Shown piece by piece: positions 1 to 64,000 of a stretch of 64,000 nt of DNA (position 1 is its first letter; every line of letters begins with the position of its first letter). Source of the stretch: Candidatus Jettenia caeni (GTDB taxonomy: Bacteria; Planctomycetota; Brocadiia; Brocadiales; Brocadiaceae); the NCBI GenBank assembly GCA_000296795.1, contig BAFH01000003.1, positions 124,401 through 188,400 on the forward strand. Direction: 5' to 3'. The position numbers and the translations under genes are program-made. The notes under the pieces are model-generated. The model did not search any database, had not been told where the DNA came from, and worked only from the letters and a program-made list of their open reading frames with translations.

Positions 1-76
1 TATAAGTTTACTAAAGAATGAAAAAAAATGCTTAGAAATGGTTGTTATGGTGGCAAACCCTATTCCGGCTGACTAA
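1..76 (+). CDS. Possible C-terminal tail of an upstream gene (partial)
   Basis: The second forward frame is open from the window edge to a TAA at 74-76 and would encode 24 residues ending MVVMVANPIPAD. The composition is protein-like, but the piece is too short to identify, and another frame (YKFTKE then stop at 19-21) is also possible. Treat it as a guess about the end of a gene lying to the left. Confidence 0.25.
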   Translation, partial: ISLLKNEKKCLEMVVMVANPIPAD

Positions 77-370
77 ATTTTGTAAGTAATCGTAAAAGGG
101 ATAGGGTAGTTCCTGAGAATTGTAACCTTGAAGCCTCCCTGATAATTTTACTTAGGACGTTAACGTACGCAACATGGCAAAACCGCCAAATAATGAACAT
201 GTTGCAAAGCAAAAGCAATTCAAGGGTAAGATATCAGGTAATGTTAGATAGACTTTAACCCTCAAATATTATTTGACTTATCGAATATTTTTGATTAAAG
301 TATTAAAAATTTAATCTACTTTAATCCATATCACAAAATATGTTATTCAGGATAGGAAAATTAAAAATAT
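77..370. other. AT-rich intergenic region
   Basis: No recognisable gene or RNA. A 25-codon ORF (174-251, starting MAKPPNNEHVAKQ) lacks a well placed ribosome site and is not called. The right half, 250-350, is very AT-rich and could hold the promoter of the ABC operon, but I see no convincing -35/-10 pair. AGGA at 353-356 probably serves the TTG start at 371. Confidence 0.4.
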
Positions 371-1219
371 TTGGATAATCTCGCAGTTAGGACAGAAGGG
401 CTTACAAAGATTTACAGGGATTTCTGGAGACGTAAAAGTACCTTAGCCCTGACGGATCTCAATCTCAATATTGAACGTGGAGAGATATTTGGTCTGCTCG
501 GTCCTAACGGATCGGGCAAAACGACTACAGTAAAATTATTACTTGGTCTTCTGTTTCCCACCTCTGGTAAATCCTGGTTATTAGGATACCCTTCAAGCGA
601 TTTAAAGATTAAAAGCAAGATAGGGTTTTTACCGGAGGAGTCTTATTTATATAAATTTCTTAATGCAGAAGAAATTTTAGATTTTTACGGAAAACTTTTT
701 AGTATTCCAAGAAGAGAAAGAAGAGGACGGATTGATAAGCTAATTCACGATGTAGGACTATGGCTGCATCGGAAACGTCCATTAAGCCAATATTCAAAAG
801 GTATGCTCCGGAGAATTGGACTGGCGCAATCCATGATAAACAACCCGGAGTTGATACTATTGGATGAACCTACAAGTGGGTTAGATCCTATTGGTAGTTA
901 TGAGATTAAGAATCTCATCCTGGAATTTAAAAAACAGGGGAAGACAGTTGTTCTTAGTTCCCATCTTCTGGCTGATGTTCAGGATATTTGTAACCGAATT
1001 GCTATTCTGAGTAAAGGTATTTTGCAAGTAACAGGTAGTGTTCGGGAATTACTTTCTCAGAAAGATGTTATACAATTTCTGGTAAGGAATCTCTCACAGG
1101 GCGATATTCAGGCAATAGAGAATTTTATTAAGAATAAAAACGGTAGTGTACTCTCTATCGGTCACCCGTCCTCAACTTTGGAAGAGTTATTTGTAAAGAC
1201 CATACAAAACCAGTCATAA
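371..1219 (+). CDS. ABC transporter ATP-binding protein
   Basis: 282 residues, the nucleotide-binding subunit of an ABC-2 type exporter. The Walker A motif GPNGSGKT is at residues 44-51, the signature helix is the degenerate YSKGM (normally LSGGQ), and Walker B with the D-loop is LILLDEPTSGLDP; the switch histidine is in LSSHLL. It starts at TTG; no ATG precedes the conserved N-terminus. The permease gene follows 26 bases later, so the two should form one transporter. The resemblance to gliding/NatA-type ATPases is general and does not fix a substrate. Family assignment is firm; substrate unknown. Confidence 0.9.
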   Translation: MDNLAVRTEGLTKIYRDFWRRKSTLALTDLNLNIERGEIFGLLGPNGSGKTTTVKLLLGLLFPTSGKSWLLGYPSSDLKIKSKIGFLPEESYLYKFLNAEEILDFYGKLFSIPRRERRGRIDKLIHDVGLWLHRKRPLSQYSKGMLRRIGLAQSMINNPELILLDEPTSGLDPIGSYEIKNLILEFKKQGKTVVLSSHLLADVQDICNRIAILSKGILQVTGSVRELLSQKDVIQFLVRNLSQGDIQAIENFIKNKNGSVLSIGHPSSTLEELFVKTIQNQS

Positions 1220-1245
1220 TATAGTTCTTTATATAGTTCTTTCGC

Positions 1246-2535
1246 GTGTTTACAATACTACTAACTATTGCTAGTCATACCTTTCGGGAAGCGATTCGAA
1301 AGAAAATACTGCATGTATTGATTGGACTTGGCATTCTTATTATGGCTGTTGTATCTATCGTTCCGACAACAGATGAACCAGATGCCAGGATCAAAATAAT
1401 GCTTGTGGTATTTTTTCAGGTAGTAGTGGTTCTCTGTATGGTAGGGATAATTCTTCTCTCTGCTACCTCATTACCTCATGAAATAGAAGACAGAACAATT
1501 TATGGTATTTTATCAAAACCTATTTCGAGATTAAAGGTCATTGCAGGAAAAATACTAGGTTTTACCTTAGTATCAGCCTTTGTGTTGGTGATTTTAAGTT
1601 TTTTCAATATAGTTGCCGTTCAGCGAATTACAACACAATTACCAGGCAAATGCCAAGATATAGTAAAGGCAAGGAATGAATGTAAGGTATCACGGTTTTT
1701 CATTCAGGGTAAGCCGCATCATATTAGTGAAGGAATCGTATGGATTGAAGGTGGAAGGACAGGGATTGCTGTATGGAATTTTTCCGATGTATACAAAAAG
1801 CTGAATAGTAAATTTTCCCTTGAAGCGGAGTTCCATGTAAAGATTGAGAGTAGTGGAGATTTTATTGATACGATTCCGTTAGTTGTAAGGATAGAAAATA
1901 CCGTTTCAGGACAGGGTAAGACCGAGGTTTTATCAGGAAAGGCTGACGAGCCATTTAACGTGAAAATAGATCCTGATATTGTTCAGGACAACAGTGCCGT
2001 AACGATTACTGTTTTCCCTGTACATAAGACGGATTATATCGGTGTAACCCCTGCTGATGTCAGAGTATTTAGTGTGCAAAAAGGTTTTGTCTCTAATTAT
2101 ACAAAGGCTGTTTTTATAACCTTTTTGAAATTTTTTTTAATCGTAGTGATCGCTGTCATGGGATCTACGTATCTATCCGCTCCTGTTAATATACTATCAT
2201 CTTTAATTATTTTTTTGTGTGGGCACGTGTTAGATTTTATCAAAGATTTCTCTTTTCTTATTCAAAACCATGATCTCCACGGACATTCTTCTCAAGCGGT
2301 ATCTGGAGAACCTAATATTTTCTTGATTTACCTCGATAGTGTTATGGAAAAGGTCTTGGAATGGTTTTCGGTTATTTTGCCGGATTTTAAGAAATATGAT
2401 AGTTTGCAATTTCTTCTGAAAGGCATAAATATTCCTTTAGAAACCGTTGGGATTTCTTTAGGATATACTGCTTTGTATGCAGGTATTTGCCTCATTATAT
2501 CCTCCATACTATTTAAGAAGAGGGAATTTTTCTAA
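1246..2535 (+). CDS. ABC-2 type transporter permease with large extracytoplasmic insert
   Basis: 429 residues with a GTG start. The N-terminus (residues 1-125) has amphipathic and membrane helices typical of ABC-2 permeases, including the cytoplasmic stretch LPHEIEDRTIYGILSKPISR seen in this family. Residues about 130-285 form a hydrophilic, beta-rich insert probably outside the cytoplasmic membrane, then further membrane helices follow from about 290 to the end. It partners the ATPase encoded just upstream. Substrate cannot be read from sequence; anammox cells have an internal anammoxosome compartment, so which membrane it sits in is open. Confidence 0.8.
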   Translation: MFTILLTIASHTFREAIRKKILHVLIGLGILIMAVVSIVPTTDEPDARIKIMLVVFFQVVVVLCMVGIILLSATSLPHEIEDRTIYGILSKPISRLKVIAGKILGFTLVSAFVLVILSFFNIVAVQRITTQLPGKCQDIVKARNECKVSRFFIQGKPHHISEGIVWIEGGRTGIAVWNFSDVYKKLNSKFSLEAEFHVKIESSGDFIDTIPLVVRIENTVSGQGKTEVLSGKADEPFNVKIDPDIVQDNSAVTITVFPVHKTDYIGVTPADVRVFSVQKGFVSNYTKAVFITFLKFFLIVVIAVMGSTYLSAPVNILSSLIIFLCGHVLDFIKDFSFLIQNHDLHGHSSQAVSGEPNIFLIYLDSVMEKVLEWFSVILPDFKKYDSLQFLLKGINIPLETVGISLGYTALYAGICLIISSILFKKREFF

Positions 2536-2541
2536 GCACTT

Positions 2542-3345
2542 TTGATGCGTCGAAAGAGGGTTTTTCTTTTAGGGATATTACTAGGCGCTATTTTCCTTGT
2601 TAACATGGGGATTGTTTCTCTTCAGGACTCGTCAAAGCCGGGTATTATTCACTATGATCTGACCGAAAATATCCCCGTACTTCTTTTGGGAAGCTTTCGG
2701 GGAATTGCAGTTGATTTTCTCTGGGCAAGAGCCATTGCTCGGCATGAGGAGAAAAAATATTACGAATTATTAACCATTAACAACCTTATATCAAAATTGC
2801 AGCCTAATTTCCCTGCGGTTTGGATTTTCCAGGCATGGAATATGGCATATAACATTGCCCATGAGTGGGATGCGCCACAAAACAAATGGAAATGGATTCA
2901 CGCTGGATTAGATTTTGCAAAAAGGGGTGCAGTAAAAAATCCGAAGAGTGGCGATCTTTTCTTTGAGCTTGGATACATGTATTTACATCTGTTCGATCAG
3001 AGGTTTTTTACCTATGCAGCTTATTACCGGGAACAGTTGAAGAAAGAGGACGGAGAGGATAATTATGAATCATCGCTTTATTGGTTGAGAAGGTCTCTTT
3101 TGAATACCCCGAAGCTGTATAATATTTTAGCCATAGAAAGAACTATTTGCCACGCGTTAGGGTATGCTTCGGCATGCGCAGAGAAAGAAGGGAATTTTGA
3201 TAAGGCACTACAGTATACAGAATCAGCTATACGGGAATGGAATACCTATCGGATAAATCATCCGGAGGATGCTTTGACTTATGTGGATGATTTCATAAAT
3301 ACACTTGAGATGAAAAGGGTATTTTTGCAAACTTTATTAAAATAG
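2542..3345 (+). CDS. Membrane-anchored helical-repeat protein of unknown function
   Basis: 267 residues, read from TTG at 2542 or ATG at 2545; the adjacent codons make the choice immaterial. Residues 5-27 are a single hydrophobic signal-anchor, so the rest is probably extracytoplasmic. The body is helical, rich in Tyr and Trp, and has a TPR-like segment near the end (GNFDKALQYTESAIREWNTY). It starts six bases after the permease stop, so it is probably an accessory part of the same ABC system. I do not recognise a named family. Confidence 0.65.
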   Translation: MMRRKRVFLLGILLGAIFLVNMGIVSLQDSSKPGIIHYDLTENIPVLLLGSFRGIAVDFLWARAIARHEEKKYYELLTINNLISKLQPNFPAVWIFQAWNMAYNIAHEWDAPQNKWKWIHAGLDFAKRGAVKNPKSGDLFFELGYMYLHLFDQRFFTYAAYYREQLKKEDGEDNYESSLYWLRRSLLNTPKLYNILAIERTICHALGYASACAEKEGNFDKALQYTESAIREWNTYRINHPEDALTYVDDFINTLEMKRVFLQTLLK

Positions 3346-3366
3346 AAAGGAGAAAAATCTAAATCA

Positions 3367-5793
3367 ATGAATAATTTTAGGCATAAGTTTAAACCTGTTT
3401 TTAAGAATAACCGTGTTAGTATTGTGATGATACTTTTAATGCTAACCATTCTGATCGTTGGGGTATCGAAGTCGGGTGTATTTCCCCGTAGCGCTCAGGC
3501 TGCGTTAAAGGCGGGTGGAGAAAAACCCGTATTCGATATTGGGGAATCCACGCAAACAGAAAGGCCATTATTCGAGTTAGAAGGGTCTGTTCATAAGGTA
3601 ACAGAAGAAACATCGCATACAATACCAAGATTGTGGTGGGTTGCACCGATTGGTGCATTATGTGCTCTTTTTTATGCAAGAAAATTCTACAAAGAAGTTA
3701 TGAAGGCGCCTGAAGGGAATGAAAAAATGGTTTCGATAGCCCATCATGTGAGAGTAGGGGCTTATGCCTATCTGAAACAACAATACAAAGTAGTAAGCAT
3801 ATTCTTTCTTGGCGCTTTCCTTGTCCTCCTTTTTATTTCCTTCGGACTACATCTCCAGTCCAAGGTAGTGCCTTTTGCATTCCTGTCCAGCGGTTTCTTG
3901 TCTGGTCTTGCAGGCTTCCTGGGTATGAAAACAGCCACAAGCGCCAGTTCAAGGACAGCGGAAGGCGCAAGGAAATCCCTGAACCAGGGACTGCAGGTTG
4001 CATTCAGAAGTGGTGCTGTAATGGGGCTCATTGTCGTGGGTATGGGTCTTTTGGATGTTTCCTTATGGTTTTTTGTATTTCGCAAATTTACCAATATTTC
4101 CCTGCTTGATATGGCTATGATGTTACCGTGTTTTGGTATCGGTGCTAGTTCTCAAGCCTTATTTGCAAGAGTGGGTGGCGGGATATTCACTAAGGCAGCC
4201 GATGTAGGAGCTGATTTAGTTGGTAAAGTAGAAGCTGGTATTCCAGAGGATGACCCGAGAAATCCTGCTACTATTGCGGATAACGTTGGGGACAATGTTG
4301 GTGATGTGGCTGGTATGGGTGCGGATTTATATGAATCGTATTATAATTCGATGCTGGCTTGCGCAGCACTAGGAGTAACTGCCGGTTTAGGCATTACAGG
4401 GATGATCGTACCGATGGTCTTATCGGGAATAGGAATCCTCCTCTCTATCATTGGTATCTATGCTGTTAAGACAAAGGAAGAGGCCTCACAGAAAGAGCTT
4501 CTAAAGGCATTGGGAAAAGGGATCAATCTGAGCTCAATCCTGATCCTGATTCTTTCAGCGGTGGTTATCAAATATTTATTACCTGAAAATTTCGGTGTTT
4601 GGGGATCGATTGTAACCGGTTTAATAGCCGGTGTTATTATCGGTAAAGGCACGGAATTCTATACCTCTTCTAATTATTCACCGACAAAAGGTATTGCTGG
4701 ACAGGCAAAGACCGGTCCGGCTACCGTAATTATTGATGGTATTGCTACGGGGATGATGTCTACCATTATACCGGTCATTACGATTTCCATAGCAATCTTA
4801 TTAAGCTATGCCTTTGCGGGTGGCTTTTCAAATATCTCACTTGGATTGTACGGGATTGCTATTGCAGCAGTTGGCATGCTTTCAACGTTGGGATTAACAT
4901 TAGCTACCGATGCTTATGGGCCTATTGCGGATAATGCCGGTGGTAATGCGGAGATGAGTGGTCTGGAACCCTATGTCAGAGAAAGAACTGATGCACTCGA
5001 TGCATTAGGAAACACAACAGCAGCCACAGGAAAGGGCTTTGCTATTGGCTCTGCCGCACTAACTGCCATGGCATTAATTGCTTCCTTTGTGGAGCAAATA
5101 AAAGTAGGATTAGAAAAATCAGGGGTGCATGTTATCCAGATTGCCGGAGTTTCTATGGATCTGGCCAATGCAAAATTATCGGATCTTATGCATTACCTGG
5201 ATATTACTTTGATTAATCCCATGGTGTTGGTAGGTCTGTTTGTCGGTGGTCTATCAGCGTTTATCTTCAGCGCTATGACGATGAAGGCTGTAGGCCGTGC
5301 TGCCGGAAGTATGGTAGAAGAGGTGAGAAGGCAATTTCGGGAGATTGCGGGTATTATGGACGGAACAGGAAAGCCTGACTATGCGGCATGCGTTGCTATC
5401 AGTACGAAAGGGGCACAGCGGGAGATGCTCGTTCCTTCTATTCTCGCATTATTGGTACCTATTGTTTCTGGTTTGATACTGGGTGTTCCTGGTGTCGTAG
5501 GACTTTTAGCCGGCAGTTTAAGTGTGGGTTTCCTGCTGGCGGTCTTTATGGCAAATGCGGGTGGAGCATGGGATAACGCAAAAAAGTATATTGAGGGTGG
5601 AGCTTTTGGAGGAAAAGGCTCTTCTGCGCATAAGGCTGCTGTCGTTGGCGATACGGTAGGCGACCCATTCAAAGATACATCAGGGCCATCCTTGAATATT
5701 TTGTTGAAATTAATGTCGATTGTATCGGTAGTATTTGCGGGGATTATTATCAAATTCTCACCAAAGATAGGCGCCCTATTGCATCTCCATTGA
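3367..5793 (+). CDS. hppA: Ion-translocating membrane pyrophosphatase, K+-dependent type
   Basis: 808 residues. It hydrolyses pyrophosphate and pumps H+ or Na+ across a membrane. The substrate motif DVGADLVGK is at residues 279-287, with the Asp-rich loops IADNVGDNVGDVAGMGADLYES and, near the C-terminus, GDTVGDPFKDTSGPSLN. At the potassium determinant the sequence is GNTTAATGKGF (548-558): Ala552 and Gly555 where K+-independent enzymes have Lys and Thr, so it should be K+-dependent. H+ versus Na+ cannot be settled by eye. About 85 extra N-terminal residues include a hydrophobic segment (17-33) and an SAQA signal-cleavage-like site. AAAGGAG precedes the ATG. In anammox bacteria such pumps are thought to work on the anammoxosome membrane; that placement is inference. 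Confidence 0.95.
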   Translation: MNNFRHKFKPVFKNNRVSIVMILLMLTILIVGVSKSGVFPRSAQAALKAGGEKPVFDIGESTQTERPLFELEGSVHKVTEETSHTIPRLWWVAPIGALCALFYARKFYKEVMKAPEGNEKMVSIAHHVRVGAYAYLKQQYKVVSIFFLGAFLVLLFISFGLHLQSKVVPFAFLSSGFLSGLAGFLGMKTATSASSRTAEGARKSLNQGLQVAFRSGAVMGLIVVGMGLLDVSLWFFVFRKFTNISLLDMAMMLPCFGIGASSQALFARVGGGIFTKAADVGADLVGKVEAGIPEDDPRNPATIADNVGDNVGDVAGMGADLYESYYNSMLACAALGVTAGLGITGMIVPMVLSGIGILLSIIGIYAVKTKEEASQKELLKALGKGINLSSILILILSAVVIKYLLPENFGVWGSIVTGLIAGVIIGKGTEFYTSSNYSPTKGIAGQAKTGPATVIIDGIATGMMSTIIPVITISIAILLSYAFAGGFSNISLGLYGIAIAAVGMLSTLGLTLATDAYGPIADNAGGNAEMSGLEPYVRERTDALDALGNTTAATGKGFAIGSAALTAMALIASFVEQIKVGLEKSGVHVIQIAGVSMDLANAKLSDLMHYLDITLINPMVLVGLFVGGLSAFIFSAMTMKAVGRAAGSMVEEVRRQFREIAGIMDGTGKPDYAACVAISTKGAQREMLVPSILALLVPIVSGLILGVPGVVGLLAGSLSVGFLLAVFMANAGGAWDNAKKYIEGGAFGGKGSSAHKAAVVGDTVGDPFKDTSGPSLNILLKLMSIVSVVFAGIIIKFSPKIGALLHLH

Positions 5794-5831
5794 GAAGAAC
5801 ACTAGCCGCAGAAAAAGGTATAAAATACACT

Positions 5832-5860
5832 TCCCTTCCCTGACAAACAGAGGGAAGGGA
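5832..5860 (+). terminator. Strong hairpin after hppA
   Basis: TCCCTTCCCT (5832-5841) and AGGGAAGGGA (5851-5860) form a perfect 10-bp stem with a 9-nt loop, 38 bases after the hppA stop. No T-run follows, so it is either a weak intrinsic terminator or an mRNA-stabilising hairpin. Confidence 0.5.
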
Positions 5861-5917
5861 GGATCTGTGGACCGTGCGTTAAAATTTAGATAATACTATT
5901 TAAAACCGGAGGTAGTT

Positions 5918-6175
5918 ATGCAGGGTGGTATGATTACAGAAAAGGATGATAGAATATGTCCTAATACAAATTGTCAGTATGATAATCATGTAAAGGGAGC
6001 AAATTTTTGCATTCTCTGCGGCACGCTTCTTTACCATAGATGCGAAAATTGTGTCGATGTGAACCCGCGTTATGCGAGATTTTGTTACTATTGTGGAAGC
6101 AGTATAACAGATGTTAAGCCTTCTGCTCAATATGAGGCTGATTTTGGTGGAAATATAGGTACACAGCAGAGATAA
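5918..6175 (+). CDS. Double zinc-ribbon small protein
   Basis: 85 residues preceded by a clear GGAGGT ribosome site. It has four Cys pairs: an N-terminal C-x4-C, then CILCG, CENC and CYYCG, as in double zinc-ribbon (DZR-like) domains in which two ribbons stack. The tail from about residue 66 is low in hydrophobics and probably disordered. It lies just before the ribosome silencing factor gene (its stop is 21 bases before that gene's proposed start). Function unknown; zinc binding is inferred from cysteine spacing. Confidence 0.7.
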   Translation: MQGGMITEKDDRICPNTNCQYDNHVKGANFCILCGTLLYHRCENCVDVNPRYARFCYYCGSSITDVKPSAQYEADFGGNIGTQQR

Positions 6176-6196
6176 ATTTAAGGAGAGACTGAAACG

Positions 6197-6547
6197 ATAA
6201 ACTCAAAGGAAACTGCAACTATCTGTGCTAAAATTGCTGAAGATAAGAAGGCTGAAGATATTCTGATCTTTGATGTGCGGGAAGTAACCTTTATTACCGA
6301 TTTCTTTGTTATTTGTAGTGGATCTAATAAACGGCAATTACAAAGCATTGCACGCGATATAGAATTAAAACTCCATAGTTACGGTATTCATATGGTAGGT
6401 ATGGAAGGATACGAAGATGCCTTATGGATACTGATGGACTATGGAGATGTTATAATTCACCTTTTTGATAAGGAAAAGCGTCGTTTTTACGATTTAGAAC
6501 TTTTATGGGGCGACGCTCCAAAAATACATTGGAAATCCAATGCTTAA
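6197..6547 (+). CDS. rsfS: Ribosomal silencing factor RsfS, no standard start codon
   Basis: RsfS/Iojap family. It binds uL14 on the large ribosomal subunit and blocks subunit joining during starvation. The core VTFITDFFVICSGSNKRQLQ and the C-terminal DYGDVIIHLFDKEKRRFYDLELLWGD region are diagnostic. The first GTG in frame (6275) would remove the conserved N-terminal helix: the frame is open from a TAA at 6179 and encodes SKETATICAKIAEDKKAEDI upstream, typical of the family. The only well placed initiator is ATA at 6197 (or ACG at 6194), 7-10 bases after the AAGGAGA ribosome site at 6180-6186. I place the start at ATA; a sequencing error in an ATG is an alternative. Confidence 0.8.
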   Translation: MNSKETATICAKIAEDKKAEDILIFDVREVTFITDFFVICSGSNKRQLQSIARDIELKLHSYGIHMVGMEGYEDALWILMDYGDVIIHLFDKEKRRFYDLELLWGDAPKIHWKSNA

Positions 6548-6552
6548 AAGTA

Positions 6553-6789
6553 TTAATAGCTGCTCTTTTGGGGACGACTAAAACTCGTTATTCCTGATAT
6601 ACCTAATTTTTGTGCCCTTTTAATATTTTTAATTCTGCGGCTTTCCTCGCGGCGCTTCTTTTCCGATGGTTTTTCAAAATAAGCAATACGTTTCGATTGA
6701 TTAATGATACCTTCTTTATCGCACATTTTCTTGAATCTTCTTAATGCATCTCTTATATTTTCATCCTGCGTTATTTGTATTTTCGCCAT
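6553..6789 (-). CDS. rpsU: Small ribosomal subunit protein bS21
   Basis: 78 residues, basic, with the bS21 pattern: an N-terminal strand MAKIQITQDENIRDALRRFKK, then the lysine/arginine-rich helix KPSEKKRREESRRIKN. bS21 helps initiation on the 30S subunit. The C-terminal tail (about 20 residues) is longer than in the shortest homologues. The gene is convergent with rsfS, with 5 bases between the two stop codons. GAAAGGAAT lies upstream of the ATG on the minus strand. Confidence 0.85.
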   Translation of the reverse strand: MAKIQITQDENIRDALRRFKKMCDKEGIINQSKRIAYFEKPSEKKRREESRRIKNIKRAQKLGISGITSFSRPQKSSY

Positions 6790-6902
6790 AAATAATCTAA
6801 TATTCCTTTCTTTAAATTGTTATCTGGTTAAATTTTTTGAATAAATATTTTAATTTATATAATATTCTACGTCAAGTAAAAAATCTTATTTAAAATACGA
6901 GT

Positions 6903-7922
6903 ATGTTTATAAAAGCGACTATATCAAAGCTGGTAAGTAACCAAAATTTAAGTCTTGAAGATAGTATGGCGGTGATGACAGAAATAATGGAAGGAAATGT
7001 TACTGATGCACAAATTGCATCTTTTATTACCGCTTTACGTATGAAGGGAGAAACTGTCGAAGAAATTACCGGATGTGCTTTAGCCATGAGAAAAAAGGCT
7101 ATTAAGATCAGGGCGGAAGATGGTGTTATAATCGATACATGCGGGACAGGCGGGGATGCTAAAAATACCTTTAATATCTCTACTGCTGCTGCCTTCGTCG
7201 TAGCAGGCACCGGTCTGAGAGTGGCAAAACATGGTAATAAAGCATCATCCAGCCAGTGTGGGAGTGCAGATGTATTAAAACAGTTAGGTATCAATATTGA
7301 AGCTGATGTTAAGATAGTAGAAAGATGTATCAGGGAAGCTAATATTGGATTTCTCTTTGCTCCCCTGTTGCACCAGGCAATGAAATATGCCATCGGTCCC
7401 CGAAAGGAAATTGGAATTCGTACGGTATTTAATATTCTTGGGCCCTTAGCAAATCCAGCCGATGCTACCCATCGTATTCTTGGTGTGTATAGTGAGCACT
7501 TAACTATTATTATGGCAGAGACCCTGCAGCGGCTTGGGGACCAGCATGCCTTTGTCGTACATGGATTAGATGGTATGGATGAGATAACGATTGCAGATAA
7601 GACCAAGGTGTGTGAACTTGTAGGAAATACGATAAAAAGTTATTATCTCAATCCGGAAGACTTTGGTATAAAAAAATCAAAGCTTTCTGAGTTACTCGTA
7701 AATACACCGGATGAAAGTTCTCAGGCAATTAAAGAAGTATTGGATGGTATTCAAAGTCCAAAAAGGGATGTGGTGCTTTTAAATGCAGCAGCAGCGATTA
7801 TTGCGGGGGGACTGGCAAAAGATTTTATGGAAGGGTTAAAAATTGCAGCACAATCTATCGATTCCGGGAGTGCAAAAGATAAGCTAAGGAAATTACAGGA
7901 AATCAGTTGGCAATCCCTGTAA
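6903..7922 (+). CDS. trpD: Anthranilate phosphoribosyltransferase
   Basis: 339 residues, full length for TrpD. It transfers the phosphoribosyl group of PRPP to anthranilate in tryptophan synthesis. Visible motifs are the PRPP loop TCGTGGDAKNTFNIST, KHGNKASSSQCGSADVLKQLG, and the anthranilate-site region GIRTVFNILGPLANPA; the Asp-Glu pair in HGLDGMDEIT binds magnesium. No other trp gene is nearby, so the pathway genes are scattered in this genome or lie elsewhere. It starts at ATG with a weak ribosome site. Confidence 0.95.
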   Translation: MFIKATISKLVSNQNLSLEDSMAVMTEIMEGNVTDAQIASFITALRMKGETVEEITGCALAMRKKAIKIRAEDGVIIDTCGTGGDAKNTFNISTAAAFVVAGTGLRVAKHGNKASSSQCGSADVLKQLGINIEADVKIVERCIREANIGFLFAPLLHQAMKYAIGPRKEIGIRTVFNILGPLANPADATHRILGVYSEHLTIIMAETLQRLGDQHAFVVHGLDGMDEITIADKTKVCELVGNTIKSYYLNPEDFGIKKSKLSELLVNTPDESSQAIKEVLDGIQSPKRDVVLLNAAAAIIAGGLAKDFMEGLKIAAQSIDSGSAKDKLRKLQEISWQSL

Positions 7923-7971
7923 GCGTGAGGGTAGCGAAAAAAATGCAAGCCTCTTGTCTGGAGGGTATGTC

Positions 7972-10900
7972 ATGAAACTTTCCGATTTTTTAGATAATAA
8001 AGTCATTACCATAAATCTCAAAGCAAGGCACAGGGGAGCTGCGTTAAGTGAGATGGTGGAAATTCTCAAAAAAGCTGGGAAGATAAAAGACTCTGATACA
8101 ATAATAAAGGCACTTTTGGAACGTGAAGCAACTGGTACCACGGGTATTGGGCAAGGGATGGCTTTTCCCCATGCGAGAATTTATGGACTTAAGGATCCCG
8201 TAGTCCTGGTCGCTCTATCGCAATTGGGTGTCGATTTCAATGCAAGGGATGCAGAACTCGTCTATCTCTTTTTTCTCTTTTTAACTCCTACAGAGGAAAC
8301 ATCACTCCATCTTCAGATACTCTCAAAGACATTAGCGATTTTTAAAGATAAACAATTTCGTCGCTCACTTCAGCATGCCAAGACATCAAGCGATGCCTTC
8401 AGTATTATTCTTAATTATGAGAAGGGTGGAAAAGAGGTCTTTTTTCCTCTTTCTATAGATGAAATATACAGGGAACTTGGAACAAATCCTTTAGGACTGT
8501 CTGAATCAGAGGCAAAAAGACGACTTGAAAGTTATGGTCAAAATATTCTCAGAGAGGTGAAGAGGAAGAGTCTCATTCTGAGATTTATAGAAAATCTCTA
8601 TAATCTCCTTGCCATTCTTCTATGGATTGGCGGATCCCTTGCCTTTGTTGCTGATATGCCTCAGTTAGGATATGCCATATTTGCAGTGATATGTATTAAT
8701 GCTGTTTTTAGCTTTTGGCAGGAATATAAGGCAGAAAGGGCTTTGGAAGCTCTGAAGAAATTATTGCCCCGGAAAGCAAAGGTATTGAGGGATAGTAAAA
8801 ACAGGGAAATTCCCATTGAAGAGATTGTTCCTGGTGATATTATCATTTTGGAGGAGGGTGATAATATATCGGCTGATGCAAGGCTCATAGAGGCCTTTAA
8901 TATGAGAGTTGATAATTCTGCCCTTACTGGCGAGTCAAAACCTATCTACAAAACATCGGATGCTGTGCCGGAAGAAAGGGAATTTATGTGGACTGAATTT
9001 CCCAATATGGTATTTGCAGGGGCTACCGTGACTTCCGGAACAGGTAAGGCATCAGTAATTGCAACGGGGATGTATACTGAGATAGGACGGATTGCATCTC
9101 TTACTCAGGAACTTAAAGAAGAGAAAAGTCCTCTCCAGCGAGAGCTTGAGAAGGTTACAAAGATTGTTACCATGCTTGCTGTAGCGATGGGTGTTGCCTT
9201 CTTTTTCCTTGGCACGTATATAGGCGGTCTCAGTATTACCGCTGCATTTATTTTTGCCATCGGTATTATCGTTGCCAATGTTCCGGAGGGATTACTCCCT
9301 ACGGTAACCTTATCATTAGCTATAGCCGTTCAGAGGATGGCCAAAAGAAATGCCCTCATAAAGAAGCTTTCATCTGTAGAAACTCTTGGTTCGACTACCG
9401 TAATCTGTACAGATAAGACAGGCACCCTTACTACCAACGAGATGAGTGTAATAAGGATATTTGTTAATGGAAAGCTTATTAACGTTAGTGGTGCCAGATA
9501 TGAGCCGGCAGGAAATTTTTATTTTAGGGGGATAAGTCTTTCCAGGGAAGAAATAAGAAAGAATGGAATGTATCTTTTCTTTGATAGTTGTGTGTTATGT
9601 AACAATGCAGGTATGCTTCCTCCGGAAAGAGATGGTGAAAGGTGGGGTATTATGGGAGACCCTACTGAAGCCGCCTTGCTTGTTATGGCTGCTAAGGGAG
9701 GAGTCGATGTTGAGGAGAGGAGAAAGACTTTTCCACGGATTGGTCAACTCTCCTTCGAGTCTGTAAGGAAGAGAATGACCTCTATTAATCTGTCAGATAA
9801 CAAAAAACCTGTAGCTTATGTGAAAGGAGCGCCTAAGGAAATTTTGAGCCTCTGTACCGGTATAGTAATACATGGAAAAGCGGAAGCACTGGCAGACTCC
9901 ATGCGCGAGGCCATTATAGCAGGGAATGATTCCATGTCAAAAGAAGGGCTTCGGGTGTTAGGTATTGCATACAGGCCACTCAATTTTTCAGAAGGATTTA
10001 CCATTCAAAATACAGAAAAGGAGCTTATATTTTTGGGGCTGGCAGGCATGGCAGATCCTCCAAGGCCTGAGGTACCGGAGGTCATAAAACTATGCCACAG
10101 GGCGGGAATAAAGGTAGTTATGATTACCGGGGACTACGGTCTTACGGCCCTTTCGATAGCGAAGAAGATAGGTCTTGTAAAGACCCAAAATCCCAGGGTT
10201 ATAACAGGCTTAGAACTTGCCAGGATGGATGACGAAGCTCTTAAAAAAGTATTGCGGGATGAAGAGGTTATATTTGCCCGGGTATCACCAGAGCATAAGA
10301 TGAAAGTGGTTACAGCCTTCAAGGATATGGATGAGGTTGTAGCCGTGACTGGCGATGGGGTGAACGATGCCCCGGCCCTTAAGAAGGCTGATATAGGTGT
10401 TGCTATGGGAATAAGGGGTTCTGATGTGGCGAAAGAGGCATCGGCTATAATTCTGACCGATGACAACTTTGCTTCAATTGTTGCTGCTATCGAAGAAGGA
10501 AGAGCAGTCTTTGCCAATATAAAAAAATTTGTTACCTATATCTTTGCCAGTAATATTCCTGAAATAGTACCCTTCATAGTCTTTGTCTTATTCAAGATAC
10601 CTCTTCCTTTAACGGTCATGCAAATACTGGCTGTTGACTTAGGCACGGATATGGTTCCTGCGCTTGCATTGGGGACAGAGTCACCTGAGCGTGGAATTAT
10701 GGATAAACCTCCGAGACCTAAGAATAAGAGGCTTTTAGATATACCTTTACTCTTAAGGGCCTATTGCTTTCTGGGCCCTATGGAGGCCGTCGCCTGTATG
10801 GCAGGATTCTTCTTTATCTACTTCCAACATGGCTGGAGGCCAGGCGTAGAAATGCCGGACGCAGGACCTATTTACCTTACAGCCACTACCATGACCCTTG

Positions 10901-11178
10901 CTGCGATCATAGTAACCCAAATAGGAAATGTCTTTGCATGCAGAACCGATAGGGAATCGATCTTTAAGGTTGGCTTCTTTAGCAATAAATTAGTGCTATT
11001 GGGAATAGCATCAGAGTTAATAATTATTTCGGCTCTGGTGTATATTCCATTCCTGGAAAGGATATTTGGCCTTGCACCGATAGGGTTAAAGGAATGGGGA
11101 TTTCTTTCTGTTTTTGCTCCAACCCTCCTCTTAATAGAAGAAGGGAGGAAGTGGATAATGAGAAAGTGGCGGCAGTAA
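7972..11178 (+). CDS. PTS EIIA-P-type cation ATPase fusion
   Basis: 1068 residues from ATG 7972, which has GGAGGG six bases upstream; an in-frame TTG at 7954 is less likely. Residues 1-150 are a PtsN-type EIIA domain with the phospho-acceptor His67 in GIGQGMAFPHAR. From about residue 160 a complete P2-type ATPase follows: cation N-terminal domain (EIYRELGTNPLGLSESEAKRRL), actuator TGES (ALTGESKP), M4 NVPEGLLPTVTLSLA resembling Na+/K+- and Ca2+-pump M4, phosphorylation site Asp481 in CTDKTGTLTTNEM, hinge VTGDGVNDAPALKKADIG, and C-terminal transmembrane helices. The EIIA part is closely similar to the separate PtsN at 58.9 kb, so it probably arose by fusion of a ptsN duplicate. Transported ion unknown. 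The conserved His suggests the pump can be controlled by PTS phosphorylation. Confidence 0.88.
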   Translation: MKLSDFLDNKVITINLKARHRGAALSEMVEILKKAGKIKDSDTIIKALLEREATGTTGIGQGMAFPHARIYGLKDPVVLVALSQLGVDFNARDAELVYLFFLFLTPTEETSLHLQILSKTLAIFKDKQFRRSLQHAKTSSDAFSIILNYEKGGKEVFFPLSIDEIYRELGTNPLGLSESEAKRRLESYGQNILREVKRKSLILRFIENLYNLLAILLWIGGSLAFVADMPQLGYAIFAVICINAVFSFWQEYKAERALEALKKLLPRKAKVLRDSKNREIPIEEIVPGDIIILEEGDNISADARLIEAFNMRVDNSALTGESKPIYKTSDAVPEEREFMWTEFPNMVFAGATVTSGTGKASVIATGMYTEIGRIASLTQELKEEKSPLQRELEKVTKIVTMLAVAMGVAFFFLGTYIGGLSITAAFIFAIGIIVANVPEGLLPTVTLSLAIAVQRMAKRNALIKKLSSVETLGSTTVICTDKTGTLTTNEMSVIRIFVNGKLINVSGARYEPAGNFYFRGISLSREEIRKNGMYLFFDSCVLCNNAGMLPPERDGERWGIMGDPTEAALLVMAAKGGVDVEERRKTFPRIGQLSFESVRKRMTSINLSDNKKPVAYVKGAPKEILSLCTGIVIHGKAEALADSMREAIIAGNDSMSKEGLRVLGIAYRPLNFSEGFTIQNTEKELIFLGLAGMADPPRPEVPEVIKLCHRAGIKVVMITGDYGLTALSIAKKIGLVKTQNPRVITGLELARMDDEALKKVLRDEEVIFARVSPEHKMKVVTAFKDMDEVVAVTGDGVNDAPALKKADIGVAMGIRGSDVAKEASAIILTDDNFASIVAAIEEGRAVFANIKKFVTYIFASNIPEIVPFIVFVLFKIPLPLTVMQILAVDLGTDMVPALALGTESPERGIMDKPPRPKNKRLLDIPLLLRAYCFLGPMEAVACMAGFFFIYFQHGWRPGVEMPDAGPIYLTATTMTLAAIIVTQIGNVFACRTDRESIFKVGFFSNKLVLLGIASELIIISALVYIPFLERIFGLAPIGLKEWGFLSVFAPTLLLIEEGRKWIMRKWRQ

Positions 11179-11526
11179 ACATTTTCGTTCCTGCCAGTAT
11201 TTTTAAATCAGGTAATCTGGGAAAGGTATCAAATTCCTATTATTGTCAATATTTTATTGTTTTCGGCTTGATTTCCGGGTTTGGCTCTGATAAAAAACAG
11301 AAACTGTATGGATATAATAACTTGTCAAGCGTCCGGCCGGTATAGGCAATTTACAGAGAAATACTCCTGTACCTCTGGCATGAGGAGCGTAAAATCTTAC
11401 GATTTCTTCTTATAAAAAAACGGAGTTGGTGTAGGGCAAGGCTTTAGCCTTGCCGTGAGCAATGAGGATATACCATAATTCTCATGAAGCTTCTATAGAG
11501 ATGACTATCTAACTGAGGGATTTTAG
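11179..11526. other. Intergenic region with a short palindromic repeat
   Basis: 348 bases without a supportable gene. It contains the palindrome described at 11435-11454. No clear terminator follows the ATPase gene. Confidence 0.4.
11435..11454. repeat. REP-like perfect palindrome
   Basis: GGCAAGGCTTTAGCCTTGCC reads as a 9-bp perfect stem with a 2-nt loop, preceded by GTAG. Short GC-rich palindromes of this style are often dispersed in bacterial genomes; a different one with a similar GTAGGG lead lies at 34763-34779. Confidence 0.5.
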
Positions 11527-12384
11527 ATGAAGTCGATTAGCGATATTTTTGCAAAGACCTACGAAACACAAGAGGGATTATGCTTCGTCGTAATGCCATT
11601 TTCAGAAAATCTAAGCGAGATTTACGAAAGAGTGCTCAAACCATCGGTTACGAGCGAGCCCCTTCTCATGCGCTGTATTCGTGGTGATGAAGTATATACG
11701 GACAAGCCAATAATGGGTGATGTCTGGGAGTTCATTCAGAAGGCTGAGATTGTTATTGCCGATTTAACTGGGAGAAACCCAAACGTGCTTTACGAGCTTG
11801 GCCTTTGTCATGCGCTCTGGAAGAAGGTCGTCATGATTGCCCAATCTATTGAGGACTTGCCTTTTGACCTTCGCCATTTTCGGGCGATTATCTATAAACA
11901 CACACTACGCGGCGCTGATGAGTTGCGGGAGAACTTAGTAAGCGCAATTATGGAACTGCGTGCGTTGCCATCCGCATCGGGAGGAGTCGGATTTCTCCGG
12001 GATGACCCCGATTCTCTCAAGGAATTCGATGGAATCCGGGTTATTGCGAAGAAAGACACTTCATCCCCAACGCGAATTGTAATCAGACGAGCGCATACGA
12101 CTCAGATAAAGTATCCAACCATCACCATCTCAGTTTCTACGATAAATGTGACTGAGGATGGAGAGACCGAGTTCAGTATTGGGTATATAATGGCTGGTTC
12201 CCGTATTCCAGAAAGCTTAAAAATTAAACTATATCCGTCCCAGTACATGACGGTTCGTAATACACGCTCCGTTCAGCTATTTTACCTGACCCTGAACGCG
12301 ATTGATCCGGAGCGGAAGAGTGCGCTAATCGATATCGTTCCGCTACTAGCAGAAGAAGGTGAAGTGCCATCTGCATCAGGCTAA
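11527..12384 (+). CDS. TIR/nucleoside 2-deoxyribosyltransferase-like protein
   Basis: 285 residues. Residues about 15-140 have the flavodoxin-like fold pattern shared by nucleoside 2-deoxyribosyltransferases and bacterial TIR-like domains: FVVMPFSENLSEIYERVLKP, then DKPIMGDVWEFIQKAEIVIADLTGRNPNVLYELGLCHAL, in which the Asp-Leu-Thr and the Glu of NVLYELG are the usual nucleotide-site residues. Residues 170-285 form a separate beta-rich domain I cannot name. Proteins of this class often act as NAD+/nucleotide sensors or effectors in defence and signalling, but nothing adjacent proves that here. The gene stands alone between palindromic repeats, which fits recent mobility. Confidence 0.6.
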   Translation: MKSISDIFAKTYETQEGLCFVVMPFSENLSEIYERVLKPSVTSEPLLMRCIRGDEVYTDKPIMGDVWEFIQKAEIVIADLTGRNPNVLYELGLCHALWKKVVMIAQSIEDLPFDLRHFRAIIYKHTLRGADELRENLVSAIMELRALPSASGGVGFLRDDPDSLKEFDGIRVIAKKDTSSPTRIVIRRAHTTQIKYPTITISVSTINVTEDGETEFSIGYIMAGSRIPESLKIKLYPSQYMTVRNTRSVQLFYLTLNAIDPERKSALIDIVPLLAEEGEVPSASG

Positions 12385-12496
12385 GGGTGCCGTTCTCTGA
12401 GAGGAATGTGTCCACTTTTTTCCTCGAGAAAGATTTACTCTTACCCGCATTTTTTGCCACAAAGGGCAGGGCAATCGCATTAAAATGAGAATTGTA

Positions 12497-12587
12497 GGCG
12501 GCACTGACAAACTCCGTTTGTCAGTGTTTTCTATTCCCTTTGTACATTCAAACAGACACGGACAAACCATTCCTGCTCAGGGCATAC
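12497..12587. repeat. Palindromic element, copy A
   Basis: Starts GGCGGCACTGACAAAC. CACTGACAAA (12502-12511) pairs with TTTGTCAGTG (12517-12526), followed by TTTT, so it could also end transcription of the upstream gene. Its right part (ACGGACAAACCATTCC) matches the element at 38193-38311, over which about three quarters of aligned bases are identical. It lacks the right terminal inverted repeat, so it is a truncated copy. Confidence 0.6.
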
Positions 12588-12661
12588 AGAAAATAATTAA
12601 GATGCGGTCGTGTCCAGTATCGGTCTTATGATAGTCACAGAAAAGTACCACATTACGCTGC

Positions 12662-13978
12662 TCATATCTCTCTCAAATATCCCCAGGTGTGGAGTTTGTC
12701 TGAGTCCTCAAACCATCTCTCTCCAATGTCGTCTCTGTAGTAGACGTGTGGTATGATGATGTTTTTGATTCTTTTGTAGACTTGTGCTTGTGCTTCTTTC
12801 ATTGTTTGTCCTGTTCCGCATACGATGAGCACAACTCCTGTGTTTCCTGTAACAATCCATTTATCATTGACGAGTTTAACATCTTCGATGTGCACTCCTT
12901 CCGCTGGTTTTTTCTTGAAGTGTATGATTGAGTCTTTTGATTTGATCTTGAATGTTTCTTTGTCATTAAAGGGGAATGGTGGTACGACGAGCCGTACGCC
13001 TATTTGAAATCCTTTTTTAGTTTTGAACTCTTTGAGCTTTCCTGTCGCAATGCCGTGGAGGAATTCTCCGATGGGTGTGAGCATCCCTTCCTGTTGTATA
13101 CTGATGGTTGGGTAGCCGAAGCGAGATGTCCACTCGAGCGGATAGATACCGTTGTTATTCACAATGCAGTTGATGTCGATATAACCTGCGTAACGTTCTT
13201 CCGCGAGTTTTTGTTCGAACTTTTTGAGTGTTGCATTAAAGATCTTGTTCGGTCCTGACCAGAACATCGAAGTTCCCATTTCTCCTGTTGACGGTCCCAG
13301 GTTTCCGGGAAAGAGTTTTTTGTGTTCAAAGTTGATGTTGATAGGGTAGACGAATTCTTTCCCGTTGAAGAATGCTCCGACTGCGATTTCTACTCCTGTG
13401 ATGCGTTTTTGGAGCTGGAAGACCGGTATTTTTTTCGCGAGCGCTTTTTTGTAATCTTCGAGCACTTGTATGACGTCTTTTCCGTCTTCTTCTTCTCCGA
13501 CAAAAAGGAGTCCTTTTGTGTTTTGTGATTCTCCGCTTGGCTTAATGACATAGCGTCCGGGGTTTTGGTAAACGTAGGTTATGGCATCTTCGAAATTTGT
13601 GAACTCTTTGTAGAGGATGATGGGTATGCCGTGCTTTTTAAGTTCTTCTTGTCCGAAGGTGCGGTCATCTTCGAGCTTGTCCGTGTAGGGTGTTCCTCCG
13701 ATTACATTTTTTCCTTGTTGTCGTAATCGTTGTGCTTTTGCTCCTTGGCCAAGCACGTCGTCAAAGATGATTACATCTGCCCAGGCGACTTCTGTTTCCC
13801 AATTGTCTACTTTTTGTATAAATCCGTCGCCGACTTCTTTTTCATCTTCACTTTCAGTGTAAAACTTAACAGAGTGTCCTTCCCTGGCGACATGCCATGC
13901 GACGTCGGCAATCAAAGCGTCGATAGTAACGAAAAGAAAATTTTTCGGAGTCGGAGTAAGGGTTTTTTGTTCGTTCAA
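12662..13978 (-). CDS. PurD-like phosphoribosylamine-glycine ligase (ATP-grasp)
   Basis: 438 residues, TTG start with GAGG upstream. It resembles glycinamide ribonucleotide synthetase: the N-terminal domain binds the substrate (FLFVTIDALIADVAWHVAREGH), then an ATP-grasp fold with RYVIKPSGE, TGVEIAVGAFFNGKE, the metal-binding segment GYIDINCIVNNNGIYPLEWTSRFGYP, and a C-terminal biotin-carboxylase-like region. The glycine-site segment around LFPGNLGPSTGEMGTSMFW matches PurD (NxGPxTGGMG). It differs from standard PurD in several places and may be a paralogue with another amine substrate. The coding strand is rich in AAA/GAA, unlike its neighbours, so transfer is possible. No purine genes adjoin it. 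Confidence 0.65.
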   Translation of the reverse strand: MNEQKTLTPTPKNFLFVTIDALIADVAWHVAREGHSVKFYTESEDEKEVGDGFIQKVDNWETEVAWADVIIFDDVLGQGAKAQRLRQQGKNVIGGTPYTDKLEDDRTFGQEELKKHGIPIILYKEFTNFEDAITYVYQNPGRYVIKPSGESQNTKGLLFVGEEEDGKDVIQVLEDYKKALAKKIPVFQLQKRITGVEIAVGAFFNGKEFVYPININFEHKKLFPGNLGPSTGEMGTSMFWSGPNKIFNATLKKFEQKLAEERYAGYIDINCIVNNNGIYPLEWTSRFGYPTISIQQEGMLTPIGEFLHGIATGKLKEFKTKKGFQIGVRLVVPPFPFNDKETFKIKSKDSIIHFKKKPAEGVHIEDVKLVNDKWIVTGNTGVVLIVCGTGQTMKEAQAQVYKRIKNIIIPHVYYRDDIGERWFEDSDKLHTWGYLREI

Positions 13979-14306
13979 TAGTGCCTCGCCATATGATAAA
14001 AAGATGAACAGAAATTGCTTTTTCCTTTGTGGATATAGATATAATAAGATAAACCTGAAGAAAATTGCAAGGTATTTAATTCTTTTGATGTGGTGAAAAT
14101 GGAAGAAGACATATCTTTTCAGATGTGTGGAATTTCAATAATGACATGAATATTCCGGGGAGGCTGCGTGCCGATGGGAATTTTGCTGATATGTATAATA
14201 TCCTCATATTCTCTTAGGCATGTGGTTTTTTATCTCGCGGGAATGCAATTTTGGTTATGATTGTTTCCTGGAAAAATCCTAGATAGATTTCGTTGCTCCG
14301 TGAAGC
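13979..14306. other. Intergenic region
   Basis: 328 bases between two minus-strand genes. I see no gene, RNA or strong hairpin. Confidence 0.4.
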
Positions 14307-15725
14307 TTACCATCCGAATTGTTTACCAACCTCCTCCGCTGTCTCGCGTTTTCGCGCAACGGTGATAACGCCATTTTGAGCTATAATCTTGGCTGGTGAC
14401 GAGAGCAGGCAGTGGTGTGAGGCTAGTGAATCCTGGTAAGCCCCTGTATCGAAGAATGTGATGTACAGTGATTTATCGTTCTGCTCTAAATCCTCCAATC
14501 TGGGTAAAGATACATAATTACTGTTGCCGGTATACTTGTCATCCGAATCGCACGAAGACCCGGCAAGCCATACGCGGGATAAACGTTCGGCGTTCAGGTA
14601 GTTTACCGGAACGACATGCCATTTCTGGTGAATTGCCCACGTATCGGGTAGGTCATTGATAAAACTGCCATCAATAATGTACCACCATGAAGCTGTAGAT
14701 TTTGGTATGGGTTTTTGAGAGATGATTCTGTAGATAGTGATTTGTGCAGGCGCCACGAGATACCTTCCCCATTCAACGATAATGTTTGGGTGTGGAATTC
14801 CACGCCGGTCTGCTATTTCCTTCAGGGTTCTTAGCAATCGTTTGACAATACTATCGGCTGAATACATTTTGCGCTTTATATAGGGAACGGCAAAGCCGCC
14901 GCCGAGATTAATGGTGTCGAGCGTGGGGTTCATAGCCTTAAGTTTAATGTAAACATCCATTACTTTTTTTAAGGGAGAAATCATATCTTCTAACTTAATG
15001 ATCTGTGACCCAATATGGTAATGGAGTATTTTCAGGTTACGGATGCGTCCAAGTTCTAAGAGTTCCCGTCCGGGAAAGCCGAAGCGATCAATCCGTTTAT
15101 CCCAGTGTGATTGTACTTTGATCTCCGGATCTACACGGATGCCGAGTTCTCCCCGGTATTCCTTCAGAGAATCAAGCTCATAACGGTCTTCAATGATAGG
15201 GACAATATCAAGTCCTTTTTGTTTCAATTCGTAAATGAGACCAAGGTACTTATTGGTCTTGGGGCCGTTGCAGATAACCTTTATTTGCCGGGAAAACTGT
15301 TCCTGTTCCCACATTCTTTTGACTATCCATAGCTCATTAACCGATCCCACCTCGATATGCGCACCTTCGGAGATAATAGGTAAGACAAATTCCTTATTCT
15401 GATTCACCTTCATGGGATAATGAAAATAGAATTTGCCGCGGTATTTGTTGAGCCGGATATAATATTTGAAGGTGTTGATGAGTTCGTTTAAACGTTCCTC
15501 AATCACAAAAGGAAATACGACCTCAAGCGGGGTACCAAATCGCTTTACAAGATCGTGTATATTATACTGATAATTACCCTCACGTACGATGAGCTCTGCA
15601 TTTGAGGAGACATCGAAATGTTTTGTGGCAAGCTCCTCAATACCCAATTTCCACTTATGCCGTATATTATGTTTTTTCGTTTTCGTTTTGTCTTTTTTCT
15701 TCTTTACTTTATCTTTTTTATTCAT
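14307..15725 (-). CDS. speA: SpeA-type arginine decarboxylase, short form
   Basis: 472 residues. A PLP-dependent alanine-racemase-fold decarboxylase whose motifs match biosynthetic arginine decarboxylase (arginine to agmatine, first step to polyamines): the PLP lysine in HYPMKVNQNKE, LKILHYHIGSQI, LGGGFAVPY, VEWGRYLVAPA and the SpeA-type LPDTWAIHQKWHVVP. The C-terminal cysteine region AGSSCDSDDKY supplies the second half of the dimeric active site. It is shorter than E. coli SpeA (about 650 residues) and has a Lys-rich N-terminus (MNKKDKVKKKKDK). A second, unrelated arginine decarboxylase lies 0.7 kb away and is broken, so this copy may be the working one. Confidence 0.8.
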   Translation of the reverse strand: MNKKDKVKKKKDKTKTKKHNIRHKWKLGIEELATKHFDVSSNAELIVREGNYQYNIHDLVKRFGTPLEVVFPFVIEERLNELINTFKYYIRLNKYRGKFYFHYPMKVNQNKEFVLPIISEGAHIEVGSVNELWIVKRMWEQEQFSRQIKVICNGPKTNKYLGLIYELKQKGLDIVPIIEDRYELDSLKEYRGELGIRVDPEIKVQSHWDKRIDRFGFPGRELLELGRIRNLKILHYHIGSQIIKLEDMISPLKKVMDVYIKLKAMNPTLDTINLGGGFAVPYIKRKMYSADSIVKRLLRTLKEIADRRGIPHPNIIVEWGRYLVAPAQITIYRIISQKPIPKSTASWWYIIDGSFINDLPDTWAIHQKWHVVPVNYLNAERLSRVWLAGSSCDSDDKYTGNSNYVSLPRLEDLEQNDKSLYITFFDTGAYQDSLASHHCLLSSPAKIIAQNGVITVARKRETAEEVGKQFGW

Positions 15726-16413
15726 GGATGTTAAAAAGGGTAATGATTCTTTTGATAGGGATAATGTTTATTGAAACCTTTGAAAACGTGCTTATAGGTG
15801 AACTGAACGGCCGGGTATATTTGTGACATGGACGTTGAGTCAAGAACTTCTCCATTCCCATGAAGAACTCTCTGAAAGAGAATTCAGTTGTATTTCGACC
15901 GAGGTAGTAATATTAGTTATTCTATGATATTGTATAGACGAAGCTCTTCTTTATCAAAGGAGTTATTTGGTCTTGCATAGAGAAGCTCATCAATATCATC
16001 TCACGTTAAAACAAGAAGTTATAAAAAATAATTATAAGTATGTATTGTAACAAATTTAAGGAATTAAATAACACAAAATTTTAATAAATACAATATATTT
16101 TTCAAATTTTTACAAGGAAATAACCCACTTTTCTCTATTTTTCTGAAATTATTTCTATCTTTAAAGATAGATTGAATCTCATAACCTCAATTCAACAAGA
16201 ATGAATAAAGACTCAATGATAGATATATCGTTTCTCTTTTGTAGTGTTTCATGGAAAACGGCGAACTAGGAAATATAAGGATTTTACCGTAAAAAGGCAT
16301 TTTCAATCCCTGGAAATTTTATTGCATTTCGTGGAGAAATTTGTTTCACTAAATCGGGTTTCATTAGGTTCTGTATCTATACTGCATAAACTATTGAAAG
16401 GAGCCAATCTATT
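15726..16413. other. Long AT-rich divergent intergenic region
   Basis: 688 bases between the divergent speA and pyruvoyl decarboxylase genes; no supportable gene. A perfect 16-nt palindrome CTATCTTTAAAGATAG lies at 16155-16170 and could be an operator. GAAAGGAG at 16395-16402 is the ribosome site of the gene that follows. The block 16020-16140 is extremely AT-rich. Confidence 0.45.
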
Positions 16414-16933
16414 ATGATGATACCAAGGTTGGTGTTCTTTACCAAAGGGGTAGGAAAGCATAAAGACAAATTGCAGTCGTTTGAACTTGCCCTGAGGAAA
16501 GCAGGGATTGAGAAATGCAACTTGGTAAGGGTTTCGAGTATCTTTCCGCCAAATTGCAAAATTGTTACAAGAGAACAGGGCGTTACAATGCTAAAAGCAG
16601 GACAAGTGATTTTTTGTGTTATGAGTGAAAACTCCACCAGTGAGCCCAACCGTATGATCTCATCATCTGTTGGCATGGCTGTACCCTCTGAGCATGCGCA
16701 CTACGGATATCTCAGTGAGCACCATGCATTTGGTGAGACTGAAGGGAAATCGGGTGATTATGCAGAGGACCTTAGGTATCGAATTTGATCCGGCAAAGAA
16801 CTACGATGAGCGTAAAGAGATCTATAGAATGAGTGGCAAAATCGTAAAAACAAGGAATATTACACAAGCTGCACGGGGAGATAAGAATGGTTTGTGGACT
16901 ACGGTAGTCGCTGCAGCCGTGTTTATTTTATAA
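16414..16933 (+). pseudogene. Pyruvoyl-dependent arginine decarboxylase, frameshifted by a deletion
   Basis: The first frame (16414-16788) encodes the N-terminal part: FFTKGVGKH, the self-cleavage site VSSIFPP where the second Ser becomes the pyruvoyl group, and [19 protein letters not shown]. Another frame continues with [20 protein letters not shown] through [15 protein letters not shown] to the stop at 16933. Intact relatives have about nine residues (LAA-ML-TT type) between the GDYAED and LGIEFDP blocks; here one base remains, implying loss of 26 bases. ACCTT, present once at the join, is what a slippage deletion between two ACCTT copies would leave. The gene should be inactive unless this is an assembly error. 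The ribosome site is intact and the rest is well conserved, so the damage looks recent. Confidence 0.8.
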
Positions 16934-17058
16934 TCCTGTTTTATGCGATCTAAAAAAATGATTACCTTCCTAAAATATCTACAGTATAACACATCAAACA
17001 GTATTGAACTAATGAGTATTTTTCTATTTTAACAGTGAGAATTTTACCATGAAAGGGT

Positions 17059-17111
17059 GACATGAACAAACCATGTCCCTGTATGCATTGAACAGGGATG
17101 GTCTGTCCGTG
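17059..17111. repeat. Palindromic element, copy C
   Basis: An imperfect hairpin: ACAAACCATGTCCCTGT on the left pairs with ACAGGGATGGTCTGT on the right. It matches the right end of the element at 38193-38311 (GGACATGGTTTGTCCGTG). It sits between the broken decarboxylase and argJ and may act as a terminator. Confidence 0.55.
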
Positions 17112-17126
17112 TTTGACTGATATACC

Positions 17127-18380
17127 ATGCAAGAAGAAAGAATGTCTTATACCAGAGAAGTTATGAATACTGGATGCATCGTTGCACCTAAGGGGTTCTC
17201 GGCAGGGACTGTCGCCTGTGGAATAAAAACAGTAAAAGATAATCTTGATTTAGGGATCATTTTTTCAGAATATCCTTCAACCGGTGCGGCGTTATTTACA
17301 ACGAACCAAATTTATGCAGCGCCCGTAAAGCTTAGCAGAAAGGCTGTTCAAAAGGGACGTACGCGGGCTATTGTTATCAATAGCGGAAATGCTAATGCAT
17401 GTACAGGAGAACAAGGTGATAAAGATGCTGAAGAGATGGTACGGCTTACAGCAGAATGTCTTAAAATTTCTGAGGATGAGATACTTGTTGCCTCTACCGG
17501 GATCATTGGAAGACCTCTCCCTATGGATAAAGTTCGTGCTGGCATTCAGGCAGCAACGGCATCTCTGGGAAACACCCCGTCGCATGGTAATGCCATGGCA
17601 CGGGCTATTATGACAACAGATACCCGGCAGAAAGATATTGCCGTCAGATTAAAGATACAGAATAAGGATGTAATCCTTGGCGGTATTACCAAAGGCGCAG
17701 GAATGATTGCCCCTAACCTTGCCACCATGTTATGTTTTATTACAACAGATGTCTCCTTGCCAGCCTCTCTTCTCGATGAATGTCTCAGGAAATCCGTAGA
17801 ATCCTCTTTTAATCGCATTACCATCGATGGTCATACGAGCACAAACGATACCGTTGCCATTATCGCAAATGGCGCCTCCGGGGTACATATCTCCTCCAGT
17901 AAGGAAAATACCGGCGGCTCGCCTTTACAGATTTTTCAACAGGGTCTGGATTACGTAGCCAGTTATCTGGCAAAAGCTATTGTGAAGGATGGAGAAGGCG
18001 CTACGAAATTTATCCAGATCGATGTGATTGGCGCAAGGTCGCGAGGCGAGGCTGCACGGATTGCCCGATCAATTGCAGATTCTCCGCTGGTAAAGACAGC
18101 AATCAACGGCGAAGACCCCAATTGGGGGCGTATCGTCTCTGCCGCTGGTTATGCAGGTGTGGAATTGGATGAATCAAAGACCACTCTCTACATCAACGAT
18201 ATCCTGATTTTCGCTAAAGGAATGCCGGCACAATGTGATCTTACTACACTAAGTATATCCATGAAAAGCACAGATATTCAGATCCGCCTGGAACTTGGAT
18301 TGGGGAATTACTCAGATACGGTATGGACCTGCGACTTATCCCATGAGTATGTCACAATCAACGCAGAATATCATACATAG
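17127..18380 (+). CDS. argJ: Glutamate N-acetyltransferase / ornithine acetyltransferase
   Basis: 417 residues. ArgJ moves the acetyl group of N-acetylornithine to glutamate in arginine synthesis and may also use acetyl-CoA. The proenzyme cuts itself before Thr200 in NLATMLCF, which becomes the nucleophile. Also visible: INSGNANACTG, GIIGRPLPMDK, FNRITIDGHTSTNDT and NGEDPNWGRI. The start is uncertain: ATG at 17127, 17142 and 17163 are all in frame and none has a strong ribosome site. It lies next to two arginine decarboxylase genes, so arginine synthesis and breakdown genes cluster here, though no shared operon is evident. Confidence 0.93.
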   Translation: MQEERMSYTREVMNTGCIVAPKGFSAGTVACGIKTVKDNLDLGIIFSEYPSTGAALFTTNQIYAAPVKLSRKAVQKGRTRAIVINSGNANACTGEQGDKDAEEMVRLTAECLKISEDEILVASTGIIGRPLPMDKVRAGIQAATASLGNTPSHGNAMARAIMTTDTRQKDIAVRLKIQNKDVILGGITKGAGMIAPNLATMLCFITTDVSLPASLLDECLRKSVESSFNRITIDGHTSTNDTVAIIANGASGVHISSSKENTGGSPLQIFQQGLDYVASYLAKAIVKDGEGATKFIQIDVIGARSRGEAARIARSIADSPLVKTAINGEDPNWGRIVSAAGYAGVELDESKTTLYINDILIFAKGMPAQCDLTTLSISMKSTDIQIRLELGLGNYSDTVWTCDLSHEYVTINAEYHT

Positions 18381-18705
18381 CTTTCTCAACGCAAATAAGA
18401 CGATTTGTTTTGAGTTGTTCTTAATTAGTTGTCTTCTATTGGCATTTTGTAGGTATCGTAGTGATTCCTCATAATTTTGTTTCCTTTTGATTGAATTGTC
18501 TCATTATGAATTGTTGGGGTCAAGATGGAGAGAAATTGCGCCAACACAGAAGATAATGGCTAGCGGAGGGAGTTACTACCTGACTGCAGAATTTCAAACG
18601 ATAGATTATTCGTTATGAACAATCGGTAAAAACTTATCTGACTTTGATTCATATCTGCAGGCTCTATTGTATAGTCATCAATGTTGGACAATTTTTCCTG
18701 TTTCT
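18381..18705. other. Intergenic region between convergent genes
   Basis: 325 bases with no recognisable gene, RNA or strong hairpin. Confidence 0.4.
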
Positions 18706-18993
18706 TTAATCTTCTCCAGATGGTCTACTAGTAAGGTTAACTACCGCCATGGTTAAAAGAACAATTGATGCGCCAACAAAGACCCCGGAATATTTTTTAA
18801 ATAAGGAATTCATAACATCTTGAGATGGTGCGGGAATACTTACGGTTGTATTGCCATATCTAAATATAAACTGATTGCTCTCCTTTACTCCCACCGGCAG
18901 ATCTTTGATTGCATCTGGATCTACACCTCTCTTGAGCAACTCTTTCCGTAACTTTTTCTGAGAATCCTTTTCAATGTCGGTTATTTTTAACAT
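18706..18993 (-). CDS. Small protein with a C-terminal membrane helix
   Basis: 95 residues, preceded by the strong ribosome site AAGGAGAT. Residues 1-65 are soluble and charged, with the short pattern KLRKELLKRGVDPDAIKDLPVGVK; residues 68-88 (SGVFVGASIVLLTMAVVNL) are one hydrophobic helix, followed by a seven-residue tail. This is the layout of a tail-anchored protein. I do not recognise a family. It is isolated and not coupled to the radical SAM gene at 19.2 kb. Confidence 0.55.
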   Translation of the reverse strand: MLKITDIEKDSQKKLRKELLKRGVDPDAIKDLPVGVKESNQFIFRYGNTTVSIPAPSQDVMNSLFKKYSGVFVGASIVLLTMAVVNLTSRPSGED

Positions 18994-19212
18994 GTCTTTA
19001 TCTCCTTGATAATGTAATTTTTTTGGTTTTTTACGTGTAATATAAATAAGTATTTATTGATATAATTTCTACATATTAAGTCTGTGTATTCATCGTAAAG
19101 GTGACAATAATTCTCAAAAATTTATTCATGGTTTTTTATTTTTGTTTTAACTTCGATATCATGGTGAATATCTTTTATCGATTCTTATTCCGAGAGTTTT
19201 ACGAACATCGGT

Positions 19213-20214
19213 TTATAAAATTTCCCAGAACTGTTTTGATGTGAAAAATTCTTCAAACGTTTGTATAGCTGGATAGTCCTGGCGTTGCATGCATAAACGT
19301 ACCACTGCCGTATCATCTGCTTGTTCTATCCGAATTCCGTAAAACCATTCCATACAGTTGTTTCTTTCCTTGCAACCTTCGCACAAGGTTTCCAGAATGT
19401 TTTTTCTGATGCACTTTATCTTAAATTTAAATCCATCCTGAGATATCATAATAAGAGAATAGCTGGAAGACTTATCGACAAGATTTATACATTCCAGTCT
19501 TGCGCTCATTGATTTTAAGACTTCATCAATCCGTTTGATAGAGAATGATCCTTGCTTCAGGTCGTTTAATATTCGAAAACTAACTCCCATGTTCTTGCAG
19601 TGGTCTTTTATCTTGAGTGTGTCATGAATATCCGAATCGTTTTGAACTACCGTATTAATTTTTACCTCTAAACCAGATTCCAATGCCTTTTGTATATTAC
19701 GAAGCTGCCGATTCAGTGCATGTAAACCCCACACGTTGTTTTTCTGCTGTATTTGAAGACTACAGAGTTTCTGTGGGTCTAATGTATGTACGCTGAAATT
19801 TACACCATCCAAACCGGCATCCTTTAGTTGCATGATCAAATCCGAGTCGAACTGACCATTAGAAGTCATTTTAACCCGATAGCCAATTGACTTTAATTCA
19901 CTGATAAGTTCTCTGCAATGAGGATAGGATGTAGGCTCTCCACCGGTTAAATGCGCCTGCATTAATTTTAATTCTGTATGCAATCTCTTGAGTCCATGAA
20001 TTAAGTCTTGATTCAGTACAAGATTCTTGCTTTTCAGGTTTCCCTCATGGTGGCAAAAATTGCAGGTCAGGGGACAATTGTTGGTAACTTTAATCCTGAG
20101 CGTATCATTTTTCAACACCTGTATCCTGTCAAACTGCCAAAGAGTATTTTCAAAGCATGAAAAAATATCGGAGTTTCTCTCTGTACATTTTAAGGTGTTG
20201 GTTGCGTTGTACAT
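19213..20214 (-). CDS. MoaA-like radical SAM protein
   Basis: 333 residues. The 4Fe-4S/SAM motif is CPLTCNFC (C-x3-C-x2-C), followed by LTGGEPTSYPHC (the GGE motif) and VKMTSNGQ; the barrel continues to about residue 230. A C-terminal cysteine group (KCIRKN, CEGCKERNNC, RLCMQRQ) could hold a second cluster, as in MoaA and SPASM/twitch proteins. No other molybdenum-cofactor gene is near, so this is probably not MoaA itself. It follows the GreA-like gene by 39 bases in the same direction, and the pair lies divergently upstream of the type III-E operon. Substrate unknown. Confidence 0.7.
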   Translation of the reverse strand: MYNATNTLKCTERNSDIFSCFENTLWQFDRIQVLKNDTLRIKVTNNCPLTCNFCHHEGNLKSKNLVLNQDLIHGLKRLHTELKLMQAHLTGGEPTSYPHCRELISELKSIGYRVKMTSNGQFDSDLIMQLKDAGLDGVNFSVHTLDPQKLCSLQIQQKNNVWGLHALNRQLRNIQKALESGLEVKINTVVQNDSDIHDTLKIKDHCKNMGVSFRILNDLKQGSFSIKRIDEVLKSMSARLECINLVDKSSSYSLIMISQDGFKFKIKCIRKNILETLCEGCKERNNCMEWFYGIRIEQADDTAVVRLCMQRQDYPAIQTFEEFFTSKQFWEIL

Positions 20215-20253
20215 ACTATTTCGTTCTCCAATTAAAGTGTGTTCTGGTAAAAT

Positions 20254-20733
20254 TTATATTAATTCTTCAATGGTAATCGTTCGATGTGTGGGAAAGTTCA
20301 CCGGTATTTTTTCTCCCGTTTTTTTTCCCAGCAAGACCTTGCCAAGTGGTGTTTCCGGAGATAGTGTTGTTATTGTCATATCGTTCTCACACAATTCATA
20401 GCCGCTTAATACAGGGAGGACAAAAAAATATTCTGGATCAGGCGTATCACTAGATAGTATTTTTACGATACTTCCTATGCCTACACAGATACGAAATTCA
20501 GTCCATTGAAAAGTCTCAAGATATTTTAAATTCAATTCCTTTTCACGGAGCGCCCTTCCCAATCCGTCTGCAACCCAGGCCGATTCTATTCCCATCGTAT
20601 CATATCTGCTCTGCATCTTTCCCGGCGCATCAATAGATGCCTGCCTTGCCGACTCAAACGACTGTCGTTGCTTTTCAATATCAGTTTTAACCATCCTGAT
20701 GAATTGTTCTTTAAGATTGGTTTTGTCTACCAT
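20254..20733 (-). CDS. GreA/GreB-like transcription factor domain protein
   Basis: 159 residues from the ATG at 20733, chosen because GGAAAGGA lies 7-8 bases upstream; an in-frame start at 20793 would lack one. The N-terminal half is a helical hairpin (about 1-75), as in Gre factors. The C-terminal half has the GreA/B C-terminal pattern: GSIVKILSSDTPDPEYFFVLP and LSPETPLGKVLLGKKTGEKIPV. Gre factors enter the RNA polymerase secondary channel and rescue backtracked complexes with an acidic hairpin tip; here the tip region is not clearly acidic, so it may be one of the Gre-like proteins with a different effect. It forms a unit with the radical SAM gene. Confidence 0.6.
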   Translation of the reverse strand: MVDKTNLKEQFIRMVKTDIEKQRQSFESARQASIDAPGKMQSRYDTMGIESAWVADGLGRALREKELNLKYLETFQWTEFRICVGIGSIVKILSSDTPDPEYFFVLPVLSGYELCENDMTITTLSPETPLGKVLLGKKTGEKIPVNFPTHRTITIEELI

Positions 20734-20776
20734 ACAACATCCTTTCCCTGAGAATTTGATTTTTTCAAATTTACTC

Positions 20777-20907
20777 CTTAATAAGTCGTGCAATTTCTTT
20801 TAGGAGTGACAATGTTTTTTATATTCTTGCTTATTCCCGAATTCTGTTTGAGATTTGTTTTTTTCTGAATGCATCTTACTTTGGTACTAGTGTTACTTAT
20901 TAAGTCG
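20777..20907. promoter_or_regulatory. Paired 12-mers in the divergent control region
   Basis: CTTAATAAGTCG (20777-20788) and CTTATTAAGTCG (20896-20907) are direct copies differing at one base, each with a near-palindromic core. They lie between the divergent GreA-like/radical SAM unit and the type III-E operon, 119 bases apart. They could be binding sites for a shared regulator. Confidence 0.35.
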
Positions 20908-20964
20908 TTTTATTACGATGGAAGTGATATAAATTACTGGTTTAGTCTATAAGCTAAAAAACTA

Positions 20965-20993
20965 TTGACAGATAAAAATAAAATGAATATCAT
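20965..20993 (+). promoter_or_regulatory. Sigma-70-like promoter of the type III-E operon
   Basis: A perfect -35 TTGACA (20965-20970), 17-base spacer and -10 TATCAT (20988-20993), with the start of csx29 52 bases further on. It implies housekeeping expression of the operon, not dependence on the locus-encoded sigma factor. Confidence 0.6.
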
Positions 20994-21044
20994 GCTACCT
21001 CTAATCCTAATCTTCAAATTCCAAATACTATCAATACCTGCCAA

Positions 21045-23327
21045 ATGAAAAATAGAGTACAGATTGAAGCAATCATAAGAAATCTTCAAGGCGCTGCAAG
21101 AGACTCTAAGACGAACAAACTATCAGAGAACATCATTGCTTATGACGAATACAGGAAGATCCATAAGAGCGCTTCTTTGTACCAATTTGGCATAATCCCC
21201 GCGAAAGAATCATCATCGGTGCTTGCAGAGAATGAAACTAATCATGTCGCTTGTGAAAACGCTATTTTCGAAATGGCAGAAAAGAATATAGAGAATTTTT
21301 CCTCCGAAGATATACATAAGAAACGCAAAGAAACGATTGAATCTGCCTTGAGACTACTTATGGGTCTTTATAAGGATAGACATGAAAAACTTCAGCCGAG
21401 AACCTTTGTCCTCATCGCAAAGGCATACCTTCTGAGAAGCCTTATTACTCGTCCAAAAGGTATAACGATACCCGAAAAGAAAAAAGAGGCGCTGAAAAAA
21501 GGGATTGGCTTTGTTGAAAGTGCCATTAAAAAAATCCAATCCTCCGAAAATATTTTATCTCATTCTTCTGATATAGATTTGCTTGAGAAGGCATGGAGGA
21601 TCAAAAGTCAGTTGTATCTTGAGTATTATCGGGTTAACAAGGATGAATGTGACAAAAATACATTAAAAGAAGTTCTCGAAAATTCCCTAATATCGGGATG
21701 TGATAAATTTGACAAAAATATCGAAGACGTACAGATTGCTATCCGCTACTGTGAATTAGAGAGTAGTAGAGAATATTTGGAACAAATTATTTCCTCTCAC
21801 CTGGAAGGTATAGAATTTGAGAAGGCCAGGGCATACAAACTCCTTGAACTTGAAAATGAAAATGAAGATGAAATAAGAAAAAGCATGAAGGTTGTTATTG
21901 AAGAGTATTTATCGGGTTTTTCTGACCCATTATGGGAAGATGCAGTTGAGTTTATCAATAAACTTAAATCCGACAATAAGAATTGCTGGAAGGAACTATC
22001 GTTAGATATGTATAAGGTTTGCCGAGAACAAGAGGCGGAAACTGCGTCTCTCCATTTGCGTTGGTACTGGTCAAGACAGAGAAGGCTTTACGACCTGGCA
22101 TTCATTGCAGCAGATAAAGAAGAAGAAAAGGCAAAAATTGCCGATTCATTGAAAAGTCGCCTCTCGCTTCGTTGGTCAGCATTAGAAGAGACGGGTAAAA
22201 AATCAAAAAATAAACGGGAAAAAGAAGAAATAAGCAGAATCCTTGAAGCCGAAGCAGTAGCGATGCTTGGAGGATATATCAAGGGTGCACGGAAGATCTT
22301 AAAAAAGAGGAGAAGACCTTTACCTGATGAGCAACGTTCCATACCAAAAGACTGGATAGTCATCCATTTTTATGTAAATCAATTAGAAAACAAGTGCTAT
22401 GCCCTTATTTATAACAAGGATGAAAATACCTGGAAGTGTGAATTTGTTAAAGAATACCAAAGATTGTTTCATGTCTTTTTGACTTGGCAGACAAACTATA
22501 ACCGATGTAAAGAGAGGGCTGCGGATTCCCTTGTGCAACTCTGCAAAGAGATTGGGAATGCCATGCCCTTTCTCTTTGATGAATGTATTATTCCACAAGA
22601 TAAAAATGTTTTATTCATTCCCCACGATTTCCTGCATCGATTGCCGCTTCATGGGGCAATACATGAAAAAAACAACGGTGTATTTTTAGAAAATCATCCA
22701 TGCTGTTACCTTCCTGCGTGGTCATTTGCTGCGAAAGAAAATAATGCGGTAGTACAGGGAAGCATCTTGCTCAAGAATTTCCCTGAATATTCATATGAGG
22801 AGTTAGTTTCCAATTCAACACTATGGACTTCTCCGGTAAAAGACCCGGCGAGTCCTGATGACCTCAAAACAATTATCGCTTCACCGGAAATGCTTGTTAT
22901 TCTTTGTCATGGAGAAGCAGATGCTGTAAACCCTTTCAATGCCAGGCTTAAGTTAACAGGAAACGGCATATCGCATCTCGAGATATTACAAAGTACAAAG
23001 ATGATTTTAAAAGGCAGTAAAATAATCCTGGGCGCTTGTGAAACAGACCTCGTACCGCCACTATCAGATATTATGGATGAACATCTGTCTATTACTACAG
23101 CATTTCTTACAAACGACGCCAGGGAGATTTTGGGAACGATGTACGAGGCACTTGATGTACGCATATCAAGCATCATTCAAAAGATATATAGGCAAGAACA
23201 TTATAGTAGTATGATGAAGCAATTGTGGGAATGGCAAAAAGTTGGGGTAGAAAATTATCGTGAAAATGGTGATACACCAGCATTTTATAACACCGTTGTT
23301 TTTCGTGTTATTGGATTATCAATATGA
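21045..23327 (+). CDS. csx29: Csx29 (TPR-CHAT) caspase-like protease, type III-E
   Basis: 760 residues. Residues 1-430 are helical with TPR-like pairs (for example RTFVLIAKAYLL); residues 435-760 are a CHAT caspase-family domain. The catalytic dyad is His622 in VILCHGEAD and Cys665 in ILGACETD. In the studied type III-E systems this protein binds Cas7-11; target RNA recognition switches on its protease, which cuts Csx30. The TPR part docks on the effector. The ATG has no obvious ribosome site and follows a strong promoter. Its stop overlaps the start of the sigma factor gene (ATGA), so translation is coupled. Function is from homology; activity of this copy is not shown. Confidence 0.93.
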   Translation: MKNRVQIEAIIRNLQGAARDSKTNKLSENIIAYDEYRKIHKSASLYQFGIIPAKESSSVLAENETNHVACENAIFEMAEKNIENFSSEDIHKKRKETIESALRLLMGLYKDRHEKLQPRTFVLIAKAYLLRSLITRPKGITIPEKKKEALKKGIGFVESAIKKIQSSENILSHSSDIDLLEKAWRIKSQLYLEYYRVNKDECDKNTLKEVLENSLISGCDKFDKNIEDVQIAIRYCELESSREYLEQIISSHLEGIEFEKARAYKLLELENENEDEIRKSMKVVIEEYLSGFSDPLWEDAVEFINKLKSDNKNCWKELSLDMYKVCREQEAETASLHLRWYWSRQRRLYDLAFIAADKEEEKAKIADSLKSRLSLRWSALEETGKKSKNKREKEEISRILEAEAVAMLGGYIKGARKILKKRRRPLPDEQRSIPKDWIVIHFYVNQLENKCYALIYNKDENTWKCEFVKEYQRLFHVFLTWQTNYNRCKERAADSLVQLCKEIGNAMPFLFDECIIPQDKNVLFIPHDFLHRLPLHGAIHEKNNGVFLENHPCCYLPAWSFAAKENNAVVQGSILLKNFPEYSYEELVSNSTLWTSPVKDPASPDDLKTIIASPEMLVILCHGEADAVNPFNARLKLTGNGISHLEILQSTKMILKGSKIILGACETDLVPPLSDIMDEHLSITTAFLTNDAREILGTMYEALDVRISSIIQKIYRQEHYSSMMKQLWEWQKVGVENYRENGDTPAFYNTVVFRVIGLSI

Positions 23328-23968
23328 GTAAAAATGCAGAAGAAATACTTCATTCCTGCCTCGAAATGAGAGGGTCTGGAAAACTTTGTGTTGAATGCTC
23401 AGTTCTCAAAAAAGGAACGTGTCAAATATTGATGCATGAAATACTGAAAGTCAAAGATGCATTAAAATTACCCAAAGATGATATCCGGGATATAATCTCA
23501 GAATCAATTGAAGCTATTCAGCTTGGCAACTTTAAAGGAACCACCCATATCCAGTTTAGGGTATGGGTACGAAGAATAATACAAAACAAGAAGAATGATT
23601 ATTTTAGAAATAAATATAAAAGAAAAGAACATGAGAATGCACTCCCCATTCCAATGGATGATGAGAAACACGAGATTATCTTATTTGATAAACCAGATGC
23701 AACTCAGGCAGACGAATTTAAACGCATTGAAAATGAGCATGATGTGGAAAAAATTTTACAGAGTTTAAGGAAAAAGGTAATTGAGGGTGAAATTGAAAAA
23801 AATGATCTTGATTTAGTACAAGCCTGTTATGATGGTTTTAAGGAAGGCTTATCTCAGGAAGAAATAGCAAAGAGCCTATCTTTAAAACCAAATACTCTCA
23901 ATCAAAACTTAAGCCGCCTGAGAAAAAAATTGAAGGCTGAAAGAGAGGAATATTGCAGGAATGATTAA
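23324..23968 (+). CDS. ECF/RpoE-like sigma factor of the type III-E locus (CASP-sigma)
   Basis: 214 residues. The region-2-like segment is around residues 55-105 (DIISESIEAIQLGNF, FRVWVRRIIQNKKNDYFRN), with an acidic linker, and region 4 with a helix-turn-helix is near the C-terminus (GLSQEEIAKSLSLKPNTLNQNLSRLRKKL). In studied type III-E loci the matching sigma factor is held by Csx30 and freed when Csx29 cuts it. Unusual: an N-terminal cysteine group (HSC, then CVEC, then GTC, residues 11-33) that could bind zinc or iron and sense the redox state or stabilise the fold. The gene overlaps csx29 by 4 bases and csx31 by 8. Confidence 0.85.
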   Translation: MSKNAEEILHSCLEMRGSGKLCVECSVLKKGTCQILMHEILKVKDALKLPKDDIRDIISESIEAIQLGNFKGTTHIQFRVWVRRIIQNKKNDYFRNKYKRKEHENALPIPMDDEKHEIILFDKPDATQADEFKRIENEHDVEKILQSLRKKVIEGEIEKNDLDLVQACYDGFKEGLSQEEIAKSLSLKPNTLNQNLSRLRKKLKAEREEYCRND

Positions 23969-25259
23969 CATGACGAACATACCAATAGGCCATGTTTTTC
24001 CAGAAGCTTTAGTAATAGACAGAGATATTTATAATAAACGATGGATACTTAAAGTGGTTACAGATAACAATGAAAAAAAAGATACTGTAAAGCTAAAGTC
24101 GAAAATAAGTGGCTTTAATGAAATTTTACAAGAAACCAAACTTATCTTGGCTGATAAGTATGTACCACCTGGCGTAGAAATTAAAGAAACAGAAATAGTA
24201 AAAATTCTTGTAGTAATAAAAAAAGAACAGAACAAAGCATACGTTGCACTAAAAGGATACAGTAAAATCCTGAGAGATCATTTCTATTTTAAATATCTGC
24301 TTAACGAATCCATTAAAACCCTACTTGGCATTCCTATTGAAGCTCCTCTTTCTAGAAGTAAAGTTATTTATAAACCAAAAAAATCCAATTGGAAATTGTG
24401 GTCTAATAAATTGAGAGAGGATTGTGGAGAACAGTTTAAAAACAACTTCAAAGTGGAAGATGAAGTTTACAATGTTGATATCCCATTTTTAAATGTATAT
24501 ATAGTAAGGGGAAAAGATTACGTTTTTCCTGTATTTGGTTTTAAATATCTTTCCACGTTAATGGGGAAACTATTATTTTATCCTGATATTATCGATACAA
24601 ATGGTAATTCTGAGAGGAGTGTTTATAGAACAGATGGTTTGAATAATTTCCCCATGCAATTCACAGCTAAAATTAAAAATAGTGGTGCCCTCAAAGATGT
24701 TCGTGTTTTTTTGCACGGTTTTACGTATCCAGCAAAGTGGCACTTTGGCATATGGAAGCATATGTTTTCCTTATTGCCAGGCGCGAACGAAGATGAAACC
24801 GCATTATGGGAAAAAATGTTGAGGTATAGCTTCTTTCCAGAGAAAACTTTTAAATTTTGCAAACCAAATCAGGATAACAGCTCCTGTGATGAAGAACATT
24901 GTGTTTCATTATCGTTATTTAAAGATATACACCCCCAGATAAAAGATTATTGCAGGTTGTATTTAGAACAATTTGTCACTTTACTTAAGTCAAATACGAT
25001 TAATAATGTAGCAATATTTAAAGACAGACACTCCTGTAATAAAATCGAATTGATTTGTGTTTGTCAAAATAAGGGTATCTACCAGAAGGCGATATTTCGT
25101 GGAGTATGTTATAATTGGGATAGTAATAATTCCCATTTTGTATTTCATTTGACGCCTGTTACTATGTACTTAGATAAAAATAATAAATTATTTCATATGC
25201 GCACAAAGGATAAATCTATTTTTTCTGGAAGTTTGTGTGAGATAAAGCAATGCAATTAA
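23961..25259 (+). CDS. csx31: Csx31, type III-E accessory protein
   Basis: 432 residues, named from size, position in the operon and company of Csx29, sigma factor, Csx30 and Cas7-11; I recognise no general domain. The N-terminal 100 residues are beta-rich. A cysteine cluster in the middle (FCKPNQDNSSCDEEHCVS, about residues 302-320) and the layout GDLDI/RGVCYNWDSN in the tail suggest a metal site and a RAMP-remote or CRISPR-associated (TIGR03986-like) fold. In related systems Csx31 binds Csx30 and is thought to act with the sigma factor. An alternative start is ATG 23970, which has AGGA better spaced. Overlaps its neighbours at both ends. Confidence 0.65.
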   Translation: MINMTNIPIGHVFPEALVIDRDIYNKRWILKVVTDNNEKKDTVKLKSKISGFNEILQETKLILADKYVPPGVEIKETEIVKILVVIKKEQNKAYVALKGYSKILRDHFYFKYLLNESIKTLLGIPIEAPLSRSKVIYKPKKSNWKLWSNKLREDCGEQFKNNFKVEDEVYNVDIPFLNVYIVRGKDYVFPVFGFKYLSTLMGKLLFYPDIIDTNGNSERSVYRTDGLNNFPMQFTAKIKNSGALKDVRVFLHGFTYPAKWHFGIWKHMFSLLPGANEDETALWEKMLRYSFFPEKTFKFCKPNQDNSSCDEEHCVSLSLFKDIHPQIKDYCRLYLEQFVTLLKSNTINNVAIFKDRHSCNKIELICVCQNKGIYQKAIFRGVCYNWDSNNSHFVFHLTPVTMYLDKNNKLFHMRTKDKSIFSGSLCEIKQCN

Positions 25260-26986
25260 CAGACAAAAGTAGAAACGAATTGTTTAGCGCTCTCCTTGAA
25301 TGGGGTAAGTCACACATGCTTTCGCCAGAAATTGTTCAAGATATCTCTGAGATCGAGGAGAACTGCGAGCCTTTTATAAAAAGTGATGAATTTACAAACT
25401 TTTTATTAAATTCAGTGGAAAAAATCAGGCGGCAAGTAGAATTTGCAATTTCCTTGTTTACCAATATAGAGCTAGTTACTGCAACTGATGAAGATTCTCT
25501 ATGGCATGATGCAGAGGTGTCTTTTATTGCCTTCGATCGAGTAAACTATTTGATGGAGGTATTACAGTTTTTAATTGTACCCCGCAAAAAGGAAATTGCT
25601 GAAAAAGCTATGAAGGCGTTAGATACCATATTTGAAAAAACAATAGGCTGGCTTGAAGAAAGTGAGTTTTCACCATTAAGGTTAGTAGTACTTAATGAAT
25701 CCCGCCGTTATCATCTTGAACAAATACCAGAAGATGAACGATACAGGTTCCCTTGGTATGAATTATATTCGGATTATAGTGAAAATACCCTGGAAATAAT
25801 TATTGAAAACTTCGACACTTTTTTGTCGGGAAAATGGGAAAAATTAACGAGGGAGATACCCCAAGAGTACCTGCATGAAATATCGCTTGAATTAAAAAGA
25901 GATAAACTATTACTTTCTCGAATAAAACAAGAGGCATCTTATCATAAAAGATTACTCGCTGCGGTATCAAAACCCTCATCTCTTAAGTTATGGCGATTGG
26001 GAGATGAAGCGGCATTGGATTACTTTCTTCCTGGTGGGGTAAAAAAATCTGGTGCAGTGCGAGTTAGTTTAAAATTGATAGAAGATGCAAAGATTGCTTT
26101 TGAGGCAGATGAGATTTGTTGGAAATTCCTTGCTGCTTTTTGTGGGCCAAATTTGGATGATAAACAACGCCTCTCCCTGCTTGATAAAGTGGAGGAAAGG
26201 ATAAAGAAAATTGATATACATAAAATTTCAGAAAATGAAAATATCCTGAAAACACTAAAATCTTGGTTTGAGGGAAATTGCGATAATGCAAAACTTATTA
26301 AGATTTCTTTTGACACTTGGATTAAAATGATGGAAGAAAAAGCAATCAACATGCATGCTGTAGAGTTTGACGAATCGCCAGAAAAGTTGTGGAATGCCAT
26401 AATGGAACTTCAAAAAGGGAGAATGGGCGCTTCAAATTCTGTTGAAAAATATATAAACGATTTTGTTAATGGGTGCCGACAAGTATGGCAAATTTTCAAA
26501 TCGACCGTTGATGAACCATCGGTATTGTATGGTGCTCGGGCTATTGCTGCATCATCTGAAAAGTCTGTGCAACCAAGAAAGTTAGAACTCAATAATAATC
26601 CAATTCTTCTTTCGTTGAAGCCGAACCCTAAAGGAGAATATATTATTTTATCATCGCTGGCATTAAAAAGGGTAGTTCTTGGTGAAGGTGTTGAGGATTA
26701 TGAGAAGATATGGAACTATCTTGAGCATACCAAAAATGATTACTGGTGCGGCTGTTTTATTACAAATGATGACAAACCTGATGTAGCTTCTGTACAACAA
26801 ATAGAGAATCGAATTTTGGCAAAAAAAACGAGAGATTATAAAAAAGCAATTATTGGTGTATCTCCTGAAAAAATCGTTTTAGAAGAATTCATTCAGGAAT
26901 TGCCGGCTGTGATATTTGAAGGAAAAGGCCCGTTAAAGGATTCTTTAGTTAAGAAGGTTATCATATTGGTTATTTCACTTGAATGA
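25250..26986 (+). CDS. csx30: Csx30, substrate of the Csx29 protease
   Basis: 578 residues, close to the 565 of D. ishimotonii Csx30. Residues 1-420 are almost wholly helical; 451-578 form a distinct alpha/beta domain (ILLSLKPNPKGEYIILSSLALKRVV). Between them a Ser/Lys-rich linker at about 421-450 (ARAIAASSEKSVQPRK) is the likely place of Csx29 cleavage, matching the reported cut near residue 427 in the Desulfonema protein. In that system intact Csx30 holds the sigma factor and Csx31, and cutting relieves this and slows growth. It overlaps csx31 by 10 bases and ends 9 bases before cas7-11. Family assignment rests on size, domain layout and locus. Confidence 0.75.
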   Translation: MQLTDKSRNELFSALLEWGKSHMLSPEIVQDISEIEENCEPFIKSDEFTNFLLNSVEKIRRQVEFAISLFTNIELVTATDEDSLWHDAEVSFIAFDRVNYLMEVLQFLIVPRKKEIAEKAMKALDTIFEKTIGWLEESEFSPLRLVVLNESRRYHLEQIPEDERYRFPWYELYSDYSENTLEIIIENFDTFLSGKWEKLTREIPQEYLHEISLELKRDKLLLSRIKQEASYHKRLLAAVSKPSSLKLWRLGDEAALDYFLPGGVKKSGAVRVSLKLIEDAKIAFEADEICWKFLAAFCGPNLDDKQRLSLLDKVEERIKKIDIHKISENENILKTLKSWFEGNCDNAKLIKISFDTWIKMMEEKAINMHAVEFDESPEKLWNAIMELQKGRMGASNSVEKYINDFVNGCRQVWQIFKSTVDEPSVLYGARAIAASSEKSVQPRKLELNNNPILLSLKPNPKGEYIILSSLALKRVVLGEGVEDYEKIWNYLEHTKNDYWCGCFITNDDKPDVASVQQIENRILAKKTRDYKKAIIGVSPEKIVLEEFIQELPAVIFEGKGPLKDSLVKKVIILVISLE

Positions 26987-26995
26987 GGTGTTATC

Positions 26996-29900
26996 TTGCA
27001 TACAATATTGCCTATCCATCTTACCTTCCTCGAACCCTACCGCCTTGCTGAGTGGCATGCAAAAGCTGATAGAAAGAAAAATAAGAGATACTTAAGAGGC
27101 ATGAGCTTTGCCCAGTGGCATAAGGATAAGGATGGCATAGGGAAACCTTATATCACAGGTACGCTTTTGAGGTCGGCAGTCCTAAATGCAGCGGAAGAGC
27201 TTATTAGTCTGAATCAGGGAATGTGGGCTAAAGAACCTTGCTGCAACGGCAAGTTTGAGACAGAGAAAGATAAGCCGGCTGTCCTCAGAAAGAGGCCAAC
27301 AATCCAGTGGAAAACCGGAAGACCGGCAATATGTGACCCTGAAAAACAGGAGAAGAAAGACGCATGTCCCCTCTGTATGCTCCTGGGCAGATTTGATAAG
27401 GCGGGCAAGAGACACAGGGATAATAAATACGATAAACATGATTATGACATCCACTTCGATAACCTGAACCTTATAACCGACAAAAAATTCTCCCATCCTG
27501 ATGATATTGCATCGGAGCGAATCCTCAACCGTGTTGATTACACCACTGGCAAGGCGCATGATTATTTTAAGGTATGGGAGGTGGATGATGATCAATGGTG
27601 GCAATTTACCGGTACAATAACGATGCATGATGATTGCTCAAAGGCGAAAGGGTTGCTCCTGGCTTCTCTGTGTTTTGTTGACAAGCTCTGTGGGGCGCTT
27701 TGCAGGATTGAAGTGACTGGAAATAATAGCCAGGATGAGAATAAAGAGTATGCGCATCCAGATACCGGTATTATTACATCCCTAAATTTAAAATACCAGA
27801 ACAATTCCACAATTCATCAAGATGCCGTACCATTATCCGGCTCCGCTCATGATAACGATGAACCTCCTGTTCATGACAATGACAGTTCCCTGGATAACGA
27901 TACGATTACGCTCCTGTCAATGAAAGCTAAAGAAATTGTCGGGGCTTTTCGTGAATCCGGCAAGATAGAGAAGGCAAGGACACTGGCAGATGTGATAAGG
28001 GCTATGCGGCTACAGAAACCGGATATTTGGGAAAAATTGCCAAAAGGCATAAATGATAAACACCACCTGTGGGATAGAGAAGTGAACGGCAAGAAGTTAA
28101 GGAATATATTAGAGGAATTATGGCGGCTCATGAACAAGAGGAACGCATGGAGGACATTCTGTGAAGTTCTGGGGAATGAACTCTACCGGTGTTATAAGGA
28201 AAAGACGGGTGGAATTGTGTTACGGTTCAGGACACTTGGCGAGACGGAGTACTATCCGGAACCGGAGAAAACAGAGCCATGCCTAATCTCAGATAATTCT
28301 ATACCAATTACACCACTTGGAGGTGTTAAAGAATGGATTATTATCGGGAGATTAAAAGCGGAGACGCCGTTTTATTTTGGTGTGCAGTCATCCTTTGATT
28401 CTACACAGGATGACCTGGACTTGGTTCCTGATATTGTCAATACTGATGAAAAACTTGAAGCAAATGAACAAACCAGCTTCAGGATACTGATGGATAAGAA
28501 AGGGCGTTACCGTATCCCTCGCTCACTCATAAGAGGCGTCCTCCGCAGAGATTTGAGAACGGCATTTGGCGGGAGTGGTTGCATTGTGGAATTAGGCAGA
28601 ATGATTCCATGCGATTGTAAGGTCTGTGCTATTATGCGAAAAATTACTGTAATGGATTCCAGGAGTGAGAATATCGAATTACCCGATATTCGTTATAGAA
28701 TCAGGCTAAACCCTTACACCGCTACGGTAGACGAGGGGGCGTTGTTTGATATGGAGATAGGACCGGAAGGGATTACTTTTCCGTTTGTTTTCCGTTATCG
28801 TGGGGAAGATGCGCTACCGCGTGAATTGTGGAGCGTAATTCGCTATTGGATGGATGGCATGGCCTGGCTTGGTGGTTCCGGATCTACGGGTAAAGGACGT
28901 TTTGCTCTTATCGATATAAAAGTGTTTGAATGGGATTTGTGTAATGAAGAAGGGCTTAAAGCATACATTTGTTCAAGAGGATTAAGAGGCATCGAAAAAG
29001 AAGTATTGCTTGAGAATAAAACGATAGCAGAAATTACTAATTTATTTAAAACAGAAGAAGTCAAATTCTTTGAATCATACAGTAAACATATTAAACAATT
29101 GTGTCACGAATGCATTATAAACCAAATATCCTTTTTGTGGGGACTTAGGTCTTATTATGAATATCTCGGTCCCCTGTGGACAGAGGTCAAATACGAAATC
29201 AAGATTGCCTCACCTTTATTATCCTCCGATACCATATCGGCCTTGCTGAACAAGGATAATATTGATTGTATAGCATATGAGAAGAGGAAATGGGAAAACG
29301 GTGGAATAAAATTTGTTCCAACCATCAAGGGCGAGACTATACGGGGTATTGTGAGGATGGCCGTTGGAAAGAGAAGCGGTGATCTGGGAATGGATGATCA
29401 TGAAGACTGTTCCTGTACCCTGTGTACGATCTTTGGCAATGAGCATGAGGCTGGCAAGCTGCGGTTTGAGGATTTGGAAGTCGTAGAGGAAAAATTACCG
29501 TCTGAACAGAATTCTGATAGCAATAAAATACCATTCGGCCCAGTTCAGGATGGCGATGGTAACCGGGAGAAGGAGTGTGTGACTGCGGTGAAGAGCTATA
29601 AGAAGAAACTCATTGACCACGTGGCAATTGATCGTTTCCATGGCGGTGCGGAAGATAAGATGAAGTTTAATACCTTGCCGCTTGCGGGAAGCTTTGAAAA
29701 GCCCATTATCCTGAAAGGTAGATTCTGGATAAAAAAGGACATTGTAAAGGACTATAAGAAAAAAATCGAAGACGCCATGGTTGATATACGGGACGGGTTG
29801 TATCCAATAGGCGGGAAAACAGGCATTGGGTATGGGTGGGTTACAGACCTTACCATCCTGAATCCCCAGAGCGGATTTCAAATTCCGGTAAAAAAAGATA

Positions 29901-32434
29901 TTTCCCCAGAACCAGGAACGTATTCTACTTATCCATCCCACAGTACCCCATCCCTTAATAAAGGCCATATTTATTACCCGCACTATTTCTTAGCGCCGGC
30001 AAATACGGTGCATCGTGAACAAGAGATGATCGGCCATGAGCAGTTTCACAAAGAACAGAAAGGGGAATTGCTTGTTTCAGGCAAGATTGTGTGCACCCTG
30101 AAGACCGTAACACCCCTTATCATCCCGGATACAGAAAATGAGGACGCCTTTGGTCTTCAAAACACATATTCCGGACATAAAAATTACCAGTTTTTTCATA
30201 TAAACGATGAAATTATGGTCCCCGGCTCAGAGATTCGGGGTATGATAAGTTCTGTTTATGAGGCGATTACCAATTCGTGTTTTCGCGTTTATGATGAAAC
30301 GAAATATATAACACGCCGGTTATCGCCTGAAAAAAAAGATGAATCAAACGACAAGAATAAGTCTCAAGATGATGCATCTCAAAAAATACGGAAAGGTTTA
30401 GTGAAAAAAACCGACGAAGGGTTTTCAATCATCGAAGTTGAAAGATATTCCATGAAAACCAAGGGCGGGACAAAGTTAGTTGATAAAGTTTACCGCCTTC
30501 CTCTCTATGATAGTGAAGCAGTTATAGCATCTATTCAATTTGAGCAGTATGGAGAAAAAAATGAAAAAAGGAATGCAAAGATTCGGGCTGCAATAAAACG
30601 GAATGAAGTAATTGCAGAAGTTGCCCGAAAAAATTTGATATTCCTCAGGTCCTTAACGCCGGAAGAATTGAAAAAGGTTTTACAGGGTGAAATACTGGTA
30701 AAATTTAGTCTTAAGTCAGGAAAAAATCCCAATGATTATTTGGCGGAATTACATGAAAACGGAACCGAGCGTGGATTGATAAAGTTTACCGGGCTTAACA
30801 TGGTGAATATAAAAAATGTAAATGAGGAAGATAAAGATTTTAATGATACCTGGGATTGGGAAAAGCTCAATATCTTCCATAATGCACACGAGAAGCGAAA
30901 TAGTCTTAAACAGGGATATCCAAGACCTGTCTTAAAATTTATAAAAGATCGGGTTGAATACACCATTCCCAAGCGGTGCGAGCGTATATTTTGTATTCCG
31001 GTAAAAAATACAATCGAATACAAAGTATCTTCAAAAGTCTGTAAACAATACAAAGATGTACTGAGCGATTATGAGAAAAATTTTGGGCATATTAACAAGA
31101 TATTTACCACAAAAATCCAAAAGAGAGAACTTACCGACGGTGATTTGGTCTATTTTATTCCCAATGAAGGCGCAGACAAAACCGTACAGGCTATCATGCC
31201 TGTGCCTCTTTCACGGATAACCGACAGCAGAACACTGGGAGAACGATTACCCCACAAAAACCTCTTGCCTTGCGTTCACGAGGTTAATGAAGGTCTTTTA
31301 TCCGGCATATTAGATTCTCTTGATAAAAAACTCCTTTCCATCCACCCGGAAGGCCTTTGCCCTACATGCCGGCTTTTTGGTACGACATATTACAAAGGAC
31401 GGGTTCGTTTCGGGTTTGCAAACCTTATGAACAAACCCAAATGGCTGACCGAGAGGGAAAATGGTTGTGGTGGGTATGTGACCCTTCCACTCCTTGAAAG
31501 ACCACGCCTGACATGGTCAGTACCCTCCGATAAATGTGACGTACCAGGGAGAAAATTTTATATCCATCATAATGGCTGGCAGGAGGTGCTAAGAAACAAC
31601 GATATAACACCAAAGACTGAAAATAATCGTACCGTAGAACCATTAGCTGCGGACAATAGATTTACCTTTGATGTCTATTTTGAGAATCTGAGGGAGTGGG
31701 AATTAGGGCTTCTCTGCTATTGCCTTGAACTTGAGCCGGGAATGGGGCATAAACTTGGCATGGGTAAGCCAATGGGCTTTGGTAGCGTAAAAATAGCAAT
31801 AGAAAGGTTACAGACCTTTACTGTTCATCAGGATGGTATAAACTGGAAGCCCTCCGAAAATGAAATTGGGGTTTATGTGCAGAAAGGAAGAGAAAAGCTG
31901 GTTGAGTGGTTTACCCCTTCGGCTCCGCACAAAAATATGGAATGGAACGGGGTAAAACACATCAAAGACCTCCGTTCTTTACTCAGCATACCCGGCGACA
32001 AACCCACCGTAAAATATCCCACCCTTAACAAGGACGCTGAGGGAGCAATATCTGACTATACGTATGAGCGGCTCTCTGATACAAAGCTGCTGCCTCATGA
32101 TAAACGGGTAGAATACCTGAGAACCCCGTGGAGTCCATGGAATGCCTTTGTGAAGGAAGCAGAGTATTCTCCTTCAGAAAAAAGTGATGAAAAGGGTCGT
32201 GAAACTATACGCACAAAACCTAAATCTCTACCTTCTGTGAAATCAATTGGTAAGGTTAAATGGTTTGATGAAGGTAAGGGTTTCGGTATTCTTATTATGG
32301 ATGACGGCAAAGAGGTATCGATAAGCAAGAATTCTATCCGGGGAAATATCTTGCTAAAAAAAGGTCAAAAGGTGACGTTCCACATTGTACAGGGGTTGAT
32401 ACCAAAGGCTGAAGATATAGAAATAGCGAAGTAA
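26996..32434 (+). CDS. cas7-11: Cas7-11 (gRAMP) single-protein RNA-targeting effector with C-terminal cold-shock domain
   Basis: 1812 residues, TTG start with GAGGTG six bases before. It processes its own crRNA and cuts complementary RNA. Four Cas7 units each keep a zinc-finger: CCNGKF/CPLC (82-127), CDCKVC (539-544), CSCTLC (805-810), CPTC (1455-1458); a Cas11-like helical part lies at about 305-400. His42 in FAQWH matches crRNA-processing His43 of D. ishimotonii Cas7-11; Asp473 and Asp757 align with its two RNA-cutting Asp429 and Asp654. An insertion in Cas7.4 spans about 1110-1380. After LRTPWSPW (1708-1715), where the Desulfonema protein ends, a charged linker leads to a cold-shock domain (1750-1812: GKVKWFDEGKGFGIL). 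The zinc and catalytic residues are intact, so it should be active. Confidence 0.95.
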   Translation: MHTILPIHLTFLEPYRLAEWHAKADRKKNKRYLRGMSFAQWHKDKDGIGKPYITGTLLRSAVLNAAEELISLNQGMWAKEPCCNGKFETEKDKPAVLRKRPTIQWKTGRPAICDPEKQEKKDACPLCMLLGRFDKAGKRHRDNKYDKHDYDIHFDNLNLITDKKFSHPDDIASERILNRVDYTTGKAHDYFKVWEVDDDQWWQFTGTITMHDDCSKAKGLLLASLCFVDKLCGALCRIEVTGNNSQDENKEYAHPDTGIITSLNLKYQNNSTIHQDAVPLSGSAHDNDEPPVHDNDSSLDNDTITLLSMKAKEIVGAFRESGKIEKARTLADVIRAMRLQKPDIWEKLPKGINDKHHLWDREVNGKKLRNILEELWRLMNKRNAWRTFCEVLGNELYRCYKEKTGGIVLRFRTLGETEYYPEPEKTEPCLISDNSIPITPLGGVKEWIIIGRLKAETPFYFGVQSSFDSTQDDLDLVPDIVNTDEKLEANEQTSFRILMDKKGRYRIPRSLIRGVLRRDLRTAFGGSGCIVELGRMIPCDCKVCAIMRKITVMDSRSENIELPDIRYRIRLNPYTATVDEGALFDMEIGPEGITFPFVFRYRGEDALPRELWSVIRYWMDGMAWLGGSGSTGKGRFALIDIKVFEWDLCNEEGLKAYICSRGLRGIEKEVLLENKTIAEITNLFKTEEVKFFESYSKHIKQLCHECIINQISFLWGLRSYYEYLGPLWTEVKYEIKIASPLLSSDTISALLNKDNIDCIAYEKRKWENGGIKFVPTIKGETIRGIVRMAVGKRSGDLGMDDHEDCSCTLCTIFGNEHEAGKLRFEDLEVVEEKLPSEQNSDSNKIPFGPVQDGDGNREKECVTAVKSYKKKLIDHVAIDRFHGGAEDKMKFNTLPLAGSFEKPIILKGRFWIKKDIVKDYKKKIEDAMVDIRDGLYPIGGKTGIGYGWVTDLTILNPQSGFQIPVKKDISPEPGTYSTYPSHSTPSLNKGHIYYPHYFLAPANTVHREQEMIGHEQFHKEQKGELLVSGKIVCTLKTVTPLIIPDTENEDAFGLQNTYSGHKNYQFFHINDEIMVPGSEIRGMISSVYEAITNSCFRVYDETKYITRRLSPEKKDESNDKNKSQDDASQKIRKGLVKKTDEGFSIIEVERYSMKTKGGTKLVDKVYRLPLYDSEAVIASIQFEQYGEKNEKRNAKIRAAIKRNEVIAEVARKNLIFLRSLTPEELKKVLQGEILVKFSLKSGKNPNDYLAELHENGTERGLIKFTGLNMVNIKNVNEEDKDFNDTWDWEKLNIFHNAHEKRNSLKQGYPRPVLKFIKDRVEYTIPKRCERIFCIPVKNTIEYKVSSKVCKQYKDVLSDYEKNFGHINKIFTTKIQKRELTDGDLVYFIPNEGADKTVQAIMPVPLSRITDSRTLGERLPHKNLLPCVHEVNEGLLSGILDSLDKKLLSIHPEGLCPTCRLFGTTYYKGRVRFGFANLMNKPKWLTERENGCGGYVTLPLLERPRLTWSVPSDKCDVPGRKFYIHHNGWQEVLRNNDITPKTENNRTVEPLAADNRFTFDVYFENLREWELGLLCYCLELEPGMGHKLGMGKPMGFGSVKIAIERLQTFTVHQDGINWKPSENEIGVYVQKGREKLVEWFTPSAPHKNMEWNGVKHIKDLRSLLSIPGDKPTVKYPTLNKDAEGAISDYTYERLSDTKLLPHDKRVEYLRTPWSPWNAFVKEAEYSPSEKSDEKGRETIRTKPKSLPSVKSIGKVKWFDEGKGFGILIMDDGKEVSISKNSIRGNILLKKGQKVTFHIVQGLIPKAEDIEIAK

Positions 32435-32465
32435 ATACGGTATATTTATTGGAATATATAAGGAA

Positions 32466-32711
32466 TTGCGTGCGGAAATAAAGCGTTTGGACGAGAGGAT
32501 AAGTTCTATAGACGAAAAGTTAAGTACGAAGATTGACTCCTTAGACAAGACATTGCATGCGCGCATTGCCTTCCTGGATGATAAATTAAGTGCACGCATT
32601 GATTCTTTAGATGATAAACTAAGTGTACGCATTGATTCTTTAGATGATAAATTAAAATTACTCAGGGCAGAGTTAACTACGGAAATAAAGAGGATTGATG
32701 GAAAAAATTGA
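32466..32711 (+). CDS. Short coiled-coil protein with 11-residue repeats
   Basis: 81 residues, TTG start 31 bases after cas7-11. It is one amphipathic helix made of near-identical units IDSLDDKLS-R; at DNA level the 33-base unit beginning CGCATTGATTCTTTAGATGA is nearly perfectly repeated at about 32597-32655. The ribosome site AAGGA is too close to the TTG, so the true N-terminus may be lost or the gene may be a remnant. Similar coiled-coil ORFs occur in many anammox and other genomes without a known job. It may or may not belong to the CRISPR operon. Confidence 0.45.
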   Translation: MRAEIKRLDERISSIDEKLSTKIDSLDKTLHARIAFLDDKLSARIDSLDDKLSVRIDSLDDKLKLLRAELTTEIKRIDGKN

Positions 32712-33358
32712 TATTACTATACAAATTCGTGAGCAACTGGCTGCATGAGTGACCAAGTTCGCTGCTATGGAACGTTGAGATTTGCAATGGACGAGCACAA
32801 AACGGGTTGACGTTTTGCGAATGTCGGTATTTCTCTATCAACGTGGGATAACAAAAGTGACGGGGCGTAGTTAGCGTGAAATCTGTCTCAGTGTGTTATT
32901 CGAAAAAAGTTCGCAAACCTCGTTTGTGTAGTTCCTATCTCCGCAGGTTTGCGAAAGACCGGTATATGATCCGGAAATATCCGCAAGAAGTTTAATCTTG
33001 TATAAAGAAACAGGGTGTTTTGATTTAGATTATAAGCCCTGATCAGTAAAGAACTTTAGAGATATATACTTCAGGAGCTTTTTCAGTCTTGTGGAGGCGA
33101 GAGCGTAGAGACGAAAGGCGGTTTTTTCGAAAATCCCGGTTCTCGATAATCCGGTCATGAGGTTTGCGAAATTTTTAGATGAGGTAAGTAGTTTGAAAAT
33201 CAATGGGTTAACACTTTTGCGTTATGCAAATTTCAACCTTTTCATGCTTTTAGAAAGGAGGTTTGCGAACTTTTTTCCAACTTTTTATTTACGGCAATTT
33301 CAATGGTTTACAACACGGCACCCTTCCTGCCAGTATATAACCTCAATGTTTGAGAGGT
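32712..33358 (+). promoter_or_regulatory. CRISPR leader region with repeated AGGTTTGCGAA
   Basis: 647 bases between the effector operon and the first repeat, no supportable gene. The 11-mer AGGTTTGCGAA occurs at 32945-32955, 33160-33170 and 33259-33269, and inverted at 32910-32920, where it pairs with the first copy as a hairpin with a 24-nt loop. A looser TTTTGCGAA is near 32814. TATATA at 33334-33339, about 20 bases before the array, is a possible -10 with a poor TTTACA -35. Confidence 0.5.
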
Positions 33359-34564
33359 CTTGAAGACTAAAGGAAGGAATTAATGTCACGGTACGACTAA
33401 ATGGCACCACTAATTGTTGCCTTCTAAGTTCCTTCTTGAAGACTAAAGGAAGGAATTAATGTCACGGTACGTTTGTTTAACCACATGAGGCACACCGCCC
33501 TCGTGAGCTTGAAGACTAAAGGAAGGAATTAATGTCACGGTACGGAGATCGAGGATGTCCTCATAGTTGTCCGACGAGCTTGAAGACTAAAGGAAGGAAT
33601 TAATGTCACGGTACCTTCTAGCGCAAGGTTTTTCCCTGCTAGCTCCGCGATTTCTTGAAGACTAAAGGAAGGAATTAATGTCACGGTACACTTTCCTCTT
33701 TTTTTTTATTGTTTCGCGCCACAGAACCTCTTGAAGACTAAAGGAAGGAATTAATGTCACGGTACAGCGCAAGGTCCGCATTTTGCAGAAAAACCATTTG
33801 CTTGAAGACTAAAGGAAGGAATTAATGTCACGGTACAACGGGGCTTTGTTTGTGGTAAGAGCCCCATACTTGACTTGAAGACTAAAGGAAGGAATTAATG
33901 TCACGGTACACAACCAGCAGCCCTGTTAGATTACTATCATTTTCTTGAAGACTAAAGGAAGGAATTAATGTCACGGTACGGTATTAGCTCCTTTCGTCTG
34001 ATTTTAACAATTAGCACTTGAAGACTAAAGGAAGGAATTAATGTCACGGTACAAGAAAACGCAGAAAGTCCTATTTTTTTTAATCACTTGAAGACTAAAG
34101 GAAGGAATTAATGTCACGGTACAAAAACTACCACTTCTTAAATTAAAAATTAAACAACTTGAAGACTAAAGGAAGGAATTAATGTCACGGTACCAAGGAC
34201 GTTGGGAGAAACCAGTATATCAATCGCAAGCTTGAAGACTAAAGGAAGGAATTAATGTCACGGTACCGCCAGCTCCGCGATCTTACGCCCTAGTATAAAT
34301 CCCTTGAAGACTAAAGGAAGGAATTAATGTCACGGTACATAATTTTTTGCTTCAACCCAAGTCCCGTCAATCAATTTCTTGAAGACTAAAGGAAGGAATT
34401 AATGTCACGGTACATGTATTCATATTCATCTAATGTTCCTTCTGCGATGTCTTGAAGACTAAAGGAAGGAACTAATGTCACGGTACGAGAGGTTTAATCA
34501 CGACTTTTTTCTTGTCTTCCTCAACGTACTTGAAGACTAAAGGAAGGACTTAATGTTGCGGCCA
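33359..34564 (+). CRISPR. Type III-E CRISPR array, 17 repeats and 16 spacers
   Basis: 36-nt repeats beginning CTTGAAGACTAAAGG and ending AATGTCACGGTAC. Repeat starts: 33359, 33435, 33508, 33579, 33654, 33730, 33801, 33874, 33944, 34017, 34087, 34158, 34231, 34303, 34378, 34451, 34529. Spacers are 34-42 nt. The first 15 repeats are identical; repeat 16 has one change and repeat 17 is decayed in its last third, so the leader is on the left and the crRNA is on the plus strand. The 3' end ATGTCACGG-AC matches the crRNA tag of D. ishimotonii Cas7-11, supporting that orientation. No cas6 is needed because Cas7-11 cuts the repeat. Spacers 4 and 13 share a near-identical stretch. Confidence 0.98.
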
Positions 34565-34906
34565 TACCGGCGTGTTGTCCGGTACGTGCAGGTTAGAGTT
34601 TAAGGGAAGCTTTTATATCACAATCTGAGGTTTAACCTGAAGAAATACAGTAAATATGGTATAATCTAACGAGGTGAAATCTCAGACCGATAAAAGGAGA
34701 TTGAAACAACAGATTTCACGGATTACACAGATTTTGGACCATAAAGTTTTACAGCCATGTAGGGTAGGCATCGCCTACCAATAAATTGATCAATCCGATG
34801 ATGAGTAGCCATTGAAATTCGGAACAACTGGGTTTATTATAGCGGGAAATGCCCTGACCTACATGAGAGGTACAAGTAGAATAAATACCGGGAAAGGAAG
34901 GCAAGA
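34565..34906 (+). other. Post-array region with promoter and hairpins
   Basis: 342 bases without a gene. An extended -10 TGGTATAAT lies at 34657-34665. Just downstream GTGAAATCT (34674-34682) and AGATTTCAC (34711-34719) form a 9-bp stem around a 28-nt loop containing AAAAGGAGA. A second hairpin GGTAGGC-ATC-GCCTACC is at 34763-34779. This could be the leader of the toxin-antitoxin genes or a small RNA. Confidence 0.4.
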
Positions 34907-35149
34907 ATGAGAAAGAAATTATTTGATCGTATAACAGTCAAGCCGGAAGTTTGTATGGGACAAGCTACTATACGGGGAATGCGAATTACCGTTGCCTTCG
35001 TACTTAAATTACTTGCTTCAGGTATGAGTCATGGAGAAATATTGAAGGCATACCCGGAACTTGAAGAGAAAGACATCCTTCAAGCGATAGAATATGCAGC
35101 ATGGCTTGCCGGAGAATACTATTATCCCCTTCAAGTCACTCATGAGTAG
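34907..35149 (+). CDS. DUF433 family antitoxin
   Basis: 80 residues with GGAAAGGAAGG upstream. It has the DUF433 pattern: RITVKPEVCMGQATIRGMRITV, then LLASGMSHGEILKAYPELEEKDILQAIEYA, a small winged-helix fold usually encoded before a DUF5615 PIN-like nuclease, as here. It probably neutralises the toxin and represses its own promoter. Because the toxin gene is broken, the antitoxin may be an orphan. The pair sits between the array and a decayed solitary repeat, so it may have inserted into an older, longer array. Confidence 0.8.
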   Translation: MRKKLFDRITVKPEVCMGQATIRGMRITVAFVLKLLASGMSHGEILKAYPELEEKDILQAIEYAAWLAGEYYYPLQVTHE

Positions 35150-35154
35150 AGGCT

Positions 35155-35532
35155 ATGAGATTAAAGTTTATAGCAGACGTACACATTTCACCACTTACTG
35201 TTAAAGAATTACAAAAAGCAGGGTATACGGTTACCCGTGTTACAGACAATCTTCCTTCTACGTCTTCCGACAGTGAGATTATTCAATTAGCAAGCAAAGA
35301 GCAGGCTGTAATTATTACTTAAGATTTAGATTTTTCCGCAATTATTGTTCAAAGCGGACTTAACAGCCCAAGTGTTGTTTCCTTGCGAGTTGCCGATGTC
35401 AAACCGGATATAATTACGAGAATTCTTTTGAATGTGCTACCTTCCGTAGAAGTTTTTATTGCTAAAGGGGCTATTGTATCAATAGACGAATACGGGTATC
35501 GTGTAAAAAAAATTCCTGTAGAAGATCAATGA
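35155..35532 (+). pseudogene. DUF5615 (PIN-like) toxin with an internal stop
   Basis: The reading frame from ATG 35155 encodes MRLKFIADVHISPLTVKELQKAGY, the family's N-terminus with its acidic site, then EQAVIIT, a TAA at 35320-35322, and continues in the same frame with DLDFSAIIVQSG to TGA at 35530. Relatives have a sense codon such as CAA in the TQDLDF motif, so a single C-to-T change explains it. Five bases separate it from the DUF433 gene. The 55-residue product should be inactive. Confidence 0.8.
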
Positions 35533-35604
35533 CTACGTATTTTTCATATCAGGGGGGCAGGCAACTACATAGATACGTTTACACAGATTGTTTAAAAAAG
35601 CAAA

Positions 35605-35640
35605 ATTGAAAACTAAGGAAAGGATCTAATATTATGCTTA
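35605..35640 (+). repeat. Solitary decayed CRISPR repeat upstream of RT-cas1
   Basis: Aligned without gaps, 24 of 36 bases match the array repeat; the best part is TTGAAAACTAAGGAAAGGA against TTGAAGACTAAAGGAAGGA. Same orientation as the array, 1.04 kb past its end and 124 bases before RT-cas1. Confidence 0.65.
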
Positions 35641-35764
35641 GGCGAAGATAAAAAATAATTGAAGGGCTTTCTGCCATATACATTGTATTTTAGGTATACT
35701 GGTTATCTGAATTTAGGTTTTTCGTTGTCACCTTTTTCACAAAACGTGCGATTAATTCGTTAGT

Positions 35765-38080
35765 ATGATAGCAGAAAACCTTCTCGAACAGTTCTTAAGC
35801 ACGTCTAACTTCCTTACCGCATATCGCCGCATTGCCTCAAAAAAGGCCGCCGGTGGGCTTGATGGTATTACCGTAGAGGAGTTTGGTCACCGTCTTGATC
35901 AACATATCACCAAACTGCAGAAGGATATACGAGAACGCCGTTATATTCCTCAACCTGCCGCAGTAACATATATTCCAAAATTTAATGAGGAAAATGAGTG
36001 GAGAGAGTTAGGACTTCCCTCCGTTGCCGATAAGGTAGTTCAGGCCGCCATGCTGGAGGTGGTAGAACCTCTTGCCGAGAAGATGTTTTTAGATTGCAGC
36101 TATGCCTATCGGCCCGGCACGGGTCACTATAAGGCTATACGGCGTGTTGAAAACAGCCTGAACAATAGAAAAAAGACGTGGGTAGTGCAGAGGGATATTG
36201 ATAATTTCTTCGATACCGTAGACCATAACCGTCTCATGGAACAGTTTTCTGCCCTGGTGCAGGGAGAACCCACAATGGTCGAGCTGGTGGCCTTGTGGTG
36301 CAGGATGGGTCTGGTAGAAAAAAATGGACGCTGGCGGAACGTGCAGGCAGGTATACGTCAGGGGGGTGTTATCTCTCCGCTTCTGGCAAACCTCTACCTC
36401 CACCCCCTGGATGTGTTTGCCACAAAATTGGGAGTTGATTGGATACGTTATGCCGATGACTATGTGATATTGGGTGAGAGCCAGGAAGAGGTTGTTTCAT
36501 CTGATGTCCAAATTGTGGAATTTTTAAAGGATTCCCTCGGTTTGATGCTGAATCGTGATGAATCTTCTCCAAAACACATTGATGAAGGCTTCACCTTTCT
36601 GGGAGTCCGTTTTTGCGGAAAAGAGAGGGCGATTGATACAAAAAAGATAAAAAAGATGAAAAAGAAGATACGATGGCTTCTGGCACAAAAAATGGTAAAA
36701 ACTCCGGAAGAGGTTATATCGAAATTGACCAACCAGGTAGAGAGTTGGCAACGATATTATAGTTTCCTTAACCCCACCCGGCAGTTTTCTGAGATTGATT
36801 GTTTCATAGAAAAAGAGTTCCTGACTCTGGCTACTTCGAAGATTCAGACGGGAAAGTGGGATCGTATTCCTCCCCAGGGACTTTCCTTTCCGTCTTTGAT
36901 TGCGGATGGGAAAAGAGACGGTTTTAAAAAATGGGAAGGCCTCTGGGCACAAGCCATAAAAACGGTGGAGACAGATGATGTCAACCATGATACTGCCAGG
37001 ATAAATCACTCTGTTGAGAAAAAGATCTCAAGAAAAAGACAAAAGTGCAGGAAGGAATCCGGTGAAAGCGGGAATCTGATTGTTACAACGCCCGGACATT
37101 TTGTCGGGAAAAGAGGGGAACGGATTGTGGTTATGAGCAAACAGAGGATTGTAAGCGAACTACCGGTGGTACGGCTGTCAGGACTGACTTTAAGCGGAAG
37201 GGGTGTTTCCATCTCCGGTGATGTGGTAGAACTTTGTATGAAGAAGGACGTCTACATCCATTTCGTAGATAACCTGGGCAAGATTATTGCGGTAGTTGGT
37301 CCGCCGGGCGGAAGTTCCGGTGAGGTTTCTTTGTTACAGATAACTGAAAGAGATAAAGAAAAAGGTCTCACCCTTGCAAAGATGTTTATTCTTGGAAAGG
37401 TCAAAAACCAGTTTGCGCTCCTGAAATATTATTTCAAATACCCGTTGAACCGTGAAAACGGCTTTGGAAAGATTTTTGTAGAAAGGCGACAATTTCTGAG
37501 CGATGGTATTGAGAAGATTAAAAACGCCACAGTTCTTTCTGATCCGGAAACATTCCGGCAGCAGATGATGGGATGGGAAGGGGCATTCGGGGCTGCATAT
37601 TGGGAGATCGTGGGACATCTGTTTCGTAATGGGGTACAGTTCTCCGGACGGGTAAGGCACGGCGCTACTGACCTGGTAAATTCGGCTTTGAACTACGGCT
37701 ATGGCATCCTCTATGGAGATTGTTTAAATGCAGTTATCAGGACAGGACTTAATCCTATGGCGGGTTTTCTTCACAGCTATCAGACGGGAAAACCAACCCT
37801 TATTTATGACCTTATTGAAGAGTTCCGTCCGTTTGCCGTTGATAGGGGGATATTCACGATGCTGAACAGGGGAGAAAGGCTGGAGCAAGGGGATGACGGC
37901 ATGCTTGCCACGGAAACCAGGAAAAAGATTTCAAAATCGGTCATAAGCCGCCTTTCAAACGAGGTCTGGTTTCACGGCCGCAGGCTTACTCTTCGGGAGG
38001 TTATTCAGGAACAGGCTTACAATATTAAAAGACATCTCTCTGATAAAGCCCAATACCATCCTTTTCTGGGACGTTGGTAG
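35765..38080 (+). CDS. cas1: Reverse transcriptase-Cas1 fusion
   Basis: 771 residues. Residues 1-350 are a group II intron-like reverse transcriptase: motif around RDIDNFFDTVDH (143-154), RQGGVISPLLANLYLH (198-213) and the YADD catalytic box at 229-232. A linker follows, then Cas1 from about 436 to 771, with the metal ligands Glu605 (GWEGAFG), His670 (GFLHSYQTGKP) and the acidic pair at 682-686 (DLIEEF). Such fusions can take up spacers from RNA in other type III systems. No Cas6 domain is fused and no cas2 follows, although Cas1 normally acts with Cas2; cas2 must be elsewhere or be dispensable here. All catalytic residues are intact. Confidence 0.95.
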   Translation: MIAENLLEQFLSTSNFLTAYRRIASKKAAGGLDGITVEEFGHRLDQHITKLQKDIRERRYIPQPAAVTYIPKFNEENEWRELGLPSVADKVVQAAMLEVVEPLAEKMFLDCSYAYRPGTGHYKAIRRVENSLNNRKKTWVVQRDIDNFFDTVDHNRLMEQFSALVQGEPTMVELVALWCRMGLVEKNGRWRNVQAGIRQGGVISPLLANLYLHPLDVFATKLGVDWIRYADDYVILGESQEEVVSSDVQIVEFLKDSLGLMLNRDESSPKHIDEGFTFLGVRFCGKERAIDTKKIKKMKKKIRWLLAQKMVKTPEEVISKLTNQVESWQRYYSFLNPTRQFSEIDCFIEKEFLTLATSKIQTGKWDRIPPQGLSFPSLIADGKRDGFKKWEGLWAQAIKTVETDDVNHDTARINHSVEKKISRKRQKCRKESGESGNLIVTTPGHFVGKRGERIVVMSKQRIVSELPVVRLSGLTLSGRGVSISGDVVELCMKKDVYIHFVDNLGKIIAVVGPPGGSSGEVSLLQITERDKEKGLTLAKMFILGKVKNQFALLKYYFKYPLNRENGFGKIFVERRQFLSDGIEKIKNATVLSDPETFRQQMMGWEGAFGAAYWEIVGHLFRNGVQFSGRVRHGATDLVNSALNYGYGILYGDCLNAVIRTGLNPMAGFLHSYQTGKPTLIYDLIEEFRPFAVDRGIFTMLNRGERLEQGDDGMLATETRKKISKSVISRLSNEVWFHGRRLTLREVIQEQAYNIKRHLSDKAQYHPFLGRW

Positions 38081-38192
38081 TTTTTCGTTTGTAATAGAGG
38101 CCATCCCAAAACAGTAATTTAGTAACTATAATTATTTGAGATATAAGTATTTATAAGTATAGAAATCTTCATACTCCGCAAGCTGGTTCCTG

Positions 38193-38311
38193 GGGTGGCG
38201 CTGACAAGCTTTGTTTGTCAGTGCTTTGTAATCCATAATCTATGTGTAAATAAGCACGAACAAAAGATTCCCGTTCAAGACGTACGGGGACATGGTTTGT
38301 CCGTGCCACCC
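38193..38311. mobile_element. MITE-like palindromic element, most complete copy (B)
   Basis: 119 bases bounded by GGGTGGC (38193-38199) and GCCACCC (38305-38311), with further inverted matches inside (CTGACA against TGTCCG). An inner hairpin CTGACAAGC-TTTGTTTGTCAG resembles copy A at 12497. It codes for nothing and is of the size expected for a non-autonomous element. It lies next to a transposase fragment, but a link to IS630 is not shown. Confidence 0.55.
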
Positions 38312-38439
38312 GGTCTGGAGTTATCTAAAAACCTCACTGTTAGTATCAAGAATCATTTGAAGAGAGAAAGAGGTTTCCGTACAAAAATAGGTTTTGGGAT
38401 AGCTTCTGGTATATCATTCTGTAGAGCAAGCGAGACCGA

Positions 38440-38664
38440 TTGATAAAACTTTCGAGGTCGAAATTATGGGTGATACCTAACGAGGCTGAGATAAGACCGC
38501 ACAAGGTTCGGTATTACCTTGAAAAAAGGGATTCTGTGTTTGACGAGAAAATGGCACAGGTATTATGTGTGTACAAGGAGGTTGAACTCATCAATGAAAA
38601 GAGGGCGCATGACAAAGACTTTGTCATAGACAGAATCACCATAAGTTATGGCGAAAAATATTGA
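38440..38664 (+). pseudogene. IS630-family transposase fragment
   Basis: 74 codons matching the middle of IS630-type transposases: IRPHKVRYYLEKRDSVFDEKMAQVLCVYKEVELI and ITISYGEK, the latter being where the catalytic region DE begins in intact proteins. Both the N-terminal helix-turn-helix and the catalytic C-terminus are missing. It runs into the end of the convergent PIN toxin gene (19-base overlap). A remnant left by insertion or deletion next to the CRISPR locus. Confidence 0.75.
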
Positions 38665-39083
38665 ATGAAAACCATTCCTTCTTTTTCCGCAGCATGGTTT
38701 AGTTTTGCATCATTACTTGAAAAATACACCTCTGATCTGATTTTGTGCTTTAAATTGATGGCTGATGCCAGATGAACGGCATCAAAACCCCTGAGAAGAT
38801 ACTTTTGGGCAATATCACCGGCAAGCCGTATTAAACCATCTGTTACCTCAAGTATAAAACAACTTTCCCAGTCTCTGGTAAAATCTTCTGCAATTTTTTG
38901 CAGTATCTCCTTAGAAATCCCATCGTCTTTCTGTTTCCTTGCAAAGGCAGCCCTTGCTTCGGCATAAGCTACTTTTGAAGTAGAAACAACTGTTGCAGTG
39001 CGGACCATATCCTTCGTTCTTTTAGAGCCAATTTCCTCAACGTACAATTTTACCAGGTCGCTGGTATCAAGATAAAGGATCAC
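38646..39083 (-). CDS. vapC: PIN-domain ribonuclease toxin (VapC type)
   Basis: 145 residues. The PIN acidic residues are visible: Asp6 in MILYLDTSDLVKLY, Glu in YAEARAAF, Asp in FDAVHLASA and the C-terminal SSNDAKLNHAAEKEG. Such toxins cut tRNA, rRNA or mRNA in a metal-dependent way. The gene overlaps the antitoxin gene upstream by 4 bases, the usual arrangement. The last codons overlap the IS630 fragment on the other strand. Looks intact; target unknown. Confidence 0.85.
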   Translation of the reverse strand: MILYLDTSDLVKLYVEEIGSKRTKDMVRTATVVSTSKVAYAEARAAFARKQKDDGISKEILQKIAEDFTRDWESCFILEVTDGLIRLAGDIAQKYLLRGFDAVHLASAINLKHKIRSEVYFSSNDAKLNHAAEKEGMVFIQYFSP

Positions 39084-39349
39084 CTTCTCTCCTCAATGAC
39101 AATCTCAGAAACGGTCTTCCCTTTGATTTTAACAGGATATTCACTTCCCACGGGTTTACCGCCTTTCCACACAGCAAAACCTTCTTTAACAAGAGAAAGG
39201 AGTTGGGGGTCTTCGTTTGCTCTTTCCACAGGAACAATGGTGGCTATTACCTTTTCCCTTTCGGTAATTACTATCTTTTCGCCTTTCTTTATTTCGCGGA
39301 GATAATGGCTTAATCTGTTTTTTAACTCTTTAATACCGACAGTAATCAT
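39080..39349 (-). CDS. Phd/YefM-family antitoxin
   Basis: 89 residues. The N-terminus MITVGIKELKNRLSHYLREIKKGEKIVITEREKVIATIVP is the Phd/YefM DNA-binding fold; the C-terminal part (KIKGKTVSEIVIEERR) is the flexible toxin-binding tail. It should neutralise the PIN toxin and repress the operon through the GTAGCTAC sites just upstream. Confidence 0.85.
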   Translation of the reverse strand: MITVGIKELKNRLSHYLREIKKGEKIVITEREKVIATIVPVERANEDPQLLSLVKEGFAVWKGGKPVGSEYPVKIKGKTVSEIVIEERR

Positions 39350-39385
39350 AGCTACGTTTTAATAGCAAGTAGCTACCTTTGTCAA
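39349..39385 (-). promoter_or_regulatory. Promoter/operator of the PIN-Phd pair
   Basis: On the minus strand TTGACA (39385-39380) is followed by GTAGCTAC (39376-39369), TATTAA and a second half-similar site CGTAGCTA (39356-39349) touching the ATG. The repeated 8-mers around the promoter fit autorepression by the antitoxin. The -10 is weak (TATTAA 15 bases from -35). Confidence 0.45.
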
Positions 39386-39411
39386 TAGTTTTAAAAAGAT
39401 GAGACATACGC

Positions 39412-39430
39412 GATTGGCCTTTTGCCAATC
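39412..39430. other. Hairpin
   Basis: GATTGGC-CTTTT-GCCAATC, a 7-bp perfect stem followed by TTTA; it may be a terminator or the end of an element that includes the short ORF at 39512. Confidence 0.35.
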
Positions 39431-39511
39431 TTTACAGTGCATAATTTTATGCGATAATCAAGAAAGTAGAAATCTTTGATAACCGATAAAAGCAGAGGAG
39501 GCCATAAAATT

Positions 39512-39595
39512 ATGCAAAAACAAACAAAGAAAACCTCTCGAATTTCAGACCAATCTTTACCATGTGCAAGCTTAAATCAGCAAGGAAAAAGATGA
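39512..39595 (+). CDS. Very short ORF with a strong ribosome site
   Basis: 27 codons (starting MQKQTKKTSRISDQSL) with GAGGAGG upstream of the ATG. It stops just before the convergent comM stop at 39600. The strong initiation signal on so short an ORF suggests the 5' remnant of a longer gene, possibly a transposase; I cannot name it. Confidence 0.3.
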   Translation: MQKQTKKTSRISDQSLPCASLNQQGKR

Positions 39596-39599
39596 GCCG

Positions 39600-41159
39600 T
39601 TACTTCCACAAAGTCCTGTCCAGGCTTCTGTACTGTATTGCCTCTGATATATGGTCTATCTTTATGATTTGACTTTCATCAATATCCGCAATAGTGCGCG
39701 CTACTTTGAGTACCTTGCTATGTCCACGCGCAGAAATTCCTAAATCCGTCATTGCCTGGTGTAGTAGTGTTTCTGCGGGTTTATCAAGGATACAATACTT
39801 TTTGACTTGTTTAGAGGACATACGGGCATTCACCATAATTCCCTGTTCTTGGCCATGATTGGCGAGCAGGTCTTTAAAGCGTTCTTTTTGCATTATACGG
39901 GCTGCCAGTACTTTTTTCCTCATATCATCTGAAGACTGTGCCTCTCTGTCTGCAACAAGCTCACCGTAGCGCACAGCCGGAACCTCCAGTTGTATATCAA
40001 TTCTATCTAACAGAGGCCCGGAAACTTTTGACATGTAGTTTTGAATTTGGTGAGGCGTACAGCGGCAAGGGCGTTGTTTATCTGTATAGAATCCACAGGG
40101 ACATGGATTGCAAGAAGCTACGAGGACTGAGCTTGCCGGGTAAGTAACCGAGCTCATAGCCCGTGAAATTGTTATACTGCCTGTCTCCAGAGGCTGCCGA
40201 AGCACTTCCAGTGTCTTTCGGTCGAATTCCGGAAGCTCATCTAAAAAAAGTACCCCGTGATGTGAAAGGCTGATCTCTCCTGGCCTTGGAAATGAACCAC
40301 CTCCAACTAGCCCGGCAGTGCTAATGGTATGATGCGGGGCACGAAAAGGTCTTGTTGCAATCAACGATTGTCCAGGATTAAGAAGGCCTGCTATGCTATA
40401 AATCCTGGTTGTATCTAAAGCTTCTTCCAGGGTAAGAGATGGCATGATAGTAGGTATCCGTTGTGCAAGCATTGTCTTGCCTGACCCTGGCGGCCCTACC
40501 ATAATGAGATTATGATTTCCGGCTACCGCAACTGTCAGCGCCCGCTTAGCATGTTCCTGGCCTTTTACATCGGCATAATCCACATCATAGCTGCCGGATT
40601 CCTTAAATATCTCTTCTACCGTAACCTTGTGAGGAATGGCTGGGATAGATCCGGTGAGTATTCCTACAGTATCTGCAAGGGTTTTAACAGGGATAGCATC
40701 AATCCCGGCAACAATAGCCGCCTCAGATACATTCTCGGAGGGAGCCAGCAATTTCTTTATACCCAGTTCTTTGCATTTCAGCGCCATTGATAGGCATCCC
40801 TTAACAGGACGTAACCTGCCATCTAACGATAGCTCGCCTACAATAGCATATTCCCGGACGTCTTGTATTCCGATTTGGCCAGTTGCTATAAGGATTCCGA
40901 TCGCTATGGGTAATTCGAAAGCAGGCCCCTCTTTCTTGCGGTCCGCAGGCGCCAGGTTTATAGTCATCGGCTTGTGGGGAAATCGGTAACCGCTGGTATT
41001 GATTGCTGCCTTTACTCTGTCGCGACTCTCCTTAACCGCAGTGTCAGGCAACCCAACGATGGCGACATAAGGCATATCGCCTGTGGCGATATAAATCTCA
41101 ATATCTAATAAATATGCGTCAATTCCGAAAACGGCAACACTTTTAACTTTTGCCAGCAT
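39600..41159 (-). CDS. comM: ComM/YifB-family Mg-chelatase-like AAA ATPase
   Basis: 519 residues, full length. An N-terminal Lon-protease-like domain (GLPDTAVKESRDRVKAAI) leads to an AAA+ module with Walker A VGPPGSGKTMLAQR, Walker B VLFLDELPEFDR, then the zinc-binding CNPCPCGFYTD-CRCTP and a C-terminal Mg-chelatase part. ComM of Vibrio is a helicase that drives branch migration during natural transformation. Genomes often carry it in single copy next to dprA; here it stands alone. A ComF-family gene is at 59.9 kb, so the cell may take up DNA, but that is inference. Confidence 0.93.
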   Translation of the reverse strand: MLAKVKSVAVFGIDAYLLDIEIYIATGDMPYVAIVGLPDTAVKESRDRVKAAINTSGYRFPHKPMTINLAPADRKKEGPAFELPIAIGILIATGQIGIQDVREYAIVGELSLDGRLRPVKGCLSMALKCKELGIKKLLAPSENVSEAAIVAGIDAIPVKTLADTVGILTGSIPAIPHKVTVEEIFKESGSYDVDYADVKGQEHAKRALTVAVAGNHNLIMVGPPGSGKTMLAQRIPTIMPSLTLEEALDTTRIYSIAGLLNPGQSLIATRPFRAPHHTISTAGLVGGGSFPRPGEISLSHHGVLFLDELPEFDRKTLEVLRQPLETGSITISRAMSSVTYPASSVLVASCNPCPCGFYTDKQRPCRCTPHQIQNYMSKVSGPLLDRIDIQLEVPAVRYGELVADREAQSSDDMRKKVLAARIMQKERFKDLLANHGQEQGIMVNARMSSKQVKKYCILDKPAETLLHQAMTDLGISARGHSKVLKVARTIADIDESQIIKIDHISEAIQYRSLDRTLWK

Positions 41160-41388
41160 AGATAGTTGTGATAACTTTATTTTGTAATTCTAACTAATTA
41201 AGAATATGCATAGGGTATTTTCCCTGCTCTTCGATAATTTCGGATATTATATACCTTTGCTTCTCAGTTTTCTAGGGTTTTACCATTGCCTGGATATTTT
41301 TTTATGTTAAAATTATCAGGTAATATGTTGTATACCCGGAACGGCATATGTCTATGTGTGTTATACTAATGTGTGGAGAGAGCCTCAT

Positions 41389-41421
41389 ACACCACATCAA
41401 ATCCAAAATTGTATATCAAAA
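41389..41421 (+). other. Relic of a second comM copy
   Basis: The 33 bases before the ATG at 41422 encode TPHQIQNCISK, against TPHQIQNYMSK of ComM on the other strand. 25 of 33 bases match and most differences are synonymous third positions, which points to a diverged comM copy and not chance. Confidence 0.4.
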
Positions 41422-42948
41422 ATGAAAATTCTTTTGATAGATCCTCCCTTTTATAGATTTTTTAATTACTATAACCGTTATTTTCCTTTAGGACTAAGTT
41501 ATCTATCCTCAACACTTAAAAAGGCCGGACATCAGGTAACCCTGTATGATGCTGACTGTAATGTAAGTCCAAAGGGTATAGATTATACGAGATTGCCTGA
41601 TAAATATCATACCTATGTAAAGGAGTTGAAGAATCCGGAAAATCCGATTATCAAAGAAATTCCCCGGGTCTTTGAGAAATTCCAACCTGACGCCGTTGGG
41701 ATAACCGTTATGACTCCTAAAGCAGCATCTGCATTCCTTGTTGCTTCTTTAGTAAAAAGATATAATAAAAATTGTTACGTTATTTTTGGCGGTCCCCATG
41801 CAACGTTAAAGGCAGATGAAATTCTTAAAAACACGCGAGATGTTGATTTTGTTATAAACGGAGAGGGTGAAACATCAATGCTTGAATTGGTAAACATATT
41901 AAGCACGGCAGACACCGGCTCCCATGCCGGCAATGGTAAAACAGATATTTCTCCTGCCCTCAGTAACGTATACGGACTCTCTTATCGGGATGGTAATAAA
42001 AATATCCATAATGCGACAGGAAGGTTTATCGATAATTTAGATTGCCTTCCATTTCCGGACCGGGAATCACTTTTAGGATTGCATACCTATACTTCAGAAG
42101 ATATGGGCTTACTCATGGGAAGCCGGGGTTGCCCGTATAATTGTTCCTATTGTGCAACACAGATATGGACAAAAAAAGTGAGGTACCGCTCTTTAACAAA
42201 TATTTTAGAAGAAATCAAGTATGTATACCAACGCTATGGAACCCGTCAATTTACCTTTAAGGATGATTCTTTTACTATTCACAGAAAGAGGGTTTTGGAA
42301 TTTTGCGATTGCCTGTCAGATGCAGGGATAAAGATCAATTGGGATTGCAATACACGGGTAGATTTAGTGGATTCAGAGCTCCTGAAAGCTATGAAAAAGG
42401 CCGGCTGTAATAGCATAAAGGTTGGAATTGAATCGGGCAGTGAAAGAATATTAAAGTTAATAGATAAAGGTATTACCCTGGAACGGATAAAAGAATCATC
42501 AAGACTCTTCCGTGAAGCAGGTATTCATTGGACAGCTTATTTTATGATGGGTATACCTACGGAGACGAAAGAAGATACTAAGCATACTCTTGATTTACTC
42601 TATGAGATAAAGCCTGGTTTTGCCTCGATCGGCGTCTATGAGCCTTTCCCCGGTACAAGACTTTTTGATATCGGTGTTGAATCCGGACTTTTAAATAAAG
42701 AAATGTCATATGAGGATTTCTTTACCCGCATACCGAGCGGCTATTATCTGAAGGATGTAAATCGAAGGATTGATACTATGAGTCACGAGGATTTTGCAGT
42801 ATTGGAAAACGAGCTAAAGAATGCCTTTCACCATTATAATAAAGGCTTTATACGCATCTTTGAAAGGGTAAAGGCCAGAAGCTATCTTTATGTAAATAAT
42901 CCCGGGATTTTCTTCAATGATATCGAAAAATTCTTTGGTTGGATTTAG
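41422..42948 (+). CDS. Cobalamin-binding-domain radical SAM protein
   Basis: 508 residues from ATG 41422, chosen because the family begins MKILLIDPPFY; an in-frame start at 41356 would add a comM relic. The N-terminal 150 residues are a B12-binding-like Rossmann fold (VIFGGPHATLKADEIL, VDFVINGEGETSMLEL). The radical SAM motif is GCPYNCSYC, followed by a TIM barrel with IKVGIESGSERILKLIDKG. The B12-binding His motif (DxHxxG) is not evident. Relatives work on lipids, bacteriochlorophyll, hopanoids or ladderane-type chemistry; the substrate here is unknown. No ribosome site is obvious. Confidence 0.8.
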   Translation: MKILLIDPPFYRFFNYYNRYFPLGLSYLSSTLKKAGHQVTLYDADCNVSPKGIDYTRLPDKYHTYVKELKNPENPIIKEIPRVFEKFQPDAVGITVMTPKAASAFLVASLVKRYNKNCYVIFGGPHATLKADEILKNTRDVDFVINGEGETSMLELVNILSTADTGSHAGNGKTDISPALSNVYGLSYRDGNKNIHNATGRFIDNLDCLPFPDRESLLGLHTYTSEDMGLLMGSRGCPYNCSYCATQIWTKKVRYRSLTNILEEIKYVYQRYGTRQFTFKDDSFTIHRKRVLEFCDCLSDAGIKINWDCNTRVDLVDSELLKAMKKAGCNSIKVGIESGSERILKLIDKGITLERIKESSRLFREAGIHWTAYFMMGIPTETKEDTKHTLDLLYEIKPGFASIGVYEPFPGTRLFDIGVESGLLNKEMSYEDFFTRIPSGYYLKDVNRRIDTMSHEDFAVLENELKNAFHHYNKGFIRIFERVKARSYLYVNNPGIFFNDIEKFFGWI

Positions 42949-42969
42949 CATGATTGCTTATCTCTTTGC

Positions 42970-42994
42970 AGGTTCAAATTTATCATGTGAACCT
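42970..42994 (+). terminator. Possible terminator hairpin
   Basis: AGGTTCA (42970-42976) and TGAACCT (42988-42994) form a 7-bp stem 21 bases after the radical SAM stop. No clear T-run. Confidence 0.3.
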
Positions 42995-43053
42995 CCTGTT
43001 GAGAGCGCTAATGCAACAGTAATTTCCTCTGGATAAAGAAATCCATTTCTCTT

Positions 43054-44445
43054 ATGCCAATTAAGATTTTTAACTATCCATTCTCAAAACGCCAGATAAT
43101 CCTTAGTGCAGGGGATGTGATTATTGTAAATGGCGCTATCTTTTTATCAGCGATACTTCGTTTAGGTCTAAGTACCGGATGGGACTATATAAGAGATAAT
43201 CTCGTGTCGTTTCTATTGACCGGGTTAATCTTTGTTTTCACGTTCTTTCTTACCGAACTTTATGATATGCGGAAAGACTTTAAGTCTGTAAGTAATATCA
43301 TAACTATCATTTCTGCATCCACCAGTGCATTTATTATTACAACGTTTCTGTTTTATATGAGTTGGTCACTGAGAATAGGACGTGGCGTATTCATAATATT
43401 AGGTGTGCTTATTACGCTTTTTATCATAGGTTGGAGGATTTTGTATAGCTATTTACTCGATCATCCGATTTTTCACCGAAATACATTAATTATTGGCGCC
43501 GGCTGGGCAGGGAAGTCGATTTTGGACGAGATAAAAAAGTCAAAAAAAACAGGGTTAAAAGTTATTGGCTTTATTGATGACGATAAGCTGAAGAGGGATA
43601 CACGTATTGGTGGAATTCCCGTGATTGGTAATAGATATGCCTTACCCACTATTATTCATACCTATGCTATTAATCTCATTATTGTCGCTATTACCCATGA
43701 GAAGCATGCCGATTTGATTAAGGCATTGATTCGCTGTTCATGGAGTGGGATTGATATTATTGATATGCCAGCCATTTATGAGCAACTTACCGGTAAAATC
43801 CCCTTTCATCACATTAATGATACATGGATGTTACATATCCTTATCGGCAAACCGAAATTATACGGCAAATTAGTTAAACCCGTTTTTGAAGTATTCATTG
43901 CGTTCATGCTTTTCATCCTGTTAACACCTGGTATGCTCATTATAGCGATACTCATTAAAGCTACCTCGCAGGGCAGTATTTTTTACACCCAGGAACGTAT
44001 GGGAAAAGACAAGAGAAGGTTTACCATGGTAAAATTTCGCACCATGTTAGAGGATGCAGAATTAAATACGGGCGCAGTTTATACTACAGATAATGATCCC
44101 CGTATTACAGGGGTTGGAAAATTCCTCAGAAAGTGGAGGTTGGATGAGATTCCTCAACTGTTAAATATTATGAATGGGAATATGGGTTTAACCGGACCTC
44201 GTCCGGAAAGACAAGTCTTCATAAAAGAGTTTGAGGAAAAAATACCTTTTTATAACCAGCGACTTACTGTAAGACCAGGCTTAACAGGCTGGGCGCAAAT
44301 AAAATACCCTTATGCATCATCAATTGAGCAAACCGAAGAAAAATTACAATACGACCTCTATTACATAAAAAATATGTCGTTCCTTCTGGATTTTGTAATA
44401 TTGCTCAAGACTATAAATGTAGTATTATTCGGAAAGGGAAAATGA
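43054..44445 (+). CDS. Polyprenyl-phosphate sugar-1-phosphate transferase
   Basis: 463 residues. Residues 15-135 hold four membrane helices; 140-260 are a CoA-binding-like Rossmann part (LIIGAGWAGKSILDEIKK). The last 190 residues are the catalytic bacterial sugar transferase domain with MVKFRTML, TDNDPRITGVGKFLRKWRLDEIPQLLNIMNG, GPRPERQVF and VRPGLTGWAQIKYPY. Such WcaJ/PssY-type enzymes start exopolysaccharide or O-antigen repeat units by loading a sugar phosphate onto undecaprenyl phosphate. No other glycan genes are adjacent, so the pathway must lie elsewhere. Confidence 0.9.
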   Translation: MPIKIFNYPFSKRQIILSAGDVIIVNGAIFLSAILRLGLSTGWDYIRDNLVSFLLTGLIFVFTFFLTELYDMRKDFKSVSNIITIISASTSAFIITTFLFYMSWSLRIGRGVFIILGVLITLFIIGWRILYSYLLDHPIFHRNTLIIGAGWAGKSILDEIKKSKKTGLKVIGFIDDDKLKRDTRIGGIPVIGNRYALPTIIHTYAINLIIVAITHEKHADLIKALIRCSWSGIDIIDMPAIYEQLTGKIPFHHINDTWMLHILIGKPKLYGKLVKPVFEVFIAFMLFILLTPGMLIIAILIKATSQGSIFYTQERMGKDKRRFTMVKFRTMLEDAELNTGAVYTTDNDPRITGVGKFLRKWRLDEIPQLLNIMNGNMGLTGPRPERQVFIKEFEEKIPFYNQRLTVRPGLTGWAQIKYPYASSIEQTEEKLQYDLYYIKNMSFLLDFVILLKTINVVLFGKGK

Positions 44446-44468
44446 AACAGGGATTTTTCCGCGAATAA

Positions 44469-44990
44469 TTATAACATTCTCCTCAATAATGTACGCCTTT
44501 CATATTCAGATGCCTTTTGTTTGTTAATGAGCTCTTTTATTTTATGGGGATTTTTAATTCCTCTCAATATACGGCTAATACACTCAGTATTTATGGTGAG
44601 ACTGCCAATTTTAAAACGCTTTTGCACAGACCCTTGTTTGATCATAATATTATTAATATCACAATAGCTTATTTCTTTAAATTTTATTGAGAAAGGGCCT
44701 TGTCTGACCAAAAGTCCCCGATGTGTAATTAAATATCTCGTAGTGCAAACTGAAATAATAATATAAGCAGCAAGAGAACTGCTAACAGATAATATGCTTA
44801 TTCCTGTGATAGTGTTTACACCAAATCTTCGAAATGATAAGAAAATTGAAAATGCAAGAAAAATAGATGCGAGCCAGTATTGGAGAATACTAGGCCTTAA
44901 GGATTGAATAATTTCAGTTTTTGTGTTTTTTTTGCGAATATGTTTTTTATTCACGATTTTTGCGGTTAACAGAACCCCTATGTTTAACAT
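44469..44990 (-). CDS. Membrane protein with bacterial PH-like domain
   Basis: 173 residues. Two hydrophobic segments (about 37-55 and 62-82) are followed by a bPH2/DUF304-type domain: TTRYLITHRGLLVRQGPFSIKFKEISYCDINNI, then IGSLTINTE and GIKNPHKIKELI. The family is widespread in membrane-associated proteins and has no settled role. It is convergent with the sugar transferase gene, 23 bases apart. Confidence 0.7.
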   Translation of the reverse strand: MLNIGVLLTAKIVNKKHIRKKNTKTEIIQSLRPSILQYWLASIFLAFSIFLSFRRFGVNTITGISILSVSSSLAAYIIISVCTTRYLITHRGLLVRQGPFSIKFKEISYCDINNIMIKQGSVQKRFKIGSLTINTECISRILRGIKNPHKIKELINKQKASEYERRTLLRRML

Positions 44991-45067
44991 TCCTGCTTTA
45001 ATAGATTCTACTTTTAATTATAAGAAAGAGAATTTTATATGTCAAGGTAAAGGTATATAAAAATAAA

Positions 45068-45754
45068 TCATTTAAGATTGTACTCAAGGGGACATATTGG
45101 TTTTATACAATGAAAGATCCAGCTTCCGAAATAAGCAAAACATAAAAGTGTCGCCCAGAAAGACTTTAAAAATTCCGTATACCGGGTATTTTTTGTATAA
45201 AATTCAAGCCCTTTTACCGATAAGGTAATTAACGCTGGATTTAACAGGAGATCATTCGTGCCCGGAGGACTGTTATAGCCAATGAAATTAATAAGTAAGC
45301 CAATTACGATGCTGATAAATAAAGAAAGATAAATATTTTCTTTAACAATCATGATACAAAAAATAATCAGTAGATGTGATCCTATAGATTCTATTGCGAT
45401 ATAGAAACTTCGGTAGAATTCAAAAGAGGTAATAAAATAGGGGATAAGAAAAGCAAACAGGATGGTATCAATGTTTCCGTTTTTGTTGTATATGAGCAAG
45501 CATAAGCAAGTTGGAGCAATGAGTTTAAGCACATCGTTATCACTCAAATAACCAATATCGCCAAAGAAAATACATGCAACGCCGATGAGGGTGCCCAGAT
45601 ATAAAAAAAATTCTGCCCCATAACTAAACTTGAGCATCCATTTAACTAAAGCAAAAACAATTATAGACTTAAATACGGTGAGGCATTCTTTAAGCCAAAA
45701 TATCTCTTCGTATATATAAATCAGTCCTTCTATACTATCAAGTATAAGTTCCAT
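45068..45754 (-). CDS. Polytopic membrane protein of unknown function
   Basis: 228 residues with about six hydrophobic segments. A conserved-looking loop YNSPPGTNDLLLNPALITLSVKG precedes the last helix pair. I cannot assign a family; the layout resembles small integral membrane permease or assembly proteins. It stands alone between the PH-domain gene and the histidine kinase. Confidence 0.5.
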   Translation of the reverse strand: MELILDSIEGLIYIYEEIFWLKECLTVFKSIIVFALVKWMLKFSYGAEFFLYLGTLIGVACIFFGDIGYLSDNDVLKLIAPTCLCLLIYNKNGNIDTILFAFLIPYFITSFEFYRSFYIAIESIGSHLLIIFCIMIVKENIYLSLFISIVIGLLINFIGYNSPPGTNDLLLNPALITLSVKGLEFYTKNTRYTEFLKSFWATLLCFAYFGSWIFHCIKPICPLEYNLK

Positions 45755-45909
45755 ACTATTAAATCCAAATCTTTATGAGATCATAGATAAGATTCGCATA
45801 AACCATTCCATAATTATAAGGTGAAATTGTTCCACTTTAAATAAAATAATTAATGAGAATAATCATTTTTAGTTAATCTGTATTTATCGGTGATCAAGGT
45901 GTGATTGAG

Positions 45910-47679
45910 TTACGTTGTACGTTTGGGCTGCTGTTTCGGTAGTGTGATTATGAATCTGCTTCCAACACCTGGAGTACTTTCGACTTTAATAAGTCCATGG
46001 TGGAGATTAACAATATGTTTAACTATAGGAAGACCTAATCCTGTTCCTCCCATTTCGCGGGACCGAGCCGGATCAACCCGGTAGAATCTCTCAAATATGC
46101 GCGGGATATGTTCTTTGGGAATACCGATACCTGTATCTGATACTTCAAACAGTACAGATGAATTGACCGGTTCAATCTTCAGACCTATCCGACCACCTTT
46201 TGGTGTATATTTGATAGCATTATCAAGCAAGTTGGTTAACAATTGGCGCAAGATATATTCATTTGTTTCAATCATGGGTATACGATGAGGTATATTGAGT
46301 TCAAAAGTTTGATCTCTTTGTATGCAGTGTTCCTTGTAATGTGAAAACAGACCTTCTATACAAGGATGTATGTCTAAACTCCGAAGTTCTATTTTTAAAT
46401 CATGGGAATCTAATTTGGATAACTCCAGAATATCTTTAATCAGGTTATCGAGCCTCTGGGTATGTTTCATGATAATCGTGAGAAATTCTCGTAAATGTTC
46501 CTGATCTATTACCGTATTATCGAGTAATGTTTCCACATATCCCTTGATGGAAGCGAGAGGTGTTCTTAATTCATGAGATACATTGGCGACAAATTCTTTC
46601 CGTGTGTTTTCGAGTTTCCTCAATTCTGTAATATCATGGAACACAAGAAGAACTCCCCGGGTATTTTTATCAATCTGGATAAGGGAAAGGTGAGCTTGTA
46701 ACAATTTCTTTTCAGGTGAAAGAAGCTCAATTTCTGATATCCTGGCCGTTTGAGTCTGAATGGTTTCCCTCACCAGATTACATAATTTCTCATTTCGTAT
46801 CTTTTCCCATAGATAATCTATATGCAAGGTAATCTTTGGTATTCCAAATAAGACTTTAGCTGCATGGTTGATAAGAATAATTCGTTCCTGTAAGTCTGTT
46901 GTGATTATCGCATCGTTCATATTAACCATAATAGCGTCCAATTTATTTTTATCATCCAGAATAGTTTGCATTTGGGATTGGAGTTCAACGCCCATAGTAT
47001 TGATGGCATTTGCCAGATCGCCCATTTCATCTGAAGAAACAATTTCTACTTTTCGGGCAAAATTGCCCTGTGCAAAATTTTGTGCTATTTGGGTAATGTT
47101 TAGGAGAGGGGATGTATTTATTCTAATAACGATAAAGCCCATAGCTAATGTTATTGCAAATGTGAGGAGTAAATAAAGTATAACGGTTTTTGTAGCAGCA
47201 GTTAGGCTTGCTGTATCGGCTATAAAAGAGGCTGATGTAATCAGAAAGAACTTCCTGTCTTCGGACACTTTTATCGGTGTAACAGCATAGATTAATCCAG
47301 AGCGACTATCGTGATATATGGTATCTGTCTTGTTTTTTAATACATTACCAATACGGTCTTTATGGCCAGATTTCATAGATTCCATAATTTCCGATTGGCT
47401 GATGATCTCTCCTGTATAAGTTGTGATAACGATGTTAAGGTTTAAACGCCGGCTCAATGTTTTACAAACGCGGGTAATCTCTTCTGTATCATTCTTTGAT
47501 AATAATGCTTTGATAGAGTGATGAATGAATGTTGCATCAGATTCCAGGTTTTTTGTGAATAGATTTACCTGATATTTCTTAATAACCCTGCTTACAAAAT
47601 ATCCTGTAAAGATCAGGCATAGACACAAAAGTATAATATAGCTTGTAAAAATCTTCCAAAACAATGTATTTCTCATCAT
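45910..47679 (-). CDS. PhoR-like sensor histidine kinase
   Basis: 589 residues. Membrane helix (10-30), extracytoplasmic sensor (31-165), second helix (166-186), HAMP (about 188-240), PAS (245-355), HisKA with phospho-acceptor His369 in FVANVSHELRTPLASIKGY, then HATPase with N box LLTNLLDNAIKYT, GIGIPKEHIPRIFERFYR and GTGLGLPIVKHIV. It starts 2 bases after the response regulator gene ends, so the two are co-transcribed partners. PhoR/ResE-type architecture suggests phosphate or envelope sensing; the signal is not known. Confidence 0.92.
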   Translation of the reverse strand: MMRNTLFWKIFTSYIILLCLCLIFTGYFVSRVIKKYQVNLFTKNLESDATFIHHSIKALLSKNDTEEITRVCKTLSRRLNLNIVITTYTGEIISQSEIMESMKSGHKDRIGNVLKNKTDTIYHDSRSGLIYAVTPIKVSEDRKFFLITSASFIADTASLTAATKTVILYLLLTFAITLAMGFIVIRINTSPLLNITQIAQNFAQGNFARKVEIVSSDEMGDLANAINTMGVELQSQMQTILDDKNKLDAIMVNMNDAIITTDLQERIILINHAAKVLFGIPKITLHIDYLWEKIRNEKLCNLVRETIQTQTARISEIELLSPEKKLLQAHLSLIQIDKNTRGVLLVFHDITELRKLENTRKEFVANVSHELRTPLASIKGYVETLLDNTVIDQEHLREFLTIIMKHTQRLDNLIKDILELSKLDSHDLKIELRSLDIHPCIEGLFSHYKEHCIQRDQTFELNIPHRIPMIETNEYILRQLLTNLLDNAIKYTPKGGRIGLKIEPVNSSVLFEVSDTGIGIPKEHIPRIFERFYRVDPARSREMGGTGLGLPIVKHIVNLHHGLIKVESTPGVGSRFIITLPKQQPKRTT

Positions 47680-47681
47680 TC

Positions 47682-48368
47682 TTAGTACTCTTTAAATTTA
47701 TAACCAATTCCCCGTATGGTAACGATGAAATTTGCAAAAGACTTTAGTTTTTTTCTCAAAGAAGCGATATGTACGTCTATTGTCCGGTCAATAACGGTTA
47801 TCTCGGATCCGGATACCACATCGAGTAATTGCTCTCGGGTAAATACACGCCCTGGCTTATTGGCAAGCTGGTGAAGAAGCTTGAATTCTGTGAGGGTCAA
47901 TGGAATAGATTCTCCTTGTATGGATACCTCATGTTTGTATACATCAATTGCAAGATCGCCTATCTCAATATAATCTCGTGTTACCAGAGAAGTTTTTATT
48001 CGCCTGAGCACTGCTTGTATGCGTGCTATGAGTTCTTTTGGACTGAAGGGTTTTGTTATATAATCATCTGCGCCCAATCTTAAACCAACTGTTATATCGG
48101 ATTCTTCACCCTTTGCCGTTAACATAACAATCGCAATGGTAGCCAGCTCCGGGGTTGTTTTTAATTTTTTACATACCTCAAGACCATCAATTCCTGGTAA
48201 CATAAGGTCTAATACGATAAGTTCCGGTCTTTCTCTTCGGGCCATGAAGAGTGCGTCTTCTCCATTCGAGGCGGATAGTACTTTATATCCGTCTTTTTCA
48301 AGGTGATAGCGTATGAGTTTCACAAGGTCTTGCTCATCATCAACAATAAGGATTTTTTCTTTTGGCAT
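47682..48368 (-). CDS. PhoB-like response regulator
   Basis: 228 residues. The receiver domain has phospho-acceptor Asp54 in ELIVLDLMLPGIDG, acidic pair Asp10-Asp11, and the conserved Thr/Lys in MLTAKGE and YITKPFSPKEL. The C-terminal OmpR/PhoB winged helix is complete (LTLTEFKLLHQLANKPGRVFTREQLLD, TIRGIGYKF). It starts 1 base after the antiporter remnant and directly precedes the kinase, so the three genes form one operon. Confidence 0.93.
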   Translation of the reverse strand: MPKEKILIVDDEQDLVKLIRYHLEKDGYKVLSASNGEDALFMARRERPELIVLDLMLPGIDGLEVCKKLKTTPELATIAIVMLTAKGEESDITVGLRLGADDYITKPFSPKELIARIQAVLRRIKTSLVTRDYIEIGDLAIDVYKHEVSIQGESIPLTLTEFKLLHQLANKPGRVFTREQLLDVVSGSEITVIDRTIDVHIASLRKKLKSFANFIVTIRGIGYKFKEY

Positions 48369-48369
48369 A

Positions 48370-49011
48370 TTATTTACTTAGCTCTGATCTAATAAGATCT
48401 GTTTCTTTATATGGTGCAATTACAAATAGTATATCATGCTTTTTTAGGATGGTATCTTCTTTTGGGATAATAATATAATTTTCCCGCATTATTGAAGTTA
48501 TCAATGAATCGGGAGGTAAGTTTAATTCTCGTAGTCTCGTACCATCGATACTTGATATTTCCGGAATTTGTATCTCAAAGACATCGATATCGCTTTTTTG
48601 CGTAGTAATTAACTCAATAGAATGTCTTGATTTGGGAAGAGAAGGAATGGATAACTTTAGCCTCTCCGCTACCCAACCAATGGTAGTACCCTGCAATAAA
48701 CACGATAAAAACACTGCGAAAAATACAATATTAAAGATAAAGTGATTATCATCAAGACCATAGACGGCTGGATATGTAGCCAACACGATGGGAACAGCCC
48801 CCTTTATTCCTCCCCACATGATGAACAAATTTTCCTTATTGGCTATTTTTTGGGTAAGTACCGCATCATCAAAATAAATGAAGTTAAGTGCGTCACTACC
48901 GATTAGCATTCCAATTCCTAAGAAAAGCAGTAATACTGGAATGCCCAGTTTTGATGTTATCTTGGTAGCGTATGTTGCGATAATCAGTAATAATGCGATG
49001 AGAAGAAACAC
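48370..49011 (-). CDS. CPA1-type cation/proton antiporter with a large internal deletion
   Basis: 213 residues where NhaP2/CvrA-type antiporters have about 490-570. The first 55 residues are the normal beginning (ITSKLGIPVLLLFLGIGMLIGSDALNFIYFDD). After TQKIA the sequence jumps to ENLFIMWGGIKGAVPIVLATYP and GTTIGWVAERLKL, the last membrane section, and then to a regulatory RCK_C-like (TrkA-C) domain. About 270 residues holding most helices and the ion-binding Asp are missing, in frame. It cannot be a normal antiporter. It leads the two-component operon. A real relic, an altered sensor, or an assembly collapse are all possible. Confidence 0.75.
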   Translation of the reverse strand: MFLLIALLLIIATYATKITSKLGIPVLLLFLGIGMLIGSDALNFIYFDDAVLTQKIANKENLFIMWGGIKGAVPIVLATYPAVYGLDDNHFIFNIVFFAVFLSCLLQGTTIGWVAERLKLSIPSLPKSRHSIELITTQKSDIDVFEIQIPEISSIDGTRLRELNLPPDSLITSIMRENYIIIPKEDTILKKHDILFVIAPYKETDLIRSELSK

Positions 49012-49212
49012 GACAACTCCTAACTAATGAAATGCAGCACAATCAAAAATAAACCGTGCCGACCGAGAACTACAATCAAGTCAAACATATAATATATGCT
49101 TAATAGGGACAGCGACTATAGTACCCGCTGTATGAAACCGAACATACCACATTCAACCCCGAAGAGGTGAAATGATTCTAGATAAAGCATTACCGTATAG
49201 TTATTAATTTTC

Positions 49213-49231
49213 CGATGTTTTCCCGACATCG
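49213..49231 (-). terminator. Weak hairpin downstream of the aminotransferase gene
   Basis: CGATGT (49213-49218) pairs with ACATCG (49226-49231) around a 7-nt loop. No run of T on the minus-strand side. Confidence 0.25.
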
Positions 49232-49258
49232 AAGAATTTTTCTCGTTCTATTTTCGCA

Positions 49259-50599
49259 TTATCTGCTTTCTATCGTCTCTTTCAAACATTCTTCAAAGAG
49301 AGATAATGCAATATCTGCATCATTTTTCGAGAGGATTAAGGGTGGGCAGAAGCGGATTGCGCTGCGGCCGCAGGTCAGTAATAAAAGTCCTTTTAAGAAT
49401 GCCTTCTGGACGATACGATCCCGTTCTTCGATAGCATATTCTTTGGTCTCCTTATCTTTTACAATTTCAATTGCCAGCATTAATCCCAAGCCCCTTACGT
49501 CGCCGATTATAGGATATGTGCGCTCCAATCTCTTTAATTCATTTATGATGTAGGCGCCTTGTCTGGCAGCATTATCTATCAATCCTTCTTCGAGAAGCTT
49601 GATAGTAGTAAGCGCGGCCTGGCAGCTAACGGGATTACCTCCGAACGTACTTGCATGACTGCCCGGTATCCAATCCATTATTTTTTCTGATGCAACGGTG
49701 GCAGATAAGGGAAGCCCTGAAGCTATACCCTTAGCAAGGGTAATGATGTCGGGAATTATGTCAAAATGCTCAGAGGCAAACATTTTACCTGTTCTGCCCA
49801 TACCTGATTGTACTTCATCAGCAACATAGAGGATATCATAATCGCGTGTTAGTTGATACAATGCCGTATGAAATTCTTTTGGAGGCACAATATATCCGCC
49901 TTCTCCCTGGATAATTTCAACAAAGATTGCTGCCACATCATCCGGAGATACCTTTGTTTTGAATAACTCCTCTCGTATCCATGTTACGCATGCCATATGA
50001 CAATTATTGGGGGTTAAACCATAGTGACATCTATAGCAATATGCATATGGGATATGAATAACCTCTGAAATAAGAGGTAAAAAATGCCTGCGTTGGTTTA
50101 ATTTACTAGCCGTTAGCGAAAGCGCCCCCATGGTTCTTCCATGAAAAGCGTTGTAAAAGGCGATGACAATGTTGCGCCTGGTATGGTATCGCGCTAATTT
50201 AAAAGCAGCTTCTACCGATTCTGCGCCAGAATTCCCAAAAAAGACTTTTTTGGTATGAGACCCTGGGCAGATCACAGATAGCTTTTCAGCCAGGAGGATT
50301 TGCAGAGGGTTATAAAAATCCGCCCCGGACATGTGAAGAAGGGTGCCTGCCTGGCCGGTAATTGATGATATGACTTCATCATGATTATGTCCGGTGTTGC
50401 AAACGGCAACTCCTGCCGTAAAATCAAGGAAGATATTATTATCAACATCCTCTACAAGCATGCCTTTTGCGCTTTTTACTACGAGTGGATAGCCCTTTGT
50501 CGAAGATGGTGAAATAAACTGTGTTTCCTTTTCCAGATATTGAATTGCGTTAGGGCCGGGAAGTTTCGTATGAATACGAGGATAATTTTTTAGTGACAT
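49259..50599 (-). CDS. Class III PLP-dependent aminotransferase (GabT-like)
   Basis: 446 residues, full length. PLP residues are clear: FFGNSGAESVEAAFKLAR, AFHGRTMGALSLTAS, VADEVQSGMGRTG and the Schiff-base Lys in ITLAKGIASGLPLS, followed by HASTFGGNPVSCQAAL. A CYRCHYGLTPNNCHMAC insertion resembles the class III enzymes of Thermococcales and other anaerobes, some of which are omega-aminotransferases or amino-acid racemases. 4-aminobutyrate, ornithine or acetylornithine are the usual candidates, so GabT is only an approximate name. Not in an operon with arg genes. Confidence 0.88.
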   Translation of the reverse strand: MSLKNYPRIHTKLPGPNAIQYLEKETQFISPSSTKGYPLVVKSAKGMLVEDVDNNIFLDFTAGVAVCNTGHNHDEVISSITGQAGTLLHMSGADFYNPLQILLAEKLSVICPGSHTKKVFFGNSGAESVEAAFKLARYHTRRNIVIAFYNAFHGRTMGALSLTASKLNQRRHFLPLISEVIHIPYAYCYRCHYGLTPNNCHMACVTWIREELFKTKVSPDDVAAIFVEIIQGEGGYIVPPKEFHTALYQLTRDYDILYVADEVQSGMGRTGKMFASEHFDIIPDIITLAKGIASGLPLSATVASEKIMDWIPGSHASTFGGNPVSCQAALTTIKLLEEGLIDNAARQGAYIINELKRLERTYPIIGDVRGLGLMLAIEIVKDKETKEYAIEERDRIVQKAFLKGLLLLTCGRSAIRFCPPLILSKNDADIALSLFEECLKETIESR

Positions 50600-50628
50600 G
50601 TAATCTCCTATACCGTATCAAGTGTGCG

Positions 50629-51195
50629 TTAGTAACTTTTAGAACAATAATATTTATATACTAAGTCTGCAAAGGTTTCTAATCCATATGAGCCTTTTCC
50701 CAGGTCTGCAAGACACTTTCTGAATTCACGTAGATTTTTAAAATTTTCTGATATATAATGGGCGACAAATGTTTCAGCAGATATAAAATTCAATTCCGGA
50801 CCTTTATCATCGGGGCTTTGATAGATTTTATACGCCACGATATCGGTAATTATTTTTACGTGAACATCTTTCCCTTTTGAAATTAAATCTTTGACTATTT
50901 CAAAAGTTAGTTGTTGCTTATCCTGATAGTAAGTATATATCTTATCAGCAAATTGGTTTATGGATTGTGGTTCTTTATCAAACCGGGATAATTGTTTTTC
51001 AAATGCATTTACCTCGGTAAAGTTTTTTGATATGTAGTGAGTTACTGCATCAATAGCGGCTAAAAAATTTGACTCAGGCCCCATATTTTCCGGACTTTCA
51101 TATATCTTATATGCTACAATATTAATAAGAGTTTTGAGTGAGGTATCATCTTTGCTCTGAAGCTTGCTTTTTATAAAATTTTTATCGATCGGCAT
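50629..51195 (-). CDS. Two-repeat protein, possibly DUF2934-like
   Basis: 188 residues built from two similar halves: INIVAYKIYESPENMGPESNFLAAIDAVTHYISKNF in the first and ITDIVAYKIYQSPDDKGPELNFISAETFVAHYISENF in the second, each ending with FADxxYxYY. This is a clear internal duplication. The AYxIY... motif recalls small helical domains such as DUF2934, but I am not certain. It sits 29 bases upstream of the aminotransferase gene on the same strand. Function unknown. Confidence 0.55.
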   Translation of the reverse strand: MPIDKNFIKSKLQSKDDTSLKTLINIVAYKIYESPENMGPESNFLAAIDAVTHYISKNFTEVNAFEKQLSRFDKEPQSINQFADKIYTYYQDKQQLTFEIVKDLISKGKDVHVKIITDIVAYKIYQSPDDKGPELNFISAETFVAHYISENFKNLREFRKCLADLGKGSYGLETFADLVYKYYCSKSY

Positions 51196-51339
51196 AGTGT
51201 TTCTCCATTGTTTCGAAACAAGAACTTTATACTTAACCTTGACAAACAGGTGTTCTCTGCATATATTTACTACTAGTGAGCAACAACTATACTCAATCCT
51301 GATGATAAAATAAATATATTTTATTTAAAAGATCAAAAA

Positions 51340-51780
51340 ATGGAAACAGAAGCAAAAAACAGATTTCTCACCTCAATTACCTTGCCTGATTACGAATTTA
51401 TCATTAATCTTCCGGAATTTAAAAAAGAAGGCGAAGAATTTACCGTATGGTTTCTTGAGGGTATTCTTGAAGACAATCCAAATTATATTGATTGCCTTAT
51501 ATATTTAGGCAACGTGTATACGGCAAACGGGATGTATGAAAAAGGCCTTTTGATAGATAAGAAATTATGTCGCCTTAGACCGGACGATCCTTTGGTCTAT
51601 TATAACCTCGCCTGTAGCTATGCGTTGCTGAAAGATTCTGATGCTGCTTTCGATGCATTAGAAAATGCGATTACGCTTGGCTATAATGATATTTATCATC
51701 TTGAACAAGATGAGGATTTGATTCTTTTGAGAGGGGATATTCGATACAAAAAACTGATTGAAAAAATTAAAAAGCGTTAA
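51340..51780 (+). CDS. Tetratricopeptide-repeat protein
   Basis: 146 residues with two TPR units: PNYIDCLIYLGNVYTANGMYEKGL and DPLVYYNLACSYALLKDSDAAFDALENAI. The first 35 residues are a separate strand-helix piece. It probably mediates protein contacts. Its end overlaps the convergent coaX gene by 4 bases, so the two genes share their stop region. Confidence 0.7.
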   Translation: METEAKNRFLTSITLPDYEFIINLPEFKKEGEEFTVWFLEGILEDNPNYIDCLIYLGNVYTANGMYEKGLLIDKKLCRLRPDDPLVYYNLACSYALLKDSDAAFDALENAITLGYNDIYHLEQDEDLILLRGDIRYKKLIEKIKKR

Positions 51781-52544
51781 CATCGTTTATTTGAAATAAG
51801 GCTAATTGTATAGGTAGCTTGTATCCCTTCCAAAGTAAGGTGTGGGATTACCTCTGAAATAAAAGGGATTTCCTGTGCTAACATATTTGCATTTCCACCG
51901 GTTGCAAGTATCCTTGGCTTGCATTTCAACTCATCATAAAGCATATTTATGAGCTTATTTACCATACCAACAGTGCCCCAGTAAATACCAGAATTTATTG
52001 CTTCTTCCGTTCTTTTGCCGAGAATATGTTTTGGCTTATGGACGGATATTTCAGGTAAAAGCGCCGTATAATTGTGTAGCGCTTTTGAAGATATATCCAT
52101 GCCCGGCGCAATAATTCCTCCTATAAATGCCCCGGTATTATTTATTACATCAATCGTTATTGCAGTACCTGCATCGATGATGATTGTCCAGTCTTTTGTC
52201 CGTTTAAAAGCTGCAACTGCATTCACTAATCGGTCGATACCGACTCTTTCCGGATACTCGGTGAGCACCGGGATAGGAATGGGAATGTCTTTCCCAATAC
52301 GCCGGGGTTTTATAAGGAGGTATTTTTTAATATATTCAATAACAAAAGCTTCTGTTTTCGGATTAACAGAGGAAAGGATAGCAGCTTTTGATCTGGATAT
52401 GATGGCCGAATTCAAAACTTCTGTAAAATTTACCTGAAATGCATGGGAAGAGCTGATTCCTAATGAATAGGAAGAATGCAGGATATCTTCTTCAAATATC
52501 CCGATGTGAATATTTGTATTGCCGATGTCAACGGCTAGTAACAT
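51777..52544 (-). CDS. coaX: Type III pantothenate kinase
   Basis: 255 residues. CoaX phosphorylates pantothenate, the first step of coenzyme A synthesis, and belongs to the ASKHA fold. Motifs: ADIGNTNIHIGIFE-like start (AVDIGNTNIHIG), GIDRLVNAVAA, IIDAGTAITIDVI with the catalytic Asp, GGIIAPGM, INSGIYWGTVG and ATGGNANML. It follows obg by 10 bases and probably shares its transcript. Confidence 0.93.
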   Translation of the reverse strand: MLLAVDIGNTNIHIGIFEEDILHSSYSLGISSSHAFQVNFTEVLNSAIISRSKAAILSSVNPKTEAFVIEYIKKYLLIKPRRIGKDIPIPIPVLTEYPERVGIDRLVNAVAAFKRTKDWTIIIDAGTAITIDVINNTGAFIGGIIAPGMDISSKALHNYTALLPEISVHKPKHILGKRTEEAINSGIYWGTVGMVNKLINMLYDELKCKPRILATGGNANMLAQEIPFISEVIPHLTLEGIQATYTISLISNKRC

Positions 52545-52554
52545 GGCGATTTAC

Positions 52555-53565
52555 TCATGCACCAGATTGGATCTCATGGAGGGCGCTTGCCATCAAATGG
52601 ATAAGTGTGCGTATATTTTTACCGGTAGCCGTAGAAACGGGACAAACAGATTTGGATATTTTTTCTTCGAGCATTTTAATGTGTTCATTACAACTCTCCG
52701 GATCTAAGAGATCTATTTTATTTGCAACGATAATTTCCTTCTTTTCTGCAAGCTGAGGATTGAATTGTTTCAATTCATTCCGCACAATATGGTATGCGTC
52801 CGAGGGATCTATTTTTGCGCAGGGTGAAATATCCAAAAGATGCACGAGCAATTTTGTTCTCTCAATATGGCGTAAGAACTTATCTCCAAGCCCTGTTCCT
52901 CCATGTGCCCCTTCAATAAGCCCTGGAATATCAGCTACAACAAATCTTTTGTAATCTTCTGATTCAACAATACCCAATTGAGGCTGGAGTGTGGTAAAAG
53001 GATATTCAGCAATTTTAGGTCGTGCAGCAGATATTCGGGAAAGCAATGTTGACTTTCCTGCGTTCGGCATCCCGATGAAGCCAACATCTGCGAGTAGCTT
53101 TAATTCCAGGATCAACCATCGTTCTTCACCCGGTTTCCCCTTTTCTGCATTCCGTGGAGCCTGATTTGTAGAAGTTGCAAATTGCTTGTTTCCTCTTCCT
53201 CCTCTCCCTCCCCTTGCAATGACAATGCTTTCGCCAACAGTGCTCATATCTTTTAAGATACGTCCACTTTCTTTATCTTTAACTATGGTACCCTGCGGTA
53301 AATCGATAAGGAGATCTTTGCCATCCTTGCCTTTTCTCGTAGATCCTTTTCCGTGCACCCCACTTTCTGCAATATGTTTTATCCGGGAAGTAAGGTCAAG
53401 TAATGTGTCTATTTTATTACTGACACGAAGTATAACGTCTCCGCCCTTACCACCATCTCCCCCATCCGGGCCTCCGTGAGGGACGTATTTTTCTCTCCGG
53501 AAGCTTACACAGCCGTTTCCTCCATCCCCTCCTTTTACGAATATAACAGCTTCATCAATGAACAT
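52555..53565 (-). CDS. obg: GTPase Obg
   Basis: 336 residues. The N-terminal glycine-rich Obg fold (GGDGGNGCVSFRREKYVPHGGPDGGDGG) is followed by a GTPase domain: P-loop GMPNAGKSTLL, switch II DIPGLIEGAHGGTGLG, NKIDLLD and the G5 region. The variable C-terminal extension of some Obg proteins is absent. It works in 50S assembly and stress control. Gene order rplU-rpmA-obg is the standard one. Confidence 0.96.
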   Translation of the reverse strand: MFIDEAVIFVKGGDGGNGCVSFRREKYVPHGGPDGGDGGKGGDVILRVSNKIDTLLDLTSRIKHIAESGVHGKGSTRKGKDGKDLLIDLPQGTIVKDKESGRILKDMSTVGESIVIARGGRGGRGNKQFATSTNQAPRNAEKGKPGEERWLILELKLLADVGFIGMPNAGKSTLLSRISAARPKIAEYPFTTLQPQLGIVESEDYKRFVVADIPGLIEGAHGGTGLGDKFLRHIERTKLLVHLLDISPCAKIDPSDAYHIVRNELKQFNPQLAEKKEIIVANKIDLLDPESCNEHIKMLEEKISKSVCPVSTATGKNIRTLIHLMASALHEIQSGA

Positions 53566-53772
53566 AGTTCTAAAAGATTATAAGGATGTGCAGGATAATA
53601 ATAACCGGCATTGATAAAATCACGTTATAAAAAATTTCTTTTAAAATAGGTGCAGGGAACGAAGTATGGGTGTCTGTTAACACCTTGCATCGTCTGCAAT
53701 TCGTTCCTTGCAACATGTTTTAAATTCCCTGATTATTATGGCTGTTCCGTTTTTGGTTCATGTGTTACTTAT

Positions 53773-54015
53773 CTAAGAGTTATATACACTTACACGGTGT
53801 CTTGTTTCGAATTTTACCACGCCGTCTATCAGAGAAAAAAGGGTATCGTCTTTTCCGATACCAACGTTCATCCCCGGCCTGAATTTTGTTCCACATTGAC
53901 GGATTATTATAGAGCCGGCTGTTACGAATTGTCCGCCGTATCTCTTCACACCCCGCATTTGGGGATTACTATCTCTTCCATTCTTAGAAGAACCTTGTCC
54001 CTTTTTATGTGCCAT
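53773..54015 (-). CDS. rpmA: Large ribosomal subunit protein bL27
   Basis: 80 residues. Starts [29 protein letters not shown], the bL27 signature, whose N-terminal tail reaches the peptidyl transferase centre; the rest is [17 protein letters not shown]. The N-terminus begins MAHKKG directly, so no cleaved extension of the Firmicutes type is present. It follows rplU by 51 bases. Confidence 0.96.
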
Positions 54016-54066
54016 GTTATAAATCTCCGATTAAAAATATACAGGAAACTAATAAAAAATAGATGT

Positions 54067-54387
54067 TTAACCCAGAAGGATCTCTTTAATTTTTATCTGG
54101 GTATATTTTTCACGATGTCCTTTTCTGGTCATCGATTCTTTCCTTCTGCGAAATTTTATTGTCATAGACTTTGCAGTTTTTTTCATACCCTCAATTTCTG
54201 CAATAACTTTTGCATTTTTATTATCTGCGGCTCTAAAAGCTGCATTACCTCCCTCATCGGAATAAACCAATATATCATGAAACTCCACAGTTTCTCCAAT
54301 CTGTGCGTTGGCCTTTAAATCAATAAGATGGCGTTCACCAGCCCTGACCTTGTATTGTTTACCCCTGTCTTTTATTATTGCATACAT
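54067..54387 (-). CDS. rplU: Large ribosomal subunit protein bL21
   Basis: 106 residues, normal for bL21: MYAIIKDRGKQYKVRAGERHLIDL at the N-terminus, then KKTAKSMTIKFRRRKESMTRKGHREKYTQIKI. AAGGAG is placed before the ATG on the minus strand. It leads rpmA and obg. Confidence 0.96.
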   Translation of the reverse strand: MYAIIKDRGKQYKVRAGERHLIDLKANAQIGETVEFHDILVYSDEGGNAAFRAADNKNAKVIAEIEGMKKTAKSMTIKFRRRKESMTRKGHREKYTQIKIKEILLG

Positions 54388-54475
54388 GTAATACTATCTC
54401 CTTTCTTTATATTTAGTTTTCATATATTCAGACATAAGAATATTTTGGTATAAAGTAAAAAATGTTATAAAGAAA

Positions 54476-55996
54476 TTATACGATAACAGGCTCGTCCTTA
54501 TGGTTCAAGTAACGAATATTCACCTTGCCGTATTCATGATCCGCTGTACTGAGGATGTATATTTTCTTATTATAAGATTCTTCAATTTCTATCATTTGTT
54601 TTCGTTTTTGATTTTGCAGGTAGTTAGCAACCTCAGGGTTTGCAATGATTTCAATTTTAGCGATCTGGGGTGAATGGATTGCAAACTTAAGATCCCGCAT
54701 GGCATTTAAACAAAGACTTTCCACCGTCTTGCTATACCCCGTTCCCCGGCAAAATTTGCATTCTTCAAAAAGAACGTCCCGAAGACTGTGCCGAATCCTT
54801 TGCCGGGTAAGTTCGATGGTGCAGAATTTCGACATTTTTAACATTTTCGTTCGTGCTTTATCTCTTTTTAAAGCATCGGCAAGGGCTTTTTCAATGGCAT
54901 GGATATGCCCTTCTTCCTGCATATCAATAAAGTCAATTACAATAACACCTCCAATGTCTCTTAATCGGATCTGCCGGGTAACTTCTTTTGCAGCCTTTAA
55001 ATTCGTTTTAAAGGCGGTTTCCTCCGGGTCACTTTCATCTTTAAACCTACCACTATTAACATCAATTGCAACAAGCGCCTCAGTCTGTTCAATTACAATG
55101 GAACCTCCGCGCGGTAAAGGAATCTTTTTGCAGTTTATATCCTCAATTTCCTTCTCGATATTATATTTGTGAAATAATGGTTTATCTTCTCTATAGAGGG
55201 TTAAAAGCTTTTCATATTTCGGCATAATTATCCGAAGAAAATCTCGTGTTCTTTCGTACACGGCCTCTGAGTCTACAAGAATTTCCCGTATATCGGTTGA
55301 AAAGATGTCTCTGATAGCACGAATAACGAGATCGCTTTCCTGGTAAATCGTTGCGGGTGCGCTGGCATTTTTTGACCGCTTCTCAATATTTTTCCACAGT
55401 TTTAAGAGATAATGGAAGTCTTTATGGATTTCTTTTTTTGTCTGCTGCTCTCCCGCTGTTCGTATGATGAAGCCGATATTTTGAGGTGGATTTAAACCGG
55501 CAAGTATTTTCTTTAAACGTTGCCGCTCCTCTTCACTTAAAATTTTCTTCGATACCCCATGGCGTGGCACGCCTGGCATTAAAACCAAAAACCTTCCCGG
55601 CAAACTAATATAGGTTGTTAAGCTTGGACCTTTTGCACCCATGCCCTCTTTTGTTACCTGAACCAGGACTTCTTGTCCCAGATGGAGAATATCGCGTATT
55701 TTCTGTGATTCCCGATGAGACTTCTGGGCAGTATCTCCTTCAGATGAGTGGTTCCCATTACCGTTAGGAGGCAGAACATCTGATATATGTAAAAAACCAT
55801 TTTTTTTGAACCCAATATCAACAAAAGCTGCCTCAATGCTGGATTCAATATTGACAATTTTTCCCTTATAGATATTTCCCGCAATCTGTTCGCGGGAACT
55901 TCGTTCAATGTACAGCTCCTCCAAAACATTATTTTCTAAAATGGCCATACGGCATTCTTCTGGCTCAATTGCATTAATAAGCATCCTTTTATCCAT
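54476..55996 (-). CDS. rng: Ribonuclease G/E family endoribonuclease
   Basis: 506 residues. S1 domain near the N-terminus (AGNIYKGKIVNIESSIEAAFVDIGFKKNGFLHISD), then the DNase I-like catalytic core: VAIDVNSGRF with the metal-binding Asp and GVIVIDFIDM with the second Asp, followed by the zinc-link CKFCRGTGY. The short length without a long C-terminal scaffold makes it RNase G-like. It processes rRNA and decays mRNA. It lies 14 bases downstream of the DUF2344 gene, the conserved gene order with TIGR03960 radical SAM proteins. Confidence 0.95.
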   Translation of the reverse strand: MDKRMLINAIEPEECRMAILENNVLEELYIERSSREQIAGNIYKGKIVNIESSIEAAFVDIGFKKNGFLHISDVLPPNGNGNHSSEGDTAQKSHRESQKIRDILHLGQEVLVQVTKEGMGAKGPSLTTYISLPGRFLVLMPGVPRHGVSKKILSEEERQRLKKILAGLNPPQNIGFIIRTAGEQQTKKEIHKDFHYLLKLWKNIEKRSKNASAPATIYQESDLVIRAIRDIFSTDIREILVDSEAVYERTRDFLRIIMPKYEKLLTLYREDKPLFHKYNIEKEIEDINCKKIPLPRGGSIVIEQTEALVAIDVNSGRFKDESDPEETAFKTNLKAAKEVTRQIRLRDIGGVIVIDFIDMQEEGHIHAIEKALADALKRDKARTKMLKMSKFCTIELTRQRIRHSLRDVLFEECKFCRGTGYSKTVESLCLNAMRDLKFAIHSPQIAKIEIIANPEVANYLQNQKRKQMIEIEESYNKKIYILSTADHEYGKVNIRYLNHKDEPVIV

Positions 55997-56010
55997 GATT
56001 TTTCCCTTAG

Positions 56011-56574
56011 TCAGGCAGAAGAAGATAAGTTGACTTTCATTCTGATAATTTCAAAGAACTCTTTTTCTCTATCTCCGCATAAGGCGTGAAGTACCTCTTC
56101 AGGTTTCGCTGTACCCTCAGGTGTTGGTTTTATAGTCAAAATCAGACCATTGGGTTTTTCTTTAATCTCTTCTATAGATGGTCGAATATTAAAAAGTTTT
56201 TGATGTCCGTCTTTTGATCGGTTTACAATGATAGATGACTGTTGCAGAAGTTCATTAATCTTTACTGTCTCTAAGAAATCTGTATTCTTAAAGACCACCT
56301 CATAGGTTATATTGCGAACAAGGTCTTTTTTGGAATTTGATATATCCTCTACAGAGAGAATAGAAATTTCTTTTGGCAGTTGCAGACCTAAGCTCTTAAC
56401 TAACACCTCAGAGGGTACTGATTTTTGCAGGTCGAGTTCCAAAATCTCGTCTCTACCAATTATTCCAACACTTAAAGCCAAAGGGATGGAAAGTTTCGGG
56501 TGAGGGTTAAAACCTTTGGACATTACGATAGGCAGGTTAGCCCTTCTAATAGCCCTTTCAAAAACCCTCATCAA
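56011..56574 (-). CDS. DUF2344 (TIGR03936) protein
   Basis: 187 residues. The start (RVFERAIRRANLPIVMSKGFNPHPKLSIPLALSVGI) is diagnostic of this domain, which is found either alone or fused to the C-terminus of TIGR03960 radical SAM proteins. Here the two are separate: the radical SAM gene lies at 62.2 kb on the same strand with several genes between. Function unproven; a role in RNA or ribosome modification is suspected because rng and rplU are always near. Confidence 0.85.
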   Translation of the reverse strand: MMRVFERAIRRANLPIVMSKGFNPHPKLSIPLALSVGIIGRDEILELDLQKSVPSEVLVKSLGLQLPKEISILSVEDISNSKKDLVRNITYEVVFKNTDFLETVKINELLQQSSIIVNRSKDGHQKLFNIRPSIEEIKEKPNGLILTIKPTPEGTAKPEEVLHALCGDREKEFFEIIRMKVNLSSSA

Positions 56575-56736
56575 ATCATGATGAGAGATAAAGCGAATAT
56601 CTCCTGATTTACTAAATCGAATCCGTACTTTTACGATATGCTTAGTTAACCTCTAAAACTTCAAATATAATAAATTTAAATACTTAAGACAAATTCTAAT
56701 AATGATATTTCTCTGTGTCAAGGACATTTTTAGCTA

Positions 56737-58773
56737 TCAAAAGGCCTCTGGCAATATTTCAATAGCGATGTTCCTGAGATAATTCATTGTTTTTTCCGGG
56801 TCATCAAAACGGCAAGCTGTTTCCGCTACTTCTTTTGCTTTTTCCAGGGTAACAGACCGGATAATCTTTTTTATTTCAGGTATAATAGTGGCTGGCGCTA
56901 CACTAAACTCTGTAATTCCTAATCCAATAAGGGGTATGGCATATTCGACTTCACTTCCCATTTCTCCGCAAATTCCTACAGGGATATTATTTTCTTCTGC
57001 TGCTTTTATTGCAAGTTTCAAAAGCCTTAAGATGGCAGGATGTACAGGACAATATAAATAAGCCACCCGTTCATTATTTCTGTCTACAGCCAAAGAATAC
57101 TGGATAAGATCGTTAGTTCCGATGCTAAAGAAGTCACATTCTTTCGCCAGGGTATCTGCAATCATAACAGATGAAGGGACTTCAATCATAATTCCCATCT
57201 CGATGTTTTTATTGAACGGGATTTCCTCTTTATCTAATTCTTTCATGACCTCCCAAACCATTTGTTTCGCACGCCTCAATTCCTGAAGGGAAGATATTAA
57301 AGGAAATAAAATTTTTACATCTCCCATGGCCGAAGCTCGTAAAATTGCTCTTAATTGTATTCTAAATATGGATGGGTTTTCAAAACAATAACGTATAGAA
57401 CGACATCCCAAAAAAGGGTTTCCTTCTTTTCTATCATCAGAAAGAGCAAATTTATCTGCTCCTAAATCAAGTGTTCTAATAATAATAGGTTTCTCCTTTA
57501 ATTCCCGGACAACAGAGGTATAGGCTTCTAAATGTTCTTCTTCTGTTGGAGGTGTAGGCGAACCTAAATAAAGGAATTCTGTTCTATAAAGTCCAATTCC
57601 CTCAGCGCCGTATTTTGTATTTATATGGGTTTCTTTTGGAAACTCAATATTCCCATAAATGGAAATATGTTTTCCGTCCCGGGTTGTAGATGGTTGATCT
57701 TTCAGTTCGGTTGCTAATTTTTCCTCAAAGACATGGATGCTCTTAACCTTGCTTTGATAGGTTAAGAGTGTTTCTTCGTCAGGCCTGACAATAACAATAC
57801 CTCTGTTGCCATCTACAATTACGGTATCTCCGCCAAAGATATCTGTAGTAATGGTGCCTAATCCGACTACAGCCGGTATGCCCAAAGCGCGGGCAACTAT
57901 GGCAGTATGGGACGTCCTTCCGCCTACATCAGTGGCAAATCCTCTTACTTTCTCAGTATCAAGTGAAGCAGTTTGAGAAGGTGAAATATCATGTGCTATT
58001 AATACCACCTCCTGGGCAAGATTCTTCAGCTCTTCTCTTTTTTCACCCAACAAATTTCTGAGAAGCCTTCGTTCAACATCGAAAATATCACTTACTCTTT
58101 CTGCCAGATAAGAATCATTAACGTCCTGAAATTTTCTGATGTAAACACGTAAGGCCAGGGATACAGCAAATTCCGGTGTGAAATTTGTCTTCTTTATTTT
58201 ATCGATAATTTCATTTTTTAAACGTACGTCTTGTAAGACCATTCGGTGTGTGCCAAAGATAGATCCAATTTCGGAACCTAAATTCTCAGAGACTCTCGAT
58301 TCTAAATCCTGAATTTCCTTTTTGGAATCTTCTATGGCCTTCTCAAGTCTGTAGATTTCTCCATCTACCTCTTCTTTTCGTATAATATGGCGGGGGATGC
58401 GGTATCCTTCACTCTCAAACATAAAGGCCTCACGGATGACCACCCCTGGTGAAACCGCAATTCCCTTCCTGATCTCCATGAATTCTTCTTCAAATTTACT
58501 CTTTACCAGGCCTTCCAGTGCGTCCAGCGCCTCTGCTGCATCAACTCCTTTCGCACTCATTACTATCTCTGTATCATTTTCAGCACCAAGAGTTAAGAGC
58601 TCAATGACGCTTTTACCATCAACCTCTTTATTTTTTGTTTTTATACGAATCTCTGATGTATATTTATTGGCAATTTCAGCAAATTTAGTAGCAGGCCGGG
58701 CATGCATGCCATTGGAATTGGAGATTTTTACTTTTCTTTCTAATAATTTACAATTGATACTATGAATATCCAT
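56737..58773 (-). CDS. ptsI: HPr-enzyme I fusion of the phosphotransferase system
   Basis: 678 residues. Residues 12-95 are HPr with the phospho-acceptor His in SNGMHARPATKFAEIANKY; from about 103 to the end is enzyme I with the phospho-His in GGRTSHTAIVARALGIPAVVG and the PEP-binding GEMGSEVEYAIPLIGLG and CRSIRYCFENP. The fusion passes phosphate from PEP directly to EIIA partners. No sugar EIIB/EIIC is in the window; the EIIA partners present are PtsN next door and the domain on the P-type ATPase at 8 kb, so a regulatory nitrogen-type PTS is likely. Confidence 0.93.
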   Translation of the reverse strand: MDIHSINCKLLERKVKISNSNGMHARPATKFAEIANKYTSEIRIKTKNKEVDGKSVIELLTLGAENDTEIVMSAKGVDAAEALDALEGLVKSKFEEEFMEIRKGIAVSPGVVIREAFMFESEGYRIPRHIIRKEEVDGEIYRLEKAIEDSKKEIQDLESRVSENLGSEIGSIFGTHRMVLQDVRLKNEIIDKIKKTNFTPEFAVSLALRVYIRKFQDVNDSYLAERVSDIFDVERRLLRNLLGEKREELKNLAQEVVLIAHDISPSQTASLDTEKVRGFATDVGGRTSHTAIVARALGIPAVVGLGTITTDIFGGDTVIVDGNRGIVIVRPDEETLLTYQSKVKSIHVFEEKLATELKDQPSTTRDGKHISIYGNIEFPKETHINTKYGAEGIGLYRTEFLYLGSPTPPTEEEHLEAYTSVVRELKEKPIIIRTLDLGADKFALSDDRKEGNPFLGCRSIRYCFENPSIFRIQLRAILRASAMGDVKILFPLISSLQELRRAKQMVWEVMKELDKEEIPFNKNIEMGIMIEVPSSVMIADTLAKECDFFSIGTNDLIQYSLAVDRNNERVAYLYCPVHPAILRLLKLAIKAAEENNIPVGICGEMGSEVEYAIPLIGLGITEFSVAPATIIPEIKKIIRSVTLEKAKEVAETACRFDDPEKTMNYLRNIAIEILPEAF

Positions 58774-58887
58774 AATACATTACTCATTACCTTTTTGAGG
58801 TTAAAGGGTGAAAAGCTTATTTTGCATTGCAATCTTCTTGAGTTCAGTGAGTGGAATAGTTGCGGGTTTATTTTGAATGAAATCAGA

Positions 58888-59358
58888 TCAAACTTGAATA
58901 CCATCAACCTCTTTTAATATTTCAATAATACCGGTTTTACCATTCGCTTCACGCATAAAGCGGCGGAAATCATTATCTCTTATAACTGTAGATATTTTCT
59001 CTAATGCGGCAAGATGCGATCCGGCAGAATCGTTGGGAGAAAGTAACAAGAAGAAAAGGTAGACAGGTTCCCCGTCCAGGGCATTGAAGTCAACACCACT
59101 TGATGACCGTGCTATTGTTCCCACGATCTTTTTTGTACAATCATGTTTCGTATGAGGAACAGCTACGCCTTTTCCTATGCCAGTACTTCCCAATTCTTCC
59201 CTTTTCATAAGGGATTTAATAACATTCTCAACATCTTTACTATTAATTTTCTGCGCGTCTTTAAGAGAAAATACCATTTCCCGGATTACCGCTTCTTTTT
59301 CAGTAGCTTTAAGCTCTGTAATAATAGCGTCTTCTACAATAAAATCAGTTAGTTTCAT
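58888..59358 (-). CDS. ptsN: PTS EIIA nitrogen-type regulator
   Basis: 156 residues from ATG 59358; GGAGG lies upstream, though 12 bases away, and an in-frame TTG at 59376 is less likely. EIIA domain with phospho-acceptor His69 in GSTGIGKGVAVPHTKHD. Close relative of the first 150 residues of the ATPase fusion at 7972, including the MKLxDF start. Likely phosphorylated by the neighbouring HPr-EI fusion, and acts by binding regulators or transporters. It follows hpf by 27 bases, the classic hpf-ptsN order. Confidence 0.92.
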   Translation of the reverse strand: MKLTDFIVEDAIITELKATEKEAVIREMVFSLKDAQKINSKDVENVIKSLMKREELGSTGIGKGVAVPHTKHDCTKKIVGTIARSSSGVDFNALDGEPVYLFFLLLSPNDSAGSHLAALEKISTVIRDNDFRRFMREANGKTGIIEILKEVDGIQV

Positions 59359-59385
59359 ATAAAAAGATACCTCCAATAGAATTGT

Positions 59386-59745
59386 TCATGCTCCTGCCCC
59401 ACTTTCAAGACCTTCTGTTTCAGTGGTTGAGGGTTTTTTTCTACGGACAATCTTTGTTTGAATTTTTCCTTTATGCTTTTTCAGTTGGGCCTCAATTTTA
59501 TCTACCACAAGGTCAATTGAACGATACATATCGGGATTTGATGCCACCGCAACCATTGCAGGGCCTCTTGAGACCGAAACAATCATTTCAGCTCTATGAC
59601 TATTGTCACCATCAATATCCAGGGTAACTTGTATCTGTAAAATCCATTCAAAAAATTTTTTTATTTTTTGGGCCTTTTGCAAGGCATAATTTTTAATAGC
59701 CTCTGTTATCTCTAAATGCCTTGCAACAATTGTGATGTTTTCCAA
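59386..59745 (-). CDS. hpf: Ribosome hibernation-promoting factor
   Basis: 119 residues, short form. The fold is visible: MENITIVARHLEITEAIKNYALQKAQKI, LDIDGDNSHRAEMIVSVSRG and SIDLVVDKIEAQLKKHKGKI. It binds the decoding site of idle 70S ribosomes. The short C-terminal tail means it lacks the dimerising domain of long HPF. Together with rsfS, two ribosome-silencing factors are in this window. Confidence 0.93.
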   Translation of the reverse strand: MENITIVARHLEITEAIKNYALQKAQKIKKFFEWILQIQVTLDIDGDNSHRAEMIVSVSRGPAMVAVASNPDMYRSIDLVVDKIEAQLKKHKGKIQTKIVRRKKPSTTETEGLESGAGA

Positions 59746-59851
59746 AGCTGAGATCCTTTCTTAAAAGGTAAGGATTTATAAATCTTCAAAAAATATCATT
59801 CTACTCATTGCAAAATTATCCGTCAAGGAAATTAAAATCCTGTATTTCATG

Positions 59852-60586
59852 TTATAGCCTTACCGTTGCTAAGATAAGCAGGTGAATAGATTGGACTCCG
59901 GCTTCTTTTAACTTCCTGGAACACTCTGTTGCAGTTATACCGGTGGTTAATACATCATCTACCAGTAATATTTTTTTCCCTTTTAATAATTCAGGATACT
60001 TGATAAAAAATGCATTATAAACGTTTGCCTGCCGTTGATTTTTTGATAGTTGTGTCTGTGATAAAGTATTTTTTATACGGCAGAGGTTATTTGCAGATAT
60101 GGGCTTAAAGAAATGTCTTTGAATTCCCCGCGATAAAAGTTCGGATTGATTGAAACCACGGTGTCGTTTCTTTAACCAGTAAAGAGGTACTGGTATTATA
60201 ATATCTATATTCGGGACAATTTCTTTCAGCCTTTGATCTGCTAGTATGATATCATTAAGGATTTCGGATAAAAATTTCTGCCTGGAATATTTAAATTTAT
60301 GTATCAATGTCTTAATAACGCCATCATAATAAGTAACCGATGTGATAGTCTCAAAATGAAGATATCTCCCTTTGCATACTGCACATCCTTCTTTCATATT
60401 CGATATATTATAAGGTCCTAAAGTAATACCGCATCGGATACAATAGGTATCATCACGATAAGGAATTTGTTTTTTGCAAGTACTACAAATATTGAATTCA
60501 AATGAATTATTCAGATTGCGGTTACAATGGAGGCATAATCGGGGATAAAAAAGATCTAAGAATGCATGTAAGTAAGTGCTTAGCAT
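59852..60586 (-). CDS. comF: ComF-family phosphoribosyltransferase
   Basis: 244 residues. An N-terminal double zinc ribbon (CLHCNRNL, CSTCKKQ, CIRCG, CAVCKG) is followed by a phosphoribosyltransferase-type domain with NQSELLSRGIQRHF and the PRPP motif KKILLVDDVLTTGITATECSRKL. ComF family proteins serve DNA uptake in competent bacteria, though many genomes keep them without competence. It ends 4 bases short of the LptG-like gene upstream on the same strand. Confidence 0.9.
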   Translation of the reverse strand: MLSTYLHAFLDLFYPRLCLHCNRNLNNSFEFNICSTCKKQIPYRDDTYCIRCGITLGPYNISNMKEGCAVCKGRYLHFETITSVTYYDGVIKTLIHKFKYSRQKFLSEILNDIILADQRLKEIVPNIDIIIPVPLYWLKKRHRGFNQSELLSRGIQRHFFKPISANNLCRIKNTLSQTQLSKNQRQANVYNAFFIKYPELLKGKKILLVDDVLTTGITATECSRKLKEAGVQSIHLLILATVRL

Positions 60587-60590
60587 AATC

Positions 60591-61664
60591 TTACATTCTC
60601 ATCATATCAAAAAACAATAATCCTGCGGATCCAAAAATAATAATAGGCAGCCATGCCGCTAATATCGGATGAAGCATTCCTGTGTTACCAAGGTTGGAAC
60701 AGATAAACAGCAGTGCATAGAAAATACCGCAAATAAGAACACATAAACCTACTCGTAAAAACAAATTCCTGCTTAACCGTTCAAATCCAACTACCAGTGG
60801 TATACCGAGTAAAAGAAGTACAAAGTGAGTAAGGGTGTAAGCAATCCTGGAATGAAATAATACACTATTTCTCGGATTATCTGGCTCATTTTTACAGAGA
60901 TTTTTTAATTGCTCAAAATTTAATAAACTAGGATCTAACTTAATCTTCCCCAGTTCTCCGGGAGTTATCGTTGATTCAAATTCTAAACCATCGATTTTTT
61001 GTACCGGCGCAATCCATTTACCCTGTTCATCATAAACATGTTTTACCACCTTGGTAAGTAACCATGTATTGTCTCCCAGCCATGTTCCCTCCTCGGCGTT
61101 GATAGTAAATTTCTTTTTTCTGTTTTCATAGCGTGCAAGGATAAATACGGACTCCATATGTTGTGTTTTATTATTGTATTTCCATATACGTATTAACGTA
61201 TTGTTCTTATTATCTTCCAGGAGGAGATTGCGTTGGATATTACTGCTGAATGAAGCTTGTTGTAACTCCTCCAGCCTTTCAGCAAACCGTGGAATAATCC
61301 ATTCCTGGTCACCAAAAGAGGCAAAGGACAGAAATACAGTAACAACAAAGATAGGAAGTAATATCCTGTACAGCGAGATGCCGGCAACCTGCATAGCCAG
61401 TATTTCCCGATTTTTTACCATCCGTACAAGGACAATGCTAACGGCTATCAGGGTGATGGCAGGAAAAAATTGAAAAATAATTACGGGAAAGAGATAGATA
61501 TAATAACGTATTCCTGTCATAAATGCTTCTCCTCCCATATCCAAAAAATCTCCTAATTTTTGAAGGATGTCAATGATGACATAGATCCCTGAAATAATGA
61601 TGAGGCATAAGAAAAATGTTGGAATAAAAGCTCTTAATATATAGTTGTCTAATCTTGAGAACAT
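60591..61664 (-). CDS. LptF/LptG-family permease (YjgP/YjgQ)
   Basis: 357 residues. Membrane helices near both ends (about 14-34, 57-78, 100-120, and four near the C-terminus) flank a periplasmic beta-jellyroll (about 140-270), as in the Lpt proteins that move lipopolysaccharide. The N-terminus LDNYILRAFIPTFFLCLIIISGIYVIIDI is typical. Only one of the F/G pair is here. Whether it exports LPS in a planctomycete is inference. Confidence 0.85.
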   Translation of the reverse strand: MFSRLDNYILRAFIPTFFLCLIIISGIYVIIDILQKLGDFLDMGGEAFMTGIRYYIYLFPVIIFQFFPAITLIAVSIVLVRMVKNREILAMQVAGISLYRILLPIFVVTVFLSFASFGDQEWIIPRFAERLEELQQASFSSNIQRNLLLEDNKNNTLIRIWKYNNKTQHMESVFILARYENRKKKFTINAEEGTWLGDNTWLLTKVVKHVYDEQGKWIAPVQKIDGLEFESTITPGELGKIKLDPSLLNFEQLKNLCKNEPDNPRNSVLFHSRIAYTLTHFVLLLLGIPLVVGFERLSRNLFLRVGLCVLICGIFYALLFICSNLGNTGMLHPILAAWLPIIIFGSAGLLFFDMMRM

Positions 61665-61684
61665 ATAAATATTTCTCTGGTAAT

Positions 61685-62149
61685 TTATGAAATCTGGAGT
61701 TCTTTATATAATTGGAGAATAGTCTTTTTAAAGAGGGGATGAACAATATCCGGCTCAATCTCAGCCAGTGGTTCCAGAACAAATGACCGTGTATGCATCA
61801 AAGGGTGAGGTATTTTCAAATAATCTTTATCTATGATCTCATCACCGCAAAGCAAGATGTCTATATCAATGGTTCTGGGTCCCCATTTTATCGTTCTGAT
61901 CCTGCCCATGAGGGTTTCTATATGCTGGAATTGTTTGAGTAACTGGGAAGAGGATACTACCGTTTTCATACTGAGAGCCGCATTTAAAAACATTGGCTGG
62001 GGAGGACCTCCCACCGGTATTGTTTCGTAAAACCGGGAAAGCTTTACGGACTGTATTCCTGCAAGAGAAATAATGCGATCGTAAGCATGCAACAAATTGC
62101 TTGCCCGATTTCCAACATTTGAACCCAAACTAACGCAAACACGTACCAT
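61685..62149 (-). CDS. folK: 2-amino-4-hydroxy-6-hydroxymethyldihydropteridine pyrophosphokinase
   Basis: 154 residues, normal for HPPK in folate synthesis. Motifs: VSLGSNVGNRASNLLHA, RFYETIPVGGPPQPMFLNAA, RIRTIKWGPRTIDIDILLCGDE (the two metal-binding Asp) and LKIPHPLMHTRSFVLEPLAEI. It adds pyrophosphate from ATP to the pterin before DHPS. The next gene starts 20 bases on. Confidence 0.95.
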   Translation of the reverse strand: MVRVCVSLGSNVGNRASNLLHAYDRIISLAGIQSVKLSRFYETIPVGGPPQPMFLNAALSMKTVVSSSQLLKQFQHIETLMGRIRTIKWGPRTIDIDILLCGDEIIDKDYLKIPHPLMHTRSFVLEPLAEIEPDIVHPLFKKTILQLYKELQIS

Positions 62150-62247
62150 GAATAACCTTTTCTGATTGAGAAATAAACAGGTTCTATAATTTTAAACTAC
62201 AAATTTTAAATTACAAATCTTAAATAAATTCATGGTAGAGGAAATTT

Positions 62248-64000
62248 TCATTCTGCAGCGCAGAAATTTTTAGACCGCGCACAGCTTCCGCAATCGGGGC
62301 AATTATCTGTACGACAATCCAGGGTGAATTCCCTGTTTGATGATTTCCGGTTTTCTTCTATAAGGAAGGGTTTTACAACGCCACAATTGATGTGATCCCA
62401 GGGAAATACCTCGTCTTCGTTTCTTTGTCGGTGTGCGTAAAAGCTCCAGTCTATTCCGGCTTTATGAAATGCATCCAGCCATTTTTGAAATTTGAAATGT
62501 TCTTCCCATGCATCAAACTTACATCCGTCCTGCCACGCCATAAAAATAACCTCGCCTAATCTTCTGTCCCCGCGTGCAAATATTCCTTCCAGAATACTCC
62601 GTTCTGCATTATGGAATTTAATACGAATACACTTTCTCTGAATTCTCTTGAATAATGTATTTCTAATTTCTTTTATCCTTTCCAGGGTAATCATCGGTTG
62701 CCACTGGAAAGGGGTGTGTGCCTTTGGCACAAAGGGCGCAATGCTGATATTGACTTGCCCAAAAGAGCCACAGACGCCTTTCCTTAAATCAGAGATATTA
62801 TAGGCTAACCGTGCGATAGCATCGATATCATCATCTGTTTCTGTTGGGAGTCCAATCATAAAGTAGAGTTTAACAAGATTCCAACCCTGTTTAAAGGCTT
62901 CTTCAATACCTCTGTAGAGATCTTCATCGGTAATGTTTTTGTTAATGATCTTTCGCAGATTCTGGGTTGCTGCCTCCGGCGCCAGGGTAAGTCCTGACTT
63001 GCGAACGGTATTTAGCATGGACGGCAAAAGGACAAGCTGTTCGTTTACCCGTAAGGACGGGAAAGAGATATTTACCTGTTTCCGGGTAAAGATACAATTC
63101 ATCTGTTCCATCAATGGCTTTAAGAACGGGTAGTCGCTAATAGAAAGAGATGCCAGGGAAATCTCGTTATGTCCTGTATTTGCATAGCTAAGTTCTGATA
63201 ACTTCAGGACATTTTCCACCGTACGAGGACGGGTAGGGCGCTTACTCATACCAGCCTGACAAAACCGGCACCCCTGTGTACAGCCACGCATGACCTCAAT
63301 GGTAATGCGATCGTGAATGGTTTTTACATAGGGTACAATAGGTTTTGTCGGATAATAGGTCTTATTTAAATCCCTGACGGAAGCAGAGCGTATCGTTGAT
63401 GGCAGACCGGATAATTTTGGACGTATCTCTCGCAGGGTATTATCCAAATGGTATGAGACAGTATAGAGAGAAGGAGTATAGGCATTTCTCAGGGTTTGTG
63501 CCAGAGAAATAATCCTCTCTTTCCGGGAGAGTCCTCGCTGCTTCATATCCTTATAGAGCTCAATAAGCTGCGGCAAGCTTTCTTCTCCGTCTCCTACAAG
63601 GAAGATATCGATAAAGTCTGCCATAGGTTCGGGAGAAATAGCGGCCGGGCCACCTGCAATGACAAGAGGATCTGTCTCATTTCGTTCCGATGCTATGATA
63701 GGAATTCCTGAGAGATCAAGCATGTTTAAAACATTTGTGTACGATAATTCATATTGGAGTGAGAAACCTACCATATCGAACTCTTTCAAAGGTGTGTAGG
63801 TTTCGAGAGAGAATAGGGGAATCTGGTGCTTCCTCATAAGCAATTCCATATCTTCCAAAGGGGCAAAGACCCTCTCACAAACAGTGTCCTTTCGGTCGTT
63901 GAGGAGCCCGTAAAGGATTTGAATGCCTAAATGAGACATACCGATACTATAGGTATCAGGAAACGCCAGCACAATTTTTACTTCGCTATCAGCATGGTCT
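62248..64000 (-). CDS. TIGR03960-type radical SAM protein (cut by the window edge)
   Basis: The frame continues past base 64000 (DSEVKIVLAFPDTYSIGMSHLG reads in without a stop), so the N-terminus lies outside and the GTG at 63972 is not the start. At least 584 residues. An N-terminal B12-binding-like domain (VIAGGPAAISPEPMADFIDIFLVGDGEE) is followed by the radical SAM motif RGCTQGCRFCQAG and the barrel LTLAPEAATQNLRKIINK. A C-terminal Cys group (CRTDNCPDCGSCARSKNFC) suggests an extra cluster. Its usual companion DUF2344 and rng lie 6 kb away on the same strand. Substrate unknown. Confidence 0.88.
   Translation of the reverse strand, partial: DHADSEVKIVLAFPDTYSIGMSHLGIQILYGLLNDRKDTVCERVFAPLEDMELLMRKHQIPLFSLETYTPLKEFDMVGFSLQYELSYTNVLNMLDLSGIPIIASERNETDPLVIAGGPAAISPEPMADFIDIFLVGDGEESLPQLIELYKDMKQRGLSRKERIISLAQTLRNAYTPSLYTVSYHLDNTLREIRPKLSGLPSTIRSASVRDLNKTYYPTKPIVPYVKTIHDRITIEVMRGCTQGCRFCQAGMSKRPTRPRTVENVLKLSELSYANTGHNEISLASLSISDYPFLKPLMEQMNCIFTRKQVNISFPSLRVNEQLVLLPSMLNTVRKSGLTLAPEAATQNLRKIINKNITDEDLYRGIEEAFKQGWNLVKLYFMIGLPTETDDDIDAIARLAYNISDLRKGVCGSFGQVNISIAPFVPKAHTPFQWQPMITLERIKEIRNTLFKRIQRKCIRIKFHNAERSILEGIFARGDRRLGEVIFMAWQDGCKFDAWEEHFKFQKWLDAFHKAGIDWSFYAHRQRNEDEVFPWDHINCGVVKPFLIEENRKSSNREFTLDCRTDNCPDCGSCARSKNFCAAE

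What the first reader, a model, noticed from the sequence alone, without database searches (positions are those of the whole stretch)
33395..34528. Spacers read as protein-coding on the reverse strand: antisense to mRNA
In the reverse complement of every spacer at least one frame is open and many look like real peptides: spacer 14 KLIDGTWVEAKNY, 16 YVEEDKKKVVIKPL, 15 IAEGTLDEYEY, 3 SSDNYEDILDL, 12 LAIDILVSPNV. Most spacers are pyrimidine-rich on the crRNA strand. This fits crRNAs complementary to mRNA, as an RNA-cutting system needs, and would fit RNA-derived uptake by RT-Cas1. Open frames alone prove little in 35-nt pieces; the peptide quality and base skew are the signal.
Basis: partly seen in the sequence, partly recalled or inferred. 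Interest (0 to 1): 0.7.

Follow-up and report, generated by a model that had tools for sequence, protein, structure and literature searches.

The report
Type III-E CRISPR spacers read antisense
The 16 stored guide sequences of an already published RNA-cutting CRISPR system (Candidatus Jettenia caeni) lean towards being complementary to messenger RNA, but the same lean appears in related RNA-targeting systems without a reverse transcriptase, so it fits the known rule for such systems and is no sign of uptake from RNA.

Summary
The array is real: 17 repeats of 36 nt and 16 spacers (33359-34564) between gRAMP/Cas7-11 and RT-Cas1 in a type III-E locus. Spacer 12 is identical to the native spacer 12 published for Candidatus Jettenia caeni Craspase, which fixes species and crRNA strand (+). 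The cited evidence is weak: all 16 spacers have an open frame on BOTH strands (30 frames forward, 25 reverse), as random pieces of the window do (P=0.53). The pyrimidine excess is small (55.9%, P=0.06), and a codon model favours antisense without significance for this array alone (P=0.15). Pooled with the only other usable anammox III-E arrays the bias is clear: 31 spacers, estimated 89% antisense (66-99%), P=0.003. Type I arrays of the same order show none (51%, n=542). Cas10 type III arrays WITHOUT a reverse transcriptase show the same bias (89%, n=65). So 'antisense to mRNA' is supported, but as a general type III property, best explained by selection for working spacers; 'RNA-derived uptake by RT-Cas1' gains no support from it. 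No credible protospacer was found in phages, plasmids, IMG/VR probes or 59 genomes, so the direct strand test could not be done.

The parts
33359..34564 (+). CRISPR array, 17 repeats of 36 nt (CTTGAAGACTAAAGGAAGGAATTAATGTCACGGTAC), 16 spacers of 34-42 nt; crRNA strand is +
   Evidence: degenerate last repeat; spacer 12 identical to published native spacer 12
33395..33729 (+). spacers 1-5 (with repeats between): spacers 1, 2, 4, 5 score antisense-coding (log-odds 4.2, 1.9, 2.6, 2.2), spacer 3 neutral (0.2)
33766..34230 (+). spacers 6-12: no antisense-coding signal (log-odds -3.6 to 0.4), several very A+T-rich
34267..34528 (+). spacers 13-16 (oldest, leader-distal): all score antisense-coding (2.3, 3.1, 4.8, 2.8)
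34529..34564 (+). degenerate terminal repeat, marks the leader-distal end
   Evidence: 6 mismatches to consensus
26996..32434 (+). gRAMP / Cas7-11 effector with a cold-shock domain at the C terminus (aa about 1752-1801)
21045..23327 (+). TPR-CHAT (Csx29) protease
23324..23968 (+). sigma factor (CASP-sigma position)
   Evidence: Sigma70_r4_2, E 1e-5, just below the curated cut-off
23961..25259 (+). probable Csx31 (by position only)
   Evidence: no family hit; inference from order of genes in III-E loci
25250..26986 (+). Csx30
   Evidence: 8eey_E, E 2e-22
35765..38080 (+). RT-Cas1 fusion, YADD motif intact

Best explanation
This is the known type III-E (Craspase) array of Candidatus Jettenia caeni. 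Its crRNAs, like those of Cas10 type III systems in related bacteria, are mostly complementary to the mRNA of the invaders they came from. The likely mechanism is selection: Cas7-11 binds and cuts transcripts only, so spacers inserted the other way round give no protection and are lost. An orienting step during acquisition by RT-Cas1 is not needed to explain the bias. Shown here: the array, the crRNA strand, the pooled antisense bias, its absence in type I arrays, its presence in type III arrays without RT. Inferred: that the spacers come from protein-coding viral or plasmid sequence, and that selection rather than acquisition causes the bias.
For: Coding-strand log-odds, pooled III-E arrays of two genomes: mean 1.20 over 31 spacers, close to 1.22 for true antisense gene pieces, P=0.003, antisense fraction 0.89 (0.66-0.99), pyrimidine 57.1% P=0.0007. 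Type I arrays of the same order: mean 0.00, fraction 0.51 (0.44-0.57), n=542. Cas10 type III without RT: fraction 0.89 (0.73-0.99), n=65; with RT: 0.89 (0.72-0.99), n=59; typing by Cas10, Cas3 and RT. Type III coding-strand preference is published from mapped spacers (PMC8482600). Spacer 12 with native leader and repeats makes active Jc-Craspase (PMC11106740).
Against: The window's array alone is not significant (P=0.15 two-sided) and spacers 6-12 carry no antisense signal. For III-E the score exceeds that of reversed, uncomplemented spacers only slightly (1.20 vs 0.85, P=0.84), so the evidence is mainly base skew, not codon order. The only other III-E array found (Desulfobacterales, 4 distinct spacers) shows no bias. 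No protospacer confirms a strand.
Confidence: 0.72

Rival explanations
1. The bias arises at acquisition: RT-Cas1 captures mRNA fragments and integrates the cDNA so that the crRNA is antisense, giving a mechanistic strand bias independent of selection.
For: RT-Cas1 with an intact YADD motif lies beside the array. In Marinomonas, without interference, RNA-derived spacers had a moderate antisense bias that vanished when the RT was deleted (PMC5576922).
Against: Type III arrays without RT are equally biased (III-E vs RT-less P=0.71; RT vs RT-less type III P=0.58). The Marinomonas authors argue against a strong orienting mechanism. No Cas2 gene lies next to this RT-Cas1.
Confidence: 0.12
2. There is no antisense bias in this array; spacers are inserted at random orientation and the apparent peptides are chance plus selective reading.
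For: Array alone: P=0.15; forward strand equally open; two of the five cited peptides are no better than the forward reading.
Against: The second III-E genome is significant by itself (13 of 15 spacers positive, P=0.0014), and Cas10 type III arrays with and without RT agree. An all-sense array is strongly disfavoured (summed log-odds 15).
Confidence: 0.13
3. The pyrimidine skew reflects a base preference of the acquisition or crRNA machinery, unrelated to coding strand.
For: For III-E the reversed-sequence control keeps most of the score (0.85 of 1.20), so base composition alone carries it.
Against: The skew has the size and sign of antisense gene pieces (gene pieces 54.1% pyrimidine, III-E 57.1%) and RT-less type III arrays, with other Cas1 proteins and repeats, show the same skew together with a codon-order signal (P=0.001).
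Confidence: 0.1

Closest known systems
Type III-E Craspase of Candidatus Jettenia caeni (Jc-Craspase, PMC11106740)
   Same: Identical: native spacer 12 of the published array equals 34194-34230 letter for letter
   Different: Nothing in the locus itself; the passages of that paper that were read do not discuss the origin or strand of the other spacers
Coding-strand (mRNA) preference of type III spacers (Vink et al. 2021, PMC8482600)
   Same: Same direction of bias, same proposed reason (crRNA must pair with transcripts)
   Different: There measured on mapped protospacers; here inferred from spacer sequence alone, for III-E arrays without any mapped target
RT-Cas1 systems of Marinomonas and Arthrospira (PMC5576922, PMC5513706)
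   Same: RT-Cas1 fusion near a type III array; spacers with almost no database matches
   Different: Cas10-type effectors there; the Marinomonas acquisition cassette includes Cas2, none is adjacent here

Membership tests
Type III-E CRISPR-Cas (Craspase) | single-protein gRAMP/Cas7-11 effector | tested here: met
   PADLOC gRAMP 2342 bits; solved gRAMP/Cas7-11 chains E=0
Type III-E CRISPR-Cas (Craspase) | TPR-CHAT and Csx30 partners | tested here: met
Type III-E CRISPR-Cas (Craspase) | no Cas10 in the locus | tested here: met
   the genome's only Cas10 palm match is on another contig, C4:125461
Type III-E CRISPR-Cas (Craspase) | crRNA-guided RNA cutting and protease activation | not testable with these tools
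   shown for this very system in PMC11106740
Type III coding-strand (mRNA-complementary) spacer preference | spacers target the coding strand more than the template strand | tested here: inconclusive
   indirect score positive for pooled III-E arrays (P=0.003) but not for the window alone (P=0.15); no protospacer found
RT-Cas1 acquisition of spacers from RNA | RT fused to Cas1 with catalytic YADD motif | tested here: met
RT-Cas1 acquisition of spacers from RNA | cognate Cas2 | tested here: not met
   no Cas2 match on contig C3; the genome's four Cas2 genes are on C2 and C4; action in trans is possible
RT-Cas1 acquisition of spacers from RNA | spacers actually acquired from RNA | not testable with these tools
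   needs an acquisition assay; strand bias does not discriminate

The most novel reading that the evidence does not exclude
The III-E RT-Cas1, working without a local Cas2, takes up viral mRNA fragments and integrates them in a fixed antisense orientation, so that the array is directly a record of transcripts.
Probability: 0.08. Interest if true: 0.65.

Novelty: new member of a known kind. Interest (0 to 1): 0.3.

Why it matters
RT-associated and type III spacers seldom match known sequences, so their strand is hard to measure. A coding-strand score computed from the spacers alone separates type III from type I arrays in this bacterial order without any protospacer, extends the type III antisense rule to III-E, and shows that the bias needs no reverse transcriptase to explain it.

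Tried and rejected
Open frames and 'peptide quality' as evidence: rejected, both strands are open and two of five cited peptides do not discriminate. Protospacer searches: blastn of all 16 spacers against phages and plasmids gave only 23-27 nt partial hits at E of 3 or more; tblastn of nine peptides against phages, none; 59 related genomes including self-targeting, only the array itself. Leads that failed: IDGTWVEA of spacer 14 occurs in a collagen-like ORF (L106) with different flanks; AELAGKNLA of spacer 4 occurs in 11 viral contigs, all in frame, in proteins of which two were tested and are DUF4326, but the C-W/S-C that follows is absent from the spacer and DNA identity is only 21-24/39, so it is not the protospacer, and no DUF4326 gene occurs in 59 related genomes; VEEDKKKVV of spacer 16 in three related contigs is a charged, simple stretch with 26/42 identity. 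An RT versus no-RT difference was looked for and not found.

Full report
What is there. The window holds a type III-E CRISPR locus: TPR-CHAT (21045-23327), a sigma factor (23324-23968), a probable Csx31 (23961-25259, by position), Csx30 (25250-26986), gRAMP/Cas7-11 (26996-32434), a CRISPR array (33359-34564) and RT-Cas1 (35765-38080). The array has 17 repeats of 36 nt and 16 spacers; the last repeat (34529-34564) is degenerate, so the leader is on the left and the crRNA strand is +. [quoted passage not shown] The system is therefore published, and its crRNA strand rests on experiment.

The observation. It is true that every reverse-complemented spacer has an open frame. It is also true of every forward spacer, with more open frames in total (30 against 25), and random pieces of the window give 16 of 16 in 53% of trials. 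The cited peptides of spacers 14, 15 and 16 do score better antisense; those of spacers 3 and 12 do not. Pyrimidines make up 332 of 594 bases (55.9%), sign-flip P=0.06 over spacers.

A fairer test. A codon model was trained on half of 466 genes from the window and related genomes, and each spacer scored as log P(reverse complement coding) minus log P(forward coding), averaged over frames. Held-out antisense gene pieces of 37 nt score 1.22 on average, 76% above zero. The 16 spacers average 0.93 (10 above zero), P=0.15 two-sided (0.07 one-sided), estimated antisense fraction 0.74, interval 0.41-0.97. This array alone is suggestive, no more.

More III-E arrays. III-E is rare: among 59 relatives and 392 genomes of the phylum, only the window's genome, G016 (Kuenenia hertensis, one stop in gRAMP, no recognisable array), G025 (Brocadiaceae S40-1) and truncated remnants in G001 and G032 carry gRAMP. 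A pattern-limited scan of the species-genome collection added one Desulfobacterales locus. G025 has two III-E arrays before its RT-Cas1: 15 spacers, mean 1.48, 13 of 15 above zero, P=0.0014. Together 31 spacers: mean 1.20, P=0.003, antisense fraction 0.89 (0.66-0.99), pyrimidine 57.1%, P=0.0007. The Desulfobacterales array (4 distinct spacers) is uninformative.

Controls. Arrays near other Cas1 genes in the same order were fetched and typed by Cas10, Cas3 and RT. Type I arrays: 542 spacers, mean 0.00, fraction 0.51 (0.44-0.57). Cas10 type III without RT: 65 spacers, mean 1.10, fraction 0.89 (0.73-0.99); adding two arrays typed only by repeat and Cas1 gives 128 spacers, 0.93. Cas10 type III with RT beside or fused to Cas1: 59 spacers, mean 1.24, fraction 0.89 (0.72-0.99). 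III-E differs from type I (P=0.002), not from RT-less type III (P=0.71), and type III with and without RT do not differ (P=0.58). One RT array (L061) first gave a strong opposite score; its repeat ends in ACTGAAAC on the other strand, so it had probably been read backwards; because that correction was made after seeing the score, note that without L061 the RT group still gives 0.85 (0.68-0.97).

Limits. Scoring each spacer reversed but not complemented keeps base composition and destroys codons. For III-E this control is nearly as high (0.85 against 1.20, P=0.84), while for RT-less type III the drop is clear (P=0.001). So for III-E the evidence is mainly a purine/pyrimidine skew of the sign and size that antisense gene pieces have; with 31 spacers the codon-order part cannot be told from zero or from the expected 0.70. 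The model is trained on bacterial genes; the viral genes at hand, from other hosts, score weakly (0.41). Spacers of one array are not fully independent, and only two III-E genomes contribute.

Protospacers. None credible in phages, plasmids, 59 related genomes (no self-targeting) or seven IMG/VR spacer scans. This is usual for RT-associated arrays (PMC5513706) and for type III in general (PMC8482600). Spacers 4 and 13 share ATCGCGGAGCT on the reverse strand and continue CTA GCA against CTG GCG, that is IAELA with synonymous differences only in the antisense frame; spacers 4 and 6 share (N/D)LAL in frame. Two spacer pairs sharing a 10-mer have P=0.02 by shuffling. This suggests related target genes but rests on small numbers.

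Reading. The bias fits the published rule that type III spacers prefer the coding strand (PMC8482600) and the published requirement that type III crRNAs be antisense to their RNA targets (PMC5576922). Because RT-less type III arrays show it equally, it gives no support to RNA uptake by RT-Cas1, which remains possible and untested.

Noticed in passing
window 32249-32398 (aa about 1752-1801 of the gRAMP ORF): gRAMP carries a cold-shock domain fused at its C terminus (Pfam CSD E 1.6e-7; CspB structures). The related gRAMP of G025 seems to share it; no paper in the held library mentions both Cas7-11 and a cold shock domain.
   Followed up: partly
window 35765-38664: No Cas2 gene lies beside the III-E RT-Cas1; the genome's four Cas2 genes are on other contigs with other CRISPR loci, so acquisition would need Cas2 in trans.
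   Followed up: partly
L018 / L048-L049 (G001) and L017 / L050 (G032): Other genomes of the family hold only a C-terminal gRAMP fragment (532-aa frame, profile positions 1098-1494) with a short Cas1 fragment nearby: a decayed III-E locus.
   Followed up: no
L045 (G016, Kuenenia hertensis) 5358-15800: gRAMP is interrupted by one TAG and the array is reduced to single repeat-like sites at 12526 and 15759 on either side of an intact RT-Cas1.
   Followed up: no
window 34194-34230 region: spacers 6-12 (33766-34230): The antisense signal is confined to spacers 1-5 and 13-16; the middle block has none and includes A+T-rich spacers (GC 17-38% for 8-11).
   Followed up: no
L047 466-1240: Two spacers of the G025 III-E array read HKDDTLKQFAER and DDNDTLEVCER antisense, like the same protein motif in two related genes.
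   Followed up: no
window 34907-35322 and 38646-39349: Toxin-antitoxin-like pairs flank the array and RT-Cas1: DUF433 with a truncated DUF5615, and PIN with Phd/YefM antitoxin.
   Followed up: no
window 19213-20214: A radical-SAM protein resembling prokaryotic viperin models (PADLOC pVip, E 8e-17) lies just before the III-E genes on the other strand; similarity to other radical-SAM enzymes was not excluded.
   Followed up: no
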